Positions 1-64,000 of a stretch of 64,000 nucleotides of DNA are shown piece after piece; positions within the stretch are counted from its first letter, which is position 1; each line of letters opens with the position of its first letter. This DNA is from Candidatus Pelagisphaera phototrophica. GTDB lineage: Bacteria; Verrucomicrobiota; Verrucomicrobiia; Opitutales; Opitutaceae. The notes beneath the pieces were generated by a model that was not told the origin of the DNA, searched no databases, and saw only the letters and a list, made by a program, of their open reading frames with translations. The stretch lies in contig NZ_CP076039.1 in the NCBI RefSeq assembly GCF_014529625.1, forward strand, positions 372,001 through 436,000, given 5' to 3'. The position numbers and the translations under genes are program-made.

Positions 1-23
1 GTTTCTGACATCTCATAAAACTA

Positions 24-178
24 AGAAAGTGTCCTATGTGTCACTTCCCGAATTTAAAAAGGTAGGGCTGGCTATCCTTCGTCAGCCGAATACGGGAAAG
101 CTCATCGACACGGCCGACTAAGGATAGTCAGCCGCACCATGCCCAACGCAATCGAAACGCCATTTTGAGACACTTTCT
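24..178. repeat. small palindromic (MITE/REP-like) element upstream of carB
   Basis: Nested inverted repeats are visible. The outer arms AGAAAGTGTC (24-33) and GACACTTTCT (169-178) are perfect complements. An inner pair of 22-base arms (66-87 and 112-133), built on GGCTGGCTATCCTT and AAGGATAGTCAGCC, pairs with about three mismatches around a 24-base loop. No open reading frame lies inside. A non-autonomous miniature transposon or REP-type element is the best explanation; a structured leader of carB is an alternative because the element lies within about 230 bases of its start. Confidence 0.5.
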
Positions 179-404
179 AAAATCTAAAAACGCACGGGCA
201 TAGCCCGAGTCGACAGGAGCGCTAGTCAATTCTAACTCAACCCCTTTCTATTGAAGGCATTCATAGACCACCGGCAGGGCCATTCTGCCAGACGTTTACG
301 TCTTCCAACAAAAGCTAGCCAAAAGCGCTTGCTTATTGGGAATATTCGATTCTTTTCACCCTTGCCCAGTATTCCTCTACTGTGGCAAGTTTGAGAAGTT
401 TATC

Positions 405-3400
405 ATGCCAAAACGCGTCGACATCGAATCAATTCTCATCATCGGAGCCGGTCCCATTATTATTGGTCAGGCTTGCGAATTCGACTATTCCGGAACCCAG
501 GCCTGCAAGGCTCTAAAGGAAGAGGGATATAAAGTGATACTGGTCAATAGCAATCCAGCCACTATCATGACCGATCCGGAGTTTGCCGATGTGACTTACA
601 TCGAACCGCTTACGATCGATGCGCTCAAAAAGATCATTGCCAAAGAAAAGCCCGACGCCTTGCTACCAACACTCGGGGGTCAAACCGCTCTCAACCTTTC
701 ACTTGAACTAGATGCGGCTGGCGTGCTTGCAGAGCACAATGTCGAGATGATCGGGGCTAGACCCGCCGCGATCAAAAAGGGAGAGGATCGCGAGCTCTTC
801 AAGGAAGCGATGGTTAAGATTGGACTGGATGTGGCTAAATCCCGCACGGTCAAGTCTCTCGCCGAAGCCAAAGACGCTGCCAAAGAAATCGGAGCCTTTC
901 CGCTTATTATTCGCCCTAGCTTTACCCTGGGTGGGGCCGGGGGCGGTATCGCCTACAATCGGGAAGAGTTCGAAGATATCGTAACCAACGGACTCGATGT
1001 CTCACCGGTTTCGGAAGTCCTGATCGAAGAGTGCCTTCTCGGCTGGAAGGAATACGAGATGGAAGTTATGCGTGACCGAAAGGATCAATGCGTCGTAATC
1101 TGCTCCATCGAGAATTTCGACCCGATGGGGGTCCATACCGGTGACTCCATTACGGTGGCGCCGGCAATGACGCTTTCCGATCGAGAATACCAAGCGATGC
1201 GCGATGCCTCTTTCGCCGTAATCAGGGAGATCGGGGTCGAAACCGGTGGATCCAATATCCAATTTTCTCTCAGCCCTGAGACGGGCCGAATGGTTGTCAT
1301 CGAAATGAATCCGCGTGTATCCAGAAGTTCTGCACTGGCCTCCAAGGCGACCGGGTTTCCTATCGCCAAATTTGCTGCCAAACTTGCCGTTGGATACAGT
1401 CTCGACGAAATCCAGAACGACATCACAAAGAAAACACCAGCCTGTTTCGAACCGACCATTGACTATGTCGTAACGAAAATTCCGCGTTTCACATTCGAAA
1501 AGTTTCAAGGGGCAGACGATACGTTAACCTCCTCCATGAAATCGGTCGGCGAGGCAATGGCGATCGGCCTAACCTTCAAGGAGTCTTTCCAAAAAGCGCT
1601 GCGATCCCTAGAGACTGGGGCCTGGGGATTTGGGGGAGGGAAGCTGGGCGGCGACGATATTCCAACCGAAGAAACCATAAACGGTAAACTCGTTCGCCCC
1701 AATGCGGAGCGCGTCTTCTACCTACGCTACGCCCTGAAAGCAGGATACTCTCTAGAAAAAATCTTTGAGCTGACGAAAATTGATCCCTGGTTTCTCTACC
1801 AGCTCAAGCAGATCAGCGACCTTGAGGATGAGCTGAAAAAGGAAAAGCTGGATACAATAGGTAAAAATCGCTTGCGCACGGCTAAAGAATACGGATTTTC
1901 AGATCGGCAAATTGGAGGCTTTTGCGGATGCGACTGGAAATTGGTAAACGAGAAACGCAAAGACATGGGTATCCCAACCGTTTTTCGTCTAGTCGATACG
2001 TGCGCCGCTGAATTTGAAGCCGAGACTCCGTACTACTATTCTTCATACGGAGCCGAAAACGAGGTCATTCCTTCAAATAAAAAGAAGATTATGATCATCG
2101 GCGGAGGGCCCAACCGAATTGGGCAGGGAATCGAGTTCGACTACTGCTGCGTTCACGCTTCATTCGCACTGCAGGAACTAGGTTACGAATCGGTAATGAT
2201 CAATTCCAACCCGGAAACCGTATCCACAGATTACGACACGTCTGACAAGCTCTATTTCGAGCCCCTTACACTTGAAGATGTACTTGAGGTCTATAACCAA
2301 GAAGGTTGTAGCGGGGCAATCGTTCAATACGGCGGCCAGACTCCTCTCAATCTTGCAACAGAGTTGAAAGCCAACGGAGTCAATATTATCGGCACCTCTC
2401 CCGAAAGCATAGATGCCGCTGAAGACCGCGAGCTTTTTAAGCAAATCCTCGATGAAGTCGGCCTTAAGCAGCCCGACAATCTCACGGCCCTAAACGAGAC
2501 TCAGGCATACGAGTTGGCAAAGAAAGTCGGATTTCCGCTTTTGGTAAGACCTTCATTCGTTCTCGGAGGCCGCGGCATGTTTATCGTCCACGATATAGAT
2601 GAGCTGAGATCCGTAATACACGAAGCCTTTGAAGCCTCACCCGGAAAGCCCGTACTTCTCGACAAGTTTTTGGAGGATGCAATTGAGCTCGATGTTGACT
2701 GTATTTCTGACGGCAAGAAAACCCTTGTCGGAGGAATGCTTGAGCACATCGAGTTTGCCGGTGTCCACAGTGGTGACGCAGCGATGGCTCTGCCACCCCA
2801 CACACTCGACGAGGAAATGATCGAGATCGTCCGCCAAGCGAGCTACCGACTCGCAAAGGCTCTGAAAGTTGTGGGACTGATGAACATCCAATTCGCCATC
2901 AAGGACAACGAGCTCTACGTTCTCGAAGTGAATCCAAGGGCCTCCCGCACCGTTCCATTCGTCTCGAAGGCGATCGGAGTTCCTCTTGCCAAATTGGCGG
3001 CTAAGATCATGACGGGTAAAACATTGGATGAACTCAATTTTACGGAGGAAATGAGTCCCAAGCATTGGTGCATCAAAGAAGCAGTGTTCCCTTTTGTCCG
3101 CTTTCTTGGTTCAACGATCCGTCTCGGTCCGGAAATGCGATCAACGGGTGAGGTCATGGGGCTGGACGAGGACTTTGGCATCGCCTTTGCGAAGACCCAG
3201 GCTGCGGCAAAGCCGGGCCTTCCCGTTGAAGGCAATGTCTTTCTCAGCGTGAAGGATCAGGACAAACCCAAGGCGGTAGAGCTTGCCCAGAAGCTTGTCT
3301 CGCTCGGGTTCAAGGTCTATTCCACGATTGGAACAGCTGATTATTTCAAAGAGAACGGCATCGAGGCGGAAAAGCTATTCCGCATAGCCGAAGGGCGCCC

Positions 3401-3641
3401 CAACGTTCTCGATCTAATTAAGAATGGTGAAATGCAGATGATCATCAACACTCCTTCAGGTATGATGCCTAGAAAAGACGAGAACCGAATCCGATCTGTC
3501 GCCTATGCCAACAATATTTGCATCATGACGACCTTGACCGGCGCGACCGCAGCAGTCGCCGGAATCAGCGCATTGAAAGAAAAAGAATTCGACGTTCGAT
3601 CGCTGCAAAGCTACGTCAACAAAAACGTCGCTACTGTCTAA
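405..3641 (+). CDS. carB: carbamoyl-phosphate synthase large subunit
   Basis: Makes carbamoyl phosphate from bicarbonate, ATP and glutamine-derived ammonia for arginine and pyrimidine synthesis. The 1,078-residue length is that of the full family. Two homologous ATP-grasp halves are seen, with the paired signatures [12 protein letters not shown] and [10 protein letters not shown], and a C-terminal MGS-like allosteric domain ends the protein. The ATG at 405 is chosen because [17 protein letters not shown] is the usual N-terminus; a TTG at 336 would add 23 unconserved residues. No carA lies beside it, so the glutaminase subunit must be elsewhere. ArgF in the nearby arg cluster uses its product. 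Confidence 0.97.
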
Positions 3642-3687
3642 GGAGGTGGCTGTTTAGTTAGTCCGACTCTCGACTTTTTAGGTTCTG

Positions 3688-4548
3688 ATGAATCCCAATT
3701 CTTCAAGAATAATTGCCCTTCTTTCCGGCCCTGACCAAAAGGGCCTAGTAGCGAAAGTCGCGAGCTGGATCTACGAACGCGAGGGCAACATTATCCACGC
3801 TGATCAACATCGCGACCAGGAAGAAGGCGTCTTTTTCCAGCGAGTTGAGTGGGCCGTCGAAGGCAACAGGTCCGCCGAAGTCGAAGCAGCCGCTTTTCGT
3901 GATTTCGGCGATTCCATAGGCATGCGAACCAACGTTGCCATCCCCGGAACGAAGCCTAAGGTCGCACTGTTCGTATCTAAGGCCAACCACTGCTTCCACG
4001 ATTTGGTCCTAAGATGGAAAGCGGGCGACTTTCCATGTGACATCAACCTTGTGATCTCTAACCACGAAACGTTGAAGCCTAGTTCCGAATGGTACGGGAT
4101 TCCGTTCGAGCACGTTCCAGTGACCAAGGAATCTAAGTCTGAAGCCGAAGCGAGGCAACTCTCCCTGCTTAGAAGCTACGACATCGATCTAGTCATAATG
4201 GCAAGATACATGCAGGTGCTTTCAGCCATCTTTCTCGATACCTGGGGTAAACCGGTAATTAATATTCACCACTCTTTCCTTCCCGCATTCGCTGGCGCCA
4301 GGCCCTATCATCAAGCGCACAAGAAAGGCGTAAAACTGATCGGGGCAACCGCTCACTACGCCACGGCCGAACTCGATCAAGGCCCCATAATCCACCAAGC
4401 CGTTGCTCAAATCACACATCGAAATAGCGTTCAGGACCTTATCCGTAAAGGGCGCGACTTAGAGAAGATGACCCTCGCCCAAGCCGTTTCCTGGCATCTA
4501 GAAAACCGTATACTGGTCTACGAAAACAAAACGGTCGTTTTTGATTAG
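3688..4548 (+). CDS. purU: formyltetrahydrofolate deformylase
   Basis: Hydrolyses 10-formyl-tetrahydrofolate to formate and tetrahydrofolate, balancing one-carbon pools. The 286 residues show an N-terminal ACT domain (about 1-85; IALLSGPDQKGLVAKVASW) followed by a formyltransferase-fold domain with the catalytic stretch VINIHHSFLPAF and the later Asp in LDQGPIIHQ, matching the Asn-His-Asp triad of the family. It lies 46 bases after carB on the same strand and may be cotranscribed. A strong AAGGAGGTGG sits at 3640-3649, but about 40 bases before the ATG, too far to act as its ribosome site. Confidence 0.93.
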   Translation: MNPNSSRIIALLSGPDQKGLVAKVASWIYEREGNIIHADQHRDQEEGVFFQRVEWAVEGNRSAEVEAAAFRDFGDSIGMRTNVAIPGTKPKVALFVSKANHCFHDLVLRWKAGDFPCDINLVISNHETLKPSSEWYGIPFEHVPVTKESKSEAEARQLSLLRSYDIDLVIMARYMQVLSAIFLDTWGKPVINIHHSFLPAFAGARPYHQAHKKGVKLIGATAHYATAELDQGPIIHQAVAQITHRNSVQDLIRKGRDLEKMTLAQAVSWHLENRILVYENKTVVFD

Positions 4549-4727
4549 CGGAACCGGATTGGTGCCAATAGATCTTGGATTATTTGGGCTCTAGGCCAAT
4601 TGCATCTGGTTTTCACCGTAATCCGGGAGGCCGTTCATAATCTAATTCAACCGGTTTGATGACGAAAGTGCTTTAAAAAGCCTAGAAATCGCGCTCAATC
4701 ACCTTCTCCCAAAAACAGGCGAAGATT

Positions 4728-5420
4728 ATGGCCCAACCAACCGACAAAAACCCAACTCCAAAAAGCGACGAGCGCAATATCGTCGATTCCGCAATTTTCA
4801 GTAGTGGCGATCTTCAAGATCAAATCACCCTGATTTGGGAGAAGAATAAGAAGTTAATCATCTATTCCATAGCTGGGGTCTTCGCCGTTTTCGGGGTATA
4901 CCACCTGAGTGGTTTTATGATTGAGCAAGGTCGACTCGCCGTACAGGAGGACTATACATCGGCAGACGATAGTGCCTCGAAACTCGCCTTTGCCCAGAAA
5001 GAGTCCGGACATCCACTCAGCGGCTTTGCCTATAAGGAACTCGCCGCCGAAGCCTACGAGGAAGGCGACTATGCGAAGGCATCCGAGTATTTTGAAAACG
5101 CTTCAGATTCAGCCAAAGGAGTGATCAAAGAAGCTGCCCAGATGGGCCACGCCATGGCTTTAATTCAAACCGGTCATTCCGATCAGGCAGAGTCTATTTT
5201 AAAAGAGCTAGTTTCCAATGAAAACGCCGGAAATCTTGCTGAAGCGCGCTACCGGCTAGCTGCCCTCGCCGTTGAAAATGAAGATTTTGAGTACGCTCGG
5301 ACGCTGATAGCCGACCTTCAGACCAACTTTTCCCAAGAAACGTTTTACTGGATTCAGAAGGCAATGACTTTGCAAACCAAGCTACCGGCGGAAGAACCCT
5401 CCCCTAATCCCGAAAGTTAA
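4728..5420 (+). CDS. membrane-anchored TPR protein (YfgM-like)
   Basis: A 230-residue protein with a charged N-terminus of about 40 residues, one hydrophobic segment at about 43-64 (LIIYSIAGVFAVFGVYHLSG), then helical tetratricopeptide-like repeats rich in Ala, Glu and Tyr, and a short Pro/Glu/Ser tail. The layout (cytoplasmic N-terminus, single helix, periplasmic TPRs) resembles YfgM/TPR_21 proteins that assist Sec-dependent export and envelope folding. That role is inferred from architecture only. It stands alone, 180 bases after purU. Confidence 0.7.
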   Translation: MAQPTDKNPTPKSDERNIVDSAIFSSGDLQDQITLIWEKNKKLIIYSIAGVFAVFGVYHLSGFMIEQGRLAVQEDYTSADDSASKLAFAQKESGHPLSGFAYKELAAEAYEEGDYAKASEYFENASDSAKGVIKEAAQMGHAMALIQTGHSDQAESILKELVSNENAGNLAEARYRLAALAVENEDFEYARTLIADLQTNFSQETFYWIQKAMTLQTKLPAEEPSPNPES

Positions 5421-5477
5421 CCCGCCCATTCGCCCACCGATCATATTTCAAGCAATTCTCACGCCCAATCTTAACAA

Positions 5478-5503
5478 TTTTTATCGATAGCTATTGATAA
5501 AAA
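5478..5503. promoter_or_regulatory. 26-bp near-perfect palindrome, probable operator of the PaaX-like gene
   Basis: The core TATCGATAGCTATTGATA (5482-5499) reads the same on both strands apart from one mismatched pair, and five T/A pairs on each side extend the dyad to 5478-5503. The axis lies between 5490 and 5491. It covers the first possible start codon of the PaaX-like gene (TTG, 5494), a position suited to autorepression. The 13-base half ATCGATAGCTATT is repeated exactly after the gene at 6320-6332. Confidence 0.6.
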
Positions 5504-6297
5504 CACACAAAATTGCCTTGAAACTTGGCCCAAAAACAAGAGACATACTCGAATTAATTTTGCTCGTTGGGACCGACGCACTGACTAGCCTTCCTCTGAG
5601 GAACTATCATTCTCTCGCCGGATGGGAATCGGAACACGCTTTGCGAAGGCAACTCCGAGCGATGCAAAATCGAGGATTGATCACGCTAAACGGCGAAAAA
5701 CCCGCCGATTGGGTGCCACAAATAACTAAGGTTGGGCGACACCTGGCCAGAAACGAAATCGATCCGCAAGTCGCTTGGTCAAGCCCTTGGGACGGCAAAT
5801 GGCACATCGTTTCTTTCGACCTTCCTCAAGATCAACCCTCTCGACGGTATCAATTGAATTCATGGCTGAAACGACAGCGTTTCGGACGGCTACAAGGGAG
5901 TTTATGGATTTCGCACAGGTTTTCCCAGAATTGGTCCGAAGCCGTCTCCCAAATTGATGCAAATCCGCACGACATAATCTTCCTGGCCAGTACTTCCATT
6001 GGGAAATTGAGTGCTGAACAGATTGTAGCCAATGCTTGGGATTTTAAAAAAATCAATGCTCTTTACGGCGAGTATCTCCAATTTTTAACATTTAATCCAC
6101 CCGCCCATTCGGGTGCACGTCAGATGACAGAATCCCCAATAAACTGGTTTCGTTCTGAGCATTCACTCTGGAGGAAGGCGTATTCGCTGGATCCCTTTCT
6201 TTCGAAAGAACTTCTGCCCTCCGGCTACCTTGGTTATAAGGCGTTCCTCGCAAGACAAGAAATGTTTAAGACCAACGTACTACAAGATGTACAGTAA
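5494..6297 (+). CDS. PaaX-family transcriptional regulator
   Basis: The 267 residues follow the PaaX plan: an N-terminal winged-helix part (LGPKTRDILELILLVGTDAL; LRRQLRAMQNRGLI), the signature central region WDGKWHIVSFDLPQ with RFGRLQGSLWIS (a Cas2-like fold in this family), and a C-terminal PaaX domain. PaaX of E. coli represses phenylacetate degradation and answers to its CoA thioester; no catabolic genes are present here, so the ligand is unknown. The listed start is TTG 5494 inside the palindrome; TTG 5518, giving MKLGPKTRD, is an equally plausible start just downstream of it. The gene is convergent with argG. Confidence 0.75.
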   Translation: MIKTHKIALKLGPKTRDILELILLVGTDALTSLPLRNYHSLAGWESEHALRRQLRAMQNRGLITLNGEKPADWVPQITKVGRHLARNEIDPQVAWSSPWDGKWHIVSFDLPQDQPSRRYQLNSWLKRQRFGRLQGSLWISHRFSQNWSEAVSQIDANPHDIIFLASTSIGKLSAEQIVANAWDFKKINALYGEYLQFLTFNPPAHSGARQMTESPINWFRSEHSLWRKAYSLDPFLSKELLPSGYLGYKAFLARQEMFKTNVLQDVQ

Positions 6298-6319
6298 CAG
6301 ATCACCTTTATCAATTCTC

Positions 6320-6332
6320 ATCGATAGCTATT
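6320..6332. repeat. second copy of the PaaX-gene palindrome half
   Basis: ATCGATAGCTATT matches 5483-5495 exactly, in the same orientation. The surrounding dyad is much weaker than the upstream copy. It lies between the convergent ends of the PaaX-like gene and argG and could be a secondary binding site or the trace of an insertion target. Confidence 0.4.
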
Positions 6333-6395
6333 TAACTCAATTGCTAAGATTGGGAGAGCTTTCTTGTCTTGGAGGAGTTCCGCTTTTCAGGGGTT

Positions 6396-7625
6396 CTATT
6401 GTTCGATGAATTCTTTCTGGGAGCCGAACCGGGCTTTTAGGCGGAGTCCCTGTAAGCGGATAAATCCTGTCGCATCGTCCGGATTGTAGTCGCTTTGCAC
6501 CCCTTCCATCGAAGCAATGTCCTCATTGTAAAGTGAATAAGGAGACTTACGTCCGACGGTAGTTACATTGCCCTTGTATAGTTTTAGCCGTACGGTACCG
6601 GTTACGCTTTTTTGGCTGTTGTCGATAAAGGCCTGGAGCGCTTCACGCTCGGGCGCATACCAGAACCCATTGTATATAAGTTCTGCATACTTGGGTATTA
6701 AACTATCACGCAGGTGCTCTAAATCTCGGTCCATAGTGATAGACTCGATCTGTTTGTGGCCCATCATCAGAATCGTTCCACCAGGCGTTTCATAAACGCC
6801 TCGACTTTTCATACCAACAAATCGGTTCTCCACTATATCCACTCTTCCGATACCGTGCTTTCCTGCTAGAGAGTTTAAAGTTTTTAGTACTTTCGCAGAG
6901 CTGAGCGATTGTCCATTGACCGCCACGCAATCACCCTTTTCGAAATCAAGTTCAACGTACTCGGCTTCGTTCGGAGCATCTTCAGGATCGACAGACAATT
7001 TGTACATTGCCTTATTTTCCTTCGTGGTTGGGTCGAACCAGGGATCCTCCAAAATACCCGCCTCGTAGGAGATGTGGAGAAGGTTACGATCCATCGAGTA
7101 GGGTTTTGAGGCAGAAGCTTCCACGTTAATGCCGTTTTCTGCGCAATAGGAAATCATCTCGCTTCGGCCTGGAAATGCTTTGCGGAAAACTTCCATTCGC
7201 CAAGGCGAAATCGTCTGTAAATCGGGGGCCAACGCAGCATAGGCCAGTTCGAACCGCACTTGATCGTTGCCTTTACCAGTGGCGCCATGGGCAAGTGCGT
7301 CCGCTCCGACTTTGCGGGCGAGGTCAATATGAGCTTTACCGATTAAGGGCCGCGCAATGGAGGTGCCCAAAAAATACTGTCCCTCATAGATTGCGTTGGC
7401 CCGTATTATTGGGTAGATAAAATCTGACGCAAACTCTTCAACGAGATCGAGTGTATAGTGCTCGGAGGCACCTGTAGCCCTGGATTTCTCCTCAAGACCC
7501 TCTAGCTCCTCTTCCTGCCCAACGTCAGCAGCAAAAGTGACAACCTCCGCGTTGTAATGATCTTTTAACCACCGAACGAGCACCGAAGTGTCTAGTCCGC
7601 CTGAGTATGCGAGTGCTATCTTCAT
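6396..7625 (-). CDS. argG: argininosuccinate synthase
   Basis: Joins citrulline and aspartate with ATP to form argininosuccinate, the seventh step of arginine synthesis. The 409-residue protein begins with the N-type ATP pyrophosphatase loop [17 protein letters not shown] and carries [18 protein letters not shown], both hallmarks of ArgG. It is the last gene of the minus-strand series argC-J-B-D-F-G, with about 90 bases separating it from argF. argH is not in the window. Confidence 0.97.
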
Positions 7626-7718
7626 TTTTGATACGATTGAATGGTTAACCGCGAATTACACGAATAAATTTAGAAATATCCAACTCATACCTATCCGTTC
7701 TATAATTGTATGGGAAAT

Positions 7719-8663
7719 TTAAGCCCGGACCCCTTGGGCGAGCACCGCCATAATCGCCTTTTGGGTATGGAGCCGGTTTTCAGCTTGGTCAAAGATGATT
7801 GACTTGGAACCGTAGAGGACGTCTTCCTTCACCTCCATACCCTTATACGCTGGAAGGTCGTGCATAAATAACGCGTTTGGCTGTCCTAGTTTCATCAGAT
7901 CCGAAGTGACCGAATAGGGACTCATTACAGCGATCCGTTCAGTTGATTCTTCCTCCTGTCCCATGCTTACCCAGGTGTCCGTATATAGCACATCCGCATC
8001 GCGAGCGGCGGCCTCAGGATCGTTTGTGAAGCGATAGGTTGGCGTATAACCACTCTCGGCGAGTATTTTCTTGATCTCCGATCCCGGCTCATAACCGTCT
8101 GGCCCAGCGAGTACTAATTCCATCCCAAAAAGCGCTGCTCCTAGAATCCAGGAATTTGCAATATTGTTGGCCGTATCACCAAAGTACGCCATCTTCTTAC
8201 CTTTTAGAGACTCTAGATGGTTTGTTCCGTCGGACCATCGTTCCGCCATTGAGAACGCATCGGTATAGGTCTGGCAGGGATGAAGAAAATCGGTCAATGC
8301 ATTGATCACAGGAATCGATCCCATTTTCGAAAGTTCTTCCAGTTCGCTTTGTTCGAAGGTGCGTACAATGAGTCCATGGACAAAACGCGACAGCACATTT
8401 GCGGTATCATAAACGGACTCACCACGACCCAATTGGATATCGTTCTTGTTTAGAAATATAGGATGCCCTCCCAGTTCATGAATACCCACGTCGAAGGAAA
8501 CTCGTGTTCGAGTACTCGATTTTGAGAAAATCATCGCCCAAGTCTGACCTTTAAGCGAAGGAGGCGTGTGACGGCCTCGACCCTTTTTAAAGCTTTGAGC
8601 CAGTGCTAATACTTCGCTTGCTTGATGAGGAGCGAAATCTGTTTCTTTCAAAAAATGTGCCAT
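7719..8663 (-). CDS. argF: ornithine carbamoyltransferase
   Basis: Transfers the carbamoyl group of carbamoyl phosphate to ornithine, giving citrulline. Seen: the carbamoyl-phosphate loop SKSSTRTRVSF (about residues 47-57), DFLHPCQTYTD and the Asp-Thr-Trp segment DTWVSMGQEEE. The ATG at 8663 is chosen because MAHFLKETDF is a typical N-terminus; an upstream start at 8678 adds five residues. The ornithine-binding motif, usually His-Cys-Leu-Pro, reads FMHDLPAYKG, with Asp in the Cys position. An acetyl- or succinylornithine carbamoyltransferase is less likely, since argJ already yields free ornithine. Confidence 0.9.
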   Translation of the reverse strand: MAHFLKETDFAPHQASEVLALAQSFKKGRGRHTPPSLKGQTWAMIFSKSSTRTRVSFDVGIHELGGHPIFLNKNDIQLGRGESVYDTANVLSRFVHGLIVRTFEQSELEELSKMGSIPVINALTDFLHPCQTYTDAFSMAERWSDGTNHLESLKGKKMAYFGDTANNIANSWILGAALFGMELVLAGPDGYEPGSEIKKILAESGYTPTYRFTNDPEAAARDADVLYTDTWVSMGQEEESTERIAVMSPYSVTSDLMKLGQPNALFMHDLPAYKGMEVKEDVLYGSKSIIFDQAENRLHTQKAIMAVLAQGVRA

Positions 8664-8706
8664 AATTGGTTTTTCCAACTTAATTGTATTAACGATGCTG
8701 CGTCAC

Positions 8707-9936
8707 CTATACTGCCGCGTTATTTGCCGTTGCTCTTTCCCTTACCGCTGCGCTAAATATTTCCAGAGCCTTATCGAAATCCTGTTTCGTCGCCGTCAAT
8801 GCAGGAAGAAAGCGAACGACATCAGCCCCCGCCGGAGGAAGGATTAGTCCACCTTCTCTTAATTTGGCAACCACATCAAAAGACGAATCCGCAATCTGGA
8901 TTCCGATCATGAATCCCGCTCCACGAATATCCAGAATATACTCAGGAAGTTCCGTCTTGAGTTCATTCAAACGCTTAAGTACGTATTCACTATTGGTTAC
9001 GACGTTTTGAAGGAGATTCTCCTCTTCGATCGTTTCCAGAACTGCGAGGGACGCAGCGGCGATGAGTGGAGTACCTCCAAAAGTAGTGCCATGCGTCCCT
9101 GGCTGGAAAAGCTCCGCGTGCGGATCACGGATCCAAACCGCCCCGATGGGAACCCCACCACCCAGACCTTTCGCCATTCCAATTGCGTCTGGCCTAATAC
9201 CCGCTTTCTCAAAGGCAAAGAAGTGACCGGTTCTTCCCACGCCACATTGTACCTCATCAATTAAAAGCAGCACTCCACGCTCATCGCAAAGATTCCGCAA
9301 GCCCTGTAAGAATTCAATGGTTGCAGGGAAAATGCCTCCTTCTCCCTGTATTGTTTCTATAAATACAGCTGCCGTTTCTGAGTCAATCGCCGCGGTGAAG
9401 CTCTCAAGATTGTTAAGTTCGGCAAAAACGAAGCCTTCAACAAGAGGTGCGAAACCTTGCTGGATTTTCACTTTTGGCGTAGCGCTCATTCCACCAAAAG
9501 TACGGCCATGGAAGGCATTTTCCGCACAAACAATTTTGTATTGCTTGCCTTCCAATCCGGCATTCTGGCAACCGTAGAGCCGTGCTAATTTTATTAGCGT
9601 TTCATTCGCTTCAGCTCCACTGTTGCAAAAGAACACTTTTCCCTTTCCACCCGCTTTTTCATTCAGCTTTGCGGCCAGAATCGCCTGGTTCTGATTGCGA
9701 TACAAATTGCTAACACACAACAGTTCCGCCGCTTGTTCCTGGATTGCGGTAACCAACTTTGGGTGACAATGCCCGATACTCGTCACTGCAATTCCAGAGC
9801 AGAAATCCAAATATTCCTTCCCTGTGTCATCCCATAGTTGAAGCCCACGACCACGCACGTACGTTACGGGCGGTAATCCGTAATTGCCAAGTACATTATC
9901 GAAATAGAGCTCCTCAGTGTTCGTATTTTCTTTCAT
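8707..9936 (-). CDS. argD: acetylornithine aminotransferase
   Basis: A PLP-dependent class III aminotransferase converting N-acetylglutamate semialdehyde to N-acetylornithine with glutamate as donor. The start is set at ATG 9936 (MKENTNTEELYFDNVLGNYG); the frame stays open upstream to 10050 but those residues are unlike the family and overlap argB. Motifs: GSGAEAN-like NSGAEANETLIKLAR, the PLP Asp region LLIDEVQCGVGRTG and the Schiff-base Lys in GMAKGLGGGVP. Length after trimming is 409 residues, as usual. It lies between argB and argF. Confidence 0.95.
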   Translation of the reverse strand: MKENTNTEELYFDNVLGNYGLPPVTYVRGRGLQLWDDTGKEYLDFCSGIAVTSIGHCHPKLVTAIQEQAAELLCVSNLYRNQNQAILAAKLNEKAGGKGKVFFCNSGAEANETLIKLARLYGCQNAGLEGKQYKIVCAENAFHGRTFGGMSATPKVKIQQGFAPLVEGFVFAELNNLESFTAAIDSETAAVFIETIQGEGGIFPATIEFLQGLRNLCDERGVLLLIDEVQCGVGRTGHFFAFEKAGIRPDAIGMAKGLGGGVPIGAVWIRDPHAELFQPGTHGTTFGGTPLIAAASLAVLETIEEENLLQNVVTNSEYVLKRLNELKTELPEYILDIRGAGFMIGIQIADSSFDVVAKLREGGLILPPAGADVVRFLPALTATKQDFDKALEIFSAAVRERATANNAAV

Positions 9937-9976
9937 CTCAATTTTTGTATAGCTAAGGCGTATCCAGTAAGTTCTC

Positions 9977-10873
9977 TTAGTGAACGATTTCCGTTCCGAT
10001 CCCCTTATCCGTAAAGATTTCCAGCAAAAGGCTATGAGGAAGACGTCCATCGATAAAGTGAACCCGATGTACGCCCGAATCCAACGCCTTTATCGAACTA
10101 TCGATCTTAGGCAGCATTCCTTGGCTGATCGTGCCATCAGCTTTCAGTTTGTTAATTTGATTTACCCTCAGTGTTGGGATAAGAGAATTGAGATCACTTG
10201 GATCGCTCAGCAAACCTGGAACATCGCTCAGATAAACCAGGCGCCTCGCTCTCAAAGCGCTGGCGACACAGGCTGCAGCCACATCTGCATTCACATTGTA
10301 CAAATTAGCGTCTGCTCCTTTGGCTACTGGTGAAATCACTGGCGTGTACCCGTCTCTGATCGCCTTTTTGATGATCTTGGACTTTACTGCCAGCACGTTG
10401 CCGACAAAACCCAAATCGACCGAATTGCCCTGACTATCTTCGGTATACTTTTCCCCTTCTAGTACCGTAGGGCCCGGAATTCCGAGTGGGCGATCGTTCC
10501 GAATTTGCAACATTTCGCATACATCGCTGTTCACTTGGTGGCTGAGGACTTCGTCTACCACTTTAATCGTGTTTTCATCCGTATACCGAAGGCCATTAAC
10601 GAACTTAGCTTCGAGACCCTTTTCCTCGAGAGCCCGGCTGATCGCTTTGCCGCCCCCATGAACGACTACTACATGAATCCCGACAGCTGAGAGAAAGGCA
10701 ATATCTCCCGCAACACTTGCTCGAATCTCAGGATTTGGATCATCCATAAAACTCCCGCCGTATTTTATCACAAATACAGAATTACGAAACTCCTGGACGT
10801 AAGGTAGGGCTTCGACCAATACCGCAGCCTTGGAGATAATATCATCCATCTTTTTCTGTCTAATATTCGCCAT
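9977..10873 (-). CDS. argB: acetylglutamate kinase
   Basis: Phosphorylates N-acetylglutamate, the second step of the pathway. An amino-acid-kinase fold is shown by [11 protein letters not shown] near the N-terminus, [30 protein letters not shown] and a C-terminus ending GIGTEIVH. The first 25 residues or so form an extra N-terminal helix ([20 protein letters not shown]) of the kind found in arginine-inhibited hexameric kinases, so feedback inhibition by arginine is likely, though inferred. It starts eight bases after the end of argJ, implying translational coupling. Confidence 0.95.
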
Positions 10874-10881
10874 CGCTTGCG

Positions 10882-12102
10882 CTATTCGCTCTTGTTAAAA
10901 TCAACGTAATCTTCTGTCAGGTCACTAGCCCTCAATCTGAAATTACCATCACCTTGGTGCATGTTTATCCGAATCGTAAACCTCGGTTTCGAAACAACCT
11001 TCTTCCACTTAGGTTTATTTTCCGGTACGGGATCTCCCCCAACGAGAGCCGGTACGCCGTCATAACTGATATCAATAATGTACTGATCAATCTGAGCATT
11101 CGCATAGCCAAGCGCCTCCATCAATCGGCCCCAGTTAGGATCGTTGCCATACCATGATGTCTTCACGAGCAATGAATTGCCGATTGAGCGAGAGATGCTC
11201 TCAGCATCTTGATCACTTGCAGCTCCCGCAACTAGTATTTCAACAACCTTTGTAATTCGCTCGCCGTCTGCCACGATCTTGTCGGCCAGGCAATCACAAA
11301 CCTGGAACAACGCTTCCTGGAAGCGTTTCATCGAAGTTTCATCGAGTGATACCCCTGATTGTCCGTTCGCCAGAAGCAGTACCGTATCGTTGGTGCTCAT
11401 ATCACCGTCAACCGTGATCGCATTGAAGGAATGTTTGACCGACTCTTTTAATAGATCTTGGAGAACCGTTGATTCCGCAGCGATATCAGTGGTGATAAAA
11501 GCTAGCATCGTTGCCATATTAGGCTGGATCATCCCCGCACCCTTGGCAGCCCCTCCAATGGTCACTGTATTGCCTTCTACTGCAAAGGTTGCAGTGCATG
11601 TCTTCTTCCTTGTATCTGATGTTAAGATACACTCAGAAAATTTTGTCCCTTCCTTCTCTCCATCAAGAGCCCTCGAAGCTACAGACTTAACTGTGGGAGT
11701 AATTTTATCCATCGGCAAAAAATCGCCGATTCTTCCGGTGGAGCAGACAAGAAAGCTGCCCTTCGGGCTACCACTCGCTGACTCCGCTGTCTGGAGCATC
11801 GACAGTGAGTCCGAAATTCCCTGGTTTCCTGTACAGGCATTCGCATTTCCACTATTAGCAACAAGGCCAAAAACGGGGCCCCCAGCTCGTAAGACTCTCT
11901 CGCAGTCGAGAACCGGTGCAGCTTTCACTGCGTTCTTCGTAAAAACTCCTGCAGCGGCACAGGGTGCAATCGAATACAAGACCCCGGTATCCAATCTTTC
12001 GTCACCCTTGCCACGAATATCCGCCGAGTCTGCAGAAGCAAAGAATCCCTCTGAATCCGTAACACCTTCCGTGTCCGTTTTGAATGTGATAGAACTAGAC
12101 AT
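10882..12102 (-). CDS. argJ: bifunctional ornithine acetyltransferase / N-acetylglutamate synthase
   Basis: Transfers the acetyl group from N-acetylornithine to glutamate, releasing ornithine and recycling acetylglutamate. The 406-residue precursor has the self-cleavage site [14 protein letters not shown], in which Thr198 is expected to become the N-terminal nucleophile of the beta chain. The C-terminus ([19 protein letters not shown]) is typical. Its presence means this organism uses the cyclic route. The start overlaps the end of argC by eight bases. Whether it also makes acetylglutamate from acetyl-CoA cannot be read from sequence. Confidence 0.95.
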
Positions 12103-13126
12103 TGAGCAATCCCGTTGTTTCGTCCCAACCTTGCCATAGGTTCATGATTTGTACTGCCTGCCCAGCTAGACCTTTCATAAGGTTATCTTCCGCAGACGTA
12201 ATCACGAAATTCCCGGTTCTTTCATCCTTGGTGGCAGACATATCGACCCGATTAGTTCCAACCGTGTACTTCGTCTCAGGTCTAGTATCCGCTGAAAGGA
12301 TATAAACAAACGGACGTCCACCGTAGGCTTCCTTCCAAGCGCCATAGAGATCCTCGATAGTCGACTGCCCAGCCGGCACCGTAATCGTAGTTAGAATACC
12401 ACGATTCATGGGTGCAAGGTGAGGATTGAACTGGAGCACTACCGGTCCCTGTCCGGCGAGCCCAAGTTGCTCTTCGATTTCTGAAAGATGCCGGTGCTTG
12501 GGAATTCCATACGCTTTTGCACTTTCATTTACTTCACAATAGGAGAATGCCTGACTAGACTGCTTCCCTGCACCGCTGGTGCCGCTAAAGGAGTTCGCCA
12601 CGATGTGCTTCGTTCCAATCACTTGCTTTTTCAAAAGAGGATAAAGCGGAATCAGAATACTCGTCGGATAACAACCTGGGCAGGCAAAGAGCTTTTTCTC
12701 AGCCCATCCGTCTTCAGTAATTTCAGGCAATACATACTGAGAGTCCTTTAGGAGCACTTCATCTGGATGGGGCTGCCCATAATACTCTTTGTAAATAGCC
12801 GGATCAGAAATCCTAAAATCCGCACTACAGTCTATTACCTTTTTTCCCGATTTTGAAATTACTCCTGCATACTCGGCAGCTACCCCATGCGGGACCGCCA
12901 AGAACACGCAATCGATATCCGTTCTGGCTGCCAAGGCGTGTGGATCAGAGTTTTCAAACTTCAATGAATCGAGGACACTTCGCAACTCAGGCATCACTGA
13001 GCCAACGCTTTTGCCCGCTTCGCTTCTCGAGGTAACAGCCACGAGATTAGCTTTCGGATGAGCCGCTAGTATTTTGACGAGAATCTCTCCGCCATATCCG
13101 GATGCGCCTACGATTGCCGTGTTCAT
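12095..13126 (-). CDS. argC: N-acetyl-gamma-glutamyl-phosphate reductase
   Basis: Reduces acetylglutamyl phosphate to the semialdehyde with NADPH. The 343 residues begin with the nucleotide-binding MNTAIVGASGYGGEIL, and the catalytic Cys152 lies in FACPGCYPTSILIPL. It is the first gene of the arginine series, 160 bases after the rpsI stop and beyond a clear terminator, so a promoter is expected between about 13,127 and 13,220. The leader has no Shine-Dalgarno sequence. Confidence 0.96.
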   Translation of the reverse strand: MNTAIVGASGYGGEILVKILAAHPKANLVAVTSRSEAGKSVGSVMPELRSVLDSLKFENSDPHALAARTDIDCVFLAVPHGVAAEYAGVISKSGKKVIDCSADFRISDPAIYKEYYGQPHPDEVLLKDSQYVLPEITEDGWAEKKLFACPGCYPTSILIPLYPLLKKQVIGTKHIVANSFSGTSGAGKQSSQAFSYCEVNESAKAYGIPKHRHLSEIEEQLGLAGQGPVVLQFNPHLAPMNRGILTTITVPAGQSTIEDLYGAWKEAYGGRPFVYILSADTRPETKYTVGTNRVDMSATKDERTGNFVITSAEDNLMKGLAGQAVQIMNLWQGWDETTGLLNV

Positions 13127-13223
13127 TGAATAATTCGCTTAAATTGTCTGTCTTGAAAATTAGTTCCAACGGGTTTGATCGCTGGATAGAAGAGGTAATA
13201 TAAAATTAATGATGTATGAAAAC

Positions 13224-13260
13224 AAAAAGACCCCCTGAGGTAGTGAAACCAGAGAGGGCC
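13224..13260 (-). terminator. intrinsic terminator after rpsI
   Basis: On the minus strand GGCCCTCT pairs with AGGGGGTC (eight pairs, two of them G-U) around a 16-base loop and is followed at once by TTTTTG. It lies 27 bases after the rpsI stop and separates the ribosomal genes from argC. Confidence 0.65.
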
Positions 13261-13286
13261 TTGTCGAAAAAGTATTTTGAGTTGGC

Positions 13287-13685
13287 TTAGCGCTTTGAGA
13301 ACTGGAATTTCTTACGCGCCCCTGGTTGTCCTGCCTTCTTGCGTTCCTTCATTCGAGGGTCGCGAGTAAGGTGACCGGCTTGCTTCAACTGTATTCGAAG
13401 CTCTGAATCAAACTTGAGTAGCGCACGTGCGATACCGAGTGCCAATGCACCCGCTTGGCCACTGTCTCCGCCGCCTTGCACTTTGGCAACTACATCAAAT
13501 TTGTCTTTCGCTTCGATTGTGGTGAACGGAAGCAGAGCGGACCGGGAGAAATTCTCGTGAGAAAAGAAATCGGCAGCGGCTTTGTCGTTGATCTTAACCT
13601 GACCTGAGCCTTCCGTTAGCCGTATGCGAGCGACCGCCGTTTTCCGGCGTCCGGTTCCAAGGTATTCACTGTTGGTGTCTGCCAT
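13287..13685 (-). CDS. rpsI: 30S ribosomal protein S9
   Basis: A 132-residue small-subunit protein whose C-terminal tail reaches the P-site tRNA. Seen: GTGRRKTAVARIRLTEGSG at the N-terminus, GQAGALALGIARALL in the middle and the invariant basic end KKFQFSKR. It follows rplM by 15 bases, the conserved L13-S9 pair. Confidence 0.98.
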   Translation of the reverse strand: MADTNSEYLGTGRRKTAVARIRLTEGSGQVKINDKAAADFFSHENFSRSALLPFTTIEAKDKFDVVAKVQGGGDSGQAGALALGIARALLKFDSELRIQLKQAGHLTRDPRMKERKKAGQPGARKKFQFSKR

Positions 13686-13700
13686 TTTCTGAGAGTGTTA

Positions 13701-14129
13701 TTAAACTGATACCGCTTTGGGTTGTTGTGCTTCGTGAGGATGTTCCTCACCTGCGAACACCCTGAGCTTGGTGAGCATCTTGCTGGCCAGCCGGTTTTTA
13801 GGAAGCATTCCTTTGACGGCGTGCTTTACGACGAAATCGGGGCGTCTTTCCTGCATCTGGGCGACACTGAGATATTTTTCACCACCCACGTAGCCGCTGT
13901 AGAACATATACTTCTTCTGCTCGTTTTTCTTTCCCGTGAGAACGATTTTGTCGGCATTGATCACAACAACGAAATTTCCGGTGTCAACGTGCGGCGTGTA
14001 GGTGGCCTTGTCTCGGCCACGAAGCAAATTCGCTACTTTTACGGCGAGGCGGCCTAGGACTTGGTCCTTGGCGTCGACTATAACCCAGTCGCGTTTAGTG
14101 GTTTCCTTTTTGGCGAGAAATGTTTTCAT
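13701..14129 (-). CDS. rplM: 50S ribosomal protein L13
   Basis: A 142-residue early-assembly protein of the large subunit. Recognised by WVIVDAKDQVLGRLAVKVAN, GRDKATYTPHVDTGNFVVV and the later VKGMLPKNRLASKML. It is the first gene of the rplM-rpsI unit. A TTGACA box on the minus strand (14,176-14,181) lies about 50 bases ahead of the start and could be a -35 element, but no good -10 box follows at the expected distance. Confidence 0.98.
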   Translation of the reverse strand: MKTFLAKKETTKRDWVIVDAKDQVLGRLAVKVANLLRGRDKATYTPHVDTGNFVVVINADKIVLTGKKNEQKKYMFYSGYVGGEKYLSVAQMQERRPDFVVKHAVKGMLPKNRLASKMLTKLRVFAGEEHPHEAQQPKAVSV

Positions 14130-14237
14130 CGGATTTCGAGAAAAAGAGGAAAACTCCTACCCCCTCGCTAAGGCATGTCAATGATTTTGCGAGTTTTTTT
14201 GATTGGTCTGCCAAAGGGGATTCGAGTCCTTCTCGGA

Positions 14238-14918
14238 CTAGAATCTCATCGTTAGCGAGGTAGAGCCATGAAAGTGCGCTTCCGGAGTCGGCGACCCCTC
14301 TTCACTGTCCGAGTAATGGACCCCTATCGAGAGAACGGCGTTTTCTTTGAGTTGGACCGGAAAAACCACGTCCGCTCCGTAGTAAAGGTACTTACCAATA
14401 TCGTCCACATTTAGGAGTCCAAAGTGCACCCCAAGATCGACAGAAGTCTTCGCACCCAGAGGAACGCTGTACCGAGCGGACCCTTCGGAGGTAGTGGCAT
14501 CGATGTCCAAATCGCGGTAGAGGTAGAATGAGGCAACCACTCCCAAAATCTCACGTGTCACTCCCACGTAGGGCTCCAGTCGGCTATCACCGGTAGGGAA
14601 ATAATAGTAGGCTGCTCCAAAATCGACACTGGTCTTTTCGCCGATCGCCCAACCTTGGCCGACATAAAAATCCACTTCGTCGTCCCAACTCTCTGGCAAT
14701 CCACGATTTTCGATCGGCTGCGATGCCCAGATTCCCGCATAGAAGTCGTCTTTCCCAAACTCAATCGAAGGGTGAAATACATTGTCCGCCAGCTGGGCTC
14801 CGCGAAAAACGTACTTGGTGTCAAAGGTCAGGTCTAGACTGAGTGTATACTCCTCACTTTGCGAAATTGAGGCAGTAACCAGTGCAAATAGCCCTGCTGT
14901 GGTGTATCGAATGTTCAT
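14238..14918 (-). CDS. TorF-family putative outer-membrane beta-barrel protein
   Basis: A 226-residue protein with an N-terminal signal sequence (MNIRYTTAGLFALVTASISQ) and then alternating short beta strands rich in Tyr, Gly, Asp and aromatic residues, ending in Phe (LTMRF), as outer-membrane barrels do. TFDTKYVFRG and FYAGIWAS match the TorF/Gcw_chp family of putative porins. The substrate is unknown. It stands alone between rplM and the peptidase gene, on the same strand as both. Confidence 0.7.
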   Translation of the reverse strand: MNIRYTTAGLFALVTASISQSEEYTLSLDLTFDTKYVFRGAQLADNVFHPSIEFGKDDFYAGIWASQPIENRGLPESWDDEVDFYVGQGWAIGEKTSVDFGAAYYYFPTGDSRLEPYVGVTREILGVVASFYLYRDLDIDATTSEGSARYSVPLGAKTSVDLGVHFGLLNVDDIGKYLYYGADVVFPVQLKENAVLSIGVHYSDSEEGSPTPEAHFHGSTSLTMRF

Positions 14919-15058
14919 TTCAGGTTTGGTTTGATTCGAGAAACAAGTCTGACAATAGAACCCACCATTAGTTGCTCATTTGCAGCATGCGAGCCGAGAA
15001 TTCTAACAGTTTTGCCCTATTTTCGAAAATTTCGCTTAGGCTTCCCAAGTCTTGGGTG

Positions 15059-17146
15059 TCATCGCAACATTTTCCAAAGGTAGGCGTAAGACAAGGCTGA
15101 CGTGTAAGCTCGCTGATTTGGATTAGTTCCGCCACCATGACCTCCTTCCGTGTTTTCGTAATAGTAAACCAGCTTACCAAACTCCTGCAAACGTGCAACC
15201 ATTTTGCGGGCATGGGCAGGGTGAACCCGATCGTCTCGAGTGTTGGTCCAGTAATAGACTTCCGGATATTCTTTGTCAGGACTCAGGTTTTGATAGGGAG
15301 ACCAAAGCTTCATATACTCCCAATCCTCGGTATCAGGATTTCCATATTCAGCCATCCAACTGGCACCCGCCAGCAATTTGTTGTAGCGTTTCATATCCGC
15401 TAAAGGGACCGCACTTACAACTGCCTTGAATAGGTCGGGCCGCTGGGTAAAGGCTCCGCTCACTAACAGGCCCCCTTGCGAGCCACCCTGTATCCCGAGG
15501 TGTTCAGCCGAGGTGATTTTTCGCCTGATTAGGTCTTCAGCTACTGCAATCAGATCATCAAAGTTTGTCTGGTGTTTTTCTTTTATGGCCGCGGTATGCC
15601 ACTTCGGGCCAAACTCTCCCCCTCCACGAATGTTCGCCAAAACGTAAACGCCCCCACGCTCAAGCCAGGCAGAACCCACCGAACTTGAGTAGCGGGGCTT
15701 TTGAGAGATCTCGAATCCTCCATAGGCATAGACGAGGGTTGGATTTTTGCTATCCGCTTGAAAGCCCCTTGGCATCACCAAAAAATATGGGATCTTCGTG
15801 CCGTCTTTGGACGTAGCTTCGTTTTGCACAACGCGCATCCCCGTCGGGTCAAACCAAGCAGGGGACGTTTTAACCTTTCTGGGAAGCCCACCATCGTCTA
15901 CATGGAAGAGACTGGAAGGTGTCAGAAAATCCGAATAGAAGAAAAAGAAGCTGTTATCTCGCTCACTACTACTAGCCAGTGCAACCGTACCCAATCCAGG
16001 CAGGCCTATCTCTTCTTTTAACCATGAGTCCTTAGACAGTCTCAATCGGTAAAGGCGACTGGAGACGTTATCTAGAGTGGAGTAGATCAAGTGATCGCGC
16101 GTGTGGGCAAGGCTGTTAAAGGCGATCCTTTCTTCTGGATAAAAGAGAATTTCAAAGTCTCGATTACCCTGCAGGAAATCATCTAGACCAATAGCCAGCA
16201 GCGCATCACCTGGATAGTTGCTACCGTCGATCGCCCAGTCCGATCGCAAGTAAATCAATAGCCTTTCCTTGAATATGAATTTCAGCTCAGCGTCATCTGG
16301 CAGATCCAGCTTTACGAGACGCTCTCCCAGTTTCAGATAACTAGTGTTCCTGAAAAATTCAGGTGAAACGGATACTATCTCGTAGCGGTTCTCTGGTCTA
16401 TGGGAAACGTAGGTACCGGCGGAAACATCTTCAGTCCGCCCTTCGAAAGTGATAGTCGCCTCAGACAATGTTTGGCCACGGCTCCACCGTTTGGATATAC
16501 GAGGGTATCCAGAATCCGTTAGCGTTTCGTTGCCGAAATCTGTTCCCACGTAGAGGGTGTTTTCATCGAGCCAAGAGACGCGGGACTTGGCTTCGGGCAG
16601 GTAGAATCCATTCTCAACAAATCGTTTTTCCTGAGTATCAAATTCCCTCTGGACCGTGGCGTCTGCCCCACCTCGAGAAAGCCGAATCATCGCAAATCTG
16701 TCTTCGGGAGGCAAAAAAGTAACTCCCTTCCATACCCAGTTTTCACCCTCAGCGGCTTCAAGCGCGTCAAGATCAAGCACGATTCCCCAATCTGGCTCGT
16801 CCTCAAAGTAACTTTCCACTCTTGTACGCCGCCAAATTCCCCGCACGTGATCTGTGTCCTGCCAGAAATTGTAAAGCATCCCCCCACTATAGGCAGGACC
16901 TGGGATTCGGTCCTTGGAATTGTAGATTTCCACAAACTTGGCGTGAATGCCTTCGAACTCGGGAACTGCCTCAAACTCAGTCGTCGTCTTTTCGCTAATC
17001 TCCTTGGCCCAGGCGAGCGCCTTTTCGCTTTCGACCTCCTCCATCCACGCGTAGGGATCATCTTCAATAGCGGCAGAAACCAAAAGGGCGGCAACAAGCG
17101 AGCAGGCAATTGCTAAAATGGGTTGGGGCTTTCGGCCGAGATGCAT
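15059..17146 (-). CDS. secreted prolyl oligopeptidase-family serine peptidase (S9A)
   Basis: A 695-residue peptidase cleaving short proline-containing peptides, with an N-terminal beta-propeller and a C-terminal alpha/beta-hydrolase domain. The nucleophile lies in GIQGGSQGGLLVSGAF (about Ser556), the Asp in NTRDDRVHP and the His in EGGHGGGTN. ATG 17146 is chosen over the more upstream TTG 17185 because it gives a clean signal peptide (basic MHLGRKPQP, then ILAIACSLVAALLVSAA). Export to the periplasm or outside is therefore likely. It probably serves peptide scavenging. Confidence 0.88.
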   Translation of the reverse strand: MHLGRKPQPILAIACSLVAALLVSAAIEDDPYAWMEEVESEKALAWAKEISEKTTTEFEAVPEFEGIHAKFVEIYNSKDRIPGPAYSGGMLYNFWQDTDHVRGIWRRTRVESYFEDEPDWGIVLDLDALEAAEGENWVWKGVTFLPPEDRFAMIRLSRGGADATVQREFDTQEKRFVENGFYLPEAKSRVSWLDENTLYVGTDFGNETLTDSGYPRISKRWSRGQTLSEATITFEGRTEDVSAGTYVSHRPENRYEIVSVSPEFFRNTSYLKLGERLVKLDLPDDAELKFIFKERLLIYLRSDWAIDGSNYPGDALLAIGLDDFLQGNRDFEILFYPEERIAFNSLAHTRDHLIYSTLDNVSSRLYRLRLSKDSWLKEEIGLPGLGTVALASSSERDNSFFFFYSDFLTPSSLFHVDDGGLPRKVKTSPAWFDPTGMRVVQNEATSKDGTKIPYFLVMPRGFQADSKNPTLVYAYGGFEISQKPRYSSSVGSAWLERGGVYVLANIRGGGEFGPKWHTAAIKEKHQTNFDDLIAVAEDLIRRKITSAEHLGIQGGSQGGLLVSGAFTQRPDLFKAVVSAVPLADMKRYNKLLAGASWMAEYGNPDTEDWEYMKLWSPYQNLSPDKEYPEVYYWTNTRDDRVHPAHARKMVARLQEFGKLVYYYENTEGGHGGGTNPNQRAYTSALSYAYLWKMLR

Positions 17147-17304
17147 AGACGAAATATAGTGACTCAATCTAAATTTGGAAGGCAAAGTTCACGTCGGACT
17201 CAGAAAGCGGAATGATGATTTAAATAGGCGATTGAACAGCGGATGAATGGTACTGGGTGAAAATTTGGCTAGATTAAGACGCTGCGCCGATTGATTCTTG
17301 TCCC

Positions 17305-17673
17305 ATGAACTTTAAAAATGTCGGTGCCCTATCGTCCGCACTCGCAATCGGCCTAGGAGCGTTGGGAGCTCACAAACTTGAAGCCCAATTAGTGGCTCAT
17401 GGAACACTCGAAGCCTGGAAGACCGCAGCGTTTTACCATTTGGTGCACTCGGTAGCTCTGTACTTCCTCGCAGCTTTAGAATCTCGAGATCTCGACCGTT
17501 TAGCCCAAGTCGCCATGTGGCTTTGGTTTGGCGGCATTCTTTTGTTTTCCGGATCGCTTTACGGACTGGCTCTCACACGATGGCCCGTACTGGGACCCAT
17601 TACACCTTTGGGAGGATTGAGTTTAATCGCCGGCTGGATAGTTTTGCTCTTTTCGAGGAGCAAATCGTTTTAA
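17305..17673 (+). CDS. DUF423 family membrane protein (YgdD-like)
   Basis: A 122-residue, largely hydrophobic protein with about four predicted helices. LGALGAHKLEAQL, TAAFYHLVHSVAL and the closing GGLSLIAGWIVLLFSRS fit DUF423. The family is widespread and its function is not known. It is followed after seven bases by the CCA-adding enzyme, so both are probably on one transcript. Confidence 0.85.
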   Translation: MNFKNVGALSSALAIGLGALGAHKLEAQLVAHGTLEAWKTAAFYHLVHSVALYFLAALESRDLDRLAQVAMWLWFGGILLFSGSLYGLALTRWPVLGPITPLGGLSLIAGWIVLLFSRSKSF

Positions 17674-17680
17674 GGCATTC

Positions 17681-19105
17681 ATGACAGCACACCCGACAGT
17701 AATACCCTTCAAAATCCGAATCCCTCGAGGACTCAAGGAGGCCATTGCTCTCTTAAATGAGATAGGGGGGGAAAGCCGCCTTGTCGGTGGCTGTGTCCGG
17801 GATGCCTTGCTCGGCAATGAACCGTCTGATTTCGACGTGGAGGTGTACGGATTGGAAATTGAAGCCATTGTCGAAGCGCTTCGTAAAACGGGGAGGACTG
17901 ACTTGGTGGGGAAGTCATTCGCAGTCGTCAAATTTTGGACCCAAGGGGCAGAATACGATTTCACCGTCCCACGAACAGAATGCAAATCTGGCACGGGCCA
18001 CCGTGGCTTTGAAGTGCAGGCTGATCCAAATCTCGAGCCTGAAGTAGCACTGAAACGTCGGGATTTCACTATCAACGCTCTCCAATACGATCCCAATAAG
18101 GGCGTGGTGATTGACTACTTCGGTGGTCGGGATGATTTGGAAAAGGGTATTTTGCGCCATGTAAGCAAAGCGTTTTCAGAGGATCCGCTTCGGGCCTTGC
18201 GGGCCATTCAATTTGCAGGACGTTTCGGGCTCTTGCTCGATCCCAGTACTGCCCAACTTTGTCGGGAAATGAAACGGGAGTATTCTAGTCTGGCGATTGA
18301 ACGCGTTTGGGGTGAGTGGTGTAAGTGGTCAACCAAATCTATCTTCCCATCCAAGGGCCTAATCGCTCTAAGAGACTCAGGCTGGATTTCCTTTTTCCCG
18401 GAAATCAACTCGCTCGTCCGCCTACCACAAGATCCCGAATGGCACCCCGAAGGCGATGTATTTATTCATACACTACATTGTTTGGATGCCGTAGTTGATT
18501 CACCCGAATGGCAGGACTATGCCGACCATAAACGTTCTGTATTAATATTCTCAGTACTGTGTCACGATCTCGGCAAAGCTCGATGCACCCGTTTCGCGGA
18601 AAAGCGAGGGAAACTCCGCTGGATTAGTCCAGGACACGATCAGGAAAGCGGTTGGCTTTCGGAATCTTTTCTAACCCGAATCGGGACTCCTCTCGGGATT
18701 CAAGAGAAGGTAAGGAAACTCGTTGAAAACCATCACTACCTAAATTCATTTCCGGATTCGAAGCCTTCAGATGCAAGCCTTCGTAGGCTTTCAAGACGTA
18801 TCAATCCCGCCACGACAGAAGAACTTCACCAAGTTATGCTAGCGGACCACCAAGGAAGACCACCGCTTATTTCCGAAGCCCAAGAAAAACGCTTGGTCGA
18901 ATTCAAAGCACGAATTGCCGAACTAGAGTTAAAAGATTCTGCACCCAAGGCTCTGTTGCGCGGGCGCCATTTGATTGAGCACGGCAGAAAACCAGGTCCC
19001 GAATTTAAACCCATTTTGGATCGAGCCTACGAAGCACAGCTGGACGGGGCGTTTGAAGATGTGGGTGGCGCTCTTGATTGGGTGCGTTCACAGTCATTGT
19101 TTTGA
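17681..19105 (+). CDS. cca: tRNA nucleotidyltransferase (CCA-adding enzyme) with HD domain
   Basis: Adds or repairs the 3'-terminal CCA of tRNAs. The 474 residues show the class II head: RLVGGCVRDALLG, then the metal-binding carboxylates Asp50 and Asp52 (SDFDVEVYG), RRDFTINALQY and DPLRALRAIQFAGRFG. A C-terminal HD phosphohydrolase domain carries LCHDLGKA at about residue 294. A poly(A) polymerase cannot be excluded from sequence alone, but no competing CCA enzyme is seen here. Confidence 0.9.
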   Translation: MTAHPTVIPFKIRIPRGLKEAIALLNEIGGESRLVGGCVRDALLGNEPSDFDVEVYGLEIEAIVEALRKTGRTDLVGKSFAVVKFWTQGAEYDFTVPRTECKSGTGHRGFEVQADPNLEPEVALKRRDFTINALQYDPNKGVVIDYFGGRDDLEKGILRHVSKAFSEDPLRALRAIQFAGRFGLLLDPSTAQLCREMKREYSSLAIERVWGEWCKWSTKSIFPSKGLIALRDSGWISFFPEINSLVRLPQDPEWHPEGDVFIHTLHCLDAVVDSPEWQDYADHKRSVLIFSVLCHDLGKARCTRFAEKRGKLRWISPGHDQESGWLSESFLTRIGTPLGIQEKVRKLVENHHYLNSFPDSKPSDASLRRLSRRINPATTEELHQVMLADHQGRPPLISEAQEKRLVEFKARIAELELKDSAPKALLRGRHLIEHGRKPGPEFKPILDRAYEAQLDGAFEDVGGALDWVRSQSLF

Positions 19106-19109
19106 GATT

Positions 19110-19174
19110 GTAGGAACGGTTTTACACCGGCGATGATCCTTAACAGTGGATCGCGGCGTAAAGCCGTATCCTAC
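19110..19174. repeat. long hairpin repeat element
   Basis: Two arms of nearly 30 bases pair across a short TTAACA loop: the left starts GTAGGAACGGTTTTAC, and the right, read on the minus strand, starts GTAGGATACGGCTTTACG. The bases to about 19,290 continue as non-coding, partly palindromic sequence. It lies between the cca end and the convergent tal end. It is probably a dispersed REP/MITE-type element; it has no T-run that would make it a simple terminator. Confidence 0.55.
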
Positions 19175-19292
19175 GAGATACTTGAGGGTAGATGACACAG
19201 CAATGCGGTCGTCGCAATCGACACTCCTGTAGAGAATTGAACCGAGTTGTGTCAAATCCAACCGTTGTGGCGCGAGCACCAGCCCTACGCGC

Positions 19293-20267
19293 TCACCATA
19301 GTTTGGTTTGAATCATTGTCTCTAGCTTCCGAATATCCGCGGCAAAGTTTCGAATTCCTTCAGCGGTTTTTTCACTCGCCATGGCGTCTTCGCTCATCAT
19401 CCATCGGAAAGACTTTTCCGAAACTTCAATTCGCTCAATATCCATGCTTTGAGCCGCATCAGGACTAAGTTTTCGTTCAACGTTATCGTCGCTTGACTGA
19501 AGCTCAGACAGGAATCCCGGGGAAATTGTCAGCAAGTCACAACCCGCTAGTTCGACGATTTCTCCTTTGTTTCGGAAGCTTGCTCCCATGACTTCAGTAC
19601 TGTATCCAAATTTTTTGTAGTAGTTATAGATACTCTGGACCGACTGAACGCCGGGATCATCTTGTGGAGCATAATCCTGACCTGTCTTCGCTTTGAACCA
19701 GTCCATGATTCGGCCCACGAACGGGGAAACTAGAGTGATTTCAGATTCTGCACAATGAACCGCCTGAACCAAAGAAAACAGGAGGGTTAGGTTGCAATGT
19801 ATGCCTTCTTTTTCCAATTCTTTCGCGGCATTGATTCCCTCCCAGGTTGAAGCGATTTTAATCAACACGCGATTGGAATCTACGCCTTTAGATCGATAGA
19901 GTTTAATTATTTCCCTAGCTTTGGCGATCGTGCCTTCAGTATCATAGGAGAGTCGGGCATCCACCTCCGTCGATACTCGTCCCGGAATAATATTCAAAAT
20001 CTCTATACCGAGCAAGACGAGCAATTCACTAGCCACGGCATCCACTAGAGCCTGACCTGACAATCCACTGTCTCGGCAGCTTGCTACTGCTTTATCCGCA
20101 AGACTTGCATATTCGTCTTTTTCAACCGCTTTTAGAATCAAGGTAGGGTTGGTAGTCGCGTCTTGAGGGGCGAATTCCTTAATCGTTTGGAAGTCTCCCG
20201 TATCTGCGACGACGGTTGTGAATTGCTTTAGTTGGTCGAGTTGGCTCAGTGCCGAGACATCAGTCAT
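19293..20267 (-). CDS. tal: transaldolase
   Basis: Moves a dihydroxyacetone unit between sugar phosphates in the non-oxidative pentose phosphate pathway. The 324-residue TalB-type enzyme has the Schiff-base Lys137 in [25 protein letters not shown] near the N-terminus and [13 protein letters not shown]. It is divergent from the SIS-domain gene, with a shared 158-base upstream region, and convergent with cca. Confidence 0.95.
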
Positions 20268-20425
20268 AGTATTACTTGGATTATCGGCTCACTGTCGCTC
20301 GTGTTTCATACACGTACGAATGGCCTTTGAATTGGCTTGTTGCAAAACGATCCGTTTGCCGCAATTTCTAAAACGACGATACAAAAATTTCACGACTCCT
20401 TTCAATTTACACAGATACGATACTC

Positions 20426-21148
20426 ATGCTTAAGGAAAGCTATTTAAAAACAAGCCTGTCTCTACTCGACCGCGTCTACTTGGAAAATAAATTGAAGATC
20501 GAGGCGCTGGCTCCCTTGATCGCCGATTCCGTGGCAGCTGGAGGAGTTATCCATACTTTTGGTAGTGGTCATTCCGAAATCATAGGTCGAGAAATGGTGG
20601 GCCGAGCTGGAGGACTGGTTTGCGTGAGCGCTATTTTAGATACAACAGGTGGATTTATCGAGAACCTACCAGGATATGGTCGCGCTTTGGCAGCCCGCTA
20701 CGATCGAAATCATGGACTGAAATCCGGGGAGTTTATCATCGTTATTTCCAATTCTGGAAAAAATTGTTCACCTATCGAGATCGCTGAATACGCTAAGGAG
20801 AAAGGTCTAACGGTGATCGCTCTCACTTCGATGACGATGACGCGACAAGTGAAAACGACTCACGCTTCTGGTCAGAAACTGTATGCAGTGGCTGACTACA
20901 CCCTCGATAATTGCGGGACGATGGGGGATGCGATCGTCGAGCTACCCGGTCGGGAACAATCTGGTGGCCCCACATCTACCCTCGCAGGCGCCCTTCTCAT
21001 TAATCTGCTACAAATGGAGGTTTTGGAGATTCTCATCGCCAACGGGAGCCCTACCCCCCTGCTCCGCAGCCAGAATACAGAAGGGGCGATGGAAGCGAAT
21101 ATCGAGCTAGCCCGCAGCTATAAGGGTCGCTTGAGTAAATCACTCTAG
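20426..21148 (+). CDS. SIS-domain phosphosugar-binding protein (UPF0309-like)
   Basis: A 240-residue single SIS-domain protein. HTFGSGHSEIIGREMVGRAGG and IVISNSGKNCSPIEIA mark the phosphosugar-binding loops; RSQNTEGAMEANIEL closes the C-terminus. The closest family I recognise is the UPF0309 group, proposed phosphosugar isomerases or binding proteins. The substrate is not evident, and no sugar transporter or kinase lies next to it. Confidence 0.75.
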   Translation: MLKESYLKTSLSLLDRVYLENKLKIEALAPLIADSVAAGGVIHTFGSGHSEIIGREMVGRAGGLVCVSAILDTTGGFIENLPGYGRALAARYDRNHGLKSGEFIIVISNSGKNCSPIEIAEYAKEKGLTVIALTSMTMTRQVKTTHASGQKLYAVADYTLDNCGTMGDAIVELPGREQSGGPTSTLAGALLINLLQMEVLEILIANGSPTPLLRSQNTEGAMEANIELARSYKGRLSKSL

Positions 21149-21238
21149 GGAAACATGCCGATCTTTTGAGGGTCGCAGTCCGTTATTGCGTCGGAAACGC
21201 ATTGGTATCAAATCTTTTCCCAAGTTACGAATCACGAC

Positions 21239-21595
21239 ATGTTTCAAGTCACTTTCAGCGACCAGTGCTTAGCAGAGCTAAAAAAGCTCGAGACCCTTGA
21301 GCAACTCGAGGTGATCGGACCGCTGAGCCAGTTATCGGAGTCTCAGCTCAACGATCCAAGGGAGCCCCTTGGCAGTTTCTCTCGCGGCAAGAAGACAATG
21401 TATCGACTGCGCTCAGGAGACTATCGTCTTTACTTCGAGCGGGACGGAATCACCTTACACACGGTTTGCATTCTCCATAAAAACACGCTTACGGACTTCA
21501 TTTTCAGGACTAAACTACCCATATCTGAGGAACAATTAGTAGAGCAGCACTCTTCTTTCTGGAAGTACCTCGAAACACTCACCCGATCCAATTGA
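21239..21595 (+). CDS. orphan RelE/ParE-like protein
   Basis: A 118-residue protein whose first 85 residues resemble the RelE/ParE toxin fold: FSDQCLAELKKLETLEQLEV, then GSFSRGKKTMYRLRSGDYR with LYFERDGITLHTVCILHK. A 30-residue tail rich in Glu and aromatic residues follows. No antitoxin-sized gene lies beside it; instead the stop is one base ahead of the pssA start, implying coupled expression. It may be a domesticated toxin fold with a housekeeping role rather than an active toxin. Confidence 0.6.
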   Translation: MFQVTFSDQCLAELKKLETLEQLEVIGPLSQLSESQLNDPREPLGSFSRGKKTMYRLRSGDYRLYFERDGITLHTVCILHKNTLTDFIFRTKLPISEEQLVEQHSSFWKYLETLTRSN

Positions 21596-21596
21596 T

Positions 21597-22445
21597 TTGA
21601 GCTCCCCACATCCGAAGGAATCCGGAACGTCGAAGATCGACAGTTCTCAGGCCAGCCGAATCTACCTGCTTCCGAACCTGTTTACCGCGGGCAACTTGTT
21701 TTGCGGATTTATGGCGATCATGAAATGCATTCAGGCCCGGTACAACGTGATGCTCGACGATCCTTTCGAGAATCCCGCCCAGTTATACGCGGAGGCGGTG
21801 CTTTTCATTCTTGGGGGCATGCTTTGCGACTCACTCGATGGACGAGTCGCGCGACTCGGAGGACGCGAGTCTCTCTTTGGGAAAGAGTTCGATTCAATCG
21901 TAGACATGGTTTCCTTCGGGGTGGCTCCCGCGTTGATGGTCATGTTTCTGATTTTAAATCCCGAGGAGAGCCTCTTTTTTCGAAATATAGGTTGGTTTCT
22001 AGGCTTTGTCTATCTCCTGTGCGCAGGGGTACGACTTGCTCGTTTCAATGTGATCACTCATCCCCTAATCTATCCTGCGAATATCGATCGGACGAACAGC
22101 GACTTTATTGGCCTGCCCGTACCAGCTGCTGCCGGGATGATCGCTACGCTGGTTCTCGTAATCAATAATCACGATCTTCAGAGGTGGGCCATCGCACTCC
22201 CCATCCTTATGGTGTTCATTTCCTATTTGATGATTAGCCCGATAAGATACCCCAGTTTTAAAAGTGTCGATTGGAATACCAAAGTTCGCCTGAGAACCTT
22301 TATCCTTATGCTGGCTATCGCCGCATTCGTCTACCTATACAAACAGTACGCGCTCGCCCTTACTTTCCTCGGCTATCTGTTCTACGGAGTTATTCGCCAT
22401 CTATTGATGATTCAGCGAATACGGCGTAAAGAACGCGCGAAATGA
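21597..22445 (+). CDS. pssA: CDP-diacylglycerol-serine O-phosphatidyltransferase
   Basis: Makes phosphatidylserine, the precursor of phosphatidylethanolamine, at the inner membrane. The CDP-alcohol phosphatidyltransferase motif appears as DSLDGRVAR, a spacer, and GKEFDSIVDMVSFG. Eight or so hydrophobic segments cover the 282 residues. Translation most likely starts at TTG 21597, one base after the stop of the RelE-like gene, because no ATG precedes the conserved YLLPNLFTAGNLFCGF. Confidence 0.92.
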   Translation: MSSPHPKESGTSKIDSSQASRIYLLPNLFTAGNLFCGFMAIMKCIQARYNVMLDDPFENPAQLYAEAVLFILGGMLCDSLDGRVARLGGRESLFGKEFDSIVDMVSFGVAPALMVMFLILNPEESLFFRNIGWFLGFVYLLCAGVRLARFNVITHPLIYPANIDRTNSDFIGLPVPAAAGMIATLVLVINNHDLQRWAIALPILMVFISYLMISPIRYPSFKSVDWNTKVRLRTFILMLAIAAFVYLYKQYALALTFLGYLFYGVIRHLLMIQRIRRKERAK

Positions 22446-22519
22446 GCTAATTTGCTCCCTCAACAACTCGTGAATAACTGCCCAACAAGCCCGATTTTGC
22501 AAAAAATACTTAACATGTT

Positions 22520-22532
22520 GGTGTCAGGCACC
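22520..22532. repeat. short palindrome GGTGTCAGGCACC before dnaN
   Basis: A 13-base imperfect dyad (GGTG/CACC arms) in the AT-rich 263-base gap between pssA and dnaN. Sequences of this form occur as dispersed REP-type units in many bacteria. The rest of the gap is AT-rich and holds the dnaN promoter; I see no cluster of DnaA boxes. Confidence 0.3.
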
Positions 22533-22708
22533 CAAAGACTCAGCTTAAATCAACAATTGTAATTCTTGATTAATAGCTCGCATCCAAATGCTTACACCTG
22601 TTATACCATTAATTCACAGAGCATAGTAATAGAGATTACTTTAAATAGATATTAATTCTTATTCATTCGAATTGTCAGTAACTAGAAATTACTCCTAATT
22701 ACAGACAA

Positions 22709-23854
22709 ATGAAATTCAAAATCCACCGCGATCATTTCAGCAATGGCCTCCAACAAGTCCTAAACGTGGTTGGATCTAAAGCGTCCATGCCGATCCTCAG
22801 CAATGTGCTGATCGAAGCTGACGGAGAAACGCTCTCTTTGACGACAACCAATCTAGATCTTGGAATTTGTGCTCGGATTAAGGCGAATGTCGAGGAGGCA
22901 GGAGCGATTACCTTGCCGGTCAAACGTCTGGCGACTATCATCAAAGAGCTTCCCAACAGCGATGTGAAAGTTGAAGCTTCTCCCAACAACCAAGTTAAAA
23001 TTACTTCTGGTGGTTCGCTTTTCAAGATCATGGGCATAAGTCGGGATGAATTTCCGGCGCTTCCTGAATTTTCGGATGATCGCTCTTTCACGATCGAGCA
23101 GTCCAATCTCGCCAGCATGCTCAAGAGCGTTTCCTACGCTCAGTCTTCCGACGAAACCCGTTACATGTTGAATGGGGTCTACTTCACGTTTTCCGAGCCC
23201 GAAGATTCGGATGGTTCTGGAAAACTGAGCCTCGTTGCAACTGACGGGCGCCGGTTGGCAAAGATCGACCACGAGATGGAGGTGGGCGAAGGGCTTTCGG
23301 GGAGCTTGATCTTGCCCGCCAAAACAGTTTCGGAACTGACCCGCCTACTCGATAAAGGAGAGAATCTCAAAATTGCGTTCAATGACCGACGGGTTGCTTT
23401 TCAGATCCATACAAAGGACGAAGCGGAGGGCTTCGTCGGAGATATTCTTCTCGTGTCAAAAGTAGTGGAAGGAAATTACCCGAACTACCAGCAAGTGATT
23501 CCGAAGGAAACCCATCAGAGGATCAAGGTAGAGCGAGAGCTCTTCTTGCAGTCCATTCATCGGGCAGCGCTGGTCGCAACCGACAAGTCGAACTCAGTCA
23601 AGATTCAGATCAGCAACAATCTTATGGAACTCAGTGCATCGAGCCCGGATTTCGGTGAATCGCATGAATCACTGGCTATAGACTACAGCGGACCGGATCT
23701 ACAGGTTGCTTTTAACCCTGCTTTCCTGATGGATCCGCTCAAGGCGCTGTCGAAAGACGAGATATTCTTTGAACTGAAAGATGAAGTGAGCCCAGGTGTG
23801 TTTAAAACGCTAGAAAGCTTCCTCTGCGTCATTATGCCTGTCCGGTATACCTAA
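22709..23854 (+). CDS. dnaN: DNA polymerase III beta subunit (sliding clamp)
   Basis: The ring-shaped processivity clamp of replication. The 381 residues show the three-domain pattern from [20 protein letters not shown] through [15 protein letters not shown] to the C-terminal end VIMPVRYT, a close variant of the usual MPMRL-type tail. dnaA, recF and gyrB, the common neighbours, are absent here, so dnaN is detached from the classical replication-gene cluster. Confidence 0.95.
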
Positions 23855-23941
23855 AGCATACTCGTTTTAGGTAACAAATTTGTGGAAGAGAACTTCCATT
23901 TAACTGATTGGTGGTCTTAGAAAAATTTACCTTCGATTTTA

Positions 23942-24835
23942 ATGCGTATTAACGAGATCATCACAATCGATGGACAAATTTCGGTTTCTGCCCTGCTTGT
24001 CCTGTCAATCGTTCTTAGCTATGCAAACAGCAAGACCAATTTTTTGGCCATTAGTGTATTGAATCGTTGGGTACGATGGCTTTGCGTTTCGTTTGGCTTA
24101 GCTTTTTTGGTAGATAAGATGGAATGGGCGGATCGGCCTTTTTGGGCATTAGCGGTCATATTTTTTCTTTTCTGGCTTTTATTGGAAACGCTCTATACCT
24201 GGGTAGCCATTAGTGCGATGAGCCAAAGCGATATACCCTTGTTTCCCCGCTTCCGCAACAACACTACTGGTGAAGAATGGCCTGCACAGCAGAAGCTGAT
24301 CGAACTTAGGAATTGGCTGAGAATTAACAAGTTCAAGAAGGAACAAACTTTGATAGCCAATATTGGATACGAAGTCGATATTCGATCGTCGGTGTATCAA
24401 GACGAAACAGGAACAATAAGGGCGCAAATCTTATTCGTGCCTCTGGGAAATGGTTTTATAAGCCACTGTATTTCGTTTACGTCGGACTCGGTTGATGGAG
24501 GGCATTTTATCACGGATAATCTGAATACACCGTACGGGGGCTATTATCCTGAAAATTGGGATGTCTGTCGGAAACTATGGAGCCGAAATCCAGCTCGGCT
24601 GTTAAAGTATCACAAAAAGCGCATCGAAGGCTTCGAACTAGAGCAGTACGAAATCGATCCGATAGACGACATTAACCAGCAACAGGGAGTTTTAGAGCGT
24701 ACTAACATTGAGGCGGGTTTTCTGGTCCCTCACCATCTCCAAGAAGAAATGGGGCGTATTACATGGGAGGGTCGGTACCGTGTGTGGAAAGAGGTCTGGC
24801 TACTGAGCTATTTCGGTTTTACGAGCCGGGGATAG
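23942..24835 (+). CDS. hypothetical membrane protein
   Basis: A 297-residue protein I do not recognise. Hydrophobic helices are visible at about 15-30 (SVSALLVLSIVLSYA), 45-58 (WVRWLCVSFGLAFL) and 65-92 (PFWALAVIFFLFWLLLETLY), followed by a soluble C-terminal domain of about 190 residues rich in Trp, Tyr and charged residues. It is preceded by dnaN (87 bases) and is convergent with moaA, only ten bases away. No catalytic motif stands out. Confidence 0.6.
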   Translation: MRINEIITIDGQISVSALLVLSIVLSYANSKTNFLAISVLNRWVRWLCVSFGLAFLVDKMEWADRPFWALAVIFFLFWLLLETLYTWVAISAMSQSDIPLFPRFRNNTTGEEWPAQQKLIELRNWLRINKFKKEQTLIANIGYEVDIRSSVYQDETGTIRAQILFVPLGNGFISHCISFTSDSVDGGHFITDNLNTPYGGYYPENWDVCRKLWSRNPARLLKYHKKRIEGFELEQYEIDPIDDINQQQGVLERTNIEAGFLVPHHLQEEMGRITWEGRYRVWKEVWLLSYFGFTSRG

Positions 24836-24845
24836 CTTCCTTCGA

Positions 24846-25871
24846 TCAGCCTCCAATATAAGACATCTCAATCTTCCTCTGGCTATTGGTTTGAGACGAA
24901 CGCTCTTCAGAATACCGATCTTTTCGGGCTCTCCAAATCCCTGAAATGTGCTTAGTCAATTCCGACCGACTGACTCCAGACTTCACAATCGTTTTTAAAT
25001 CGTGTCCGGAAGTAGCGAAAAGGCAGGTGTATAGGTATCCGTTGGCTGACAATCTCGCTCGGTTGCAATCTGAGCAAAAAGGTTTCGTTATCGAATTGAT
25101 AAGCCCAAATTCAGCGGGTACATCGGTGTATCGGTAGCGAGCAGCTACCTCCCCCCTATAGCTTGGGTCGATGGGCTGGAATGGAAATTCTTTTCCGATT
25201 GCATCCAATAATTCCTTCGCAGGAAGGACTTCTTTTGATCTCCATTGGTTCGAGTTTCCAACATCCATGTATTCGATGAATCTAAGAGTAATCCTTTTGT
25301 CTCGAAAAAACCGAACCATTGGAAGGACCTCCCCTTCGTTTACTCCCTTCTTGACAACCATGTTCACCTTGACCTCTAGACCAGCCTGTTCAGCGGCTTC
25401 AATGCCTTCCAGAACCGCAGCGGGTTCGCCGCGACCGCCACTCATCTCTTTAAAGACGATTGGACTGAGCCCATCGAGGCTGATGTTGATACGATTCAGT
25501 CCGGATTTCTTCAGATCTTTAGCGTAGCGGGGCAGAAGTGTTCCGTTTGTGGTAAGAGACAGATCTTTTACTAGGTCAATCTGAGACAAGCAGTTCACTA
25601 GAGGAACGAGATTTTTTCTCAGGAGGGGTTCTCCGCCGGTTAGTCTGATTTTCTCGATTCCCAACTCAGCGAAACAAAGGGCGAGTTTGTGGACCTCCTC
25701 GTTTGTAAGAATCTCGTTTTTCGACAGAAATGGGTAATCGGGTCCAAATACCTCTTTGGGCATACAGTAGGCACAGCGGAAATTGCACTGGTCGGTAACG
25801 GAAATACGGAGATCTCTCAGGGGCCTACCGAGTTGGTCGGTCGGCGTTTTTCCACCATTGTTCTGGTTCAT
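24846..25871 (-). CDS. moaA: GTP 3',8-cyclase (molybdenum cofactor synthesis)
   Basis: A radical-SAM enzyme that starts molybdopterin synthesis from GTP. The first 4Fe-4S cluster ligands are Cys29, Cys33 and Cys36 (TDQCNFRCAYCMPK); the second cluster is bound by FCSDCNRARLSANGYLYTC. The C-terminus ends in the functional Gly-Gly (MSYIGG). It overlaps the end of cinA by four bases (ATGA type), so the two are translated in tandem. Other moa genes are not in the window. Confidence 0.96.
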   Translation of the reverse strand: MNQNNGGKTPTDQLGRPLRDLRISVTDQCNFRCAYCMPKEVFGPDYPFLSKNEILTNEEVHKLALCFAELGIEKIRLTGGEPLLRKNLVPLVNCLSQIDLVKDLSLTTNGTLLPRYAKDLKKSGLNRINISLDGLSPIVFKEMSGGRGEPAAVLEGIEAAEQAGLEVKVNMVVKKGVNEGEVLPMVRFFRDKRITLRFIEYMDVGNSNQWRSKEVLPAKELLDAIGKEFPFQPIDPSYRGEVAARYRYTDVPAEFGLINSITKPFCSDCNRARLSANGYLYTCLFATSGHDLKTIVKSGVSRSELTKHISGIWRARKDRYSEERSSQTNSQRKIEMSYIGG

Positions 25872-27172
25872 CTTCTCGAACCCGTCCCCTCAATGCCATT
25901 TTCGTGAGCTTCAACCACATTCCGTTTTTCAGCGATGAGTTTTCTTCTGAGCAGGTCGAGGGCGGCATGAAGGGCCCTCTTCTTGGTGGCCAAGCGCCCG
26001 CTTTTCCAACTAAACCGTTGGGAGAGTGTTCCGCTCGGCGTGTGGAGCCCGATATAGACAGTCCCTACAGGGTCCTTGCCGGTACCACCAACTGGCCCAG
26101 CGTAGCCGGTAACGCTTAGACCATAGTCTGTATCCAGTTTTTCTGCTACTCCTTGGGCCATTACGATCGCAACGCTTGAACTTACAGCAGACTCCTCTTG
26201 TATGAGTTTTTTTGGAACACCTAAAATTTGAATCTTAGATTGATCGCTATAGCTAACAATGCCTCCGTTAAAGTATTCTGAAGAGCCAGGAAGGTTTGTA
26301 AATGTATCGGCGATAAGGCCACCAGTACAGCTTTCGGCAGTTGCGAGTGTTAGGCCATTTTTCCCCAAAATATTGGATACAACCTCAACAGTAGATTGGT
26401 GCCCGAAGCACAAGAAGTCATCTCCGAGAAGACCTTTGCAAGCTTCTGCGATTTCTAAGAGTCGAGACTTGTTCTTGTCAATATCGTGAAAGCTAATACG
26501 GCAATCTACTTGGCCCTGATGGGCACAATAGGCAACTGACAAGTTTTCGTGTTGTTGAAAAATGGATTGAAACTGGTTTTCCAATGCGGACTCACCTATC
26601 CCTATCGTTTTAATCTGGAGGTAATTTTCTTGTTCGTCGACGTAATCCAGTTCTTCCAGTCGCGGAATAATCTGGTTTTCGAACATTGGCTGTAGCTCGT
26701 TGGGTGGTCCTGGAAGCATGATAAGAATTTTCCCATCCTTGCTCATCCAAAGCCCAGGAGCGGTTCCCATCGCGTTTTCTATAACCTCTGCATTCTCAGG
26801 CCGGTACGCTTGCTTGCGGTTGTTCTCTGACATCGGCTTGCCTATACCCCTGAATCGATTTTCTATGGTAGCTAAGATGGATTGGTCGAAAACGAGTTTT
26901 TCACCGAGCACACCAGCAATTTCTTCTTTAGTGCGATCGTCGACGGTAGGACCGAGGCCCCCAGTCGTTATCAATACGTCAGCCCGTTCCCAGCAATACC
27001 GAAACTGCTCCTCGATATCAGGACCCTCATCTGAAATAGTGTAGTTGCTGTGTAGTGTAATGCCTCGTTGCCTAAGCTGACCGCCAATGTAGGTAAGGTG
27101 CCCGTTGGCGGTAAGCCCTAGAAGAAGTTCTTCTCCAAGGGTGATGAGCATGAATTTTTTGACTTTAGGCAT
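25868..27172 (-). CDS. cinA: CinA family nicotinamide-nucleotide amidohydrolase
   Basis: The 434 residues have two parts: an N-terminal MoCF-like (COG1058) pyrophosphatase domain (LITLGEELLLGLTANGHLTY; TTGGLGPTVDDRTKE) and a C-terminal CinA deamidase domain (LATAESCTGGLIADTFTNLPG; SVTGYAGPVGGTGKDPVGTV). The family recycles NMN released by NAD-consuming reactions such as DNA ligation. Its overlap with moaA is a common pairing because both handle molybdopterin-like domains or share a regulator, but a direct molybdenum role is not shown. Confidence 0.92.
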   Translation of the reverse strand: MPKVKKFMLITLGEELLLGLTANGHLTYIGGQLRQRGITLHSNYTISDEGPDIEEQFRYCWERADVLITTGGLGPTVDDRTKEEIAGVLGEKLVFDQSILATIENRFRGIGKPMSENNRKQAYRPENAEVIENAMGTAPGLWMSKDGKILIMLPGPPNELQPMFENQIIPRLEELDYVDEQENYLQIKTIGIGESALENQFQSIFQQHENLSVAYCAHQGQVDCRISFHDIDKNKSRLLEIAEACKGLLGDDFLCFGHQSTVEVVSNILGKNGLTLATAESCTGGLIADTFTNLPGSSEYFNGGIVSYSDQSKIQILGVPKKLIQEESAVSSSVAIVMAQGVAEKLDTDYGLSVTGYAGPVGGTGKDPVGTVYIGLHTPSGTLSQRFSWKSGRLATKKRALHAALDLLRRKLIAEKRNVVEAHENGIEGTGSRR

Positions 27173-27239
27173 CTGGTTTTCAGTTATGGGAGACCAAGCT
27201 TCTCTTGGCTTGGGGGATTAATGAGTTAAGTTACCGAAA

Positions 27240-28715
27240 ATGCCAACAGCGGGATCAAGCAAATTGAAGGAAAAGGTGCGTCGATTGCCTTCTACCCCGG
27301 GCGTATATCTGATGAAGGATCGTTTGGGATCCGTAATTTATGTCGGGAAAGCCAAGAGTTTGAAGAAACGTGTGTCGACTTATTTCCAACCTTCGCGATC
27401 CTTCACGAGCCAGCCGAAAATTAGGGCGCTGGTTGAGATGATCCGAGACTTCGAGATTATCGAAGTTAATTCTGAACCGGAAGCACTGTTGTTAGAAGGC
27501 CAGCTCATCAAGAAATGGCGGCCAAAGTACAACACCGATTTTACGGACGACAAACGCTTCCTTCTGGTTCGCTTGGATCAAACCAGAAAACTGCCTCGAT
27601 TTACGCTCGCTCGATTTAAAAAGGAAGACGGGGCAAGGTACTTTGGGCCCTTCGCCCAAGCCTATCACATCAGAAAGACGCTCGCGGAGATGCGCCGGCA
27701 ATTCGGGGTCCTCTTAAGCGATTCGAATCCGAAGACATTGGGCGATGGACGATTTCAACTCTATGAAGACGTCCGTGCTGAGCTTTACGGGTTTTCCAAC
27801 ATCGTTACCAGAGATCAGTATCTGGCTAGAGTTGAAAAAGCGTGTTCCTTTCTCGAGGGCAAGTCCAGGGAGTTGCTGGCTGATATTAAGAAGAAGATGG
27901 TCTCTGAGGCAGAGAATAAGAATTTCGAGAAAGCAGCGGAACTTCGAGACATTGCCTTCGCCCTCGAGTCCTCGTTAAGGAAGACAAGAAAGTTTGAACG
28001 AGAACGTGGGGATTCAAGAGACCTGTCGAATGAACTCACTGAGCTCAAAGCGGCCCTAGCATTAAAGAGTCTACCGGTTGTCATGGAGTGTTTCGACGTA
28101 TCCCATATCTCCGGAACCTTTGTGGTCGCATCAATGGTGCAGTTCAAAAAGGGCCATCCAAACAAGGCACAATACCGCCGTTATAAAATAAGGAGTTTTG
28201 AAGGCAATGACGACTTCCGCTCGATGGAGGAAGTGGTTGGGCGTCGATATCGTCGCCTGGCGAAAGAAGAAAAGCCGTTTCCCGACCTGGTAGTGATTGA
28301 CGGCGGAAGGGGCCAGGTGAGCTCTGCCATAAAGGCATTTCTTGTGCAGGACCTAGAGCCTCCGCAGATAATTGGCTTAGCGAAAAAGCACGAAACAATT
28401 ATCTTCGCTGACGAGCGGCCTCCGTTGCGATTGCCGCTGAGCCACGGAGGCTTACAGCTGCTTCAGAGGCTGAGGGATGAAGCGCACCGTTTTGCAAATA
28501 CGTACAATGCAGATCTCCGCAGCAAGAAAGTAAAGGAAAGTATCTTGGACGACTTTCCGGGTCTCGGGTTAAAAAAACGAGCCTTATTAATGAAGCGGTT
28601 TGGAACGATTGAGAATCTTCGCAAAGCCCCCCTCGGCGACTTGTCGACGGTGGATGGGATTGGACCGGTGATCGCAAAGCGGCTCGTGGCGTTTTTGCAG
28701 ACGAACCAAAGGTAG
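27240..28715 (+). CDS. uvrC: UvrC excinuclease subunit, short form
   Basis: Makes the two incisions of nucleotide excision repair. Seen in order: GIY-YIG domain (GVYLMKDRLGSVIYVGKAKS), a UVR segment at about 205-240 (KNFEKAAELRD), the RNase H-like domain with CFDVSHISG, LVVIDGGRGQ and RDEAHRFANTY, and a C-terminal helix-hairpin-helix pair. At 491 residues it is about 100 shorter than E. coli UvrC: the stretch between UVR and the RNase H core is missing, and the four Fe-S cysteines normally lying before UVR are absent. Catalytic residues remain, so it should be active. Confidence 0.9.
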   Translation: MPTAGSSKLKEKVRRLPSTPGVYLMKDRLGSVIYVGKAKSLKKRVSTYFQPSRSFTSQPKIRALVEMIRDFEIIEVNSEPEALLLEGQLIKKWRPKYNTDFTDDKRFLLVRLDQTRKLPRFTLARFKKEDGARYFGPFAQAYHIRKTLAEMRRQFGVLLSDSNPKTLGDGRFQLYEDVRAELYGFSNIVTRDQYLARVEKACSFLEGKSRELLADIKKKMVSEAENKNFEKAAELRDIAFALESSLRKTRKFERERGDSRDLSNELTELKAALALKSLPVVMECFDVSHISGTFVVASMVQFKKGHPNKAQYRRYKIRSFEGNDDFRSMEEVVGRRYRRLAKEEKPFPDLVVIDGGRGQVSSAIKAFLVQDLEPPQIIGLAKKHETIIFADERPPLRLPLSHGGLQLLQRLRDEAHRFANTYNADLRSKKVKESILDDFPGLGLKKRALLMKRFGTIENLRKAPLGDLSTVDGIGPVIAKRLVAFLQTNQR

Positions 28716-28739
28716 GTCTGGACACGAATTTTAAAAACA

Positions 28740-28770
28740 AAGAATCCCTACAAAGAAAGAAGGGATTCTT
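28740..28770 (-). terminator. intrinsic terminator of gltB
   Basis: AAGAATCCCT and AGGGATTCTT form a ten-pair perfect stem around an 11-base loop. Read on the minus strand the stem is followed by TTTGTTTTT, so it ends gltB transcription 22 bases after the stop. It also lies behind the convergent uvrC. Confidence 0.8.
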
Positions 28771-28791
28771 GTGCAATAATTGAAACCTTAG

Positions 28792-31700
28792 CTAAGTTTG
28801 CACCGCGATATTTAGCGACTCGAGTTTGAGTACGTTTTTCGGAATGTCAGGGGATGAAGGATGTGGAACTACCTTCCAGAATTTACTGACGGTTCTTTCC
28901 CAATTCTCCAGCAGAGACGCGGCATGCGGGCTTAAGGTTGCGGTCGCATGGGCTTCAACGATCTTCTTAAGGGCATCCACTTCGCCGCTATCACTCAGTC
29001 GCTCAATCCCCACCATTTCGGGGTTGTAGTTGTTTTCGAAGTGATCGTCTTCATCATAAACGAAAGCCAGTCCACCACTCATGCCAGCTCCGAAGTTGGA
29101 ACCGGAGCCTCCAAGTGAAACAATGAGCCCGCCTGTCATGTATTCACAAGCATGTTCTCCAAGGCCTTCGACTACAGCAATCGCGCCGCTATTTCGAACG
29201 CCAAACCGTTCTCCTACGCAGCCCCCCACAAAGAGGTGCCCGCCGGTTGCTCCATAGAGGCAGGTATTTCCTGCGATCGTGTTGTCTTTCCAAACGTAGC
29301 TTTCCTCTTCTCGGGGACGGATAATGATTTCGCCGCCACTCATACCCTTGCCAACATAGTCGTTTGCTTCTCCGAAAAGGTGCATTCGAATACCTGGAGC
29401 GAGGAAAGTGCCGAAACTCTGCCCTGCGGTTCCGATAAACTTAAGGTCGATAGATCCAGGGGGGAGGTGGTTGCTTCCACGAATGTATGCAACTTCTCCT
29501 GACAAGTGAGTACCCAAGCAGCGATCCGTATTTCCAACTTTATATTTGCCGCGGAACGACGCAATCTTTCCTGAAATCACATCTTTGGACTCTTGAATGA
29601 TCGTCTGATCGATCCCTCCCTCGAAACCGAGACGCTCATTTCGAGGACGTGTATGAATTCGAGGAGACTCGCCAGTCGGGTCAGGATCATGAAGCAGCCC
29701 GCTGAGATTTACCAAACGTGTCTTGGGATTCTCTGGATCGTCGATCTGTTCGAGCAGATCGACTCTTCCTATGAGATCGTCCAATTTACGAAAGCCCAGT
29801 TTTGCCAAGTATGACCGTACGTCTTCAGCAACTGCGTTAAAATAGTTGATAACATTCTTCGGTGTGCCCTTGTACTTAGCCCTAAGATCTTCGCGTTGCG
29901 TTGCGACCCCAACAGGGCATGTATTCAAATGACACACGCGAAACATTGCACAGCTGGCTGCGATCATCGCTGCGGTTCCAAAGTTGTATTCCTCCGCACC
30001 GAGCATTGCTGCAATAATGATGTCTCTTCCAGTCTTCATACCGCCGTCGGTTCGTAGTGTAACACGATTACGGAGACCGTTCATCATCAGTACTTGATGT
30101 GTTTCTGCCAAACCAATCTCCCAGGAAGATCCGGCGTGCTTGATTGAAGATAGCGGAGAGGCTCCGGTACCCCCATCGTGTCCTGAGACAAGTATTACGT
30201 CAGCGTAGGCCTTTGCAACCCCTGCTGCCACGGTACCGACTCCCGAGCTGGATACGAGTTTGACGCAAACTTTAGCCCGTGGGTTTACTTCTTTCAGGTC
30301 GAAAATTAGCTGAGCCAAATCCTCAATCGAGTAGATGTCATGGTGTGGCGGCGGGGAGATCAAGGTGACGCCTGGTACGCTGAAACGCAAGCGAGCGATC
30401 ATTGGTGAGACTTTGTGCCCAGGAAGCTGACCGCCCTCCCCTGGCTTGGCACCTTGAGCCATCTTGATTTCAATCTCCTTGGCCGTTGAGAGATACTCGG
30501 CGGTAACGCCAAATCTTCCAGAAGCCACCTGTTTTATTGCCGAGGACGCATTGTCTCCATTTTCTAGTAGCGAGTAGCGCCGCGGATCTTCCCCACCTTC
30601 TCCGGAATTGGATTTGCCCCCAATGCGGTTCATAGCAATTGCGAGCGTTTCATGGCATTCGGGGGAGAGTGCCCCCAGCGACATGGCTGCGGTCGTGAAG
30701 CGGCGTCGAATGTCTTCGATCGGTTCAATCTGCTCAAGCTTGGTACTGGTTGATTCAGGAAACTTGATCTTCAGTAAGTCCTTGATCGCATACGGCTGAT
30801 GGTTGTCTGATTGTTCCTTATATTTTTCGAAGTCTTCATTCTGGCCTTTTTTGAGAAAACGGTGCATCCCTCCGACGACTTTCGGGTTCCAGGCGTGAAA
30901 CTCCCCTCCTTTGCGGACGACTTTGTAATAGCCGGCACTCGTTAATTCTGGATTTTCGTCACCGAATGCTTGTTGGTGACGGATGAATACCTCCTCACCA
31001 ATTTCATTGTATCCGATACCTCCGATTGGAGTGGGGGTGCCGAGGAAGCAATCATCTACAAGGGTCTGCGAAAGACCTATGGCTTCAAAAATCTGGGCAC
31101 GACAATAGCTGGAAAGCGTGCTGATACCCATTTTGGCCATTATTTTTAGAAGCCCCTTTTCGATCGCGTTTCGGTAATTAAACAAGGCTTGGTTGGGATC
31201 TAACTTTAGGTCTTCCTCTTCGGCATCTTTTGCGAGGCGTTGTACCACAGAGAGGGCGATGTATGGGTTGACCGCGTTGGCACCAAATCCGAGGAGACAA
31301 GCTATTTGATGTACATCCCGAGCTTCCCCAGTTTCCGCAACGATATCACACTTCAAACGAAGCCCCGATCTGACCAACGCTTGATGGACCGCACCAGCTG
31401 CCAGAAGCATAGGAATCGAAACCCGTTCACTATTCACTCCTCGATCCGTTAGGATGAGGACCTTAGTCGACTTTTCTTCGACGGTGGCTTTGGCTCGCTT
31501 GGTTAGTTCCTTCACTGCGGTTTCCAGCCCTGCTGCGCCATTGGAAATGTCAAACGTTATGTCCAGTCGAGCCACTCGATCCTTTAGGCCATTGACGTTG
31601 AAGAGAGCGTTAACTTCGTTGTTGTATAGGACGGGTGAGTGGATCTTAGCGAAACCTGCACTCTGCGGCATGTCTTCAAAGAGACCGAGCCGCCCTCCCA

Positions 31701-33327
31701 GAAACATGTTGATCGACATGACCGAACGCTCTCGTATGGAGTCGATTGGCGGGTTGGTGACCTGAGCGAAGAGCTGCTTGAAGTAGGTATAGAGTAGTCT
31801 TGGTCGACGGCTGATAAAAGCTAAAGGAGTGTCATCCCCCATGGAGCCGGTTGCCTCCATCCCGGTCAGAGCCATTGGCTTTAGGACAACGTCGAACTCG
31901 TCCTTATCGTAGCCAAAAGCAAGCTGCTTTTGTAAATTGTTGTCCTCTGAACTCGCGGTTTCGGAGGACAAATTCTTAGAAAACTCGTGGAGGTCGGTGA
32001 GGTGTCCCTGACACCATTCTTTGAATCTAGGATCGGCACTAATGGTGCGCTTGATCTCGTCGTTATCGAGAAATCGCTTTTCCTCCAGGTCGATGGCGAT
32101 CATTTTGCCAGGACCCAAGCGGCCCGAGCGGACGGTCTTCAGGTCCGTTTCGTCAATGAGGCCAAGTTCTGATGCGAGAAGTATGGTCCCATCGTCATAA
32201 ATTTTGTACCGAGCGGGACGGAGTCCGTTTCGATCTAGTGATGCGGCGACGTAGCGGCCGTCGGTGAAGGCGATTGCCGCGGGTCCGTCCCAGGGCTCGA
32301 GCATGCACGCGTAATATTCATAGAATCCGCGCAGCTCATCGCTGATCTGGTCGTTGTTCTCCCAAGCTGGAGGCATCATCATCATGGCGGACTCAAGAGC
32401 GCTCCTTCCTCCGAGTGTGATAAGTTCCAGGGCGTTGTCGAAACTGGCCGAGTCAGACAAATCCGGTTGGATGATAGGACGCAGGTCGGAAAAGCGATCG
32501 CCCCAAACGCCATGAATGTTGGAACGTTCGCGTGCTCGCATCAGGTTGCGATTGCCTCGTATGGTGTTGATCTCACCGTTGTGGGCCATCATCCGGAACG
32601 GTTGAGCGAGGTGCCAGAACGGGAAGGTGTTGGTTGAGTATCGTTGGTGAAAAATTGCGAATGCGGTTTGGTACGCCTTATTCTTGAGGTCCTTGAAATA
32701 AGGCCGCATCTGGGGAGAGTTGAGCATCCCCTTGTAAACAATCGTACGATTGGAGAACGAACAGATGTAGAAGTCCTCGATATTCTCGTACTCCGCCTGA
32801 CGCTCAGCTGATTTCTGGGCGAGGAAGAGTTTTCTCTCGTAAGCGGCTGCATCGAGATCATCTGTCTTGGCCGTTAGAATCTGCACGATCTTGGGCTGAG
32901 TCTCCTTCGCTTTCTGACCAAGACAACTATCATCAACGGGGACATCCCGCCAAGCGAGCACGCTGAGCCCCTCTCTCCTCACGGCCTCTTCCACGAGTTT
33001 CTTGGCATGAGATTGAGCGTATTGGTCGCCTTTAGGTAGGAAGATAACGCCGACGCCTAGATCCTCCTCGTGGTAGAGGTTTTTGCCCTCCTCTTCCAGG
33101 AACTCGCGAAACAGGTCGTAGGGAATTTGTGTTAGAATTCCGGCGCCGTCGCCTGTGATGGCGTCAGCATCGATAGCTCCACGGTGGGCAAGGTTTTTGA
33201 GGGCCTGGATCGTCTTCTTGAGCAAATCATGGGACTTTTCTCCGTTGATGTTGGCGAGAAAGCCGACGCCACAGGCGTCATGCTCGAACTCTTTCTTATA
33301 CAAGGGTGATGGAATCATGGAACTCAT
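28792..33327 (-). CDS. gltB: glutamate synthase large subunit
   Basis: Converts glutamine and 2-oxoglutarate into two glutamates. The 1,511-residue chain begins with a short propeptide before the nucleophile in HDACGVGF (Ntn amidotransferase), has an FMN-binding synthase core, 3Fe-4S cysteines in CHLNTCPVGVATQ and a C-terminal beta-helix with repeated Gly-rich turns. ATG 33327 is chosen; a TTG at 33411 would add 28 unlike residues. No gltD lies next to it, so the small subunit is elsewhere or the enzyme takes electrons from ferredoxin. Confidence 0.96.
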   Translation of the reverse strand: MSSMIPSPLYKKEFEHDACGVGFLANINGEKSHDLLKKTIQALKNLAHRGAIDADAITGDGAGILTQIPYDLFREFLEEEGKNLYHEEDLGVGVIFLPKGDQYAQSHAKKLVEEAVRREGLSVLAWRDVPVDDSCLGQKAKETQPKIVQILTAKTDDLDAAAYERKLFLAQKSAERQAEYENIEDFYICSFSNRTIVYKGMLNSPQMRPYFKDLKNKAYQTAFAIFHQRYSTNTFPFWHLAQPFRMMAHNGEINTIRGNRNLMRARERSNIHGVWGDRFSDLRPIIQPDLSDSASFDNALELITLGGRSALESAMMMMPPAWENNDQISDELRGFYEYYACMLEPWDGPAAIAFTDGRYVAASLDRNGLRPARYKIYDDGTILLASELGLIDETDLKTVRSGRLGPGKMIAIDLEEKRFLDNDEIKRTISADPRFKEWCQGHLTDLHEFSKNLSSETASSEDNNLQKQLAFGYDKDEFDVVLKPMALTGMEATGSMGDDTPLAFISRRPRLLYTYFKQLFAQVTNPPIDSIRERSVMSINMFLGGRLGLFEDMPQSAGFAKIHSPVLYNNEVNALFNVNGLKDRVARLDITFDISNGAAGLETAVKELTKRAKATVEEKSTKVLILTDRGVNSERVSIPMLLAAGAVHQALVRSGLRLKCDIVAETGEARDVHQIACLLGFGANAVNPYIALSVVQRLAKDAEEEDLKLDPNQALFNYRNAIEKGLLKIMAKMGISTLSSYCRAQIFEAIGLSQTLVDDCFLGTPTPIGGIGYNEIGEEVFIRHQQAFGDENPELTSAGYYKVVRKGGEFHAWNPKVVGGMHRFLKKGQNEDFEKYKEQSDNHQPYAIKDLLKIKFPESTSTKLEQIEPIEDIRRRFTTAAMSLGALSPECHETLAIAMNRIGGKSNSGEGGEDPRRYSLLENGDNASSAIKQVASGRFGVTAEYLSTAKEIEIKMAQGAKPGEGGQLPGHKVSPMIARLRFSVPGVTLISPPPHHDIYSIEDLAQLIFDLKEVNPRAKVCVKLVSSSGVGTVAAGVAKAYADVILVSGHDGGTGASPLSSIKHAGSSWEIGLAETHQVLMMNGLRNRVTLRTDGGMKTGRDIIIAAMLGAEEYNFGTAAMIAASCAMFRVCHLNTCPVGVATQREDLRAKYKGTPKNVINYFNAVAEDVRSYLAKLGFRKLDDLIGRVDLLEQIDDPENPKTRLVNLSGLLHDPDPTGESPRIHTRPRNERLGFEGGIDQTIIQESKDVISGKIASFRGKYKVGNTDRCLGTHLSGEVAYIRGSNHLPPGSIDLKFIGTAGQSFGTFLAPGIRMHLFGEANDYVGKGMSGGEIIIRPREEESYVWKDNTIAGNTCLYGATGGHLFVGGCVGERFGVRNSGAIAVVEGLGEHACEYMTGGLIVSLGGSGSNFGAGMSGGLAFVYDEDDHFENNYNPEMVGIERLSDSGEVDALKKIVEAHATATLSPHAASLLENWERTVSKFWKVVPHPSSPDIPKNVLKLESLNIAVQT

Positions 33328-33432
33328 AGGTAAATTGTTTTTATGGATTAGAGCGCGTTTAGCGGCGTCGGCATTTGAGGCCGGAACAGTGCCCGGTCTC
33401 GTTTGCGCCAAAAATTGAAATTTGCGGGAACG

Positions 33433-33771
33433 CTAGAAAAAGCGAACGGATTGAGATTGTCGCATTTTTTCGTGCTCCTCATCAGAGCAGCCACGGTCAG
33501 TAGGGACATCTGCTTCTTTAGTCGGCGAGGCGGCGAGGTTATTTTTAAGCAGGTACGCTTCAACTTCTTCGCCACTGACATCCGCAAGCATGATCCCGTC
33601 AATTTCGACACATGGCGAAAGGGGTTGGCCTGATTTAGCAACCATTTCAGCGTAGTTTTCCCGGCTATTGATGATGTCAATATCCTCATACTCGAGGTCG
33701 TATTTGGACATGATGGCACGAACGCCCATGCTCCAGCCGCACTGTGGTTTCAAGTATGCTTTTATTTTCAT
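33433..33771 (-). CDS. glutaredoxin-like protein with CxxS active site
   Basis: A 112-residue protein starting MKIKAYLKPQCGWSMGVRA. The active-site motif is Cys-Gly-Trp-Ser, the monothiol form that usually works in Fe-S or glutathione exchange rather than dithiol reduction. PLSPCVEIDG supplies the cis-Pro and a further Cys. A 35-residue polar tail follows the domain. ATG 33771 is used; an upstream start at 33828 adds 19 unconserved residues. It lies just upstream of gltB on the same strand and could protect or serve its Fe-S cluster (inference). Confidence 0.75.
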   Translation of the reverse strand: MKIKAYLKPQCGWSMGVRAIMSKYDLEYEDIDIINSRENYAEMVAKSGQPLSPCVEIDGIMLADVSGEEVEAYLLKNNLAASPTKEADVPTDRGCSDEEHEKMRQSQSVRFF

Positions 33772-34199
33772 GTGTTGTTGGTGTTGCAGATTCTGTACCG
33801 AGTCAATGGACTGAATGCGTTTTTTCAATTGAGGAGCTTTGCATCTTGCAAGAATTTTCCTTTTGGCCTTCGAAGCAAGCTCATCTTTACATCCCTTTCT
33901 CTAGGACGTTTCTTTCGGAAAAGCGAGAAAACGTTTTCAATGTTCTTAATAATGATAGGTAAAGAAACCATAGCCCGATCAAAAGGGAATGCTAACTAGA
34001 TCGAGCTCAGGAAACTAATTATCGTTGAGGAGATTTTAGCGAAATGAGAAGAATTAAGAGCAAACAAAGGATAGGACAGCGAATGTCCTAGGGAGTCTGT
34101 ATTATATTGAATTCCTAAGCGCTTAATCTTGCGCCATGAAAAACTCGGATCCAGATTGGATCCCTAATAAACAAAAATTTAAACTCATAACACTACGCA
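33772..34199. other. divergent promoter region between the glutaredoxin gene and recA
   Basis: A gene-free stretch of 428 bases, AT-rich. The only clear structures are the inverted repeat at 34,072-34,090 and a TATTAT/TATATT box at 34,100-34,108 that could be a -10 element for recA. A short reading frame starting at ATG 34,136 is out of frame with recA and not supported. Confidence 0.5.
34072..34090. promoter_or_regulatory. inverted repeat upstream of recA, possible SOS operator
   Basis: TAGGACA and TGTCCTA are perfect 7-base complements separated by GCGAA. The site ends ten bases before a TATTAT box and lies about 110 bases before the recA ATG, where a LexA-type repressor would block transcription. 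It does not match the E. coli (CTGT-N8-ACAG) or Bacillus (GAAC-N4-GTTC) SOS box. Confidence 0.4.
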
Positions 34200-35261
34200 A
34201 TGGCCAAAGGCAAAACGACCCCCCTTCCTTCATCGGAAAATAAAGAGAAAAACGTAGAGATGGCGATGTCCGCCATAACTAAGCAATTTGGAGAAGGGTC
34301 CATTATGCGTTTAGGTAGTGGCTCGAGTATGAAAGTGGAAACAATTTCCACGGGCTCTCTTTCAGTCGACCTGGCACTCGGTGTCGGAGGCCTTCCCAAG
34401 GGGCGAATTTGCGAGATCTATGGGCCAGAGTCTTCGGGAAAGACAACGCTTTGTTTGAATGTGATTGCTGAGGCCCAGCGCCAAGGTGGCATAGCGGCTT
34501 TTATCGATGTGGAGCATGCTCTCGATCCGAAGTACGCTCGAAACTTAGGAGTCAATGTGGACGAGCTACTCGTATCGCAGCCGGATAGCGGTGAAGACGC
34601 ACTCAATATTACAGAAACACTTATCCGTTCCAATGCCATCGACGTGATAATTGTCGATTCGGTGGCGGCCTTAGTTTCTCGTGCGGAGTTAGATGGTCAA
34701 ATGGGTGACGCCACAGTGGGTTCACAAGCGAGGCTCATGAGCCAGGCGATGCGCCGCCTTACAGCTATTGTGAGCAAGACCAATTGCATTTGCATGTTTA
34801 CGAATCAAATCCGCGAAAAGATCGGAGTCATGTTTGGGAGTCCCGAAACGCAGCCTGGTGGCCGTGCGTTGAAATTCTTTTCGTCCGTTCGTATGGACAT
34901 TCGTAGAATTGGCCAAATTAAGGATACCTCTGGTACGGTCATCGGAAACCGGACAAGAGTTAAGATCGTTAAGAACAAGGTCGCACCGCCTTTTACTGAT
35001 TGCGAGTTCGACATCATGTACAATGAAGGTATTTCCCGAATGGGATCGATCGTCGACCTGGGCATCGAGCACAAAGTCCTCGATAAGAAAGGGGCCTGGA
35101 TTTCATATGAAGGAGACTTGGTTGGGCAGGGTCGCGAAGCGGCGAAAAGCTTCCTTAGCGAAAATCCGGAAATCATGGAGAAAATCTCTGATGCGATTAT
35201 CAAAGTGGTTAAACCGGATTTGGAGGAAAAGAAGGAGCTGGAAGAAGTCGCTGCAAGCTGA
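34200..35261 (+). CDS. recA: RecA recombinase
   Basis: Forms filaments on single-stranded DNA for strand exchange and triggers LexA self-cleavage. The 353-residue protein is of normal length. Walker A is [32 protein letters not shown] and the L2-region [20 protein letters not shown] are family hallmarks. The C-terminal tail is acidic/basic mixed, ending EEVAAS. It is monocistronic, closed by a strong terminator. Confidence 0.98.
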
Positions 35262-35283
35262 CCTCGTTCTTAATCTTGTTTTC

Positions 35284-35308
35284 AGGACCACTTCGGCGGT
35301 CCTTTTTT
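35284..35308 (+). terminator. intrinsic terminator of recA
   Basis: AGGACC pairs with GGTCCT around an inner C-G closed TTCG tetraloop, followed by TTTTTT. It lies 22 bases after the recA stop. Confidence 0.85.
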
Positions 35309-35385
35309 GTTTGTAGACAAAGTTATTTTACAACACGAAGACCATAGATAGGTTTCAAGTCCTTCATGGAGAACCTTCATACTGT

Positions 35386-36744
35386 ATGGTAACTATAGAT
35401 ACTATTGTCGCTATTGCGACTCCCAATGGGGAAAGTGCGTTAGCAATACTTCGCCTGAGCGGTCCGATGTGTAGGGAAATATGCTGCTCCGCATTTGGAA
35501 GAGCAAGCGATCCGCAACCTCGCTATTCCTACCATGGATCTTACTTGTCGTTCGAAGGCGACACCCTCGACGATGTGGTTTATTGTTTCTATGAGGGCCC
35601 TAGGTCGTTCACCGGTGAAGATACTCTGGAAATTGTTTGTCACGGAAATCCACTAATTGCTTCGAACATACTAAAGGACCTTGTTAAGCGAGGCTGCCGA
35701 CAGTCGGATCCCGGCGAGTTCTCACGTCAGGCTTTTTTAAACGGACGGATGGATCTGACCCAAGCGGAAGCGATTATGGAGTTGATCCAGGCCCGTAGTG
35801 ATAAAGCCATTAAGGCGGCGAATAATCAGCTTAGGGGTTTGTTTGGGAGGCAGTTGCATACCTTTAAGGAGCGGCTTCTGGCTACGATTGCCTCGATAGA
35901 GGCCTATATCGATTTTCCAGAAGAGGACCTTCCGCCGGAGCAAAAGGAATCCCATCTTGCAGGTATTCGTGAATTAAAGACGTATTGTTCCCGGCTCATT
36001 GATAGCAGCCAGTATGCAGCGTTTTTGAGGGATGGTGTAAAAACACTGATTTTAGGAGAACCCAATGTGGGTAAGAGCTCACTGCTGAACCTTCTACTGG
36101 GATTCGAGCGGGCGATTGTGAGTGAAGAGCCGGGAACCACTCGGGACTTTCTGCGAGAGCGTATTATTCTAGGACCACACAGTATCCAACTACTGGATAC
36201 TGCTGGATTGAGGGAGGCTGAAAGTAACATTGAAAAAGAAGGGATTAGTAGAACGATTGAGTTGGTGGAAGAGGCAGATATTTTCCTTCTGGTCGAGGAT
36301 TGCTCCCTCCCCTCCCCTCATTTGCCCGATGCGATTGCTAATCGTTTGTCTGCCACCAATTGTATCGTGATTCGAAACAAGATAGACCTCGTCGTGAACG
36401 AGAATCCCACTAGTAGCATTGATCCTTTTAGGATAATTGGATTTTCGGCCACTCGAGGTGATGGGTTGGAAGACTTAAAGACTTCTCTCGTTGAGTTGAT
36501 CGACTCGAATTACGCTTTTGATGATGACGACCTCATTCTCGTGAATTCAAGACACAGTGCTGCTTTAGATGAAATCCGTAGTTGTTTAGCCTCAGCAGTA
36601 GACAAATTTGAAAGCGACGAGGCGATTGAGTTGATTGCTAGCGACTTGAGGGGGGCCCTCGAGGCCATTGGGATGATCCTGGGTAAGATTGACAATGAAG
36701 CGATGCTTGATGTTCTCTTCTCAACGTTTTGCATCGGTAAGTGA
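35386..36744 (+). CDS. mnmE: tRNA uridine-5-carboxymethylaminomethyl modification GTPase
   Basis: With MnmG it forms the wobble modification of U34 in tRNAs reading purine-ending codons. The 452 residues have the N-terminal tetrahydrofolate-binding domain (DTIVAIATPNGESALAILRL), a helical domain, an inserted G domain (GEPNVGKSSLLN, DTAGLREAES, NKIDL) and the C-terminal FCIGK containing the conserved Cys. mnmG follows 180 bases downstream, so both parts of the complex are linked. Confidence 0.97.
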   Translation: MVTIDTIVAIATPNGESALAILRLSGPMCREICCSAFGRASDPQPRYSYHGSYLSFEGDTLDDVVYCFYEGPRSFTGEDTLEIVCHGNPLIASNILKDLVKRGCRQSDPGEFSRQAFLNGRMDLTQAEAIMELIQARSDKAIKAANNQLRGLFGRQLHTFKERLLATIASIEAYIDFPEEDLPPEQKESHLAGIRELKTYCSRLIDSSQYAAFLRDGVKTLILGEPNVGKSSLLNLLLGFERAIVSEEPGTTRDFLRERIILGPHSIQLLDTAGLREAESNIEKEGISRTIELVEEADIFLLVEDCSLPSPHLPDAIANRLSATNCIVIRNKIDLVVNENPTSSIDPFRIIGFSATRGDGLEDLKTSLVELIDSNYAFDDDDLILVNSRHSAALDEIRSCLASAVDKFESDEAIELIASDLRGALEAIGMILGKIDNEAMLDVLFSTFCIGK

Positions 36745-36924
36745 TTCCTAGGCAGTAACCTAGAAAAGGGGACCGTTGATTTCAGTACTCCGATAGAGAT
36801 AGTGGTTTTACATAAAATTAGCGAGTAGATCATTTCTTGCGGGCTTTTGTGATGTATTCGCTTCTGTGAGCACTTCTCTGTTTATCGCTTGAGGTCCCCT
36901 ACTCCACTGTCTTTATCTCCCGCC

Positions 36925-38778
36925 ATGGAAAATCCTCGAAACGGCTACGATGTCATTGTTTGCGGAGCGGGTCATGCTGGTTGCGAAGCTGCCCTCGCGT
37001 CCGCAAGAATGGGTGCTCGTACTCTCATTCTTAGCGGGAATATTGATACGATTGCTGCCATGAGTTGCAATCCTGCGATCGGCGGAGTTGCTAAGGGCCA
37101 GATTGTACGTGAAATCGATGCTCTCGGAGGAGAAATGGCGTTGAATGCGGATGTGTCCGGAATCCAATTTCGCTTGTTGAATGCCTCCAAAGGAGCTGCG
37201 GTGCACTCCCCTCGTGCCCAGTGTGACAAGAAGGTTTATGCTTTGAGAATGAAGCATGTGCTTGAGCACCAAGAGCATTTAGACGTTTTTCAAGCCACAG
37301 TCACCGGGTTGATCTTCAAGGGAGATGCAGTCGTTGGCTGTCGAACGAACCTTGATATCGAGTTCTTCGGCAAGACGATCGTTATAACTACCGGCACGTT
37401 TCTTCGCGGATTGATGCATATCGGCAAGAATAAGAATGAAGGAGGTCGCATGGGTGATTATTCTGCCAAGACCTTATCAAGCAGTTTTCTCGAAGCTGGA
37501 ATCGAATTGGAGCGACTAAAGACAGGGACTCCGCCCAGGTTGCTGGGGCGATCTATTGATTTCACCCATCTGGAGGAACAGAAAGGCGATCCGGATCCGG
37601 TTCTCTTCGGATTCTATGACACCCGGGAAAAGTCAGACATGTTCCACGTGGAACATCATGGTGAAACATTCGCGGGTTGGATGCCGGGCTCCGACCAGGT
37701 TTCCTGCTGGATTACTTACACAACGGAAGAAACTTCTGAAATCGTGATGCGTAATCTCCATCTTTCAGCAATGTATGGTGGAGAGATTGAAAGTACGGGG
37801 CCGAGATATTGTCCCAGTATTGAAGACAAATTTGTGCGATTTGAGGGCCGCCCACGGCATATGCTCTTTCTGGAGCCTGAAGGCCGCAATACGAATGAGT
37901 ACTACATCAACGGGCTTTCAACGAGTCTTCCGTTTGACGTACAGCAAGAAATGATGGCGTCTATTCCGGGGCTCGAGCGAGCACATCTGCTGCGTCCAGC
38001 CTATGCAGTAGAGTATGATTTCGCACCACCCACGCAAATTTTCCCTCATTTGGAGTCCAAAAAAGTCGAAAATCTATTTTTCGCAGGTCAAATTAACGGC
38101 ACTTCGGGTTATGAGGAAGCGGGATGCCAAGGGCTGGTCGCAGGGGTAAATGCTGCTCTAAAGGCTAGGGGAGATGAGCCCTTTGTCCTTAAGCGGTACG
38201 ATGGCTACACGGGTGTGCTCATTGATGACCTTGTCACTAAGGGGACACAGGAGCCTTATCGAATGTTTACGAGTCGAGCGGAGTACCGACTATTGTTTAA
38301 TCACGGAAGCGCAGAGCTTCGACTGCTCGAGTACGCTAAGCGATATAGACTTTTATCCAATTCTCGTATCGCTCGAATTGAAGACAAAAAGAAATCGGTA
38401 GATCTAGCAATACAATGGATGGATTCTAATAGAGTGGGGGAACATACTTGGGCAACACTAGCCCGGAGAAATGATCCCGGATTTGAGCTGCCAGAAGAGC
38501 TATCGAAACTCGAGGAACCAGTAAAAGACGAGGTTCTATACCGTGTCCGATATGATGGTTATCTTAAGCGAGAGTTGAGGCAGGTTGAGAAACTAAGCAG
38601 TGTCGAAGCGATCAAGGTTCCGAAGGGATTCGATTTCCTTATGGTTAAGGGCCTCAAAAAGGAATGCGCTTTAAAGTTGAATCAGTTAAATCCTGCAAAC
38701 CTCGGACAGGCCAGTCGTGTAAGCGGGGTAAATCCAGCTGATATCAGTGTGCTGATGGTCGCCTTGGGAGGTCTATAA
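36925..38778 (+). CDS. mnmG: tRNA uridine-5-carboxymethylaminomethyl modification enzyme, FAD subunit
   Basis: Partner of MnmE. The 617-residue flavoprotein has the dinucleotide-binding site VIVCGAGHAGCEAALASARMG, AMSCNPAIGGVAKGQ and, near the middle, TEETSEIVMRN with GPRYCPSIEDKFVRF. ATG 36925 gives the normal N-terminus; a TTG at 36889 adds 12 residues. Around residues 233-260 it has a loop longer than in E. coli (including MFHVEHHGETFAG) whose DNA is the parS-like palindrome. In many bacteria mnmG sits beside parAB near the origin. Confidence 0.97.
   Translation: MENPRNGYDVIVCGAGHAGCEAALASARMGARTLILSGNIDTIAAMSCNPAIGGVAKGQIVREIDALGGEMALNADVSGIQFRLLNASKGAAVHSPRAQCDKKVYALRMKHVLEHQEHLDVFQATVTGLIFKGDAVVGCRTNLDIEFFGKTIVITTGTFLRGLMHIGKNKNEGGRMGDYSAKTLSSSFLEAGIELERLKTGTPPRLLGRSIDFTHLEEQKGDPDPVLFGFYDTREKSDMFHVEHHGETFAGWMPGSDQVSCWITYTTEETSEIVMRNLHLSAMYGGEIESTGPRYCPSIEDKFVRFEGRPRHMLFLEPEGRNTNEYYINGLSTSLPFDVQQEMMASIPGLERAHLLRPAYAVEYDFAPPTQIFPHLESKKVENLFFAGQINGTSGYEEAGCQGLVAGVNAALKARGDEPFVLKRYDGYTGVLIDDLVTKGTQEPYRMFTSRAEYRLLFNHGSAELRLLEYAKRYRLLSNSRIARIEDKKKSVDLAIQWMDSNRVGEHTWATLARRNDPGFELPEELSKLEEPVKDEVLYRVRYDGYLKRELRQVEKLSSVEAIKVPKGFDFLMVKGLKKECALKLNQLNPANLGQASRVSGVNPADISVLMVALGGL
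37639..37656. promoter_or_regulatory. parS-like centromere site inside mnmG
   Basis: ATGTTCCACGTGGAACAT is an 18-base perfect palindrome. Its inner 16 bases match the bacterial parS consensus TGTTTCACGTGAAACA except for the allowed TTCC/GGAA pair, a form known from pseudomonads. A half-site GTGAAACA follows at 37,661-37,668. ParB would load here for chromosome segregation. Confidence 0.8.
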
Positions 38779-38857
38779 GTATTTGGTATACAACATAATA
38801 AGAGAATATAAAAGGTTCTCTTACTCCAGAACTGGATTCATTAGGCTTCTATTCTGG

Positions 38858-38875
38858 TGTAACGAAATTGTAACG
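38858..38875 (+). promoter_or_regulatory. PhoB-type direct repeat upstream of the response regulator gene
   Basis: TGTAACG AAAT TGTAACG: two identical 7-base units at an 11-base period, the geometry of a Pho box (7-base unit plus 4-base spacer). It lies 65 bases before the phoB-like ATG, so autoregulation is likely. Confidence 0.55.
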
Positions 38876-38939
38876 CTTAGGCGGTTGCGCTAAGGGTGTT
38901 GTTTGCAACAATTAGTATTTAATTAGTCAGTAGACAGCT

Positions 38940-39644
38940 ATGGTAGCATCAGAAGAGCCTAAGAAAATACTGGTCGTCGATGACGAGGTCGACGTTACCG
39001 AATTGCTCGGTTATAATCTGAAACAGAGAGGTTTCCTGACGCAATCTGTCAACGACCCCAGGCAGGTTCTGGAAGCGGTTCGCGCTTTCAAACCAGATCT
39101 GATTGTGTTGGATATTATGATGCCGGATCTGAGTGGGATTCAGGTTTGTCGGCTGATTAGGCAAGAGAGCAGTCTCAAAGAAATCCCGATTATATTCCTG
39201 AGTGCGAAAACTGAAGAGGGGGATCGTATTGAGGGATTTGAAAGCGGCGCCGATGACTATGTGTGCAAACCATTCAGTCCCAAGGAGTTAGTTTTGCGTG
39301 TCTCCGCGATACTCAAGCGAGGATTAGAAGGGTATGAGGCCGTAAGTGTTCTTAATGTAAATGGAATCAATCTGGACGTTGAGCACCACCGCGTTCAGGT
39401 GAAAGAGAGACCTGTCGAGCTGACCGCGACGGAGTTTCGGCTTCTCAGGCTTCTGATGCAGGAGCGAGGCAAGGTTCAAACCCGCGAAACGCTGCTTCAA
39501 AAAGTTTGGAACTATGAGAACGACATTGAAACCCGCACCGTCGATACACACATGAGACGATTGCGTGAAAAACTTGGGGATGAAGGTTCTTGGCTTGAGA
39601 CTGTGAGAGGGGTGGGGTATCGGATGATTGAAAACCGGTCGTAG
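38940..39644 (+). CDS. phoB: PhoB-like response regulator
   Basis: A 234-residue OmpR/PhoB-class regulator. The receiver domain has the acidic pocket VVDDE, phospho-acceptor Asp58 (LIVLDIMMPDLSG) and the switch Lys in YVCKPFSPKEL; the C-terminal winged helix shows LTATEFRLLRLLMQERGKV and VDTHMRRLREKLG. Together with the PhoR-like kinase and the direct repeat upstream, phosphate response is the best guess. pst or phoU genes are not in the window, so the signal is not proven. Confidence 0.85.
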   Translation: MVASEEPKKILVVDDEVDVTELLGYNLKQRGFLTQSVNDPRQVLEAVRAFKPDLIVLDIMMPDLSGIQVCRLIRQESSLKEIPIIFLSAKTEEGDRIEGFESGADDYVCKPFSPKELVLRVSAILKRGLEGYEAVSVLNVNGINLDVEHHRVQVKERPVELTATEFRLLRLLMQERGKVQTRETLLQKVWNYENDIETRTVDTHMRRLREKLGDEGSWLETVRGVGYRMIENRS

Positions 39645-40956
39645 CCGGATTCTATCACTGATGTCCTATTTTTTGTTAGCCGTCACAGCGATAATCGCGG
39701 CCCTGTACGCTTTAAGATACTACAGGCAGAAGCGTGCGATTAGACTGCTTTCGGAATCCCTGGCCACACGAACGTCGATACTCACCCATTCCTCAGAGTT
39801 TCGTGGTACTAGTCGGAATTGGATGGAGCTTGTGGGTGAGCTGAATAAATTGATTGCTGAGATCGATCGCTTGGATAAGCAAAGCTCCGATCGCTTGAGA
39901 CAAATTGAGACGACGCTCGGCAATCTACAAGAGGGGGTTCTCATAGTAGATCGAGATAATTATATCCTATTGGTTAACAATGCCTTGCAGAAACTCTTTC
40001 CCGCTCTAGGAGCCAGTGTTGGCAAGCGAGTGGAAAGTGGGCTCCACAGCTCGGAATTCCTTGAGTTCATACGAGAAGTAAAGCGAGCGGGTGGGGGCAT
40101 CGGCAAGGAAATCGTCTTTTCGGACCCTCAGGGAGATGTATGGATGGAGGTTTCGGCCGCACGTCTTGAGGCGGCAGAAGAGGCGAACACCCCTTGGTAT
40201 TTATTTGTTCTGCACAATACGACAAAGCTCAAAGTGCTCGAGAGCATGCGAAAGCAATTCGTAGCGAATGCGTCTCACGAATTGAAAACCCCTGTTTCGG
40301 TCATCAAGGGATACGCGGAAACGCTCGTGGCGGATCATGCCGGGATGGAAATTGAAGATCGCCATCGGTTTCTCGATGTTATCCAACGTCATTCAGAGCG
40401 CCTGGCGTTGCTTATTAACGAATTGCTGAGCCTTTCTCGTTTAGAAAATGAATCGCCTAAGCTAGAGTTGTCCGCGATCGATGTTACTGGTTGGCTCAAG
40501 GAATTATCATTCGATTACCGTCAAAGTTTAGGCTTGGAAGGACGAGAGCTGTTATTGAATTTGCCCGAGAAGCGATCAGTCATGCTCAGGATTGATGTTC
40601 TGAAGATTCGGCAAGTACTTGATAATCTGGTGGAAAACGCGAAGAAATACACCCCAGCCGAAGGCAAAATAGGGATAGGGTGTTCAATCGAGGAGAATTC
40701 GATCGAAATCTGGGTAGAGGACGAAGGGCCTGGGGTTCCAGAGGCAGACCTTTCGCGTATCTTCGAGCGCTTCTACCGCGTGGACAAAGGCCGCTCCAGA
40801 GATACGGGTGGAACGGGTCTAGGGCTGAGTATCGTAAAGCACATCATCGACTGGCACAAAGGGCGTGTATGGGCAGAAAATGTTGGTAACCAGGGACTTC
40901 GCGTTTCCTTCCGTCTACCGGTGGCGGAAAGTCCTGTGGTTGCAAAGGCGATCTAA
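39628..40956 (+). CDS. phoR: PhoR-like sensor histidine kinase
   Basis: A 442-residue membrane kinase: one N-terminal helix (SYFLLAVTAIIAALYALRYY), a short HAMP-like/coiled region, a PAS domain at about 105-190, the HisKA site NASHELKTPVSVIKGYAET with His217, and an ATPase domain (LDNLVENAKKYTP, EDEGPGVPE, GGTGLGLSIVKHI). There is no large periplasmic domain, as in PhoR. The TTG start at 39628 overlaps phoB by 17 bases and follows GAGAGGGGTGGGG; ATG 39661, giving MSYFLLAV, is the alternative. Confidence 0.85.
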   Translation: MKTGRSRILSLMSYFLLAVTAIIAALYALRYYRQKRAIRLLSESLATRTSILTHSSEFRGTSRNWMELVGELNKLIAEIDRLDKQSSDRLRQIETTLGNLQEGVLIVDRDNYILLVNNALQKLFPALGASVGKRVESGLHSSEFLEFIREVKRAGGGIGKEIVFSDPQGDVWMEVSAARLEAAEEANTPWYLFVLHNTTKLKVLESMRKQFVANASHELKTPVSVIKGYAETLVADHAGMEIEDRHRFLDVIQRHSERLALLINELLSLSRLENESPKLELSAIDVTGWLKELSFDYRQSLGLEGRELLLNLPEKRSVMLRIDVLKIRQVLDNLVENAKKYTPAEGKIGIGCSIEENSIEIWVEDEGPGVPEADLSRIFERFYRVDKGRSRDTGGTGLGLSIVKHIIDWHKGRVWAENVGNQGLRVSFRLPVAESPVVAKAI

Positions 40957-41583
40957 ATGGCAACTGATCGAAAGTTACTAGGGGAGGCTACAACCAGCTT
41001 GAAGGAGCATCAGCAGCGAGTTGCACAGCGGAAGTCCTTGTTAAACGCGAAACTCAAGTCTTGCCTCTCTGGTAAGTCCCGCATTGTTCTAGAGATCGGT
41101 TGTGGACATGGGCATTGGCTTACAGATTTTGCAGCCGCCAATAAGGAGGTGCTCTGCGTTGGGATAGATTTGATTGGGAATCGAATCGAGCGAGCGAATC
41201 GAAAGGCGAGTAGGGTAGGGCTGGATAACGTTCACTTTCTGAAAGCGGAAGCGAACGAGTTTTTGGATCAGTTGCCGGTCGGCCTAGGGATTGAGTTGGT
41301 ATTTATCCTATTCCCGGATCCGTGGCCGAAGAAGAGGCACTGGAAGAACCGTATAATGAACACCGGATTTCTCGATAAGCTCTCCGATCGTTGTCTGGAA
41401 GGCACTAGGCTCCACTTTCGAACGGATCACCGAGATTATTTCGACTGGGCTGCAAATGCAGTCGCTTTTGCTGGGAAATGGAATTTGTTGAGTGATGCTC
41501 CTTGGCTTTTTGAGCGTGAAACCGTGTTCCAGTCAAAAGCTGATTCCTACCAATCCTTGATTGTGGAAAAACGTAAGATTTGA
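40957..41583 (+). CDS. trmB: tRNA (guanine46-N7)-methyltransferase
   Basis: Methylates G46 in the variable loop of tRNAs. The 208-residue protein has the SAM site VLEIGCGHGHWLTDFA and the family signature FPDPWPKKRHWKNRIM. Its ATG directly follows the kinase stop with no gap, so it is cotranslated with the phoBR pair, an arrangement without evident functional reason. Confidence 0.95.
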   Translation: MATDRKLLGEATTSLKEHQQRVAQRKSLLNAKLKSCLSGKSRIVLEIGCGHGHWLTDFAAANKEVLCVGIDLIGNRIERANRKASRVGLDNVHFLKAEANEFLDQLPVGLGIELVFILFPDPWPKKRHWKNRIMNTGFLDKLSDRCLEGTRLHFRTDHRDYFDWAANAVAFAGKWNLLSDAPWLFERETVFQSKADSYQSLIVEKRKI

Positions 41584-41591
41584 TCCGCGGA

Positions 41592-41798
41592 TCAGCTAAA
41601 GGCAACAAGCGCAACAACTTGTACTGCGATTGCGAGTACGAGAAGAACAAAGCCAAAAAGGTAAAATGTGTCGAACGCCCTTCGTTTAAAAAGAGACGGG
41701 TCCTTTGGTCGAAGCGTGGACGCTCGAACGGCGGACTTTGCTGCTCGTTGATTGTCCTTCACTTCAAAAATTGCTTCCGATAGGTCTCTTTTTGCCAT
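41592..41798 (-). CDS. small hypothetical protein with C-terminal membrane helix
   Basis: A frame of 68 residues from ATG 41798 (longer from 41831 or TTG 41888), with a basic, polar N-terminal part (MAKRDLSEAIFEVKDNQRAA) and one C-terminal helix (FYLFGFVLLVLAIAVQVVAL), a tail-anchored layout. It sits on the minus strand just before atpB, where atpI often lies on the plus strand, but it does not resemble AtpI. I do not recognise the family, and it may not be a real gene. Confidence 0.35.
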   Translation of the reverse strand: MAKRDLSEAIFEVKDNQRAAKSAVRASTLRPKDPSLFKRRAFDTFYLFGFVLLVLAIAVQVVALVAFS

Positions 41799-41983
41799 AG
41801 TTTGAAAGTCGATTCGATGGGAGCGGCCCATTTTGAAAACCGCTTCTACTGTTGGGAACTGTTGTAAATCAGATGTTATTTTCTTCAATTCAAATCATAT
41901 AGATTGGATTTGAGCTTAGAGAGTTGACGCACGCAAATCCATCTATCAACAACACGTTTTCTTAAGGCCATATTGCTATTAAG

Positions 41984-43128
<1,145 letters not shown>

Positions 43129-43139
43129 AAAGATTTAGT

Positions 43140-43173
43140 GGTGAGCCACTCCAGACGGGTGGCTCACCTTTTT
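43140..43173 (+). terminator. hairpin with T-run between atpE and atpF
   Basis: GGTGAGCCAC and GTGGCTCACC form a perfect ten-pair stem around a nine-base loop, followed by TTTTT. It begins 12 bases after the atpE stop, inside the operon. It may be a partial terminator or a 3' stabiliser raising subunit c output relative to the genes behind it. Confidence 0.75.
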
Positions 43174-43192
43174 AAATATCATTAATCTACTC

Positions 43193-43756
43193 ATGATCGA
43201 CCTCATTTCAGTAATTGCTGCCGCAGATCCGCATGCCGCGGCTGAATCTGCAGGCCTCGTGGAGAAGTTCGGCATTCACGTGGGTCACATCGTGATGCAG
43301 GTGATCAGCTTTTCGATTCTTGCCTACGTACTCTATCGATTTGCTTTTAAACCTGTTCTTGCGACCCTTGATGATCGCAACAGCCAAATCGCTGATGGGC
43401 TGAAGTACGCGGAAGACATGAAGTCCAAGTTAGCGGAAGCTGAGGCTGAGCACAAAGAGATTATTCAAAAGGCGTCTCAGGAAGCGCAGCAGATTGTGAA
43501 CGAAGCGAGAACCGTAGCCGAAGAGAATATATCGAAGTCTTCCCAGGATGCTGTCGTTCGGGCCGAGGAGATCATCTCAAAAGCGGAGCAGCAGATCGAA
43601 ATGGATCGGAAGAAAATGCTGTCCGAGGCAAGAAGCGAGATTGCCCGGCTCGTCGTGTCCACGACCAGCAAGGTCCTTTCAAAGGAGTTGTCTGCCGACG
43701 ACCGAAATCGTTATACCGAATCAGCCAGTTCTCAGTTGGTCGAGAGCAGCAATTAA
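43193..43756 (+). CDS. atpF: ATP synthase F0 subunit b
   Basis: Stator stalk subunit of 187 residues. One N-terminal membrane helix (about 32-50; GHIVMQVISFSILAYVLYRF) precedes a long Ala/Glu/Lys coiled coil (AEAEHKEIIQKASQEAQQIV). AFKPVLATLDDR is the usual junction sequence. A single b gene is present, so the stalk is a homodimer. Confidence 0.93.
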   Translation: MIDLISVIAAADPHAAAESAGLVEKFGIHVGHIVMQVISFSILAYVLYRFAFKPVLATLDDRNSQIADGLKYAEDMKSKLAEAEAEHKEIIQKASQEAQQIVNEARTVAEENISKSSQDAVVRAEEIISKAEQQIEMDRKKMLSEARSEIARLVVSTTSKVLSKELSADDRNRYTESASSQLVESSN

Positions 43757-43769
43757 TTTATTGAGCTCC

Positions 43770-44165
43770 ATGAAGCAGGACAAGCAGATCAAAAATTTCG
43801 CCAAGCAGCTTCTCCAGGCCAGCCTAGATAGTGGCGAGGTGTCTGCGGAGCGGGTTGACGGAGTCCTTAAATCCTTGTCCAAGAATCCTCCTCGCCACCA
43901 TGTCGCAACTTTAAAGACGTATTTAAAGCTTGTCGAAAGGGAAGTGGCCAAAGGCACCGCTGTCATTAACTACGCTGGCGAGCTTAGCTCCGACATGATC
44001 GCAGGAATCGTAAATCAACTTTCTGCAAAGTATGGACGCACCATCACTTCCGTCTTACGTGAAGACCCTAGTCTAATTGCGGGATTGCGCGTGGTGGTTG
44101 ATTGTGACGTCTATGATGCCTCGATCGCCAGTAGCCTTGCCTCCCTAGAAACCTCACTCTCCTAA
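43770..44165 (+). CDS. atpH: ATP synthase F1 subunit delta, short form
   Basis: Links the b stalk to the top of the alpha3beta3 head. Only 131 residues are encoded from ATG 43770 (134 from TTG 43761), whereas about 175-180 is usual. The C-terminal portion is well kept (QLSAKYGRTI; REDPSLIAGLRVVVDCDVYDAS), so the shortening affects the N-terminal helical domain. Gene order and spacing leave no doubt about identity. I see no frameshift; the frame upstream of 43,761 is the shadow of atpF. Confidence 0.85.
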   Translation: MKQDKQIKNFAKQLLQASLDSGEVSAERVDGVLKSLSKNPPRHHVATLKTYLKLVEREVAKGTAVINYAGELSSDMIAGIVNQLSAKYGRTITSVLREDPSLIAGLRVVVDCDVYDASIASSLASLETSLS

Positions 44166-44203
44166 TTTTTCCTTAGAATCCATTTAATAAATACAGAAGT
44201 ATA

Positions 44204-45739
44204 ATGAGTTCCGTCATCGAACAGATTGAACAGCAGATAGCAAATATCCAAACGAAAACCGTTGCCACCAATACCGGCAAGATCTTGTCCGTCGGTGATG
44301 GCGTAGCGAAGATCGATGGGCTTTCGGAAGTGATGTACAACGAAATGATCGATTTCCCTGGTGGAGCGATCGGGATCGCTTTGAATTTGGAGGAAGACGA
44401 AGTAGGAGCGGTTATTCTTGGTGAGTCAAATCACTTGAAAGAGGGCGACGAAGTAAAATGTACGGGAACCCTGCTTTCAGTTCCGGTTGGAAAAGGGATG
44501 CTCGGCCGAGTAGTGGATGCATTGGGTCGTCCGGTTGATGGTAAGGGTGCGATCGATACAACGGAATCTTATCCCGTTGAGAAAATAGCCCCCGGAATTA
44601 TCGAGCGGAAATCTGTGGACCAGCCACTTATGACCGGTATCCAGGCAATCGATTCGATGATTCCGATTGGTCGTGGTCAGCGTGAGCTCATTATTGGTGA
44701 CCGTGGAACGGGTAAAACAACGATCGCGATTGATACGATTATCAACCAGGCGAACATCAATAAGGTGGGGCTCGCTTCGGGCGATCCTGATTTCCGTCCG
44801 GTTTATTCCATTTACGTCGCCGTAGGACAAAAGAATTCAAACGTCGCTCGTACCTTGGGCGTTCTGGAAGAAAAAGGTGCCCTTGAGTATACGATTGTGG
44901 TTTCGGCACCGGCAGCTGACTCGGCAGCGAATCAGTATTTGGCTCCCTATACAGGGGCAGCTTTGGGCGAATGGTTTATGGCCAATGGTCAGGATGCCTT
45001 GATCGTCTATGATGATCTTTCTAAGCACGCGGCGGCCTACCGTCAGATGTCTTTGATTTTGAAACGACCATCGGGACGTGAAGCCTATCCGGGAGATGTT
45101 TTCTATCTTCACTCACGGCTGCTCGAACGCTCGGCTCGGGTCAATGAAGACAATGGTAATGGATCCCTCACAGCGCTTCCCATCATTGAAACGTTGGCCG
45201 GTGACCTTTCCGCCTACATCCCGACTAATGTAATTTCGATTACAGATGGGCAGATCTTTTTAGAAACCGATCTTTTCAACCAAGGCATCCGTCCTGCTGT
45301 ATCAGTGGGACTTTCCGTATCTCGAGTAGGATCTGCTGCCCAGATTAAAGCGACTAAGCAAGTCGCGGGTAAGATCAAACTTGAGCTGGCTCAGTTCCGT
45401 GAATTGGCGGCGTTTGCCCAGTTTGGTTCCGACCTCGATGCCAAAACGAGAGCTCAGCTAGATCGTGGCGCGCGGATTGTAGAGCTTTTTAAGCAACCCG
45501 CTTTCAACCCAATTGCGATTGAGCAGCAAGTAGGTGTGCTTTGGGCGATGCAGAATAATTACTTCGACGATATCGACGTCTCCAAAATGGTATCGGCTAG
45601 TGATTCCCTGAGAGATTTCCTAGTATCCCGAAAAGAAGCATTACTTACCAGCATACGCGAGAAGGCTAAGATTGACGACGATCTCTCAAGCCAGCTTAAA
45701 ACTGCTGTTGATGAGTGGAAAAACAGTTTTCAGGCATAG
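44204..45739 (+). CDS. atpA: ATP synthase F1 subunit alpha
   Basis: Non-catalytic nucleotide-binding subunit of the head, 511 residues. Walker A is [32 protein letters not shown] and the alpha signature [17 protein letters not shown] appear here as a variant, [17 protein letters not shown]. It follows atpH by 38 bases. The leader is A/T-rich with no Shine-Dalgarno sequence. Confidence 0.97.
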
Positions 45740-45782
45740 CGGACGGCAAATACTAGTTAGCTGCGATTAACGATTCTAAAGA

Positions 45783-46658
45783 ATGCCAAATCTAAGAGAA
45801 ATCCGCCGCCGTATTAAGTCGGTTAAGAATACTCGCCAAATTACAAAGGCGATGGAGCTTGTTGCGGCCTCGAAGATGAAAAAGGCGCAGCAAGCAGCTA
45901 TCTCTGGGCAACCATACGCAGCCTTGCTCGCAGAAACGCTTTCCCATATTTCGTCTCGTATTGAGGAACTGGATCATCCGTTTTTCAAGGAGCGGGAAGT
46001 TAAGACAAGAGGTATCATTATTGTCAGTACAGACCGTGGATTGTGTGGACCTTTGAATGGAAATTTAATTCGCGAGATCTTAAACTCCAAAGAAGAGATG
46101 AAGTTCGTGAGTGTCGGTAGAAAAGGAAGACAATTCCTTAGCCGGACAAATCGCGACTTGCTGGCCGATTTTGAGATTGGAGACGCGGTTAAATATACGA
46201 AAGTTAAGCAGCTTACGGAGTTTATGATCGATAAGTACCTCTCTGGCGAAGTGGATACGGTCGAGATTTTGTACCCTCGTTTTGTAAACGTACTGACTCA
46301 AGCTCCTTCATTCGGGAAACTACTTCCAATTACAGGACTGGACGACATGATTACAGAGTTGCGGGGCAAAGATTCCCAACCTTTTGAATCGTCCAGTGAT
46401 GATCGCAATTTCGTTTTCGAGCCGGATCCTGTCTCGATTTTGAACGAACTTCTACCGCTTTTCGTTGATCGCCAAGCGTACCAAGCAATTCTGAGTGCCC
46501 GAGCTTCAGAGCATAGTGCACGAATGGTTGCTATGAAAACCGCTAAAGACAATGCCTCGAAACTACTTGATTCACTTACATTGCAATTCAACAAAGCGCG
46601 TCAAGCTGCCATTACCCAAGAAATCCTAGAAATCGCAGCTGCTACCTCGCAAGAATAG
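45783..46658 (+). CDS. atpG: ATP synthase F1 subunit gamma
   Basis: The central rotor shaft, 291 residues. The N-terminal helix (LREIRRRIKSVKNTRQITKA, then MELVAASKMKKAQ) and the C-terminal helix (FNKARQAAITQEILEIAAAT) that form the coiled coil are both intact, as is STDRGLCGPLNGNLIRE. It lies in normal operon order between alpha and beta. Confidence 0.96.
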   Translation: MPNLREIRRRIKSVKNTRQITKAMELVAASKMKKAQQAAISGQPYAALLAETLSHISSRIEELDHPFFKEREVKTRGIIIVSTDRGLCGPLNGNLIREILNSKEEMKFVSVGRKGRQFLSRTNRDLLADFEIGDAVKYTKVKQLTEFMIDKYLSGEVDTVEILYPRFVNVLTQAPSFGKLLPITGLDDMITELRGKDSQPFESSSDDRNFVFEPDPVSILNELLPLFVDRQAYQAILSARASEHSARMVAMKTAKDNASKLLDSLTLQFNKARQAAITQEILEIAAATSQE

Positions 46659-46696
46659 GCGACTAACTAAACACTTTCCCAATTCATCTTTAATAA

Positions 46697-48121
<1,425 letters not shown>

Positions 48122-48147
48122 ATTTGTAATCCCCCCAGTAAAACCAA

Positions 48148-48549
48148 ATGAATATCGAAATCGTTACACCAGAGGCCAGAGTCTACGAGGATACGATTGA
48201 ATCTGTAGTTATGCCGACGACTTCAGGAGAGATCGATATTCTTCCAGGCCACATTCCAATCGTGACCGAGGTACAAGCCGGTGAGCTTATCGTTTCGAAA
48301 TCCGGAACCCGTCAAAGTTTAGCCATTAGCAAAGGCTTTGCCCAATGCGTAGGCGATAAGATCTCAATTCTAGCAGAAGACGCGATTCACATCGACGAAA
48401 TCGATGAATCCGCGGTGGAGGAGGCCCAAAAACGTGCGGAAGAGGCTCTCGCCACAATGGAAAAAATGTCCGACGAAGAAGTGGCCATGCTAGAAACACA
48501 AATTTCGTATGCTAGAGCACAAATTCTGGTTAAGCGGAAAAGAAAGTAG
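48148..48549 (+). CDS. atpC: ATP synthase F1 subunit epsilon
   Basis: Regulates ATP hydrolysis and ties the shaft to the c ring. The 133 residues show the beta-sandwich (VYEDTIESVVMPTTSGEIDI; LPGHIPIVTEVQAGEL) and two C-terminal helices (EEAQKRAEEALATMEKM). It closes the ATP synthase operon and is the last core-type gene before the AT-rich accessory region. Confidence 0.95.
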   Translation: MNIEIVTPEARVYEDTIESVVMPTTSGEIDILPGHIPIVTEVQAGELIVSKSGTRQSLAISKGFAQCVGDKISILAEDAIHIDEIDESAVEEAQKRAEEALATMEKMSDEEVAMLETQISYARAQILVKRKRK

Positions 48550-48621
48550 CCTACAAGGCATACAAGAGCAAATCGAAATCAATTCAACTAAAACACATTA
48601 GCGTGTCGCATTGGTGTTTCA

Positions 48622-49407
48622 ATGCAAAATGAACTAAATAAAATTTTAAGAGATTCGTTCTTCTATTCAAAGTCTGAGTTTACTACCAAATATCGAGATT
48701 CGGTTATAGGCGGGCTCTGGATCGTACTAAATCCTATCCTTATGTTAGGATTGTATGTCTTGGTATTTGGATATATCTTTGGGGGAAGCTTTAGTCCTTC
48801 AGGTACTAAAATGGAGTATGGAATAGGGATATATGTTGGCCTTTCTCTTTATGGTTTAATTGGTGAAACTCTGAGTTCGGCACCAAACCTAATATTGTCG
48901 AAAAGCGGATTGGTTGGTAAGATATCGTTCCCGTTGGAGATTATTCCTCTGACAAGCCTGTTACAATCAATATACAGATTTTTAATATCGATCTTTATTT
49001 CTCTCATTTTTGCGATTTTTTATAAATTGGAAATTAGCCCAATTTTGTTTATTTTGCCGATAATAGTGGTACCAGTATTATTATTAGCCTGTGGAATAGC
49101 CTTTTTGTTTTCTGCACTAGGTGTTTTTTTTAGAGATCTTCAGAATGTTACTAATTTGCTCAGTAGGGGATTATTTTTCGCTTCCGCGATATTCTATCCA
49201 ATAAATTCAATACCGGAGGATATTTTTAATTATTTAAAATATAATCCAGTTGTTCTGGCTATTGATTCTGCTCGAAATCTTATATTATGGGGGGAAATCC
49301 CAAATTATAACCAACTAATTTATTTATATTGTTTTTCTATCGTAACTTTTATCGTCGGTCTTACAGTGTATCGTAATCTCAAAAAAGCATTCGCAGATGT
49401 CATTTAA
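48622..49407 (+). CDS. ABC-2 type polysaccharide exporter permease (Wzm-like)
   Basis: A 261-residue membrane protein of about six helices. FTTKYRDSVIGGLWIVLNPI at the N-terminus and FFASAIFYPINSIPE near the C-terminus are typical of O-antigen and teichoic-acid exporters. With the ATPase that overlaps its end by 11 bases it should move lipid-linked glycan across the inner membrane. Base composition is far more AT-rich than the adjacent atpC, suggesting acquisition. Confidence 0.9.
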   Translation: MQNELNKILRDSFFYSKSEFTTKYRDSVIGGLWIVLNPILMLGLYVLVFGYIFGGSFSPSGTKMEYGIGIYVGLSLYGLIGETLSSAPNLILSKSGLVGKISFPLEIIPLTSLLQSIYRFLISIFISLIFAIFYKLEISPILFILPIIVVPVLLLACGIAFLFSALGVFFRDLQNVTNLLSRGLFFASAIFYPINSIPEDIFNYLKYNPVVLAIDSARNLILWGEIPNYNQLIYLYCFSIVTFIVGLTVYRNLKKAFADVI

Positions 49408-50779
49408 AGAGGCCAGAATACTAATAAAAATAGAAAACGTAAGCAAAGTTTATGAAATATGGAAGTCTCCTGCTTCAAGACTTTTAGTACCCTTTTATAA
49501 ATGGATAACAGAGAGGATAGCTTCTGGTAGACTTTCTGAAATGCTAAATAATCGCATTAATCAACAGTTAGAGCACTTTACTGCACTTTCATCAATTAAC
49601 TTTGAGTTGAGACGAGGTCAGGCAATCGGAATAGTCGGTCGCAATGGTGCAGGTAAGTCAACGTTGCTAAAAATCATTACAGGTGTTTTGCGGCCAACTA
49701 CTGGGACTGTGGTAAAAAAGGGTAGAATCAATGCACTCTTGGAGTTGGGCACTGGCTTCAATTCTGACCTAACAGGAATTGAAAATATCTATCTTAATGG
49801 TTCATTGATCGGTATCAAGAAAGCGGAGTTAGATGAGAAATTGGGTGACATTGAGAGGTTCGCTGAAATCGGGAATTTTATTAACCAACCGGTAAAAAGA
49901 TATTCGTCTGGAATGAAAATGCGTTTAGCTTTTGCTGTTACAACCTGCTTAGATCCTGATGTTCTTATCATCGATGAGGCTCTTGCTGTGGGCGACGACG
50001 CGTTTAGAAGAAAGTGCTATTCAAGAATTGAAGATTTGAGGGCTAAAGGTTGTGCACTTTTATTTGTTTCCCATGCAGCTGGAACAGTAATTCAACTTTG
50101 TGATGCTGCGATACTCTTGTCTGCGGGTAAGATGGTGCAGAAAGGTTCTCCAAAATTGGTAATCGGTACCCATCAAAGACTGATGAATGCTTCCAAGGAA
50201 GAGGAAGGTAATATAATAGAGAAAATTGAATCCGAAAATTTGGATTCACAAGAAACATTCGATAGTAAGCAGAAGCAGAAAACAGTTTCGCTTGAGGGTT
50301 TTTATGATCGGAATTTGACCTCGAAAAGCAAAGTAGAATTTGAGCCAAAAGGAGCTATAATTGAAAATATCCGCTTAACTGATTTTGAGAACAACAAACT
50401 CAACGTTTTGGAAAAAGGTAAACGGTATAGATTAAATTATGAAGTTTCATTTTGCGAAAATTGCAAATCTGTTAGATTCAGTATGCTCATCAAAACAACT
50501 GAAGGATTTGCGTTAGGCGGAATGGTTACCGATCAAATTAGCAAAGGGATAAGAAGCGTAAAAAAAGGAACACGTATATTTTTAGATTTTTATTTTCGTT
50601 GTAATTTAACACCTGGAACCTATTTTATTAACGCTGGTGTGAAGGGATTATTCGAAGAGACTGAAATATTTCATCATAGAATTCTTGACGCTTTAGTTTT
50701 CAGGGTTAGCGAAGAAGATAACAATGTTATAACTTCATTTGTAGATTTTGATATTAACTGTAAAGTTTCAACCTTGTAG
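49397..50779 (+). CDS. O-antigen ABC exporter ATPase with C-terminal glycan-binding domain (Wzt-like)
   Basis: The 460 residues hold an ATPase (about 1-260; Walker A GIVGRNGAGKSTLLK, signature RYSSGMKMRLAFAV, Walker B DVLIIDEALAVGDD) and an extra C-terminal domain (about 310-450) like Wzt_C, which recognises the capped non-reducing end of the glycan. Such two-part ATPases couple chain-end modification to export. A terminal methyl or sulfate cap could come from the methyltransferase or sulfotransferase encoded nearby (inference). Confidence 0.9.
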   Translation: MSFKEARILIKIENVSKVYEIWKSPASRLLVPFYKWITERIASGRLSEMLNNRINQQLEHFTALSSINFELRRGQAIGIVGRNGAGKSTLLKIITGVLRPTTGTVVKKGRINALLELGTGFNSDLTGIENIYLNGSLIGIKKAELDEKLGDIERFAEIGNFINQPVKRYSSGMKMRLAFAVTTCLDPDVLIIDEALAVGDDAFRRKCYSRIEDLRAKGCALLFVSHAAGTVIQLCDAAILLSAGKMVQKGSPKLVIGTHQRLMNASKEEEGNIIEKIESENLDSQETFDSKQKQKTVSLEGFYDRNLTSKSKVEFEPKGAIIENIRLTDFENNKLNVLEKGKRYRLNYEVSFCENCKSVRFSMLIKTTEGFALGGMVTDQISKGIRSVKKGTRIFLDFYFRCNLTPGTYFINAGVKGLFEETEIFHHRILDALVFRVSEEDNNVITSFVDFDINCKVSTL

Positions 50780-51271
50780 GCTGATTCTTAAACGTTTCAG
50801 ATTTTGACCTACTCCTTGTATCTGAGTTCCGCTAGAAGTGAAGGGCCTCTTTCGTCGTATTTATTGGACTGGTGGCTGATTCTAAAGTAAACATAAAGGG
50901 ATTCTAAATCGCAAATTTGGCAGAGATTATTGTTTGCATGGTTTTTGTTAGAGATTGCAGATCGATCTGACCTGATTGTGGCTGGGGCTCCAGTCATACA
51001 CTAATTGACGAATTTGGTTTAAGCTATTCGAACGGATGTCCTTTGAGTGTTTCTGGGCTAATCCATTCTGTAGAATTATCTCCACAACAATTTGTCAGCC
51101 GAAACGAGAATATACTATACAAAGTTAGCAATAGTCCAGCTCTCCATGGCTAATCCTGCGAATTCAAGTCGGACACGGGATTGACCTACCTTGCCGAGAA
51201 GATCGGCGAGGTAGTTTAGGAACTGGGGCACTTTACGCTCAGAATTCTATTAGTTAGTTTCGACTTACAGG
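50780..51271. other. gene-free spacer with one hairpin
   Basis: No coding sequence is supported. A 12-pair stem with one T-G wobble, CTACCTTGCCGA and TCGGCGAGGTAG, lies at 51,186-51,214 with a five-base loop. There is no T-run directly behind it. It may terminate the exporter operon imperfectly or be a mobile-element relic. Confidence 0.4.
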
Positions 51272-51330
51272 GTAAGCGTTAAAAAATCGACGCTCTTTCA
51301 AAATACTCATTATTTGTCTAGATTGTCTTT

Positions 51331-51465
51331 GTGAACAAGGGCAAAGGCAAGCGATACAGCAAAGAGGAGTGCGACGAGCTACTGCAGCTTTTCGTCGAAA
51401 GCGGATACAGTTCCTTGCGCTTCTGTAAAGAGATGGGGCTGTGCTGCGGCACATTAAAGCACTAG
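51331..51465 (+). pseudogene. IS66 tnpA-like fragment
   Basis: A GTG-started frame of 44 codons encoding a helix-turn-helix-like start (MNKGKGKRYSKEECDELLQL, then FCKEMGLCCGTLKH) and a premature stop. It is like the first protein of IS66 or related transposase N-termini. Confidence 0.5.
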
Positions 51466-51708
51466 CTTTTCAGTGAAACCGGTGGAAATGTAGAGATTCA
51501 TCCGCGAGCACCTTGCCTCGGAGGAAGGCTTCGGGGACGGGCAGGCCAAGGCCTTCGCGTGGAAAAAGCGTCCAACAATCACGCTCGAACAAGGTGCATA
51601 TTGAGGATCATAAGACACGAAAAGCTTCCGGCGGGCGAGTTCGACTCCGCCAACGGCTACTCTCTCTTCCACTGGGACTATCTCTCGGCCTATCTTGAAA
51701 AAGCCAGG

Positions 51709-51930
51709 TGGAGATAGACAACAACGGAATGGAGAGCTCGATCCGTCCTTCGGCAAAAAGAACTGGCTCGTTGTTGGCCACCCGGAAGCGGGCAACCGCG
51801 CGCCGGTTCTATACTTATCAGTTACCTGCAACTTGACGTCGCGTCGTTCGATTACCTGACACCGCCTCTCAGGACAGACTTGAGTAAGCTTTCGCAAGAC
51901 GAGCTTTCTAAGCTCACGTCATCGGCATAG
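51709..51930 (+). pseudogene. IS66 transposase (tnpC) C-terminal fragment, frameshifted
   Basis: VEIDNNGMESSIRP, then in another frame GKKNWLVVGHPEAGNRAPVL, and further on DVASFDYLTPPLRTDLSKLS. This is the order of the IS66 DDE transposase end, split by at least two frameshifts. The normal ID-NN-x-E catalytic region is recognisable but broken. Confidence 0.7.
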
Positions 51931-52137
51931 GCAAAATCAAGGAGGCAGATTTAGTACCGCTTACACTGAGTCTAGAGGACAGGCCGATCAGTGAGCAAGG
52001 ACGACGAAAGCCCAGAGTTTTTGGACCTAATAAACATGATTTTTTGCTCAACCCTTGCCTGAGGAAACGACCGGTTTCTCGAGCTTGATCTTCTTGAATG
52101 TATCTATGGTCCAGCGTCTGGTTGGTGACTTAGTGCT

Positions 52138-52323
52138 TCAGGCAGAGTGTTTTCCCTTGCTCGCGCCACCATCCGGTGTGGACTGGTTCTTTTGGTAGGA
52201 GCATTTTTCTGTTGAAAATCTGTGTTTGTGAAGCAGCTCCCTGAACGATACGCAGTTCTCCGCCTCCCGAAGGATGCGGATGATCTCCTCTTCCTTGTAG
52301 CGTTTGCCTTTTCTTCCGCTCAT
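52138..52323 (-). pseudogene. IS3-family orfA remnant
   Basis: The first 35 residues (MSGRKGKRYKEEEIIRILRE, then AENCVSFRELLHKH) match the helix-turn-helix start of IS3-type OrfA proteins; the remaining 26 lose similarity, implying a frameshift. No intact orfB follows on this strand. A GGCACTGTTTA motif occurs just outside its start (about 52,352) and again near 63,131, perhaps element ends. Confidence 0.6.
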
Positions 52324-52566
52324 ATTGATGATCGAAATTCTCTCAATCTAAATGGCACTGTTTAAGGGGAGCAGGTCAAACCAGTTAAGATTCAGCAGCC
52401 TTCAACTGATACCCTAGAATAGAGTAATTTATCAGACAAAGGTTAAAAAAGGCTAATCTAGAAAAGGTGGAACTTGACAGCTTTCGCCAAGATAGTCTGA
52501 TCAAGGTAGTTAGTAACTAAGCAATTCCTCAATCGTACAATCTTAAAGACTAATCAAATAATATAA

Positions 52567-55500
52567 ATGCAGTTAATTGTCCTTGGAATGCATCGATCGG
52601 GCACGTCAGCTTTAGGTCGCATATTGAATATGATGGGTGCCTATTTTGGTGATGAAGGTAGTGGTACCGGTGCCAACGAGGAGAATCCCAAGGGATTTTG
52701 GGAAAGACGAGATGTGCGCGAGCTAAACGATGACATTTTGAATTCTGCAGATTGTGATTGGAATCGGATTAGTGCCTTTGAAGTAGACAAACTTAGCGCA
52801 TCCGTCAAAAAATCGTTTAAAACTCGGTCTGCAAAGATCATTCTAGAAATGGATGGCCATAGGCCTTGGTTTTTAAAGGAACCAAGACTTTGTCTCCTCT
52901 TTGAGCTGTGGAAAGATCAGTTAGAAATTCCGATAGTTATTCATATTTATAGAAACCCGATCGAAGTAGCACAAAGCTTATACAAAAGAAACAAGATTCC
53001 AAATAGTACCGGAATTGCATTATGGGAAAAATATAATTCGACCGCATTTCAAGCTTCTATAGGCAAGCCTCGAATCATCATATCTCATAGAAATTTGATG
53101 ATCGATCCGATAGCTGAAACTTCAAAATTATATAATCAGCTTAATGAATTTGGAGTTCCGAATCTAAGAATGCCTTCGAAGAGAGAACTTTCGTCTTTTA
53201 TTCAAAAAGATTTATATAGGCAAAAATTTTCAGATAAGGATCTGCCACTTTTCCTGACACGACAACAAACGCGTCTCTTTAGGGAGATCAAAAGTGAGAA
53301 AATACTTCATCACAAAAAGCTCCCAGAGGTTTCAACGGCAACGGTAAAGAATCTACTACAATACGAAGAATCCCTTCAGCAACAAGAGTATGAGTTGTCT
53401 GAGTATTTGAACAAAAATCAGAAGTCTATAATTGTGCAATCCAATGATAGGATAGCCTCTCTGAAAATCGAGTTAACCAAAAAGGAAAGCCAAAGGAAAC
53501 TGATAAAAGGTGAACTCGACCAGTCACGTAGGGACCATGGGGCCCTCAAGCGTGAATTCAAGGCGCTCGGCGAAAAGGAATCGAAAGCCAGGATTGAAAT
53601 GAAGCAGGTTTTCGGAAAGGAACTTGAATCGCTCAAGGGCAAGTTGGGGGAGAAGGAGGTTCAACGGGAACTGATAAAAGGTGAGCTCGACCAGTCACGT
53701 AGGGACCATGGGGCCCTCAAGCGTGAATTCAAGGCGCTCGGCGAAAAGGAATCGAAAGCCAGGATTGAAATGAAGCAGGTTTTCGGAAAGGAACTTGAAT
53801 CGCTCAAGGGCAAGTTGGGGGAGAAGGAGGTTCAACGGAAACTGATAAAAGGTGAACTCGACCAGTCACGTAGGGACCATGGGGCCCTCAAGCGTGAATT
53901 CAAGGCGCTCGGCGAAAAGGAATCGAAAGCCAGGATTGAAATGAAGCAGGTGTTCGAAAAGGAACTAGAATTGCTCAAGGGCAAGTTGGGGGAGAAGGAG
54001 GTTCAACGGAAACTGATAAAAGGTGAACTCGACCAGTCACGTAGGGACCATGGGGCCCTCAAGCGTGAATTCAAGGCGCTCGGCGAAAAGGAATCGAAAG
54101 CCAGGATTGAAATGAAGCAGGTTTTCGAAAAGGAACTAGAATTGCTCAAGGGCAAGTTGGGGGAGAAGGAGGGTCAAAGAAAACTGATAAAAGAGGCGAC
54201 TGAAAGAGAGTTTATATATAAAGAACGTATCAATAAACTAACTGCGATAAATGCGGCAAACGAAGCCGAAAAAATGCAATCCCTCAAAAGGATTGAAGAC
54301 ATTGAAAAGATCTTAGCAATAGAAAGAGAAAAGGTTATTGAAATTGAGGCACTCAGCGAAAAGGAACTTGAATCGCTCAAGGGCAAGTTGGGGGAGAAGG
54401 AGGGTCAAAGAAAACTGATAAAAGGGGAGCTCGACTTGTTTAGAATTAACCTAGATCTAGTCGAACAAAATGCAAAAGATACTATAAAAGAGGCGACTGA
54501 AAGAGAGTTTATATATAAAGAACGTATCAATAAACTAACTGCGATAAATGCGGCAAACGAAGCCGAAAAAATGCATACCCTCAGAAAGATTGAAGACATT
54601 GAAAAGATCTTAGCAATAGAAAGAGAAAAAGTTAATGAAATTGAGGCACTCAGCGGAAAGGAACTTGAATCACTCAAGGGCAAGTTGGGGGAGAAGGAGG
54701 GTCAAATAAAACTGATAAAAGGGGAGCTCGACTTGTTTAGAATTAACCTAGATCTAGTCGAACAAAATGCAAAAGATACTATAAAAGAGGCGACTGAAAG
54801 AGAGTTTATATATAAAGAACGTATCAATAAACTCACTGCGATAAATGCGGCAAACGAAGCCGAAAAAATGAATACCCTCATAAAGATTGAAGGCATTGAA
54901 AAGACCTTAGCAATAGAAAGAGAAAAAGTTATTGAAATTGGAGAGAGGTATTCTAACCAAGAAGACTATTTTAAACTTAGAATCGATGAATTTAAACTGA
55001 AACAGTTACACGATTTGGAAACTTCTAATAGAATTAAAAATAGATTAGAATTTCAAATAAAAAGACAAAATCTCCATTCAGAGTTTTTGCGTAATTTTTC
55101 AATAAATTTAGAGCAATTTGTTACTATTCAAAAGGAATATTGCAAAAAATTATTAGACGAAATTGAAAAACTAGCCAATTCCAATTGGAAGAAATATAGT
55201 CAATTCATTTACATAGCAATCAGTAAGTTTTTCAAAAGTTTTGAATCGCAAAATCCAAATGATTACATAGATAATTTGAAAGAAAATTATCTCAAAATAG
55301 TTTCTTGTCAAAATCTTTCTCTTCAATCTATACAGGAACTTCTCAAAGAAAATATACATTCTACTAGTATAAATTATATAAATGAGTATGGAAAAATAAG
55401 CCTAGTACCTATTAATGACTATTGCATAGACACTAGTATGATGAAACTCGATATCGTTGTTTGCGTGCACAATGCCCTTGAAGACGTGAAAAATTGTTTA

Positions 55501-57408
55501 GAGTCGATTAAGAAACATACACATTTAAATTATTTCTTATATATAGTAGATGACGGTTCCGACATTGATACACAGAAGTACCTTCAAAAATATAGTAGGC
55601 AAAACACACAGACTATTCTAATTACAAATGAAAAACCAATTGGCTATACAAAGTCAGCTAACATTGGATTAAGAGCTAGCACTGCTGATTATGTTATTTT
55701 ATTAAATAGTGATACCATTGTAACCCCAAATTGGGGTAGTAAGTTAATACAGTGTGGAGAAAGAGATACTAGTATTGGAATCATCGGACCACTATCCAAC
55801 GCTGCAAGTTGGCAATCGATACCAGAACGCTATAGCCCGGAAGGTGATTGGATGGTTAACGAAATCCCATCTAATATGAAAATTGAAGAAATGGGTAGAT
55901 TGGTATCAAATATTTCCAAAAGAGAGTATCCAAAAGTTGCTTTGTTGAATGGTTTCTGTTTCGCAATTAAACGGCGAGTTATTGAAAGCATTGGTTTCTT
56001 TGATGAAGAGTCGTTTCCACAAGGATACGGGGAGGAAAATGACTATTGCTTTAGAGCAGTCGCGGCTGGGTATCAACTTGCTATCGCAGACGATACTTAT
56101 ATATTTCACGCAAAATCCAAAAGTTTTACACATGAAGGTAGGAGGCGGCTGGCAAAAGAAGGTGGAGAAAAGCTAAAAGAGCTACACGGAAAAGAGAGTA
56201 TTGATTCCGCAGTAAAGACTCTCCGCGAATCACGTACTTTGGGCAATATGCGAAAAGCAGTACGGTTTTCAATAAATTTTGAGGAAGATTCTTTCGACAA
56301 TGGTTTCATAAATACTAAATTAAGAGTTCTATTCCTCTTGCCTGTAAGTGGTGGTGGTGGCGGTGTTCACTCTATAGTTCAAGAAACTATTGGTATCAGA
56401 AAGCTCGGTAGATACGCTAGAATTGCTGTTCCATTAAAACATAAAGTTAAGTACCAATTGGCCTATCCGAACGAATGGCGAGAGGTCTTTCATTTCTATG
56501 ATTCGAAAAACGAATTATTCTCTTACGCGTGTAATTTTAACGTTGTTGTAGCTACTATCTTTACTTCAGTTAAATTACTTTCAGAAATAATAGATCGTTA
56601 TTCTAATATAATACCTGCCTACTATATACAAGATTATGAACCTTGGATTGTTGACAAAAAGAGCGAATTATACAACGAAGCACTAAATTCCTACAATTTG
56701 GTTTCTCCAAATAACTGCTTTGCAAAAACAAAGTGGCTCTGTGATACATTGATGAAGAAGCATAACGTCAAAGTTCACAAGATTAAACCTAGTGTTGATC
56801 ATAATATTTATTATTGTGCGAGATCAAAACAAGATTCTAAAAATAAAACAATTAACATATGCGCGATGATTAGGCCCAAAACACCACGACGAAATGCAGA
56901 AATGACAATGAAGGTGTTAAGTAAGGTAAAGAATAGCAACCCTGAATTTATTAACATACTTATATTTGGGTGTGATGAGGAGGATCCGTTTTTTAAAAAT
57001 TGTCATCGAAATTTCGATTATTCTAATTACGGACACATTACCCGGGAAGGAGTTAGTAAAATTCTTAGAAAGAGTCACATTTTTTTAGATCTTTCAGTCT
57101 ACCAAGCTTTTGGTCGTACTGGGCTCGAAGCCATGGCTTGCGGATGCGTTCCAGTTTTACCCAAGTCAGGGGGCGTTTACGAATATGCGATCAGTCGAGT
57201 AAACGCAGCAATTGTAGATACAAATGAGGGAAGTGAAAATGAGATAATCGACAATATAAATTCATTGTTAAAGGATCGATCTAAACTATCAGACTATCGA
57301 GAAGAAGGTATAAAGACTGCTAAACGTTTTACAATAGAAGAATCTGCATGGTCTGAAATAGCCTTTTTCGAAAAAATAACTAGAAATCCAAGGACTATAA
57401 ATAAATGA
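52567..57408 (+). CDS. giant fusion: sulfotransferase, repeat coiled coil, GT2 and GT4 glycosyltransferases
   Basis: A single open frame of 1,613 residues. Residues 1-250 are a P-loop sulfotransferase (LGMHRSGTSALGRILNMMGA; HRNLMIDP as the second PAPS contact). Residues about 270-960 are charged coiled coil, mostly tandem repeats (309-536 and 543-794). Residues about 959-1215 are a GT-A family 2 domain (LDIVVCVHNALEDV; LLNSDTIVTPNW). Residues about 1251-1605 are a GT-B family 4 domain (FLLPVSGGGGGVHSI; AFGRTGLEAMACGCVPVLP). It probably builds and sulfates a surface glycan as one tethered unit at the membrane face. AT-rich, flanked by insertion-sequence debris and pseudogenes. Confidence 0.9.
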   Translation: MQLIVLGMHRSGTSALGRILNMMGAYFGDEGSGTGANEENPKGFWERRDVRELNDDILNSADCDWNRISAFEVDKLSASVKKSFKTRSAKIILEMDGHRPWFLKEPRLCLLFELWKDQLEIPIVIHIYRNPIEVAQSLYKRNKIPNSTGIALWEKYNSTAFQASIGKPRIIISHRNLMIDPIAETSKLYNQLNEFGVPNLRMPSKRELSSFIQKDLYRQKFSDKDLPLFLTRQQTRLFREIKSEKILHHKKLPEVSTATVKNLLQYEESLQQQEYELSEYLNKNQKSIIVQSNDRIASLKIELTKKESQRKLIKGELDQSRRDHGALKREFKALGEKESKARIEMKQVFGKELESLKGKLGEKEVQRELIKGELDQSRRDHGALKREFKALGEKESKARIEMKQVFGKELESLKGKLGEKEVQRKLIKGELDQSRRDHGALKREFKALGEKESKARIEMKQVFEKELELLKGKLGEKEVQRKLIKGELDQSRRDHGALKREFKALGEKESKARIEMKQVFEKELELLKGKLGEKEGQRKLIKEATEREFIYKERINKLTAINAANEAEKMQSLKRIEDIEKILAIEREKVIEIEALSEKELESLKGKLGEKEGQRKLIKGELDLFRINLDLVEQNAKDTIKEATEREFIYKERINKLTAINAANEAEKMHTLRKIEDIEKILAIEREKVNEIEALSGKELESLKGKLGEKEGQIKLIKGELDLFRINLDLVEQNAKDTIKEATEREFIYKERINKLTAINAANEAEKMNTLIKIEGIEKTLAIEREKVIEIGERYSNQEDYFKLRIDEFKLKQLHDLETSNRIKNRLEFQIKRQNLHSEFLRNFSINLEQFVTIQKEYCKKLLDEIEKLANSNWKKYSQFIYIAISKFFKSFESQNPNDYIDNLKENYLKIVSCQNLSLQSIQELLKENIHSTSINYINEYGKISLVPINDYCIDTSMMKLDIVVCVHNALEDVKNCLESIKKHTHLNYFLYIVDDGSDIDTQKYLQKYSRQNTQTILITNEKPIGYTKSANIGLRASTADYVILLNSDTIVTPNWGSKLIQCGERDTSIGIIGPLSNAASWQSIPERYSPEGDWMVNEIPSNMKIEEMGRLVSNISKREYPKVALLNGFCFAIKRRVIESIGFFDEESFPQGYGEENDYCFRAVAAGYQLAIADDTYIFHAKSKSFTHEGRRRLAKEGGEKLKELHGKESIDSAVKTLRESRTLGNMRKAVRFSINFEEDSFDNGFINTKLRVLFLLPVSGGGGGVHSIVQETIGIRKLGRYARIAVPLKHKVKYQLAYPNEWREVFHFYDSKNELFSYACNFNVVVATIFTSVKLLSEIIDRYSNIIPAYYIQDYEPWIVDKKSELYNEALNSYNLVSPNNCFAKTKWLCDTLMKKHNVKVHKIKPSVDHNIYYCARSKQDSKNKTINICAMIRPKTPRRNAEMTMKVLSKVKNSNPEFINILIFGCDEEDPFFKNCHRNFDYSNYGHITREGVSKILRKSHIFLDLSVYQAFGRTGLEAMACGCVPVLPKSGGVYEYAISRVNAAIVDTNEGSENEIIDNINSLLKDRSKLSDYREEGIKTAKRFTIEESAWSEIAFFEKITRNPRTINK
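53491..54174 (+). repeat. four tandem 171-bp repeats in the fusion gene
   Basis: Units begin at 53,491, 53,662, 53,833 and 54,004, each encoding 57 residues that start QRKLIKGELDQSRRDHGALK and end near LKGKLGEKE. Copies differ by only a few bases; 1-2 share TTCGGAAAGGAACTTGAATC and 3-4 share TTCGAAAAGGAACTAGAATT. The frame is kept throughout. Confidence 0.95.
54193..54950 (+). repeat. two and a half tandem 297-bp repeats in the fusion gene
   Basis: Units begin at 54,193, 54,490 and 54,787 (the third is partial). Each encodes 99 residues from EATEREFIYKERINKLTAIN, and each complete unit contains a shortened copy of the 57-residue unit (ELESLKGKLGEKEGQ), so the second repeat type arose by nesting. 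DNA identity between units is very high. Confidence 0.93.
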
Positions 57409-57499
57409 ACTAGAGAGCAGTAGTCATGGCTTCGGGCTGCGTTTATGAAACATTTCATTTCAGGAATCAATTGTGAACCGACCAGACTATAAAAAAAAT

Positions 57500-58461
57500 A
57501 TTTAAAACCGGTGTAGGAGGATTCATTGGCTCACATTAAGCTGAACCTTGCGTTTTTAAAAGCTATCAAGCTCGGGCGTTTGTATACTACTATAATTTTA
57601 ATAGAAGGGAATTTCTTCATAAAAGTGAAGTCAAGAATGATTTAGTCGTTCTTAGGGTTGATATATGCGATTTTGATTCTGTGATTATGCATTGGATGGC
57701 TGCGACACGTTTATTCTAATAGCTGCGTTGAAAAGAATCCCTTATTCCTGGATTTCTCGTCAAACCACACCAGGACGAATATAGCTAGCATATATAACAT
57801 TTCTGAAAATTCGCGAATACATGGGATCGTTCGAATAGTTGTGACCTCGACATGTGAGACCAATGGGACAGCTCAGTTGATCCCAATTAACGAGGAGAAC
57901 CCTTTAGGCACCCAGTCACCCTATTCATCAACTAAAATCGCAGTTAAACAGAATGCACTAAGCTATTTTTGTCCAGTCGATTTTCCAGTTTGAGTTATCC
58001 GTCTATTTAATACCTTTGCTTCACGACAACCAGCACGGACCTTTATTCCGACGATTATATCTCAATTTCAATCTGGCGTAAAAGCTATCAAAATTGGGAA
58101 TATGAGCCCAATACGTGATTTAGCTTTCGTAGAAGGTCCTGCTGAAGGCTCTTTTTTTGGTATAGAATATGACTCATTAGTGGGAAGTGCGACAAATATC
58201 GGCATGAGGGGAGAAATTATTATGGGTGATTTACTTAAGAAAATCGTTTAGTTAGTTGGAAGAGATATCAGCTTTGAAGTAGACCCTTTACCTGGCCGAC
58301 CGACTAATGGTGAAGTTGAGTGCCTTTATTGCGTTAACAGTAGAATATTGGAATATATTGATTGTTTACCTTAATATAATTTAAATAAAGGGCTGTTAGG
58401 TACTATTAAATGGTGTAAATCCAATTTGGATTATTCTAAACACAATCTTTATAAGGACTAA
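57500..58461 (+). pseudogene. decayed NAD-dependent 4,6-dehydratase (LegB-like)
   Basis: Fragments in changing frames follow one extended short-chain dehydrogenase: TGVGGFIGSH (then a stop), ARAFVYYYNFNRREFLHKS, CDTFILIAALKRIPYSWISR, NEENPLGTQSPYSSTKIAV, RTFIPTIISQFQSGVKAIK and the end GLLGTIKWCKSNLDYSKHNL. The order and spacing match LegB-type UDP-GlcNAc 4,6-dehydratases of legionaminate synthesis. Numerous stops and frameshifts make it inactive; little sequence is missing, so decay is by point change. Confidence 0.8.
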
Positions 58462-58474
58462 AAATGACTACAAT

Positions 58475-58815
58475 ATGAAAGTTGTAGTACTAGCAGGAAG
58501 TCTTGGAACTAGGTTGCGTCCCTTTATCCGAAGCGAATACTAAACCTAAACTAACCATCAGCGAGGAATCACTATTAGAGATTCAAATCTCCTGTTTGAA
58601 TAGTTATGGATAGATTCATATTTCTAGCAAAGGCACAAACTTGTCAGGTTAGAGAATGGCTTATATCTTTGTTTCTATTAAAAATTTACTTGAATAGACT
58701 CAGTTTTTTAATTTTAATCCAGCCTACAGGTACATGTTTGACGACGGTTTCATTGGAAGAGTATTTGTTGAAACTGAACGTCCTCAAATTGATTGTCTTT
58801 ATCGTATCATAAACA
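58475..58815 (+). pseudogene. decayed sugar-phosphate nucleotidyltransferase
   Basis: MKVVVLAGSLGTRLRPF is the standard start of the NTP-transferase family; after a frameshift ANTKPKLTISEESLLEIQIS continues it, and TGTCLTTVSLEEYLLKLNV may be the later part. It begins 14 bases after the LegB-like pseudogene. Legionaminate clusters carry such a gene (PtmE type). It is truncated as well as frameshifted. Confidence 0.7.
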
Positions 58816-59242
58816 AAATTACGTAAAGAAATTCCTCTTAATACCGTCTAGGCGTTTCTTTTAACTTGAGATAGTCCCTCACTGCTCGAACAACTACCAA
58901 AGTTACTAGGCTCCAGTCGTTCAAAAATTCTGGGCTAACCTGGTTCATCCGATGGATTCTTGTGCTTAGAATTTAGCTGCTTTGACCTTAGACACTCAGA
59001 GCAACAATCTATAATCTAGCTTTTCCGAATAGCAAAAATAGTTGGATTCTTTACAAATTGATTGTTGGTCACATCAAAGCACTGCTATCTACTATTAGAT
59101 TTTAAAGATCTTATCGATTGATGTACCATACGAATCTGGCGAGATTTTTCTTGAGGCTGCCGTAGTGGACTCCCGTAACTTTGGATGATACCGATCCAAA
59201 GATTGTTTACTTCGGGCATAAAAAAATCGAGAATTTAATTAA
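58816..59242. other. non-coding decayed stretch
   Basis: No open frame of useful length and no family I can recognise. AT-rich, probably further remains of the same decayed sugar operon. Confidence 0.4.
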
Positions 59243-59947
59243 CTAATAAGACTTGTAAAACCTCTTATCTAAATTGAAAGTATCAGATACGGCTTTTGTG
59301 GATTCACCATCAATATCGATCAAAACAAAGGTTTCAGCGTATACTGGTTGGTCGAACATTAATGATAATTTCTTGCTATGTTTTTTGTGACTCCAATGGT
59401 GCTGGTCTACTGGTGAGTCAATATTGTGAATTAGATTACTGTCGCTTGACCGGACGGGACCAATCCCGTAAATAGAAAATGACGAAATTTTACCTTTTAA
59501 ACAAAGCGGATTAAGTAGGTTTGTAAACTCTAACATAGTCATATGATTTGGATGGCCCTTCCAATTTGACCAGTAAAATTTAAATCCATTTTGAAAAAGG
59601 TATGGATCTGCGTCAAAAAAAGGCTGCCTAATTATTACAAATTCTCGTGAGACTTTTACGGCTTGCTGGACAATTTTTGTAAAGTCGAATATACTGGGAA
59701 TGTGTTCTGAGAAATGGTGCATTATCGTAAACCGAACTTTTGAACTGATATCGATATTCGTTATATCGCATACTTTCGCATTAAAACCAGATTTGATTGT
59801 CTGTTCAACCTTGTTGGGATCTATATCTAAACCAAGTCCTTTGCCCTCAGCGTTAAAGGTCTTACCGTAGAGTTTCAAAGATCCACCGGAGCTGCATCCA
59901 AAATCTAAAAATTCAAATTCTGTAGTATCAATGGTATGGCTTAACAT
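59243..59947 (-). CDS. class I SAM-dependent methyltransferase
   Basis: A 234-residue protein. Motif I reads FEFLDFGCSSGGSLKLYG near the N-terminus, followed by LGLDIDPNKVEQ (acidic residue binding the ribose) and CDITNIDISSKVRFTIMHHF. The substrate is unknown; its place in the glycan locus suggests sugar or chain-end methylation. It stands between decayed genes on the opposite strand from the giant fusion, yet the frame is intact, which implies selection or recent arrival. Confidence 0.7.
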   Translation of the reverse strand: MLSHTIDTTEFEFLDFGCSSGGSLKLYGKTFNAEGKGLGLDIDPNKVEQTIKSGFNAKVCDITNIDISSKVRFTIMHHFSEHIPSIFDFTKIVQQAVKVSREFVIIRQPFFDADPYLFQNGFKFYWSNWKGHPNHMTMLEFTNLLNPLCLKGKISSFSIYGIGPVRSSDSNLIHNIDSPVDQHHWSHKKHSKKLSLMFDQPVYAETFVLIDIDGESTKAVSDTFNLDKRFYKSY

Positions 59948-61008
59948 AAATAGTTCTGGGTAATGAAATTAAAAATATATTCGTAGGCGAAAATCTTAGA
60001 TAAAATTGAAATTCGCAATTTGAGAATGGTTTATTGTGGTGAAGATTAAAGCGTTATGTTCAGCGGTCTGTCAAAACATAAGCGATCTCTTCAGACCCTA
60101 TTTTAGGAAGACTTCCGTCCCATTACACTATACCGTCGATAGTTTTAACTTCCACGAAAGAGTTGAAAATTGTGTAAGTCTAATTTGATTAGTCGAGATT
60201 GTACCAGGGAAATATGGCCCTTTTGTACCGACAATCGGTATTTCCGAGGGTAGTTTGCTAACAAGTATGAACATTTGAAGGAAGAGGCTTTCGTTCGTCA
60301 GGATAGAGTAATAGACAAAAATTGTCTCAGTTGCTATCATGCCTATTCCCAATTTTCGATCGCCACCAACCTTCACAGGGTTTGTGTAAAAGGGATGTGT
60401 TTAACGATAGGGATGTCACCGTTACGGACTTTAAGAAATTTGATCGCGGTCGAACAGAAAGTAGACCAATACACCATAACTATCGATACCACGATTACGA
60501 AAACTTCGATAAAGGTCTTAGGGAAATGGAGGAGATTCCCTAGCATTGGTTGGAAAGGGAATGGCCATTATAACGATTCAATTGATTGGGTTTCCTGTAC
60601 TCTAAAAGATAAGCAGGGTGGAGAATTATTTTATGACAGTGTCGGAGAGGTGGGGAATGCAATGTTGCGTTGCCTAGAATCTAAAGCTCATCCAAATATT
60701 TGATTAGAAAATTCCCATAGCAAAGTTTCAATAATGCATCGGAACTTGAAATGTGGGGGCAAATTCGATTTCCGATGGTTTCATTGACATCCAGACGTGC
60801 TCTAAGCCTACAACAAGAAACTTTGCAAAAAGCAGCTAAGCACGTTGTTGGTCTGTGTTATTAGTTTGAGTAAAGCAGACTTTTAGGCTGAGAAAACACT
60901 TGCATCCAATATACCCTCTAGTCGCTCTAGGAATATTCAGCTATTGCTTACACGGTATTTAAGTTCTGACGTCCGTTACGAGAGAAATCTAAATTTCTGG
61001 ATCAGGCA
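59948..61008. other. long stretch without a supported gene
   Basis: Frames of 142 codons (60,275-60,703, plus) and 82 codons (60,128-60,376, minus) exist, but neither resembles a family I know, they overlap each other, and composition gives no clear coding signal. Probably decayed sequence between two active genes. Confidence 0.4.
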
Positions 61009-63078
61009 CTAACTTGGTTTTGTTGTTTTACTCATAATAAAGTTCAAATAATCATCTGCCATAGAAAAATCCGATTTGAAATTAAGAGACAAAATATTTT
61101 TAATCTTTATTTCATAATCTCCAGGACAGGAACGAATTTCAATAAGTTTATCTAACCAAGTTTTAGCGTCGAACTGTTCGACAGTCCAGCTACAATTATC
61201 TTTTCTAGAACGTAGATAGGGTTCACCCAAGCGGCTGTGCAATATGGGTGTTCCGCACAACAATGATTCAGAATACACGTTGCTATAGGTCTCTGCCCAA
61301 ATTGATGGTAATAAGGTAACTAGGGGCCTTAAATTTCTATAGATTTTAGACAACTCAAGTCTTTCATATGATCCGTGAATATGGGTGTTAGGTAGAGTCT
61401 TTGGATTAACATCTGGAAAACCGCCAAAAATATGAAAGACGAAATTTGTACTAATTTCGTGATTTCTAAGAATAATTTCTTCAATAAGATCAAGACCTTT
61501 ATCTATATTGATATTCCCCAAAATAACGACGTTGTTCACTAGTCGCTCATTGAAACAAAGCGGTTTTTCCTTTTGCAAATCAGTCCCATTATTAATCACT
61601 GTGTTGGGTTTTTCTCTTAATTCGGGATAAATCGAATCAATCAAATTCTTACAATAAATACTATTAAATATGAAACCTTTAATATATGTAAAAGATTCTT
61701 TAACCTTTTGCCTCCAAACGGACACAAAAACCTTTTTTAGTGGAGAATGTAAGATGATATTATTTTCTGTTTTGCAATCTTCCGTTAATGAATTACATTT
61801 GCCGCAGCAAAATTCTGTTGATTCATTTATTAGAGTGTATTTCGGGCATATTATATAATAGTCGTGCACGGAAAAATATGTGCTAATCCCATAATCATAT
61901 AGCAATTTTAGAAGACTAGGGTTCCAATAAATGAAATGCCTAACTAGGCAGATAGATGGTGTAATCAGGCCTATAATATCCTTGAGGGCAAATTGCCTTT
62001 CCGTGTGATCAAAATTTTCGACTCTCCAAGGGGTCTGAAAAATCACGCTCTTAATAAATACCCTATCATTTTCATCTAATCGATAGAGATTCCAATGGTG
62101 AATTTCTGTCATTAGAATATAGCAATTAAAATGTATTGCTAAATGTTTTGATAAAAAATGGGTAGTCATTTGTATACCCCCCTTGCTGTCTGGGATAACT
62201 ATTAAAATCGAGGGTTTTTCTTCATCGGAACCTGAATCGTTGATATTAATAAAGGAACGCTGTTTATTGAAGCTATTTCTAATAAGATCAATAATACCAT
62301 CTCTGCTAAAAAGGTCAACTTTTTGAAAATATGATGGATATAGATCACTAATTATTTTATTCGAAACTAACAATAAATCAGGTTTATCAACTCCATGAGA
62401 ACCAGCATCCCGATGATATATTATTGTTTTGTAGTCTAGGTAATGGAATAATCCAAGTTTTGATAATTTTTGACAGAAATCTACCTCTGAACCATAGCCA
62501 ACAGGAAAACGAATTTCATCAAAACAGTTAACTTGTGCGATTGCTTGCATTGTTATAAGCATGCAACTTCCGTGACCCGTTGGAATGGTTGGGTATTTCT
62601 CGAGTTTTAGCTTATCGAGATAGTGTTGCCTAATATTTCGTTCATGAGGGTCGTCGACGTAAGAGCGATCCGTTATTGATGGGAAAGAAAAAGCACCTGA
62701 ATTATCAAAAAAAGGGGTGATGGTAGCTACGTTCTCGCAAGAGGACATACAGTTGATTAAGTTTTTATACCAATTATCAGACACTTCAACATCTGAGTTT
62801 AATATAATAGTATGGTTATTCGCTTTTTGGAGAATTTGGTTAACGGATTTTGTGTAGCCGAGATTTTTTTTGTTAGAAATGGTAACAAGATTTTTCCACG
62901 TTGACCTGAATTCTTCAATAGTTTTTTCTATTTCCGGATCAGTACTAGCGTCATCAACCAAAATAACACGGACAATCTTGGGGGTATATTGCAGGATAGA
63001 ATGAAGACATAAGACAAGATAGTCGTTTGCATTATAAATAGGAATCAGAATATCTGGATAGGCTTTTATTGCGTGCAT
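61009..63078 (-). CDS. GT2-GT4 two-domain glycosyltransferase
   Basis: A 689-residue protein with an N-terminal GT-A family 2 domain (about 8-235: DILIPIYNANDYLVLCLHSI; VILVDDASTDPEIE; IILNSDVEVSDNW) and a C-terminal GT-B family 4 domain (about 290-680: ILIVIPDSKGGIQMTTHFL; ESLLCGTPILHSRLGEP). The order GT2 then GT4 repeats that of the giant fusion, without sulfotransferase or coiled coil. It likely adds two successive sugars to a surface glycan. No membrane helix is evident. Confidence 0.88.
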   Translation of the reverse strand: MHAIKAYPDILIPIYNANDYLVLCLHSILQYTPKIVRVILVDDASTDPEIEKTIEEFRSTWKNLVTISNKKNLGYTKSVNQILQKANNHTIILNSDVEVSDNWYKNLINCMSSCENVATITPFFDNSGAFSFPSITDRSYVDDPHERNIRQHYLDKLKLEKYPTIPTGHGSCMLITMQAIAQVNCFDEIRFPVGYGSEVDFCQKLSKLGLFHYLDYKTIIYHRDAGSHGVDKPDLLLVSNKIISDLYPSYFQKVDLFSRDGIIDLIRNSFNKQRSFININDSGSDEEKPSILIVIPDSKGGIQMTTHFLSKHLAIHFNCYILMTEIHHWNLYRLDENDRVFIKSVIFQTPWRVENFDHTERQFALKDIIGLITPSICLVRHFIYWNPSLLKLLYDYGISTYFSVHDYYIICPKYTLINESTEFCCGKCNSLTEDCKTENNIILHSPLKKVFVSVWRQKVKESFTYIKGFIFNSIYCKNLIDSIYPELREKPNTVINNGTDLQKEKPLCFNERLVNNVVILGNINIDKGLDLIEEIILRNHEISTNFVFHIFGGFPDVNPKTLPNTHIHGSYERLELSKIYRNLRPLVTLLPSIWAETYSNVYSESLLCGTPILHSRLGEPYLRSRKDNCSWTVEQFDAKTWLDKLIEIRSCPGDYEIKIKNILSLNFKSDFSMADDYLNFIMSKTTKPS

Positions 63079-63802
63079 AGAAACGGAAATTGATAAATAA
63101 TTTCATGGAAAGGGAATCGTCAAATAGGCACTGTTTAGGAAAGTTGTATCAGGACGAATCGATTCAAGCGAAGTCGAACAAGTTGAGTTCGGCAACCAAA
63201 AAAAGGAGAACTAGTAGTCGGGTTCGTTGGGCGTAAGGATTTTGCTTTTGATATTGATGGATGCTAGGTTACAAGAATTCTTTAATGTTTGGCCTAAAAA
63301 ATCAGATTGAATTGTTGTAGAATCCGATTGGAAACGCCTTCGCGTTTTATCTGGTGTAACAGTATATGCGGGGAAGTGTAAGGTGATCAGGTTTATTGTC
63401 GATGTGCAGGTAATAAACGTTTCCGACGAAAGAAAACTAAGGTTGGAAATTCGCTCTAAGATAGGTGCTTTGGTAACGTTTTGGTGGGGGGGATATAGAT
63501 CAAGCTCCTCGAATAACTAGGAAATGATGGCCGTTTAGGATCCATTTGAATTCATACTCTTAAATGCGTAGTTAAATTGCTTTGCTAAAAATCAGGCGGT
63601 ATTTTATGTTTCGCTTTGGGAAAATATCTCAGAGTTCTCGCTTGCTGAATTGTTTACCTTCGGTTTTGTTTCTACAATTAGTCCAAAACAAAAACTAGGG
63701 CGATTGATCGTACCGTTCAGATACGGTCACGCTTATGAATCTACTTTAGAATGTCATCCTACTGATTTGAGTCATTCGTAATTGTGAAGAAACTTAGGGA
63801 AT
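63079..63802. other. gene-free stretch with possible element end
   Basis: No supported gene. GGCACTGTTTA near 63,131 repeats a motif beside the IS3 remnant at about 52,352. A 60-codon open stretch at about 63,605-63,780 (FYVSLWENISEFSLAELFTF) looks like the end of a lost gene but is not recognised. Confidence 0.4.
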
Positions 63803-64000
63803 TTGAATAAAGAACCATTAGTATCAATCATAGTGGTCGACTTCAATGGTCAGCACTTTTGGAATAGGTTGCTAGATTCCTTATCGGATCAGACATTCTC
63901 TAATTTTGAGCTGATAGTGGTTGATAATGGGGGTCATTTAGAATTGCCAGAGAGCCACGATGGAATTCGAATCAAAGTCCTGAATCGAAAGGAAAACCTT
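63803..64000 (+). CDS. glycosyltransferase family 2, N-terminal part (cut by window end)
   Basis: From TTG 63803 the frame is open to the window edge (66 codons): EPLVSIIVVDFNGQHFWNRL, then FSNFELIVVDNGGHLELP. This is the nucleotide-binding start of GT2 enzymes, though the usual Asn/Asp pair differs slightly. An in-frame stop lies at 63,785, so the start is within about 18 bases. Confidence 0.65.
   Translation, partial: MNKEPLVSIIVVDFNGQHFWNRLLDSLSDQTFSNFELIVVDNGGHLELPESHDGIRIKVLNRKENL

Follow-up and report, generated by a model that had tools for sequence, protein, structure and literature searches.

A single reading frame in the genome of Candidatus Pelagisphaera phototrophica joins a sulfotransferase, a long coiled coil and two glycosyltransferases (GT2 and GT4) in one protein of 1,613 aa. 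The frame occupies positions 52567–57408 (+) of the window, the whole 64,000-nt stretch of DNA that was analyzed, and runs from ATG to stop with 0 internal stops. A Pfam scan matches Sulfotransfer_3 at residues 3–193, Glycos_transf_2 at 963–1139 and Glycos_transf_1 at 1423–1583. With the frame intact and all three enzyme modules matched, the fusion described in a sequence-only reading of this DNA is borne out. As judged from the sequence, its layout matches a published class of terminator-coil-polymerase proteins, with a sulfotransferase replacing the terminator. About an even chance is given to the reading that the protein supplies a sulfate cap, a ruler and a built-in polymerase for a Wzm/Wzt-dependent surface polysaccharide. 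In this model, the C-terminal GT2 and GT4 would lengthen a lipid-linked chain at the membrane, and the coiled coil would oligomerize and keep the N-terminal sulfotransferase apart from them. The non-reducing end of a long-enough chain would then reach the sulfotransferase and be sulfated, growth would stop, and the Wzt_C domain of the exporter would recognize the sulfated end so that the chain is exported.

The sulfotransferase module spans residues 1 to about 250 (52567–53316, +) according to Pfam and an AlphaFold2 model, and its Sulfotransfer_3 match scores 31.9 bits against a cut-off of 27. Across 31 aligned rows, one of them the window protein, the PAPS motif GMHRSGTS (residues 7–14) is invariant except for T13, and R129 and S137 of RNPIEVAQS (residues 129–137) are invariant; the PAPS-binding residues, whose loss had been raised as a possibility, are thus present. 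These motifs presumably bind the 5′ and 3′ phosphates. AlphaFold2 models this part at high confidence, its fold resembles solved sulfotransferases (VIA Z 15.4 to 5wrj_C, rmsd 4.3, 207 aligned), and a sequence search of solved structures with the alignment returned 2z6v alone (E 0.0042). With both phosphate motifs and the fold, the N-terminal module is predicted to be an active PAPS-dependent sulfotransferase, and it would be the modifying enzyme of the fusion, putatively acting at the chain end. No methyltransferase or kinase of the WbdD type was found in the N-terminal region, where Sulfotransfer_3 is the sole Pfam match, and the GT99 N-terminal domain (PF21912) is absent from the protein in a Pfam scan at E 0.1.

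Both glycosyltransferases lie C-terminal to the coil. The GT2 module (residues 963–1139; 55453–55983, +) matches Glycos_transf_2 with E 1.4e-20, and its catalytic motifs, DDGS (995–998) and NSDT (1047–1050) within the module and EEND (1156–1159) just beyond it, are conserved in an 11-row alignment. The reading of a capping enzyme with its own polymerase is backed by this conservation, together with that of the PAPS motifs and the presence in the genome of a gene for APS kinase, which is required for PAPS. The donor half of the GT4 module (residues 1423–1583; 56833–57315, +) matches Glycos_transf_1 with E 2.4e-14. Retaining GT4 enzymes usually carry an EX7E motif; here, the first Glu is replaced by Gln1513 (YQAFGRTGLEAMACG) and the second is kept as Glu1521, and Gln also occupies the first position in the consensus of the 11 aligned rows. 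The glycosyltransferase catalytic residues, likewise named as a point to verify, are therefore retained in GT2 and only in part in GT4. Since the predicted GT4 fold resembles that of GT-B enzymes, MshA among them, and the Pfam match holds, the view that this module works like a GT4 still stands. Compared with ten homologues, the glycosyltransferase part shows 39–46% identity to nine and 30% to the remaining one. Polymerization by this fused GT2-GT4 pair would be in keeping with the class.

The coiled-coil spacer comprises 643 residues without proline (254–896; 53326–55254, +), and its features agree with the rod that had been placed between the sulfotransferase and the glycosyltransferases. 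Hydrophobic periodicity over residues 290–800 peaks at a period of 3.54 with a power of 2.44; in the control of 500 shuffles, scanned on a coarser period grid, the highest power per shuffle averages 0.96 and reaches 2.54 at most, so that at least one shuffle exceeds the peak of the coil. In the AlphaFold2 model, the sulfotransferase runs into a single helix (residues 257–416) in which confidence is kept only to about residue 345. A DNA repeat search identified two tandem repeats, one of 171 bp (57 aa) × 4.1 with 97% matches (53491–54193, +) and one of 297 bp (99 aa) × 2.5 with 96% matches (54187–54940, +), and their exact copy number may still reflect an assembly error. Tandem repeats occur in 18 of 82 sulfotransferase frames versus 12 of 418 other frames. 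Among 43 repeat periods, in a list of which many rows overlap, 39 correspond to whole residue numbers that can be built up from 7 and 11, and the coil register therefore tends to be kept; the other four are 30, 31, 45 and 157 bases. A candidate amphipathic, membrane-binding helix follows the coil (residues 873–890; 55183–55236, +), with a hydrophobic moment of 0.47–0.49 and a mean hydrophobicity of 0.09–0.19, values that carry no computed background and fall in a region of low AlphaFold2 confidence.

The neighboring exporter with a Wzt_C domain, also read from the sequence, is confirmed. A Wzm-type ABC-2 permease of 261 aa (48622–49407, +; Pfam ABC2_membrane E 4.7e-15) is followed by a Wzt ATPase (49397–50779, +; ABC_tran E 8.7e-23) whose C-terminal Wzt_C carbohydrate-binding domain covers residues 314–450 (E 1.2e-25). 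The fusion gene lies 1.8 kb downstream of the two. The interval between wzt and the fusion gene holds probable insertion-sequence debris (51331–52323, no strand assigned), namely two HTH_Tnp_1-like fragments at 51331–51462 (+) and 52141–52323 (−) with 15.1 and 12.8 bits, both below the cut-off of 24.1, and this separation speaks against the reading of a sulfate cap with ruler and polymerase. GC content drops to 0.35 near the fusion gene. Farther along the window lie a methyltransferase-like protein (59243–59947, −; weak match, below cut-off), the second GT2 (+GT4-like) protein of the locus with 689 aa (61009–63078, −; Pfam GT2 E 5.2e-19, Glyco_trans_1_4 24.6 bits, cut-off 27) and the start of a further GT2 protein (63803–64000, +), which the sequence past the window continues and which is followed there by two GDP-mannose 4,6-dehydratase-like genes and an epimerase.

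The closest analogues are WbbB of Klebsiella pneumoniae O12 and ORF6 of K. pneumoniae O7, in which a single chain unites terminator, coil and polymerase according to the accessible part of the source (PMC11231755). As there described, WbbB resembles the fusion in its N-terminal terminator, coil and two C-terminal glycosyltransferases, and its exporter Wzt has a carbohydrate-binding module as in the window; ORF6 likewise has a modifying enzyme, a coil and two glycosyltransferase modules, but the enzyme is a methyltransferase-kinase giving a methyl-phosphate cap, and the chain has an extra CBM and two GT2 instead of GT2 and GT4 (PMC11231755). The WbbB terminator, a GT99, adds Kdo, whereas the fusion has a sulfotransferase fold and is known from sequence alone. 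The glycosyltransferase families of WbbB also differ from GT2 and GT4. Like the class, the window has an extended coil, fused glycosyltransferase modules and an exporter Wzt with a carbohydrate-binding domain, and the equivalence of its module order to the WbbB and ORF6 chains backs the cap-and-ruler reading.

The analogy to WbdD of E. coli O9a/O8 drawn from the sequence is also apt. WbdD carries a catalytic head on a long coil whose length sets O-antigen length (accessible part of PMC5082667), and a membrane-associated amphipathic helix after the coil and a Wzt with a carbohydrate-binding module are described as well (accessible part of PMC11231755). Unlike in the fusion, the head is a methyltransferase-kinase and the polymerase WbdA is recruited rather than fused. 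At a helix rise of 0.1485 nm per residue, the 643 residues would span roughly 95 nm as one straight helix, compared to about 20 nm in WbdD, and fold-back would shorten the rod; it could be several times longer than that of WbdD. A sulfotransferase domain adjoining Wzt is also known from Aeromonas salmonicida ORF19, encoded between wzt and wbbB; in contrast to the fusion, it has 216 aa, with a separate WbbB and neither coil nor glycosyltransferase reported in the accessible part of the source (PMC4483657). A search of the open-licence literature found no paper in which sulfotransferase, coiled coil and Wzt occur together with either O-antigen or glycosyltransferase, which is not proof of absence.

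The fusion does not stand alone. The same order in one frame is found at ten of 81 other sulfotransferase loci (a count that leaves out homologues L012–L015) in three other phyla, or four with that of the window, which rules out a one-off fusion. An assembly join, a concern raised earlier, is unlikely because the genome is one 4.09-Mb contig and the order recurs in independent assemblies. In the window's phylum, 15 of 68 other Wzt loci encode a coil protein within 1 kb downstream of Wzt, carrying a methyltransferase (seven, two of FkbM type and one at the C-terminal end), a sulfotransferase (three), GT99 (two, found by Pfam in L229 and L234), a kinase-like module assigned by eye (one) or glycosyltransferases only (two). 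GT99 is a known Kdo terminator family (accessible part of PMC11231755), and the shared position of GT99, methyltransferase and sulfotransferase coil proteins supports a terminator role; the presence of terminator-type coil proteins in this slot backs the cap-and-ruler reading. Further backing comes from L010, L011 and L016, where the sulfotransferase frame either overlaps that of wzt(Wzt_C) or starts 25 bp after its end, and from another version in the window's own genus (L194, G048), which is one of the three sulfotransferase cases just counted. Here, a different Sulfotransfer_3 protein lies directly downstream of wzm-wzt(Wzt_C) and continues into 381 proline-free residues; unlike the fusion, it belongs to another sulfotransferase lineage (15 bits to the model of the window's lineage) and its chain has no glycosyltransferase.

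In the Wzt_C tree, the window Wzt pairs with L010 (support 98/87). A sulfotransferase lies within 3 kb of Wzt at four of seven further loci of this clade versus two of 61 others (p 0.0006). This enrichment backs the reading, but the statistic is to some extent post hoc: close reading of the loci had first brought three of the four clade cases to light. The value becomes p 0.0013 with one sub-threshold case added and p 0.0075 with one genus also collapsed. Because the in-house sulfotransferase model used for the uniform scan had three seeds only, all from loci already known to be positive (three own-genome sequences did not pass the motif filter and were left out of the seeds), the count was repeated in 61 genomes with two Pfam families; Pfam matches alone give 3/7 versus 2/61 (p 0.006) or versus 3/61 (p 0.012). 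This recount does not pick up L210, which scores 153 bits with the in-house model, and it includes a further sub-threshold case, G015 C23, located about 260 bp from a Wzt. Two of the four clade cases, from one genus, have the sulfotransferase fused to Wzt itself, and the L183 case is a marginal Sulfotransfer_2 match at the cut-off (22.0 bits). On the Wzt_C tree, the label “sulfotransferase next” requires 7 changes versus 9.6 when shuffled (2 of 500 shuffles as low), with L181 and L183 labeled negative and a sulfotransferase later found in both.

The expectation that the coil accompanies the chain-end reader as a rule is not supported. Near sulfotransferase homologues, 24 of 34 Wzts extend no more than about 21 residues past the ATPase domain and therefore have no room for a reader domain, and Wzt_C is not supported as a fixed sulfotransferase partner. 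Nor can coil length serve as a marker of the reader: the proline-free run after the sulfotransferase is no different in 10 loci with the reader and 16 without it (p 0.98; 16 of 24 short-Wzt loci used, leaving out L047, L058 and the GT2-first rows L082, L088, L089, L093, L094 and L095). Both results weaken the cap-and-ruler reading, as do reader-linked sulfotransferases with hardly any proline-free run (L185, 31 residues; L182, 51; L210, 72) and the fetched flanks of the full-fusion loci L021–L024, in which no Wzt was found. The short Wzts and the lack of a coil-length difference favor instead an unlikely alternative, in which a tailoring sulfotransferase would place sulfate at many positions of the growing chain, the coil would serve as a scaffold that assembles subunits and provides reach rather than as a ruler, and Wzt_C would read something else. 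The spacer between sulfotransferase and GT2 also speaks for it, ranging from 183 to 679 residues in ten other GT2-GT4 fusions and reaching 722 in the window, but tailoring leaves unexplained both the slot shared with GT99 and methyltransferase coil proteins and the enrichment in one Wzt_C clade. On the sulfotransferase tree, the reader label is clustered (3 changes versus a shuffled mean of 10.8; 0 of 500 shuffles as low), with four of the 13 reader-positive rows (L018, L019, L026, L080) labeled by extension length only, where Pfam calls no Wzt_C, and with near relatives clustering anyway.

If sulfate caps and stops the chain, its length might still be set by enzyme ratio or processivity, with a coil that only spaces or multimerizes the modules. 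The very variable, often repetitive coil and its near absence from some terminator-slot sulfotransferases fit this improbable reading, whereas WbdD coil insertions and truncations do alter chain length (accessible part of PMC5082667) and the repeat periods tend to keep the register. It is very unlikely that the sulfotransferase fold is inactive or acts on another acceptor (adapter sugar, lipid or protein) and that the frame arose as a by-product of modules being shuffled in a decaying locus. The adjoining weak transposase-like debris, the GC drop and the replaced Glu of GT4 point that way, as does the sulfotransferase-domain gene of A. salmonicida, since the O antigen there reportedly showed no such residue (accessible part of PMC4483657); set against this are the invariant PAPS motifs, the intact frame, the identity of the glycosyltransferase part to its homologues and a module order common to four phyla.

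A wider proposal that builds on the cap-and-ruler reading, in which the rod may measure the glycan chain, is put forward tentatively and at somewhat less than even probability. Sulfate would join methyl, (methyl)phosphate and Kdo as another class of cap that licenses export; at least two sulfotransferase lineages would have joined coils beside Wzt, one Wzt_C clade would have evolved to read sulfated ends, and some lineages, including this gene, would adjust chain length through tandem duplications of coil units that preserve the register. To our knowledge, little is known about the assembly of sulfated bacterial surface glycans. If true, the proposal would extend chain-termination chemistry and make testable what Wzt_C domains can read, with the near-identical 57- and 99-residue repeats as natural steps for tests of the ruler model; glycoengineering would also gain a useful part in a single protein that both polymerizes and sulfates. 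A phage origin of the fusion was rejected, with one weak match in 50,697 phage records. Separately, distant relatives of the sulfotransferase were observed on 53 viral contigs.

The gene at 52567–57408 (+) of the window encodes a real, intact and conserved multi-enzyme chain of 1,613 codons without a stop. Sulfotransfer_3 (residues 3–193), Glycos_transf_2 (963–1139) and Glycos_transf_1 (1423–1583) all score above their Pfam cut-offs, in agreement with the sequence-only reading, which had placed several modules in one frame. The start codon is supported because M1 is nearly invariant across homologues in a 31-row sulfotransferase alignment that includes the window. The predicted PAPS-binding residues G7, M8, H9, R10, S11, G12, S14, R129 and S137 are invariant in the same alignment and would hold the 5' and 3' phosphates. 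An AlphaFold2 model of the N-terminal part, built on this alignment, is confident for the sulfotransferase (pLDDT 95–98 in most ten-residue blocks, lowest 80), which passes into a helix from residue 257 and has a fold like that of tyrosylprotein sulfotransferases and of the curacin sulfotransferase domain; confidence drops beyond about residue 345, the other alignment rows ending before there.

At the C-terminal end, the GT2 motifs VDDGS (994–998; D996, G997 and S998 invariant), NSDT (1047–1050) and EEND (1156–1159) are conserved across 11 rows. The GT4 module is modeled with a GT-B fold, and the first position of its EX7E motif is Gln1513, a glutamine in the alignment consensus too. The PAPS-binding motifs of the sulfotransferase and the catalytic motifs of the GT2 module are retained, with the GT4 motif departing at this position. 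A second model (residues 840–1613) is mostly confident for GT2 and GT4 and low at 840–955; because the model is unsure there, it is hydrophobic moment by itself that suggests a candidate membrane helix at 873–890.

The long coiled-coil spacer proposed between sulfotransferase and glycosyltransferases is borne out: residues 254–896 contain no proline, and hydrophobic residues at 290–800 recur every 3.54 residues, a value that falls between heptad (3.5) and hendecad (3.67) spacing, with a peak power of 2.44 compared to a shuffled mean of 0.96 and a maximum of 2.54 among 500 shuffles on a coarser period grid. Past the sulfotransferase domain, the fusion continues without proline for longer than any other of the 86 sulfotransferase proteins compared. 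Its coil holds two tandem arrays, of 57-aa and 99-aa units; copies 2–4 of the former differ from the first at 1, 2 and 3 of 57 residues and at 3 to 5 of 171 bases. Tandem repeats are enriched in sulfotransferase frames, at 18 of 82 (the window's included) vs. 12 of 418 other frames (p 2e-8), the controls being frames of at least 400 aa from both strands of the same loci, not all of which are real genes. The repeat lies outside the coil in at least two of the 18 (loci L054 and L083 of other genomes). Of 43 repeat rows, taken from sulfotransferase frames and 14 other frames near Wzt, 39 have a period of an integer number of residues that can be composed of 7s and 11s, and four do not; for comparison, such sums make up 57% of the integers 12–60; no probability is attached to this count because the rows overlap.

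A scan of 84,980 species genomes found at least 549 sulfotransferase relatives. The top 80 of these, together with L010 (from a genome of the window's family) and L011, give 81 other loci, several cut by contig ends. One of the 80, L084 (Pelagicoccus mobilis, Verrucomicrobiota), encodes a protein identical to that of L010, which places the window in Verrucomicrobiota. Sulfotransferase, GT2 and GT4 share one frame in that order at 10 of these 81 loci (L017, L021, L022, L023, L024, L029, L039, L048, L049, and L060). They represent Planctomycetota, Acidobacteriota and Pseudomonadota, or four phyla counting the window's; L021–L024 are closely related to one another, and L048 shows little coil. From sulfotransferase to GT2 there are 183 to 679 residues in the ten, against 722 in the window. 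Within the window's family, 7 of 150 genomes, its own among them, carry a homologue at E 1e-5. L016, the closest by sulfotransferase among the matches listed (58% over 240 columns), encodes a sulfotransferase–coil–GT2 protein whose frame follows the end of a wzt with Wzt_C by 25 bp. In Xanthomonad relatives (L081–L083, L088–L090, L093–L095) the modules stand the other way round, with GT2 ahead of the sulfotransferase in a single frame and hardly any coil, or none; their Wzt lacks an extension in all six loci with a Wzt in reach. Distant sulfotransferase relatives are also encoded on 53 viral contigs (L096–L148).

Upstream of the fusion lie wzm (48622–49407) and wzt (49397–50779), the latter with the Wzt_C domain that had been noted as a reader in the adjoining exporter. 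About 1.8 kb (50780–52566) separate wzt from the fusion, with no convincing gene and two sub-threshold transposase-like fragments, and the original operon seems to have been interrupted here. Genes on the 3' side encode a weakly matching methyltransferase, a GT2 protein whose GT4-like part is sub-threshold, and another GT2; next come two genes like GDP-mannose 4,6-dehydratase and one for an epimerase, and beyond them genes of unrelated type, among them those for a peptidase and a helicase. GC content falls from about 0.48 before wzm to 0.35–0.43 from wzm onward. The genome has one APS kinase match.

The position downstream of Wzt was surveyed within the window's phylum by searches for Wzt_C (387 genomes, matches in 29) and the Wzt ATPase domain (288 genomes, matches in 156), ranked by likeness to the Wzt_C of sulfotransferase loci and to the window's Wzt (top of the list), respectively, and both thus biased towards the window. 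Of 69 loci fetched, the 68 with a Wzt other than the window's were read, and 15 carry a coil protein in this slot (a frame of at least 250 aa with at least 60 coil-like residues by an ad hoc simple rule, at most 1 kb downstream). These proteins bear a sulfotransferase (L185, L194, L210), a methyltransferase (L192, L224, L226, L227, and L223 at the C-terminal end), an FkbM methyltransferase (L195, L196), GT99 (L229, L234), a kinase-like protein (L205, by eye; Pfam none) or GT modules only (L214, and L218 via a custom GT2 model only); the Pfam scan of L185, L224 and L226 covered the N-terminal part. The L210 sulfotransferase scores 153 bits with a custom model and has no Pfam match at E 0.001.

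Established terminators include methyltransferases and the WbbB module that adds Kdo (PMC11231755; PMC9445017). Because the same slot holds these types, the sulfotransferase–coil protein is most simply read as another terminator. The fusion works most like WbbB (K. pneumoniae O12) and O7 ORF6, its sulfotransferase occupying their terminator position, and is probably a member of the coiled-coil terminator class. Sulfation would then be end-specific, the coil may serve as a ruler of chain length and the sulfate would be recognized. No description of a sulfate terminator was found in the open-licence literature searched.

Beside Wzt_C, L202 encodes a polysaccharide pyruvyltransferase–coil–GT4 protein (573–3803, +), possibly a pyruvate-capping terminator; its Wzt is cut, placing it outside the 68. 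L194, from the window's genus, joins a sulfotransferase of a different lineage to a coil (7214–9280, −) in a frame overlapping the wzt end; by eye the coil has about four internal repeats, and the DNA repeat finder lists none. As this congener's sulfotransferase is of another lineage, the sulfotransferase–coil–Wzt combination appears to have had more than one origin. A domain of about 130 residues before the L210 coil (7648–8046, −; like 'DIFFSNTPDGFVESK'), with no Pfam match at E 1 in L210, is seen by eye also in L196, L224, L226 and perhaps L195, and is perhaps carbohydrate-binding.

The module order recurs in other genomes; co-occurrence with Wzt_C as a rule is not supported. Counting the window's, 34 sulfotransferase loci have a Wzt within the stretch that was fetched. 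In 24 of them the Wzt ends at about the end of its ATPase domain; in 10 it extends by more than 120 residues, and only six of these 10 are called Wzt_C by Pfam. Coil length does not differ between 16 reader-negative and 10 reader-positive loci (medians 172.5 vs. 182.5, p 0.98). Given the Wzts without extension and the equal coil lengths, the sulfotransferase–coil combination is not tied to a chain-end reader; in reader-less systems it either caps unread or has another task. A sulfotransferase-domain gene adjoins wzt in A. salmonicida, where the authors' account of the O antigen reports no such residue (PMC4483657), and a review presents sulfotransferases near Microcystis glycan genes as possible modifiers (PMC4390846).

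Among readers themselves, the window's Wzt falls in a clade of 12 (support 98/97) in a tree of 74 Wzt C-terminal regions. Five members known beforehand through their sulfotransferase (window, L010, L011, L016, L085) were left out of the count. A sulfotransferase lies within 3 kb of Wzt at four of the seven other clade loci (L181, L182, L183, L210) vs. two of the 61 remaining (L185, L194; p 0.0006), 59 of which are in the tree, two Wzts having no or too short an extension. The value becomes 0.0013 with a sub-threshold case (genome G015, contig C23) added and 0.0075 when L181 and L182, of one genus, are also counted once; Pfam hits alone give 3/7 vs. 2/61 (p 0.006) or vs. 3/61 (p 0.012), and L183 is a marginal Sulfotransfer_2 match. 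The enrichment is supportive and not clean, because three of the four positives were spotted by close reading before the uniform Pfam search. Clade members without a sulfotransferase in this range are L179, L180 and L184 (a 4.5-kb contig), and frames adjoining the first two resemble O-acetylation genes by eye. One frame of about 1,030 aa in L181 (7557–10655, −) and in L182 (7621–10707, −), whose two genomes belong to a single genus, fuses Wzt ATPase and Wzt_C with a GT2-like domain and a sulfotransferase. Outside the examined loci, another Wzt with a Sulfotransfer_3 match about 2 kb off occurs in genome G020 (contig C1, near 910105 and 912464).
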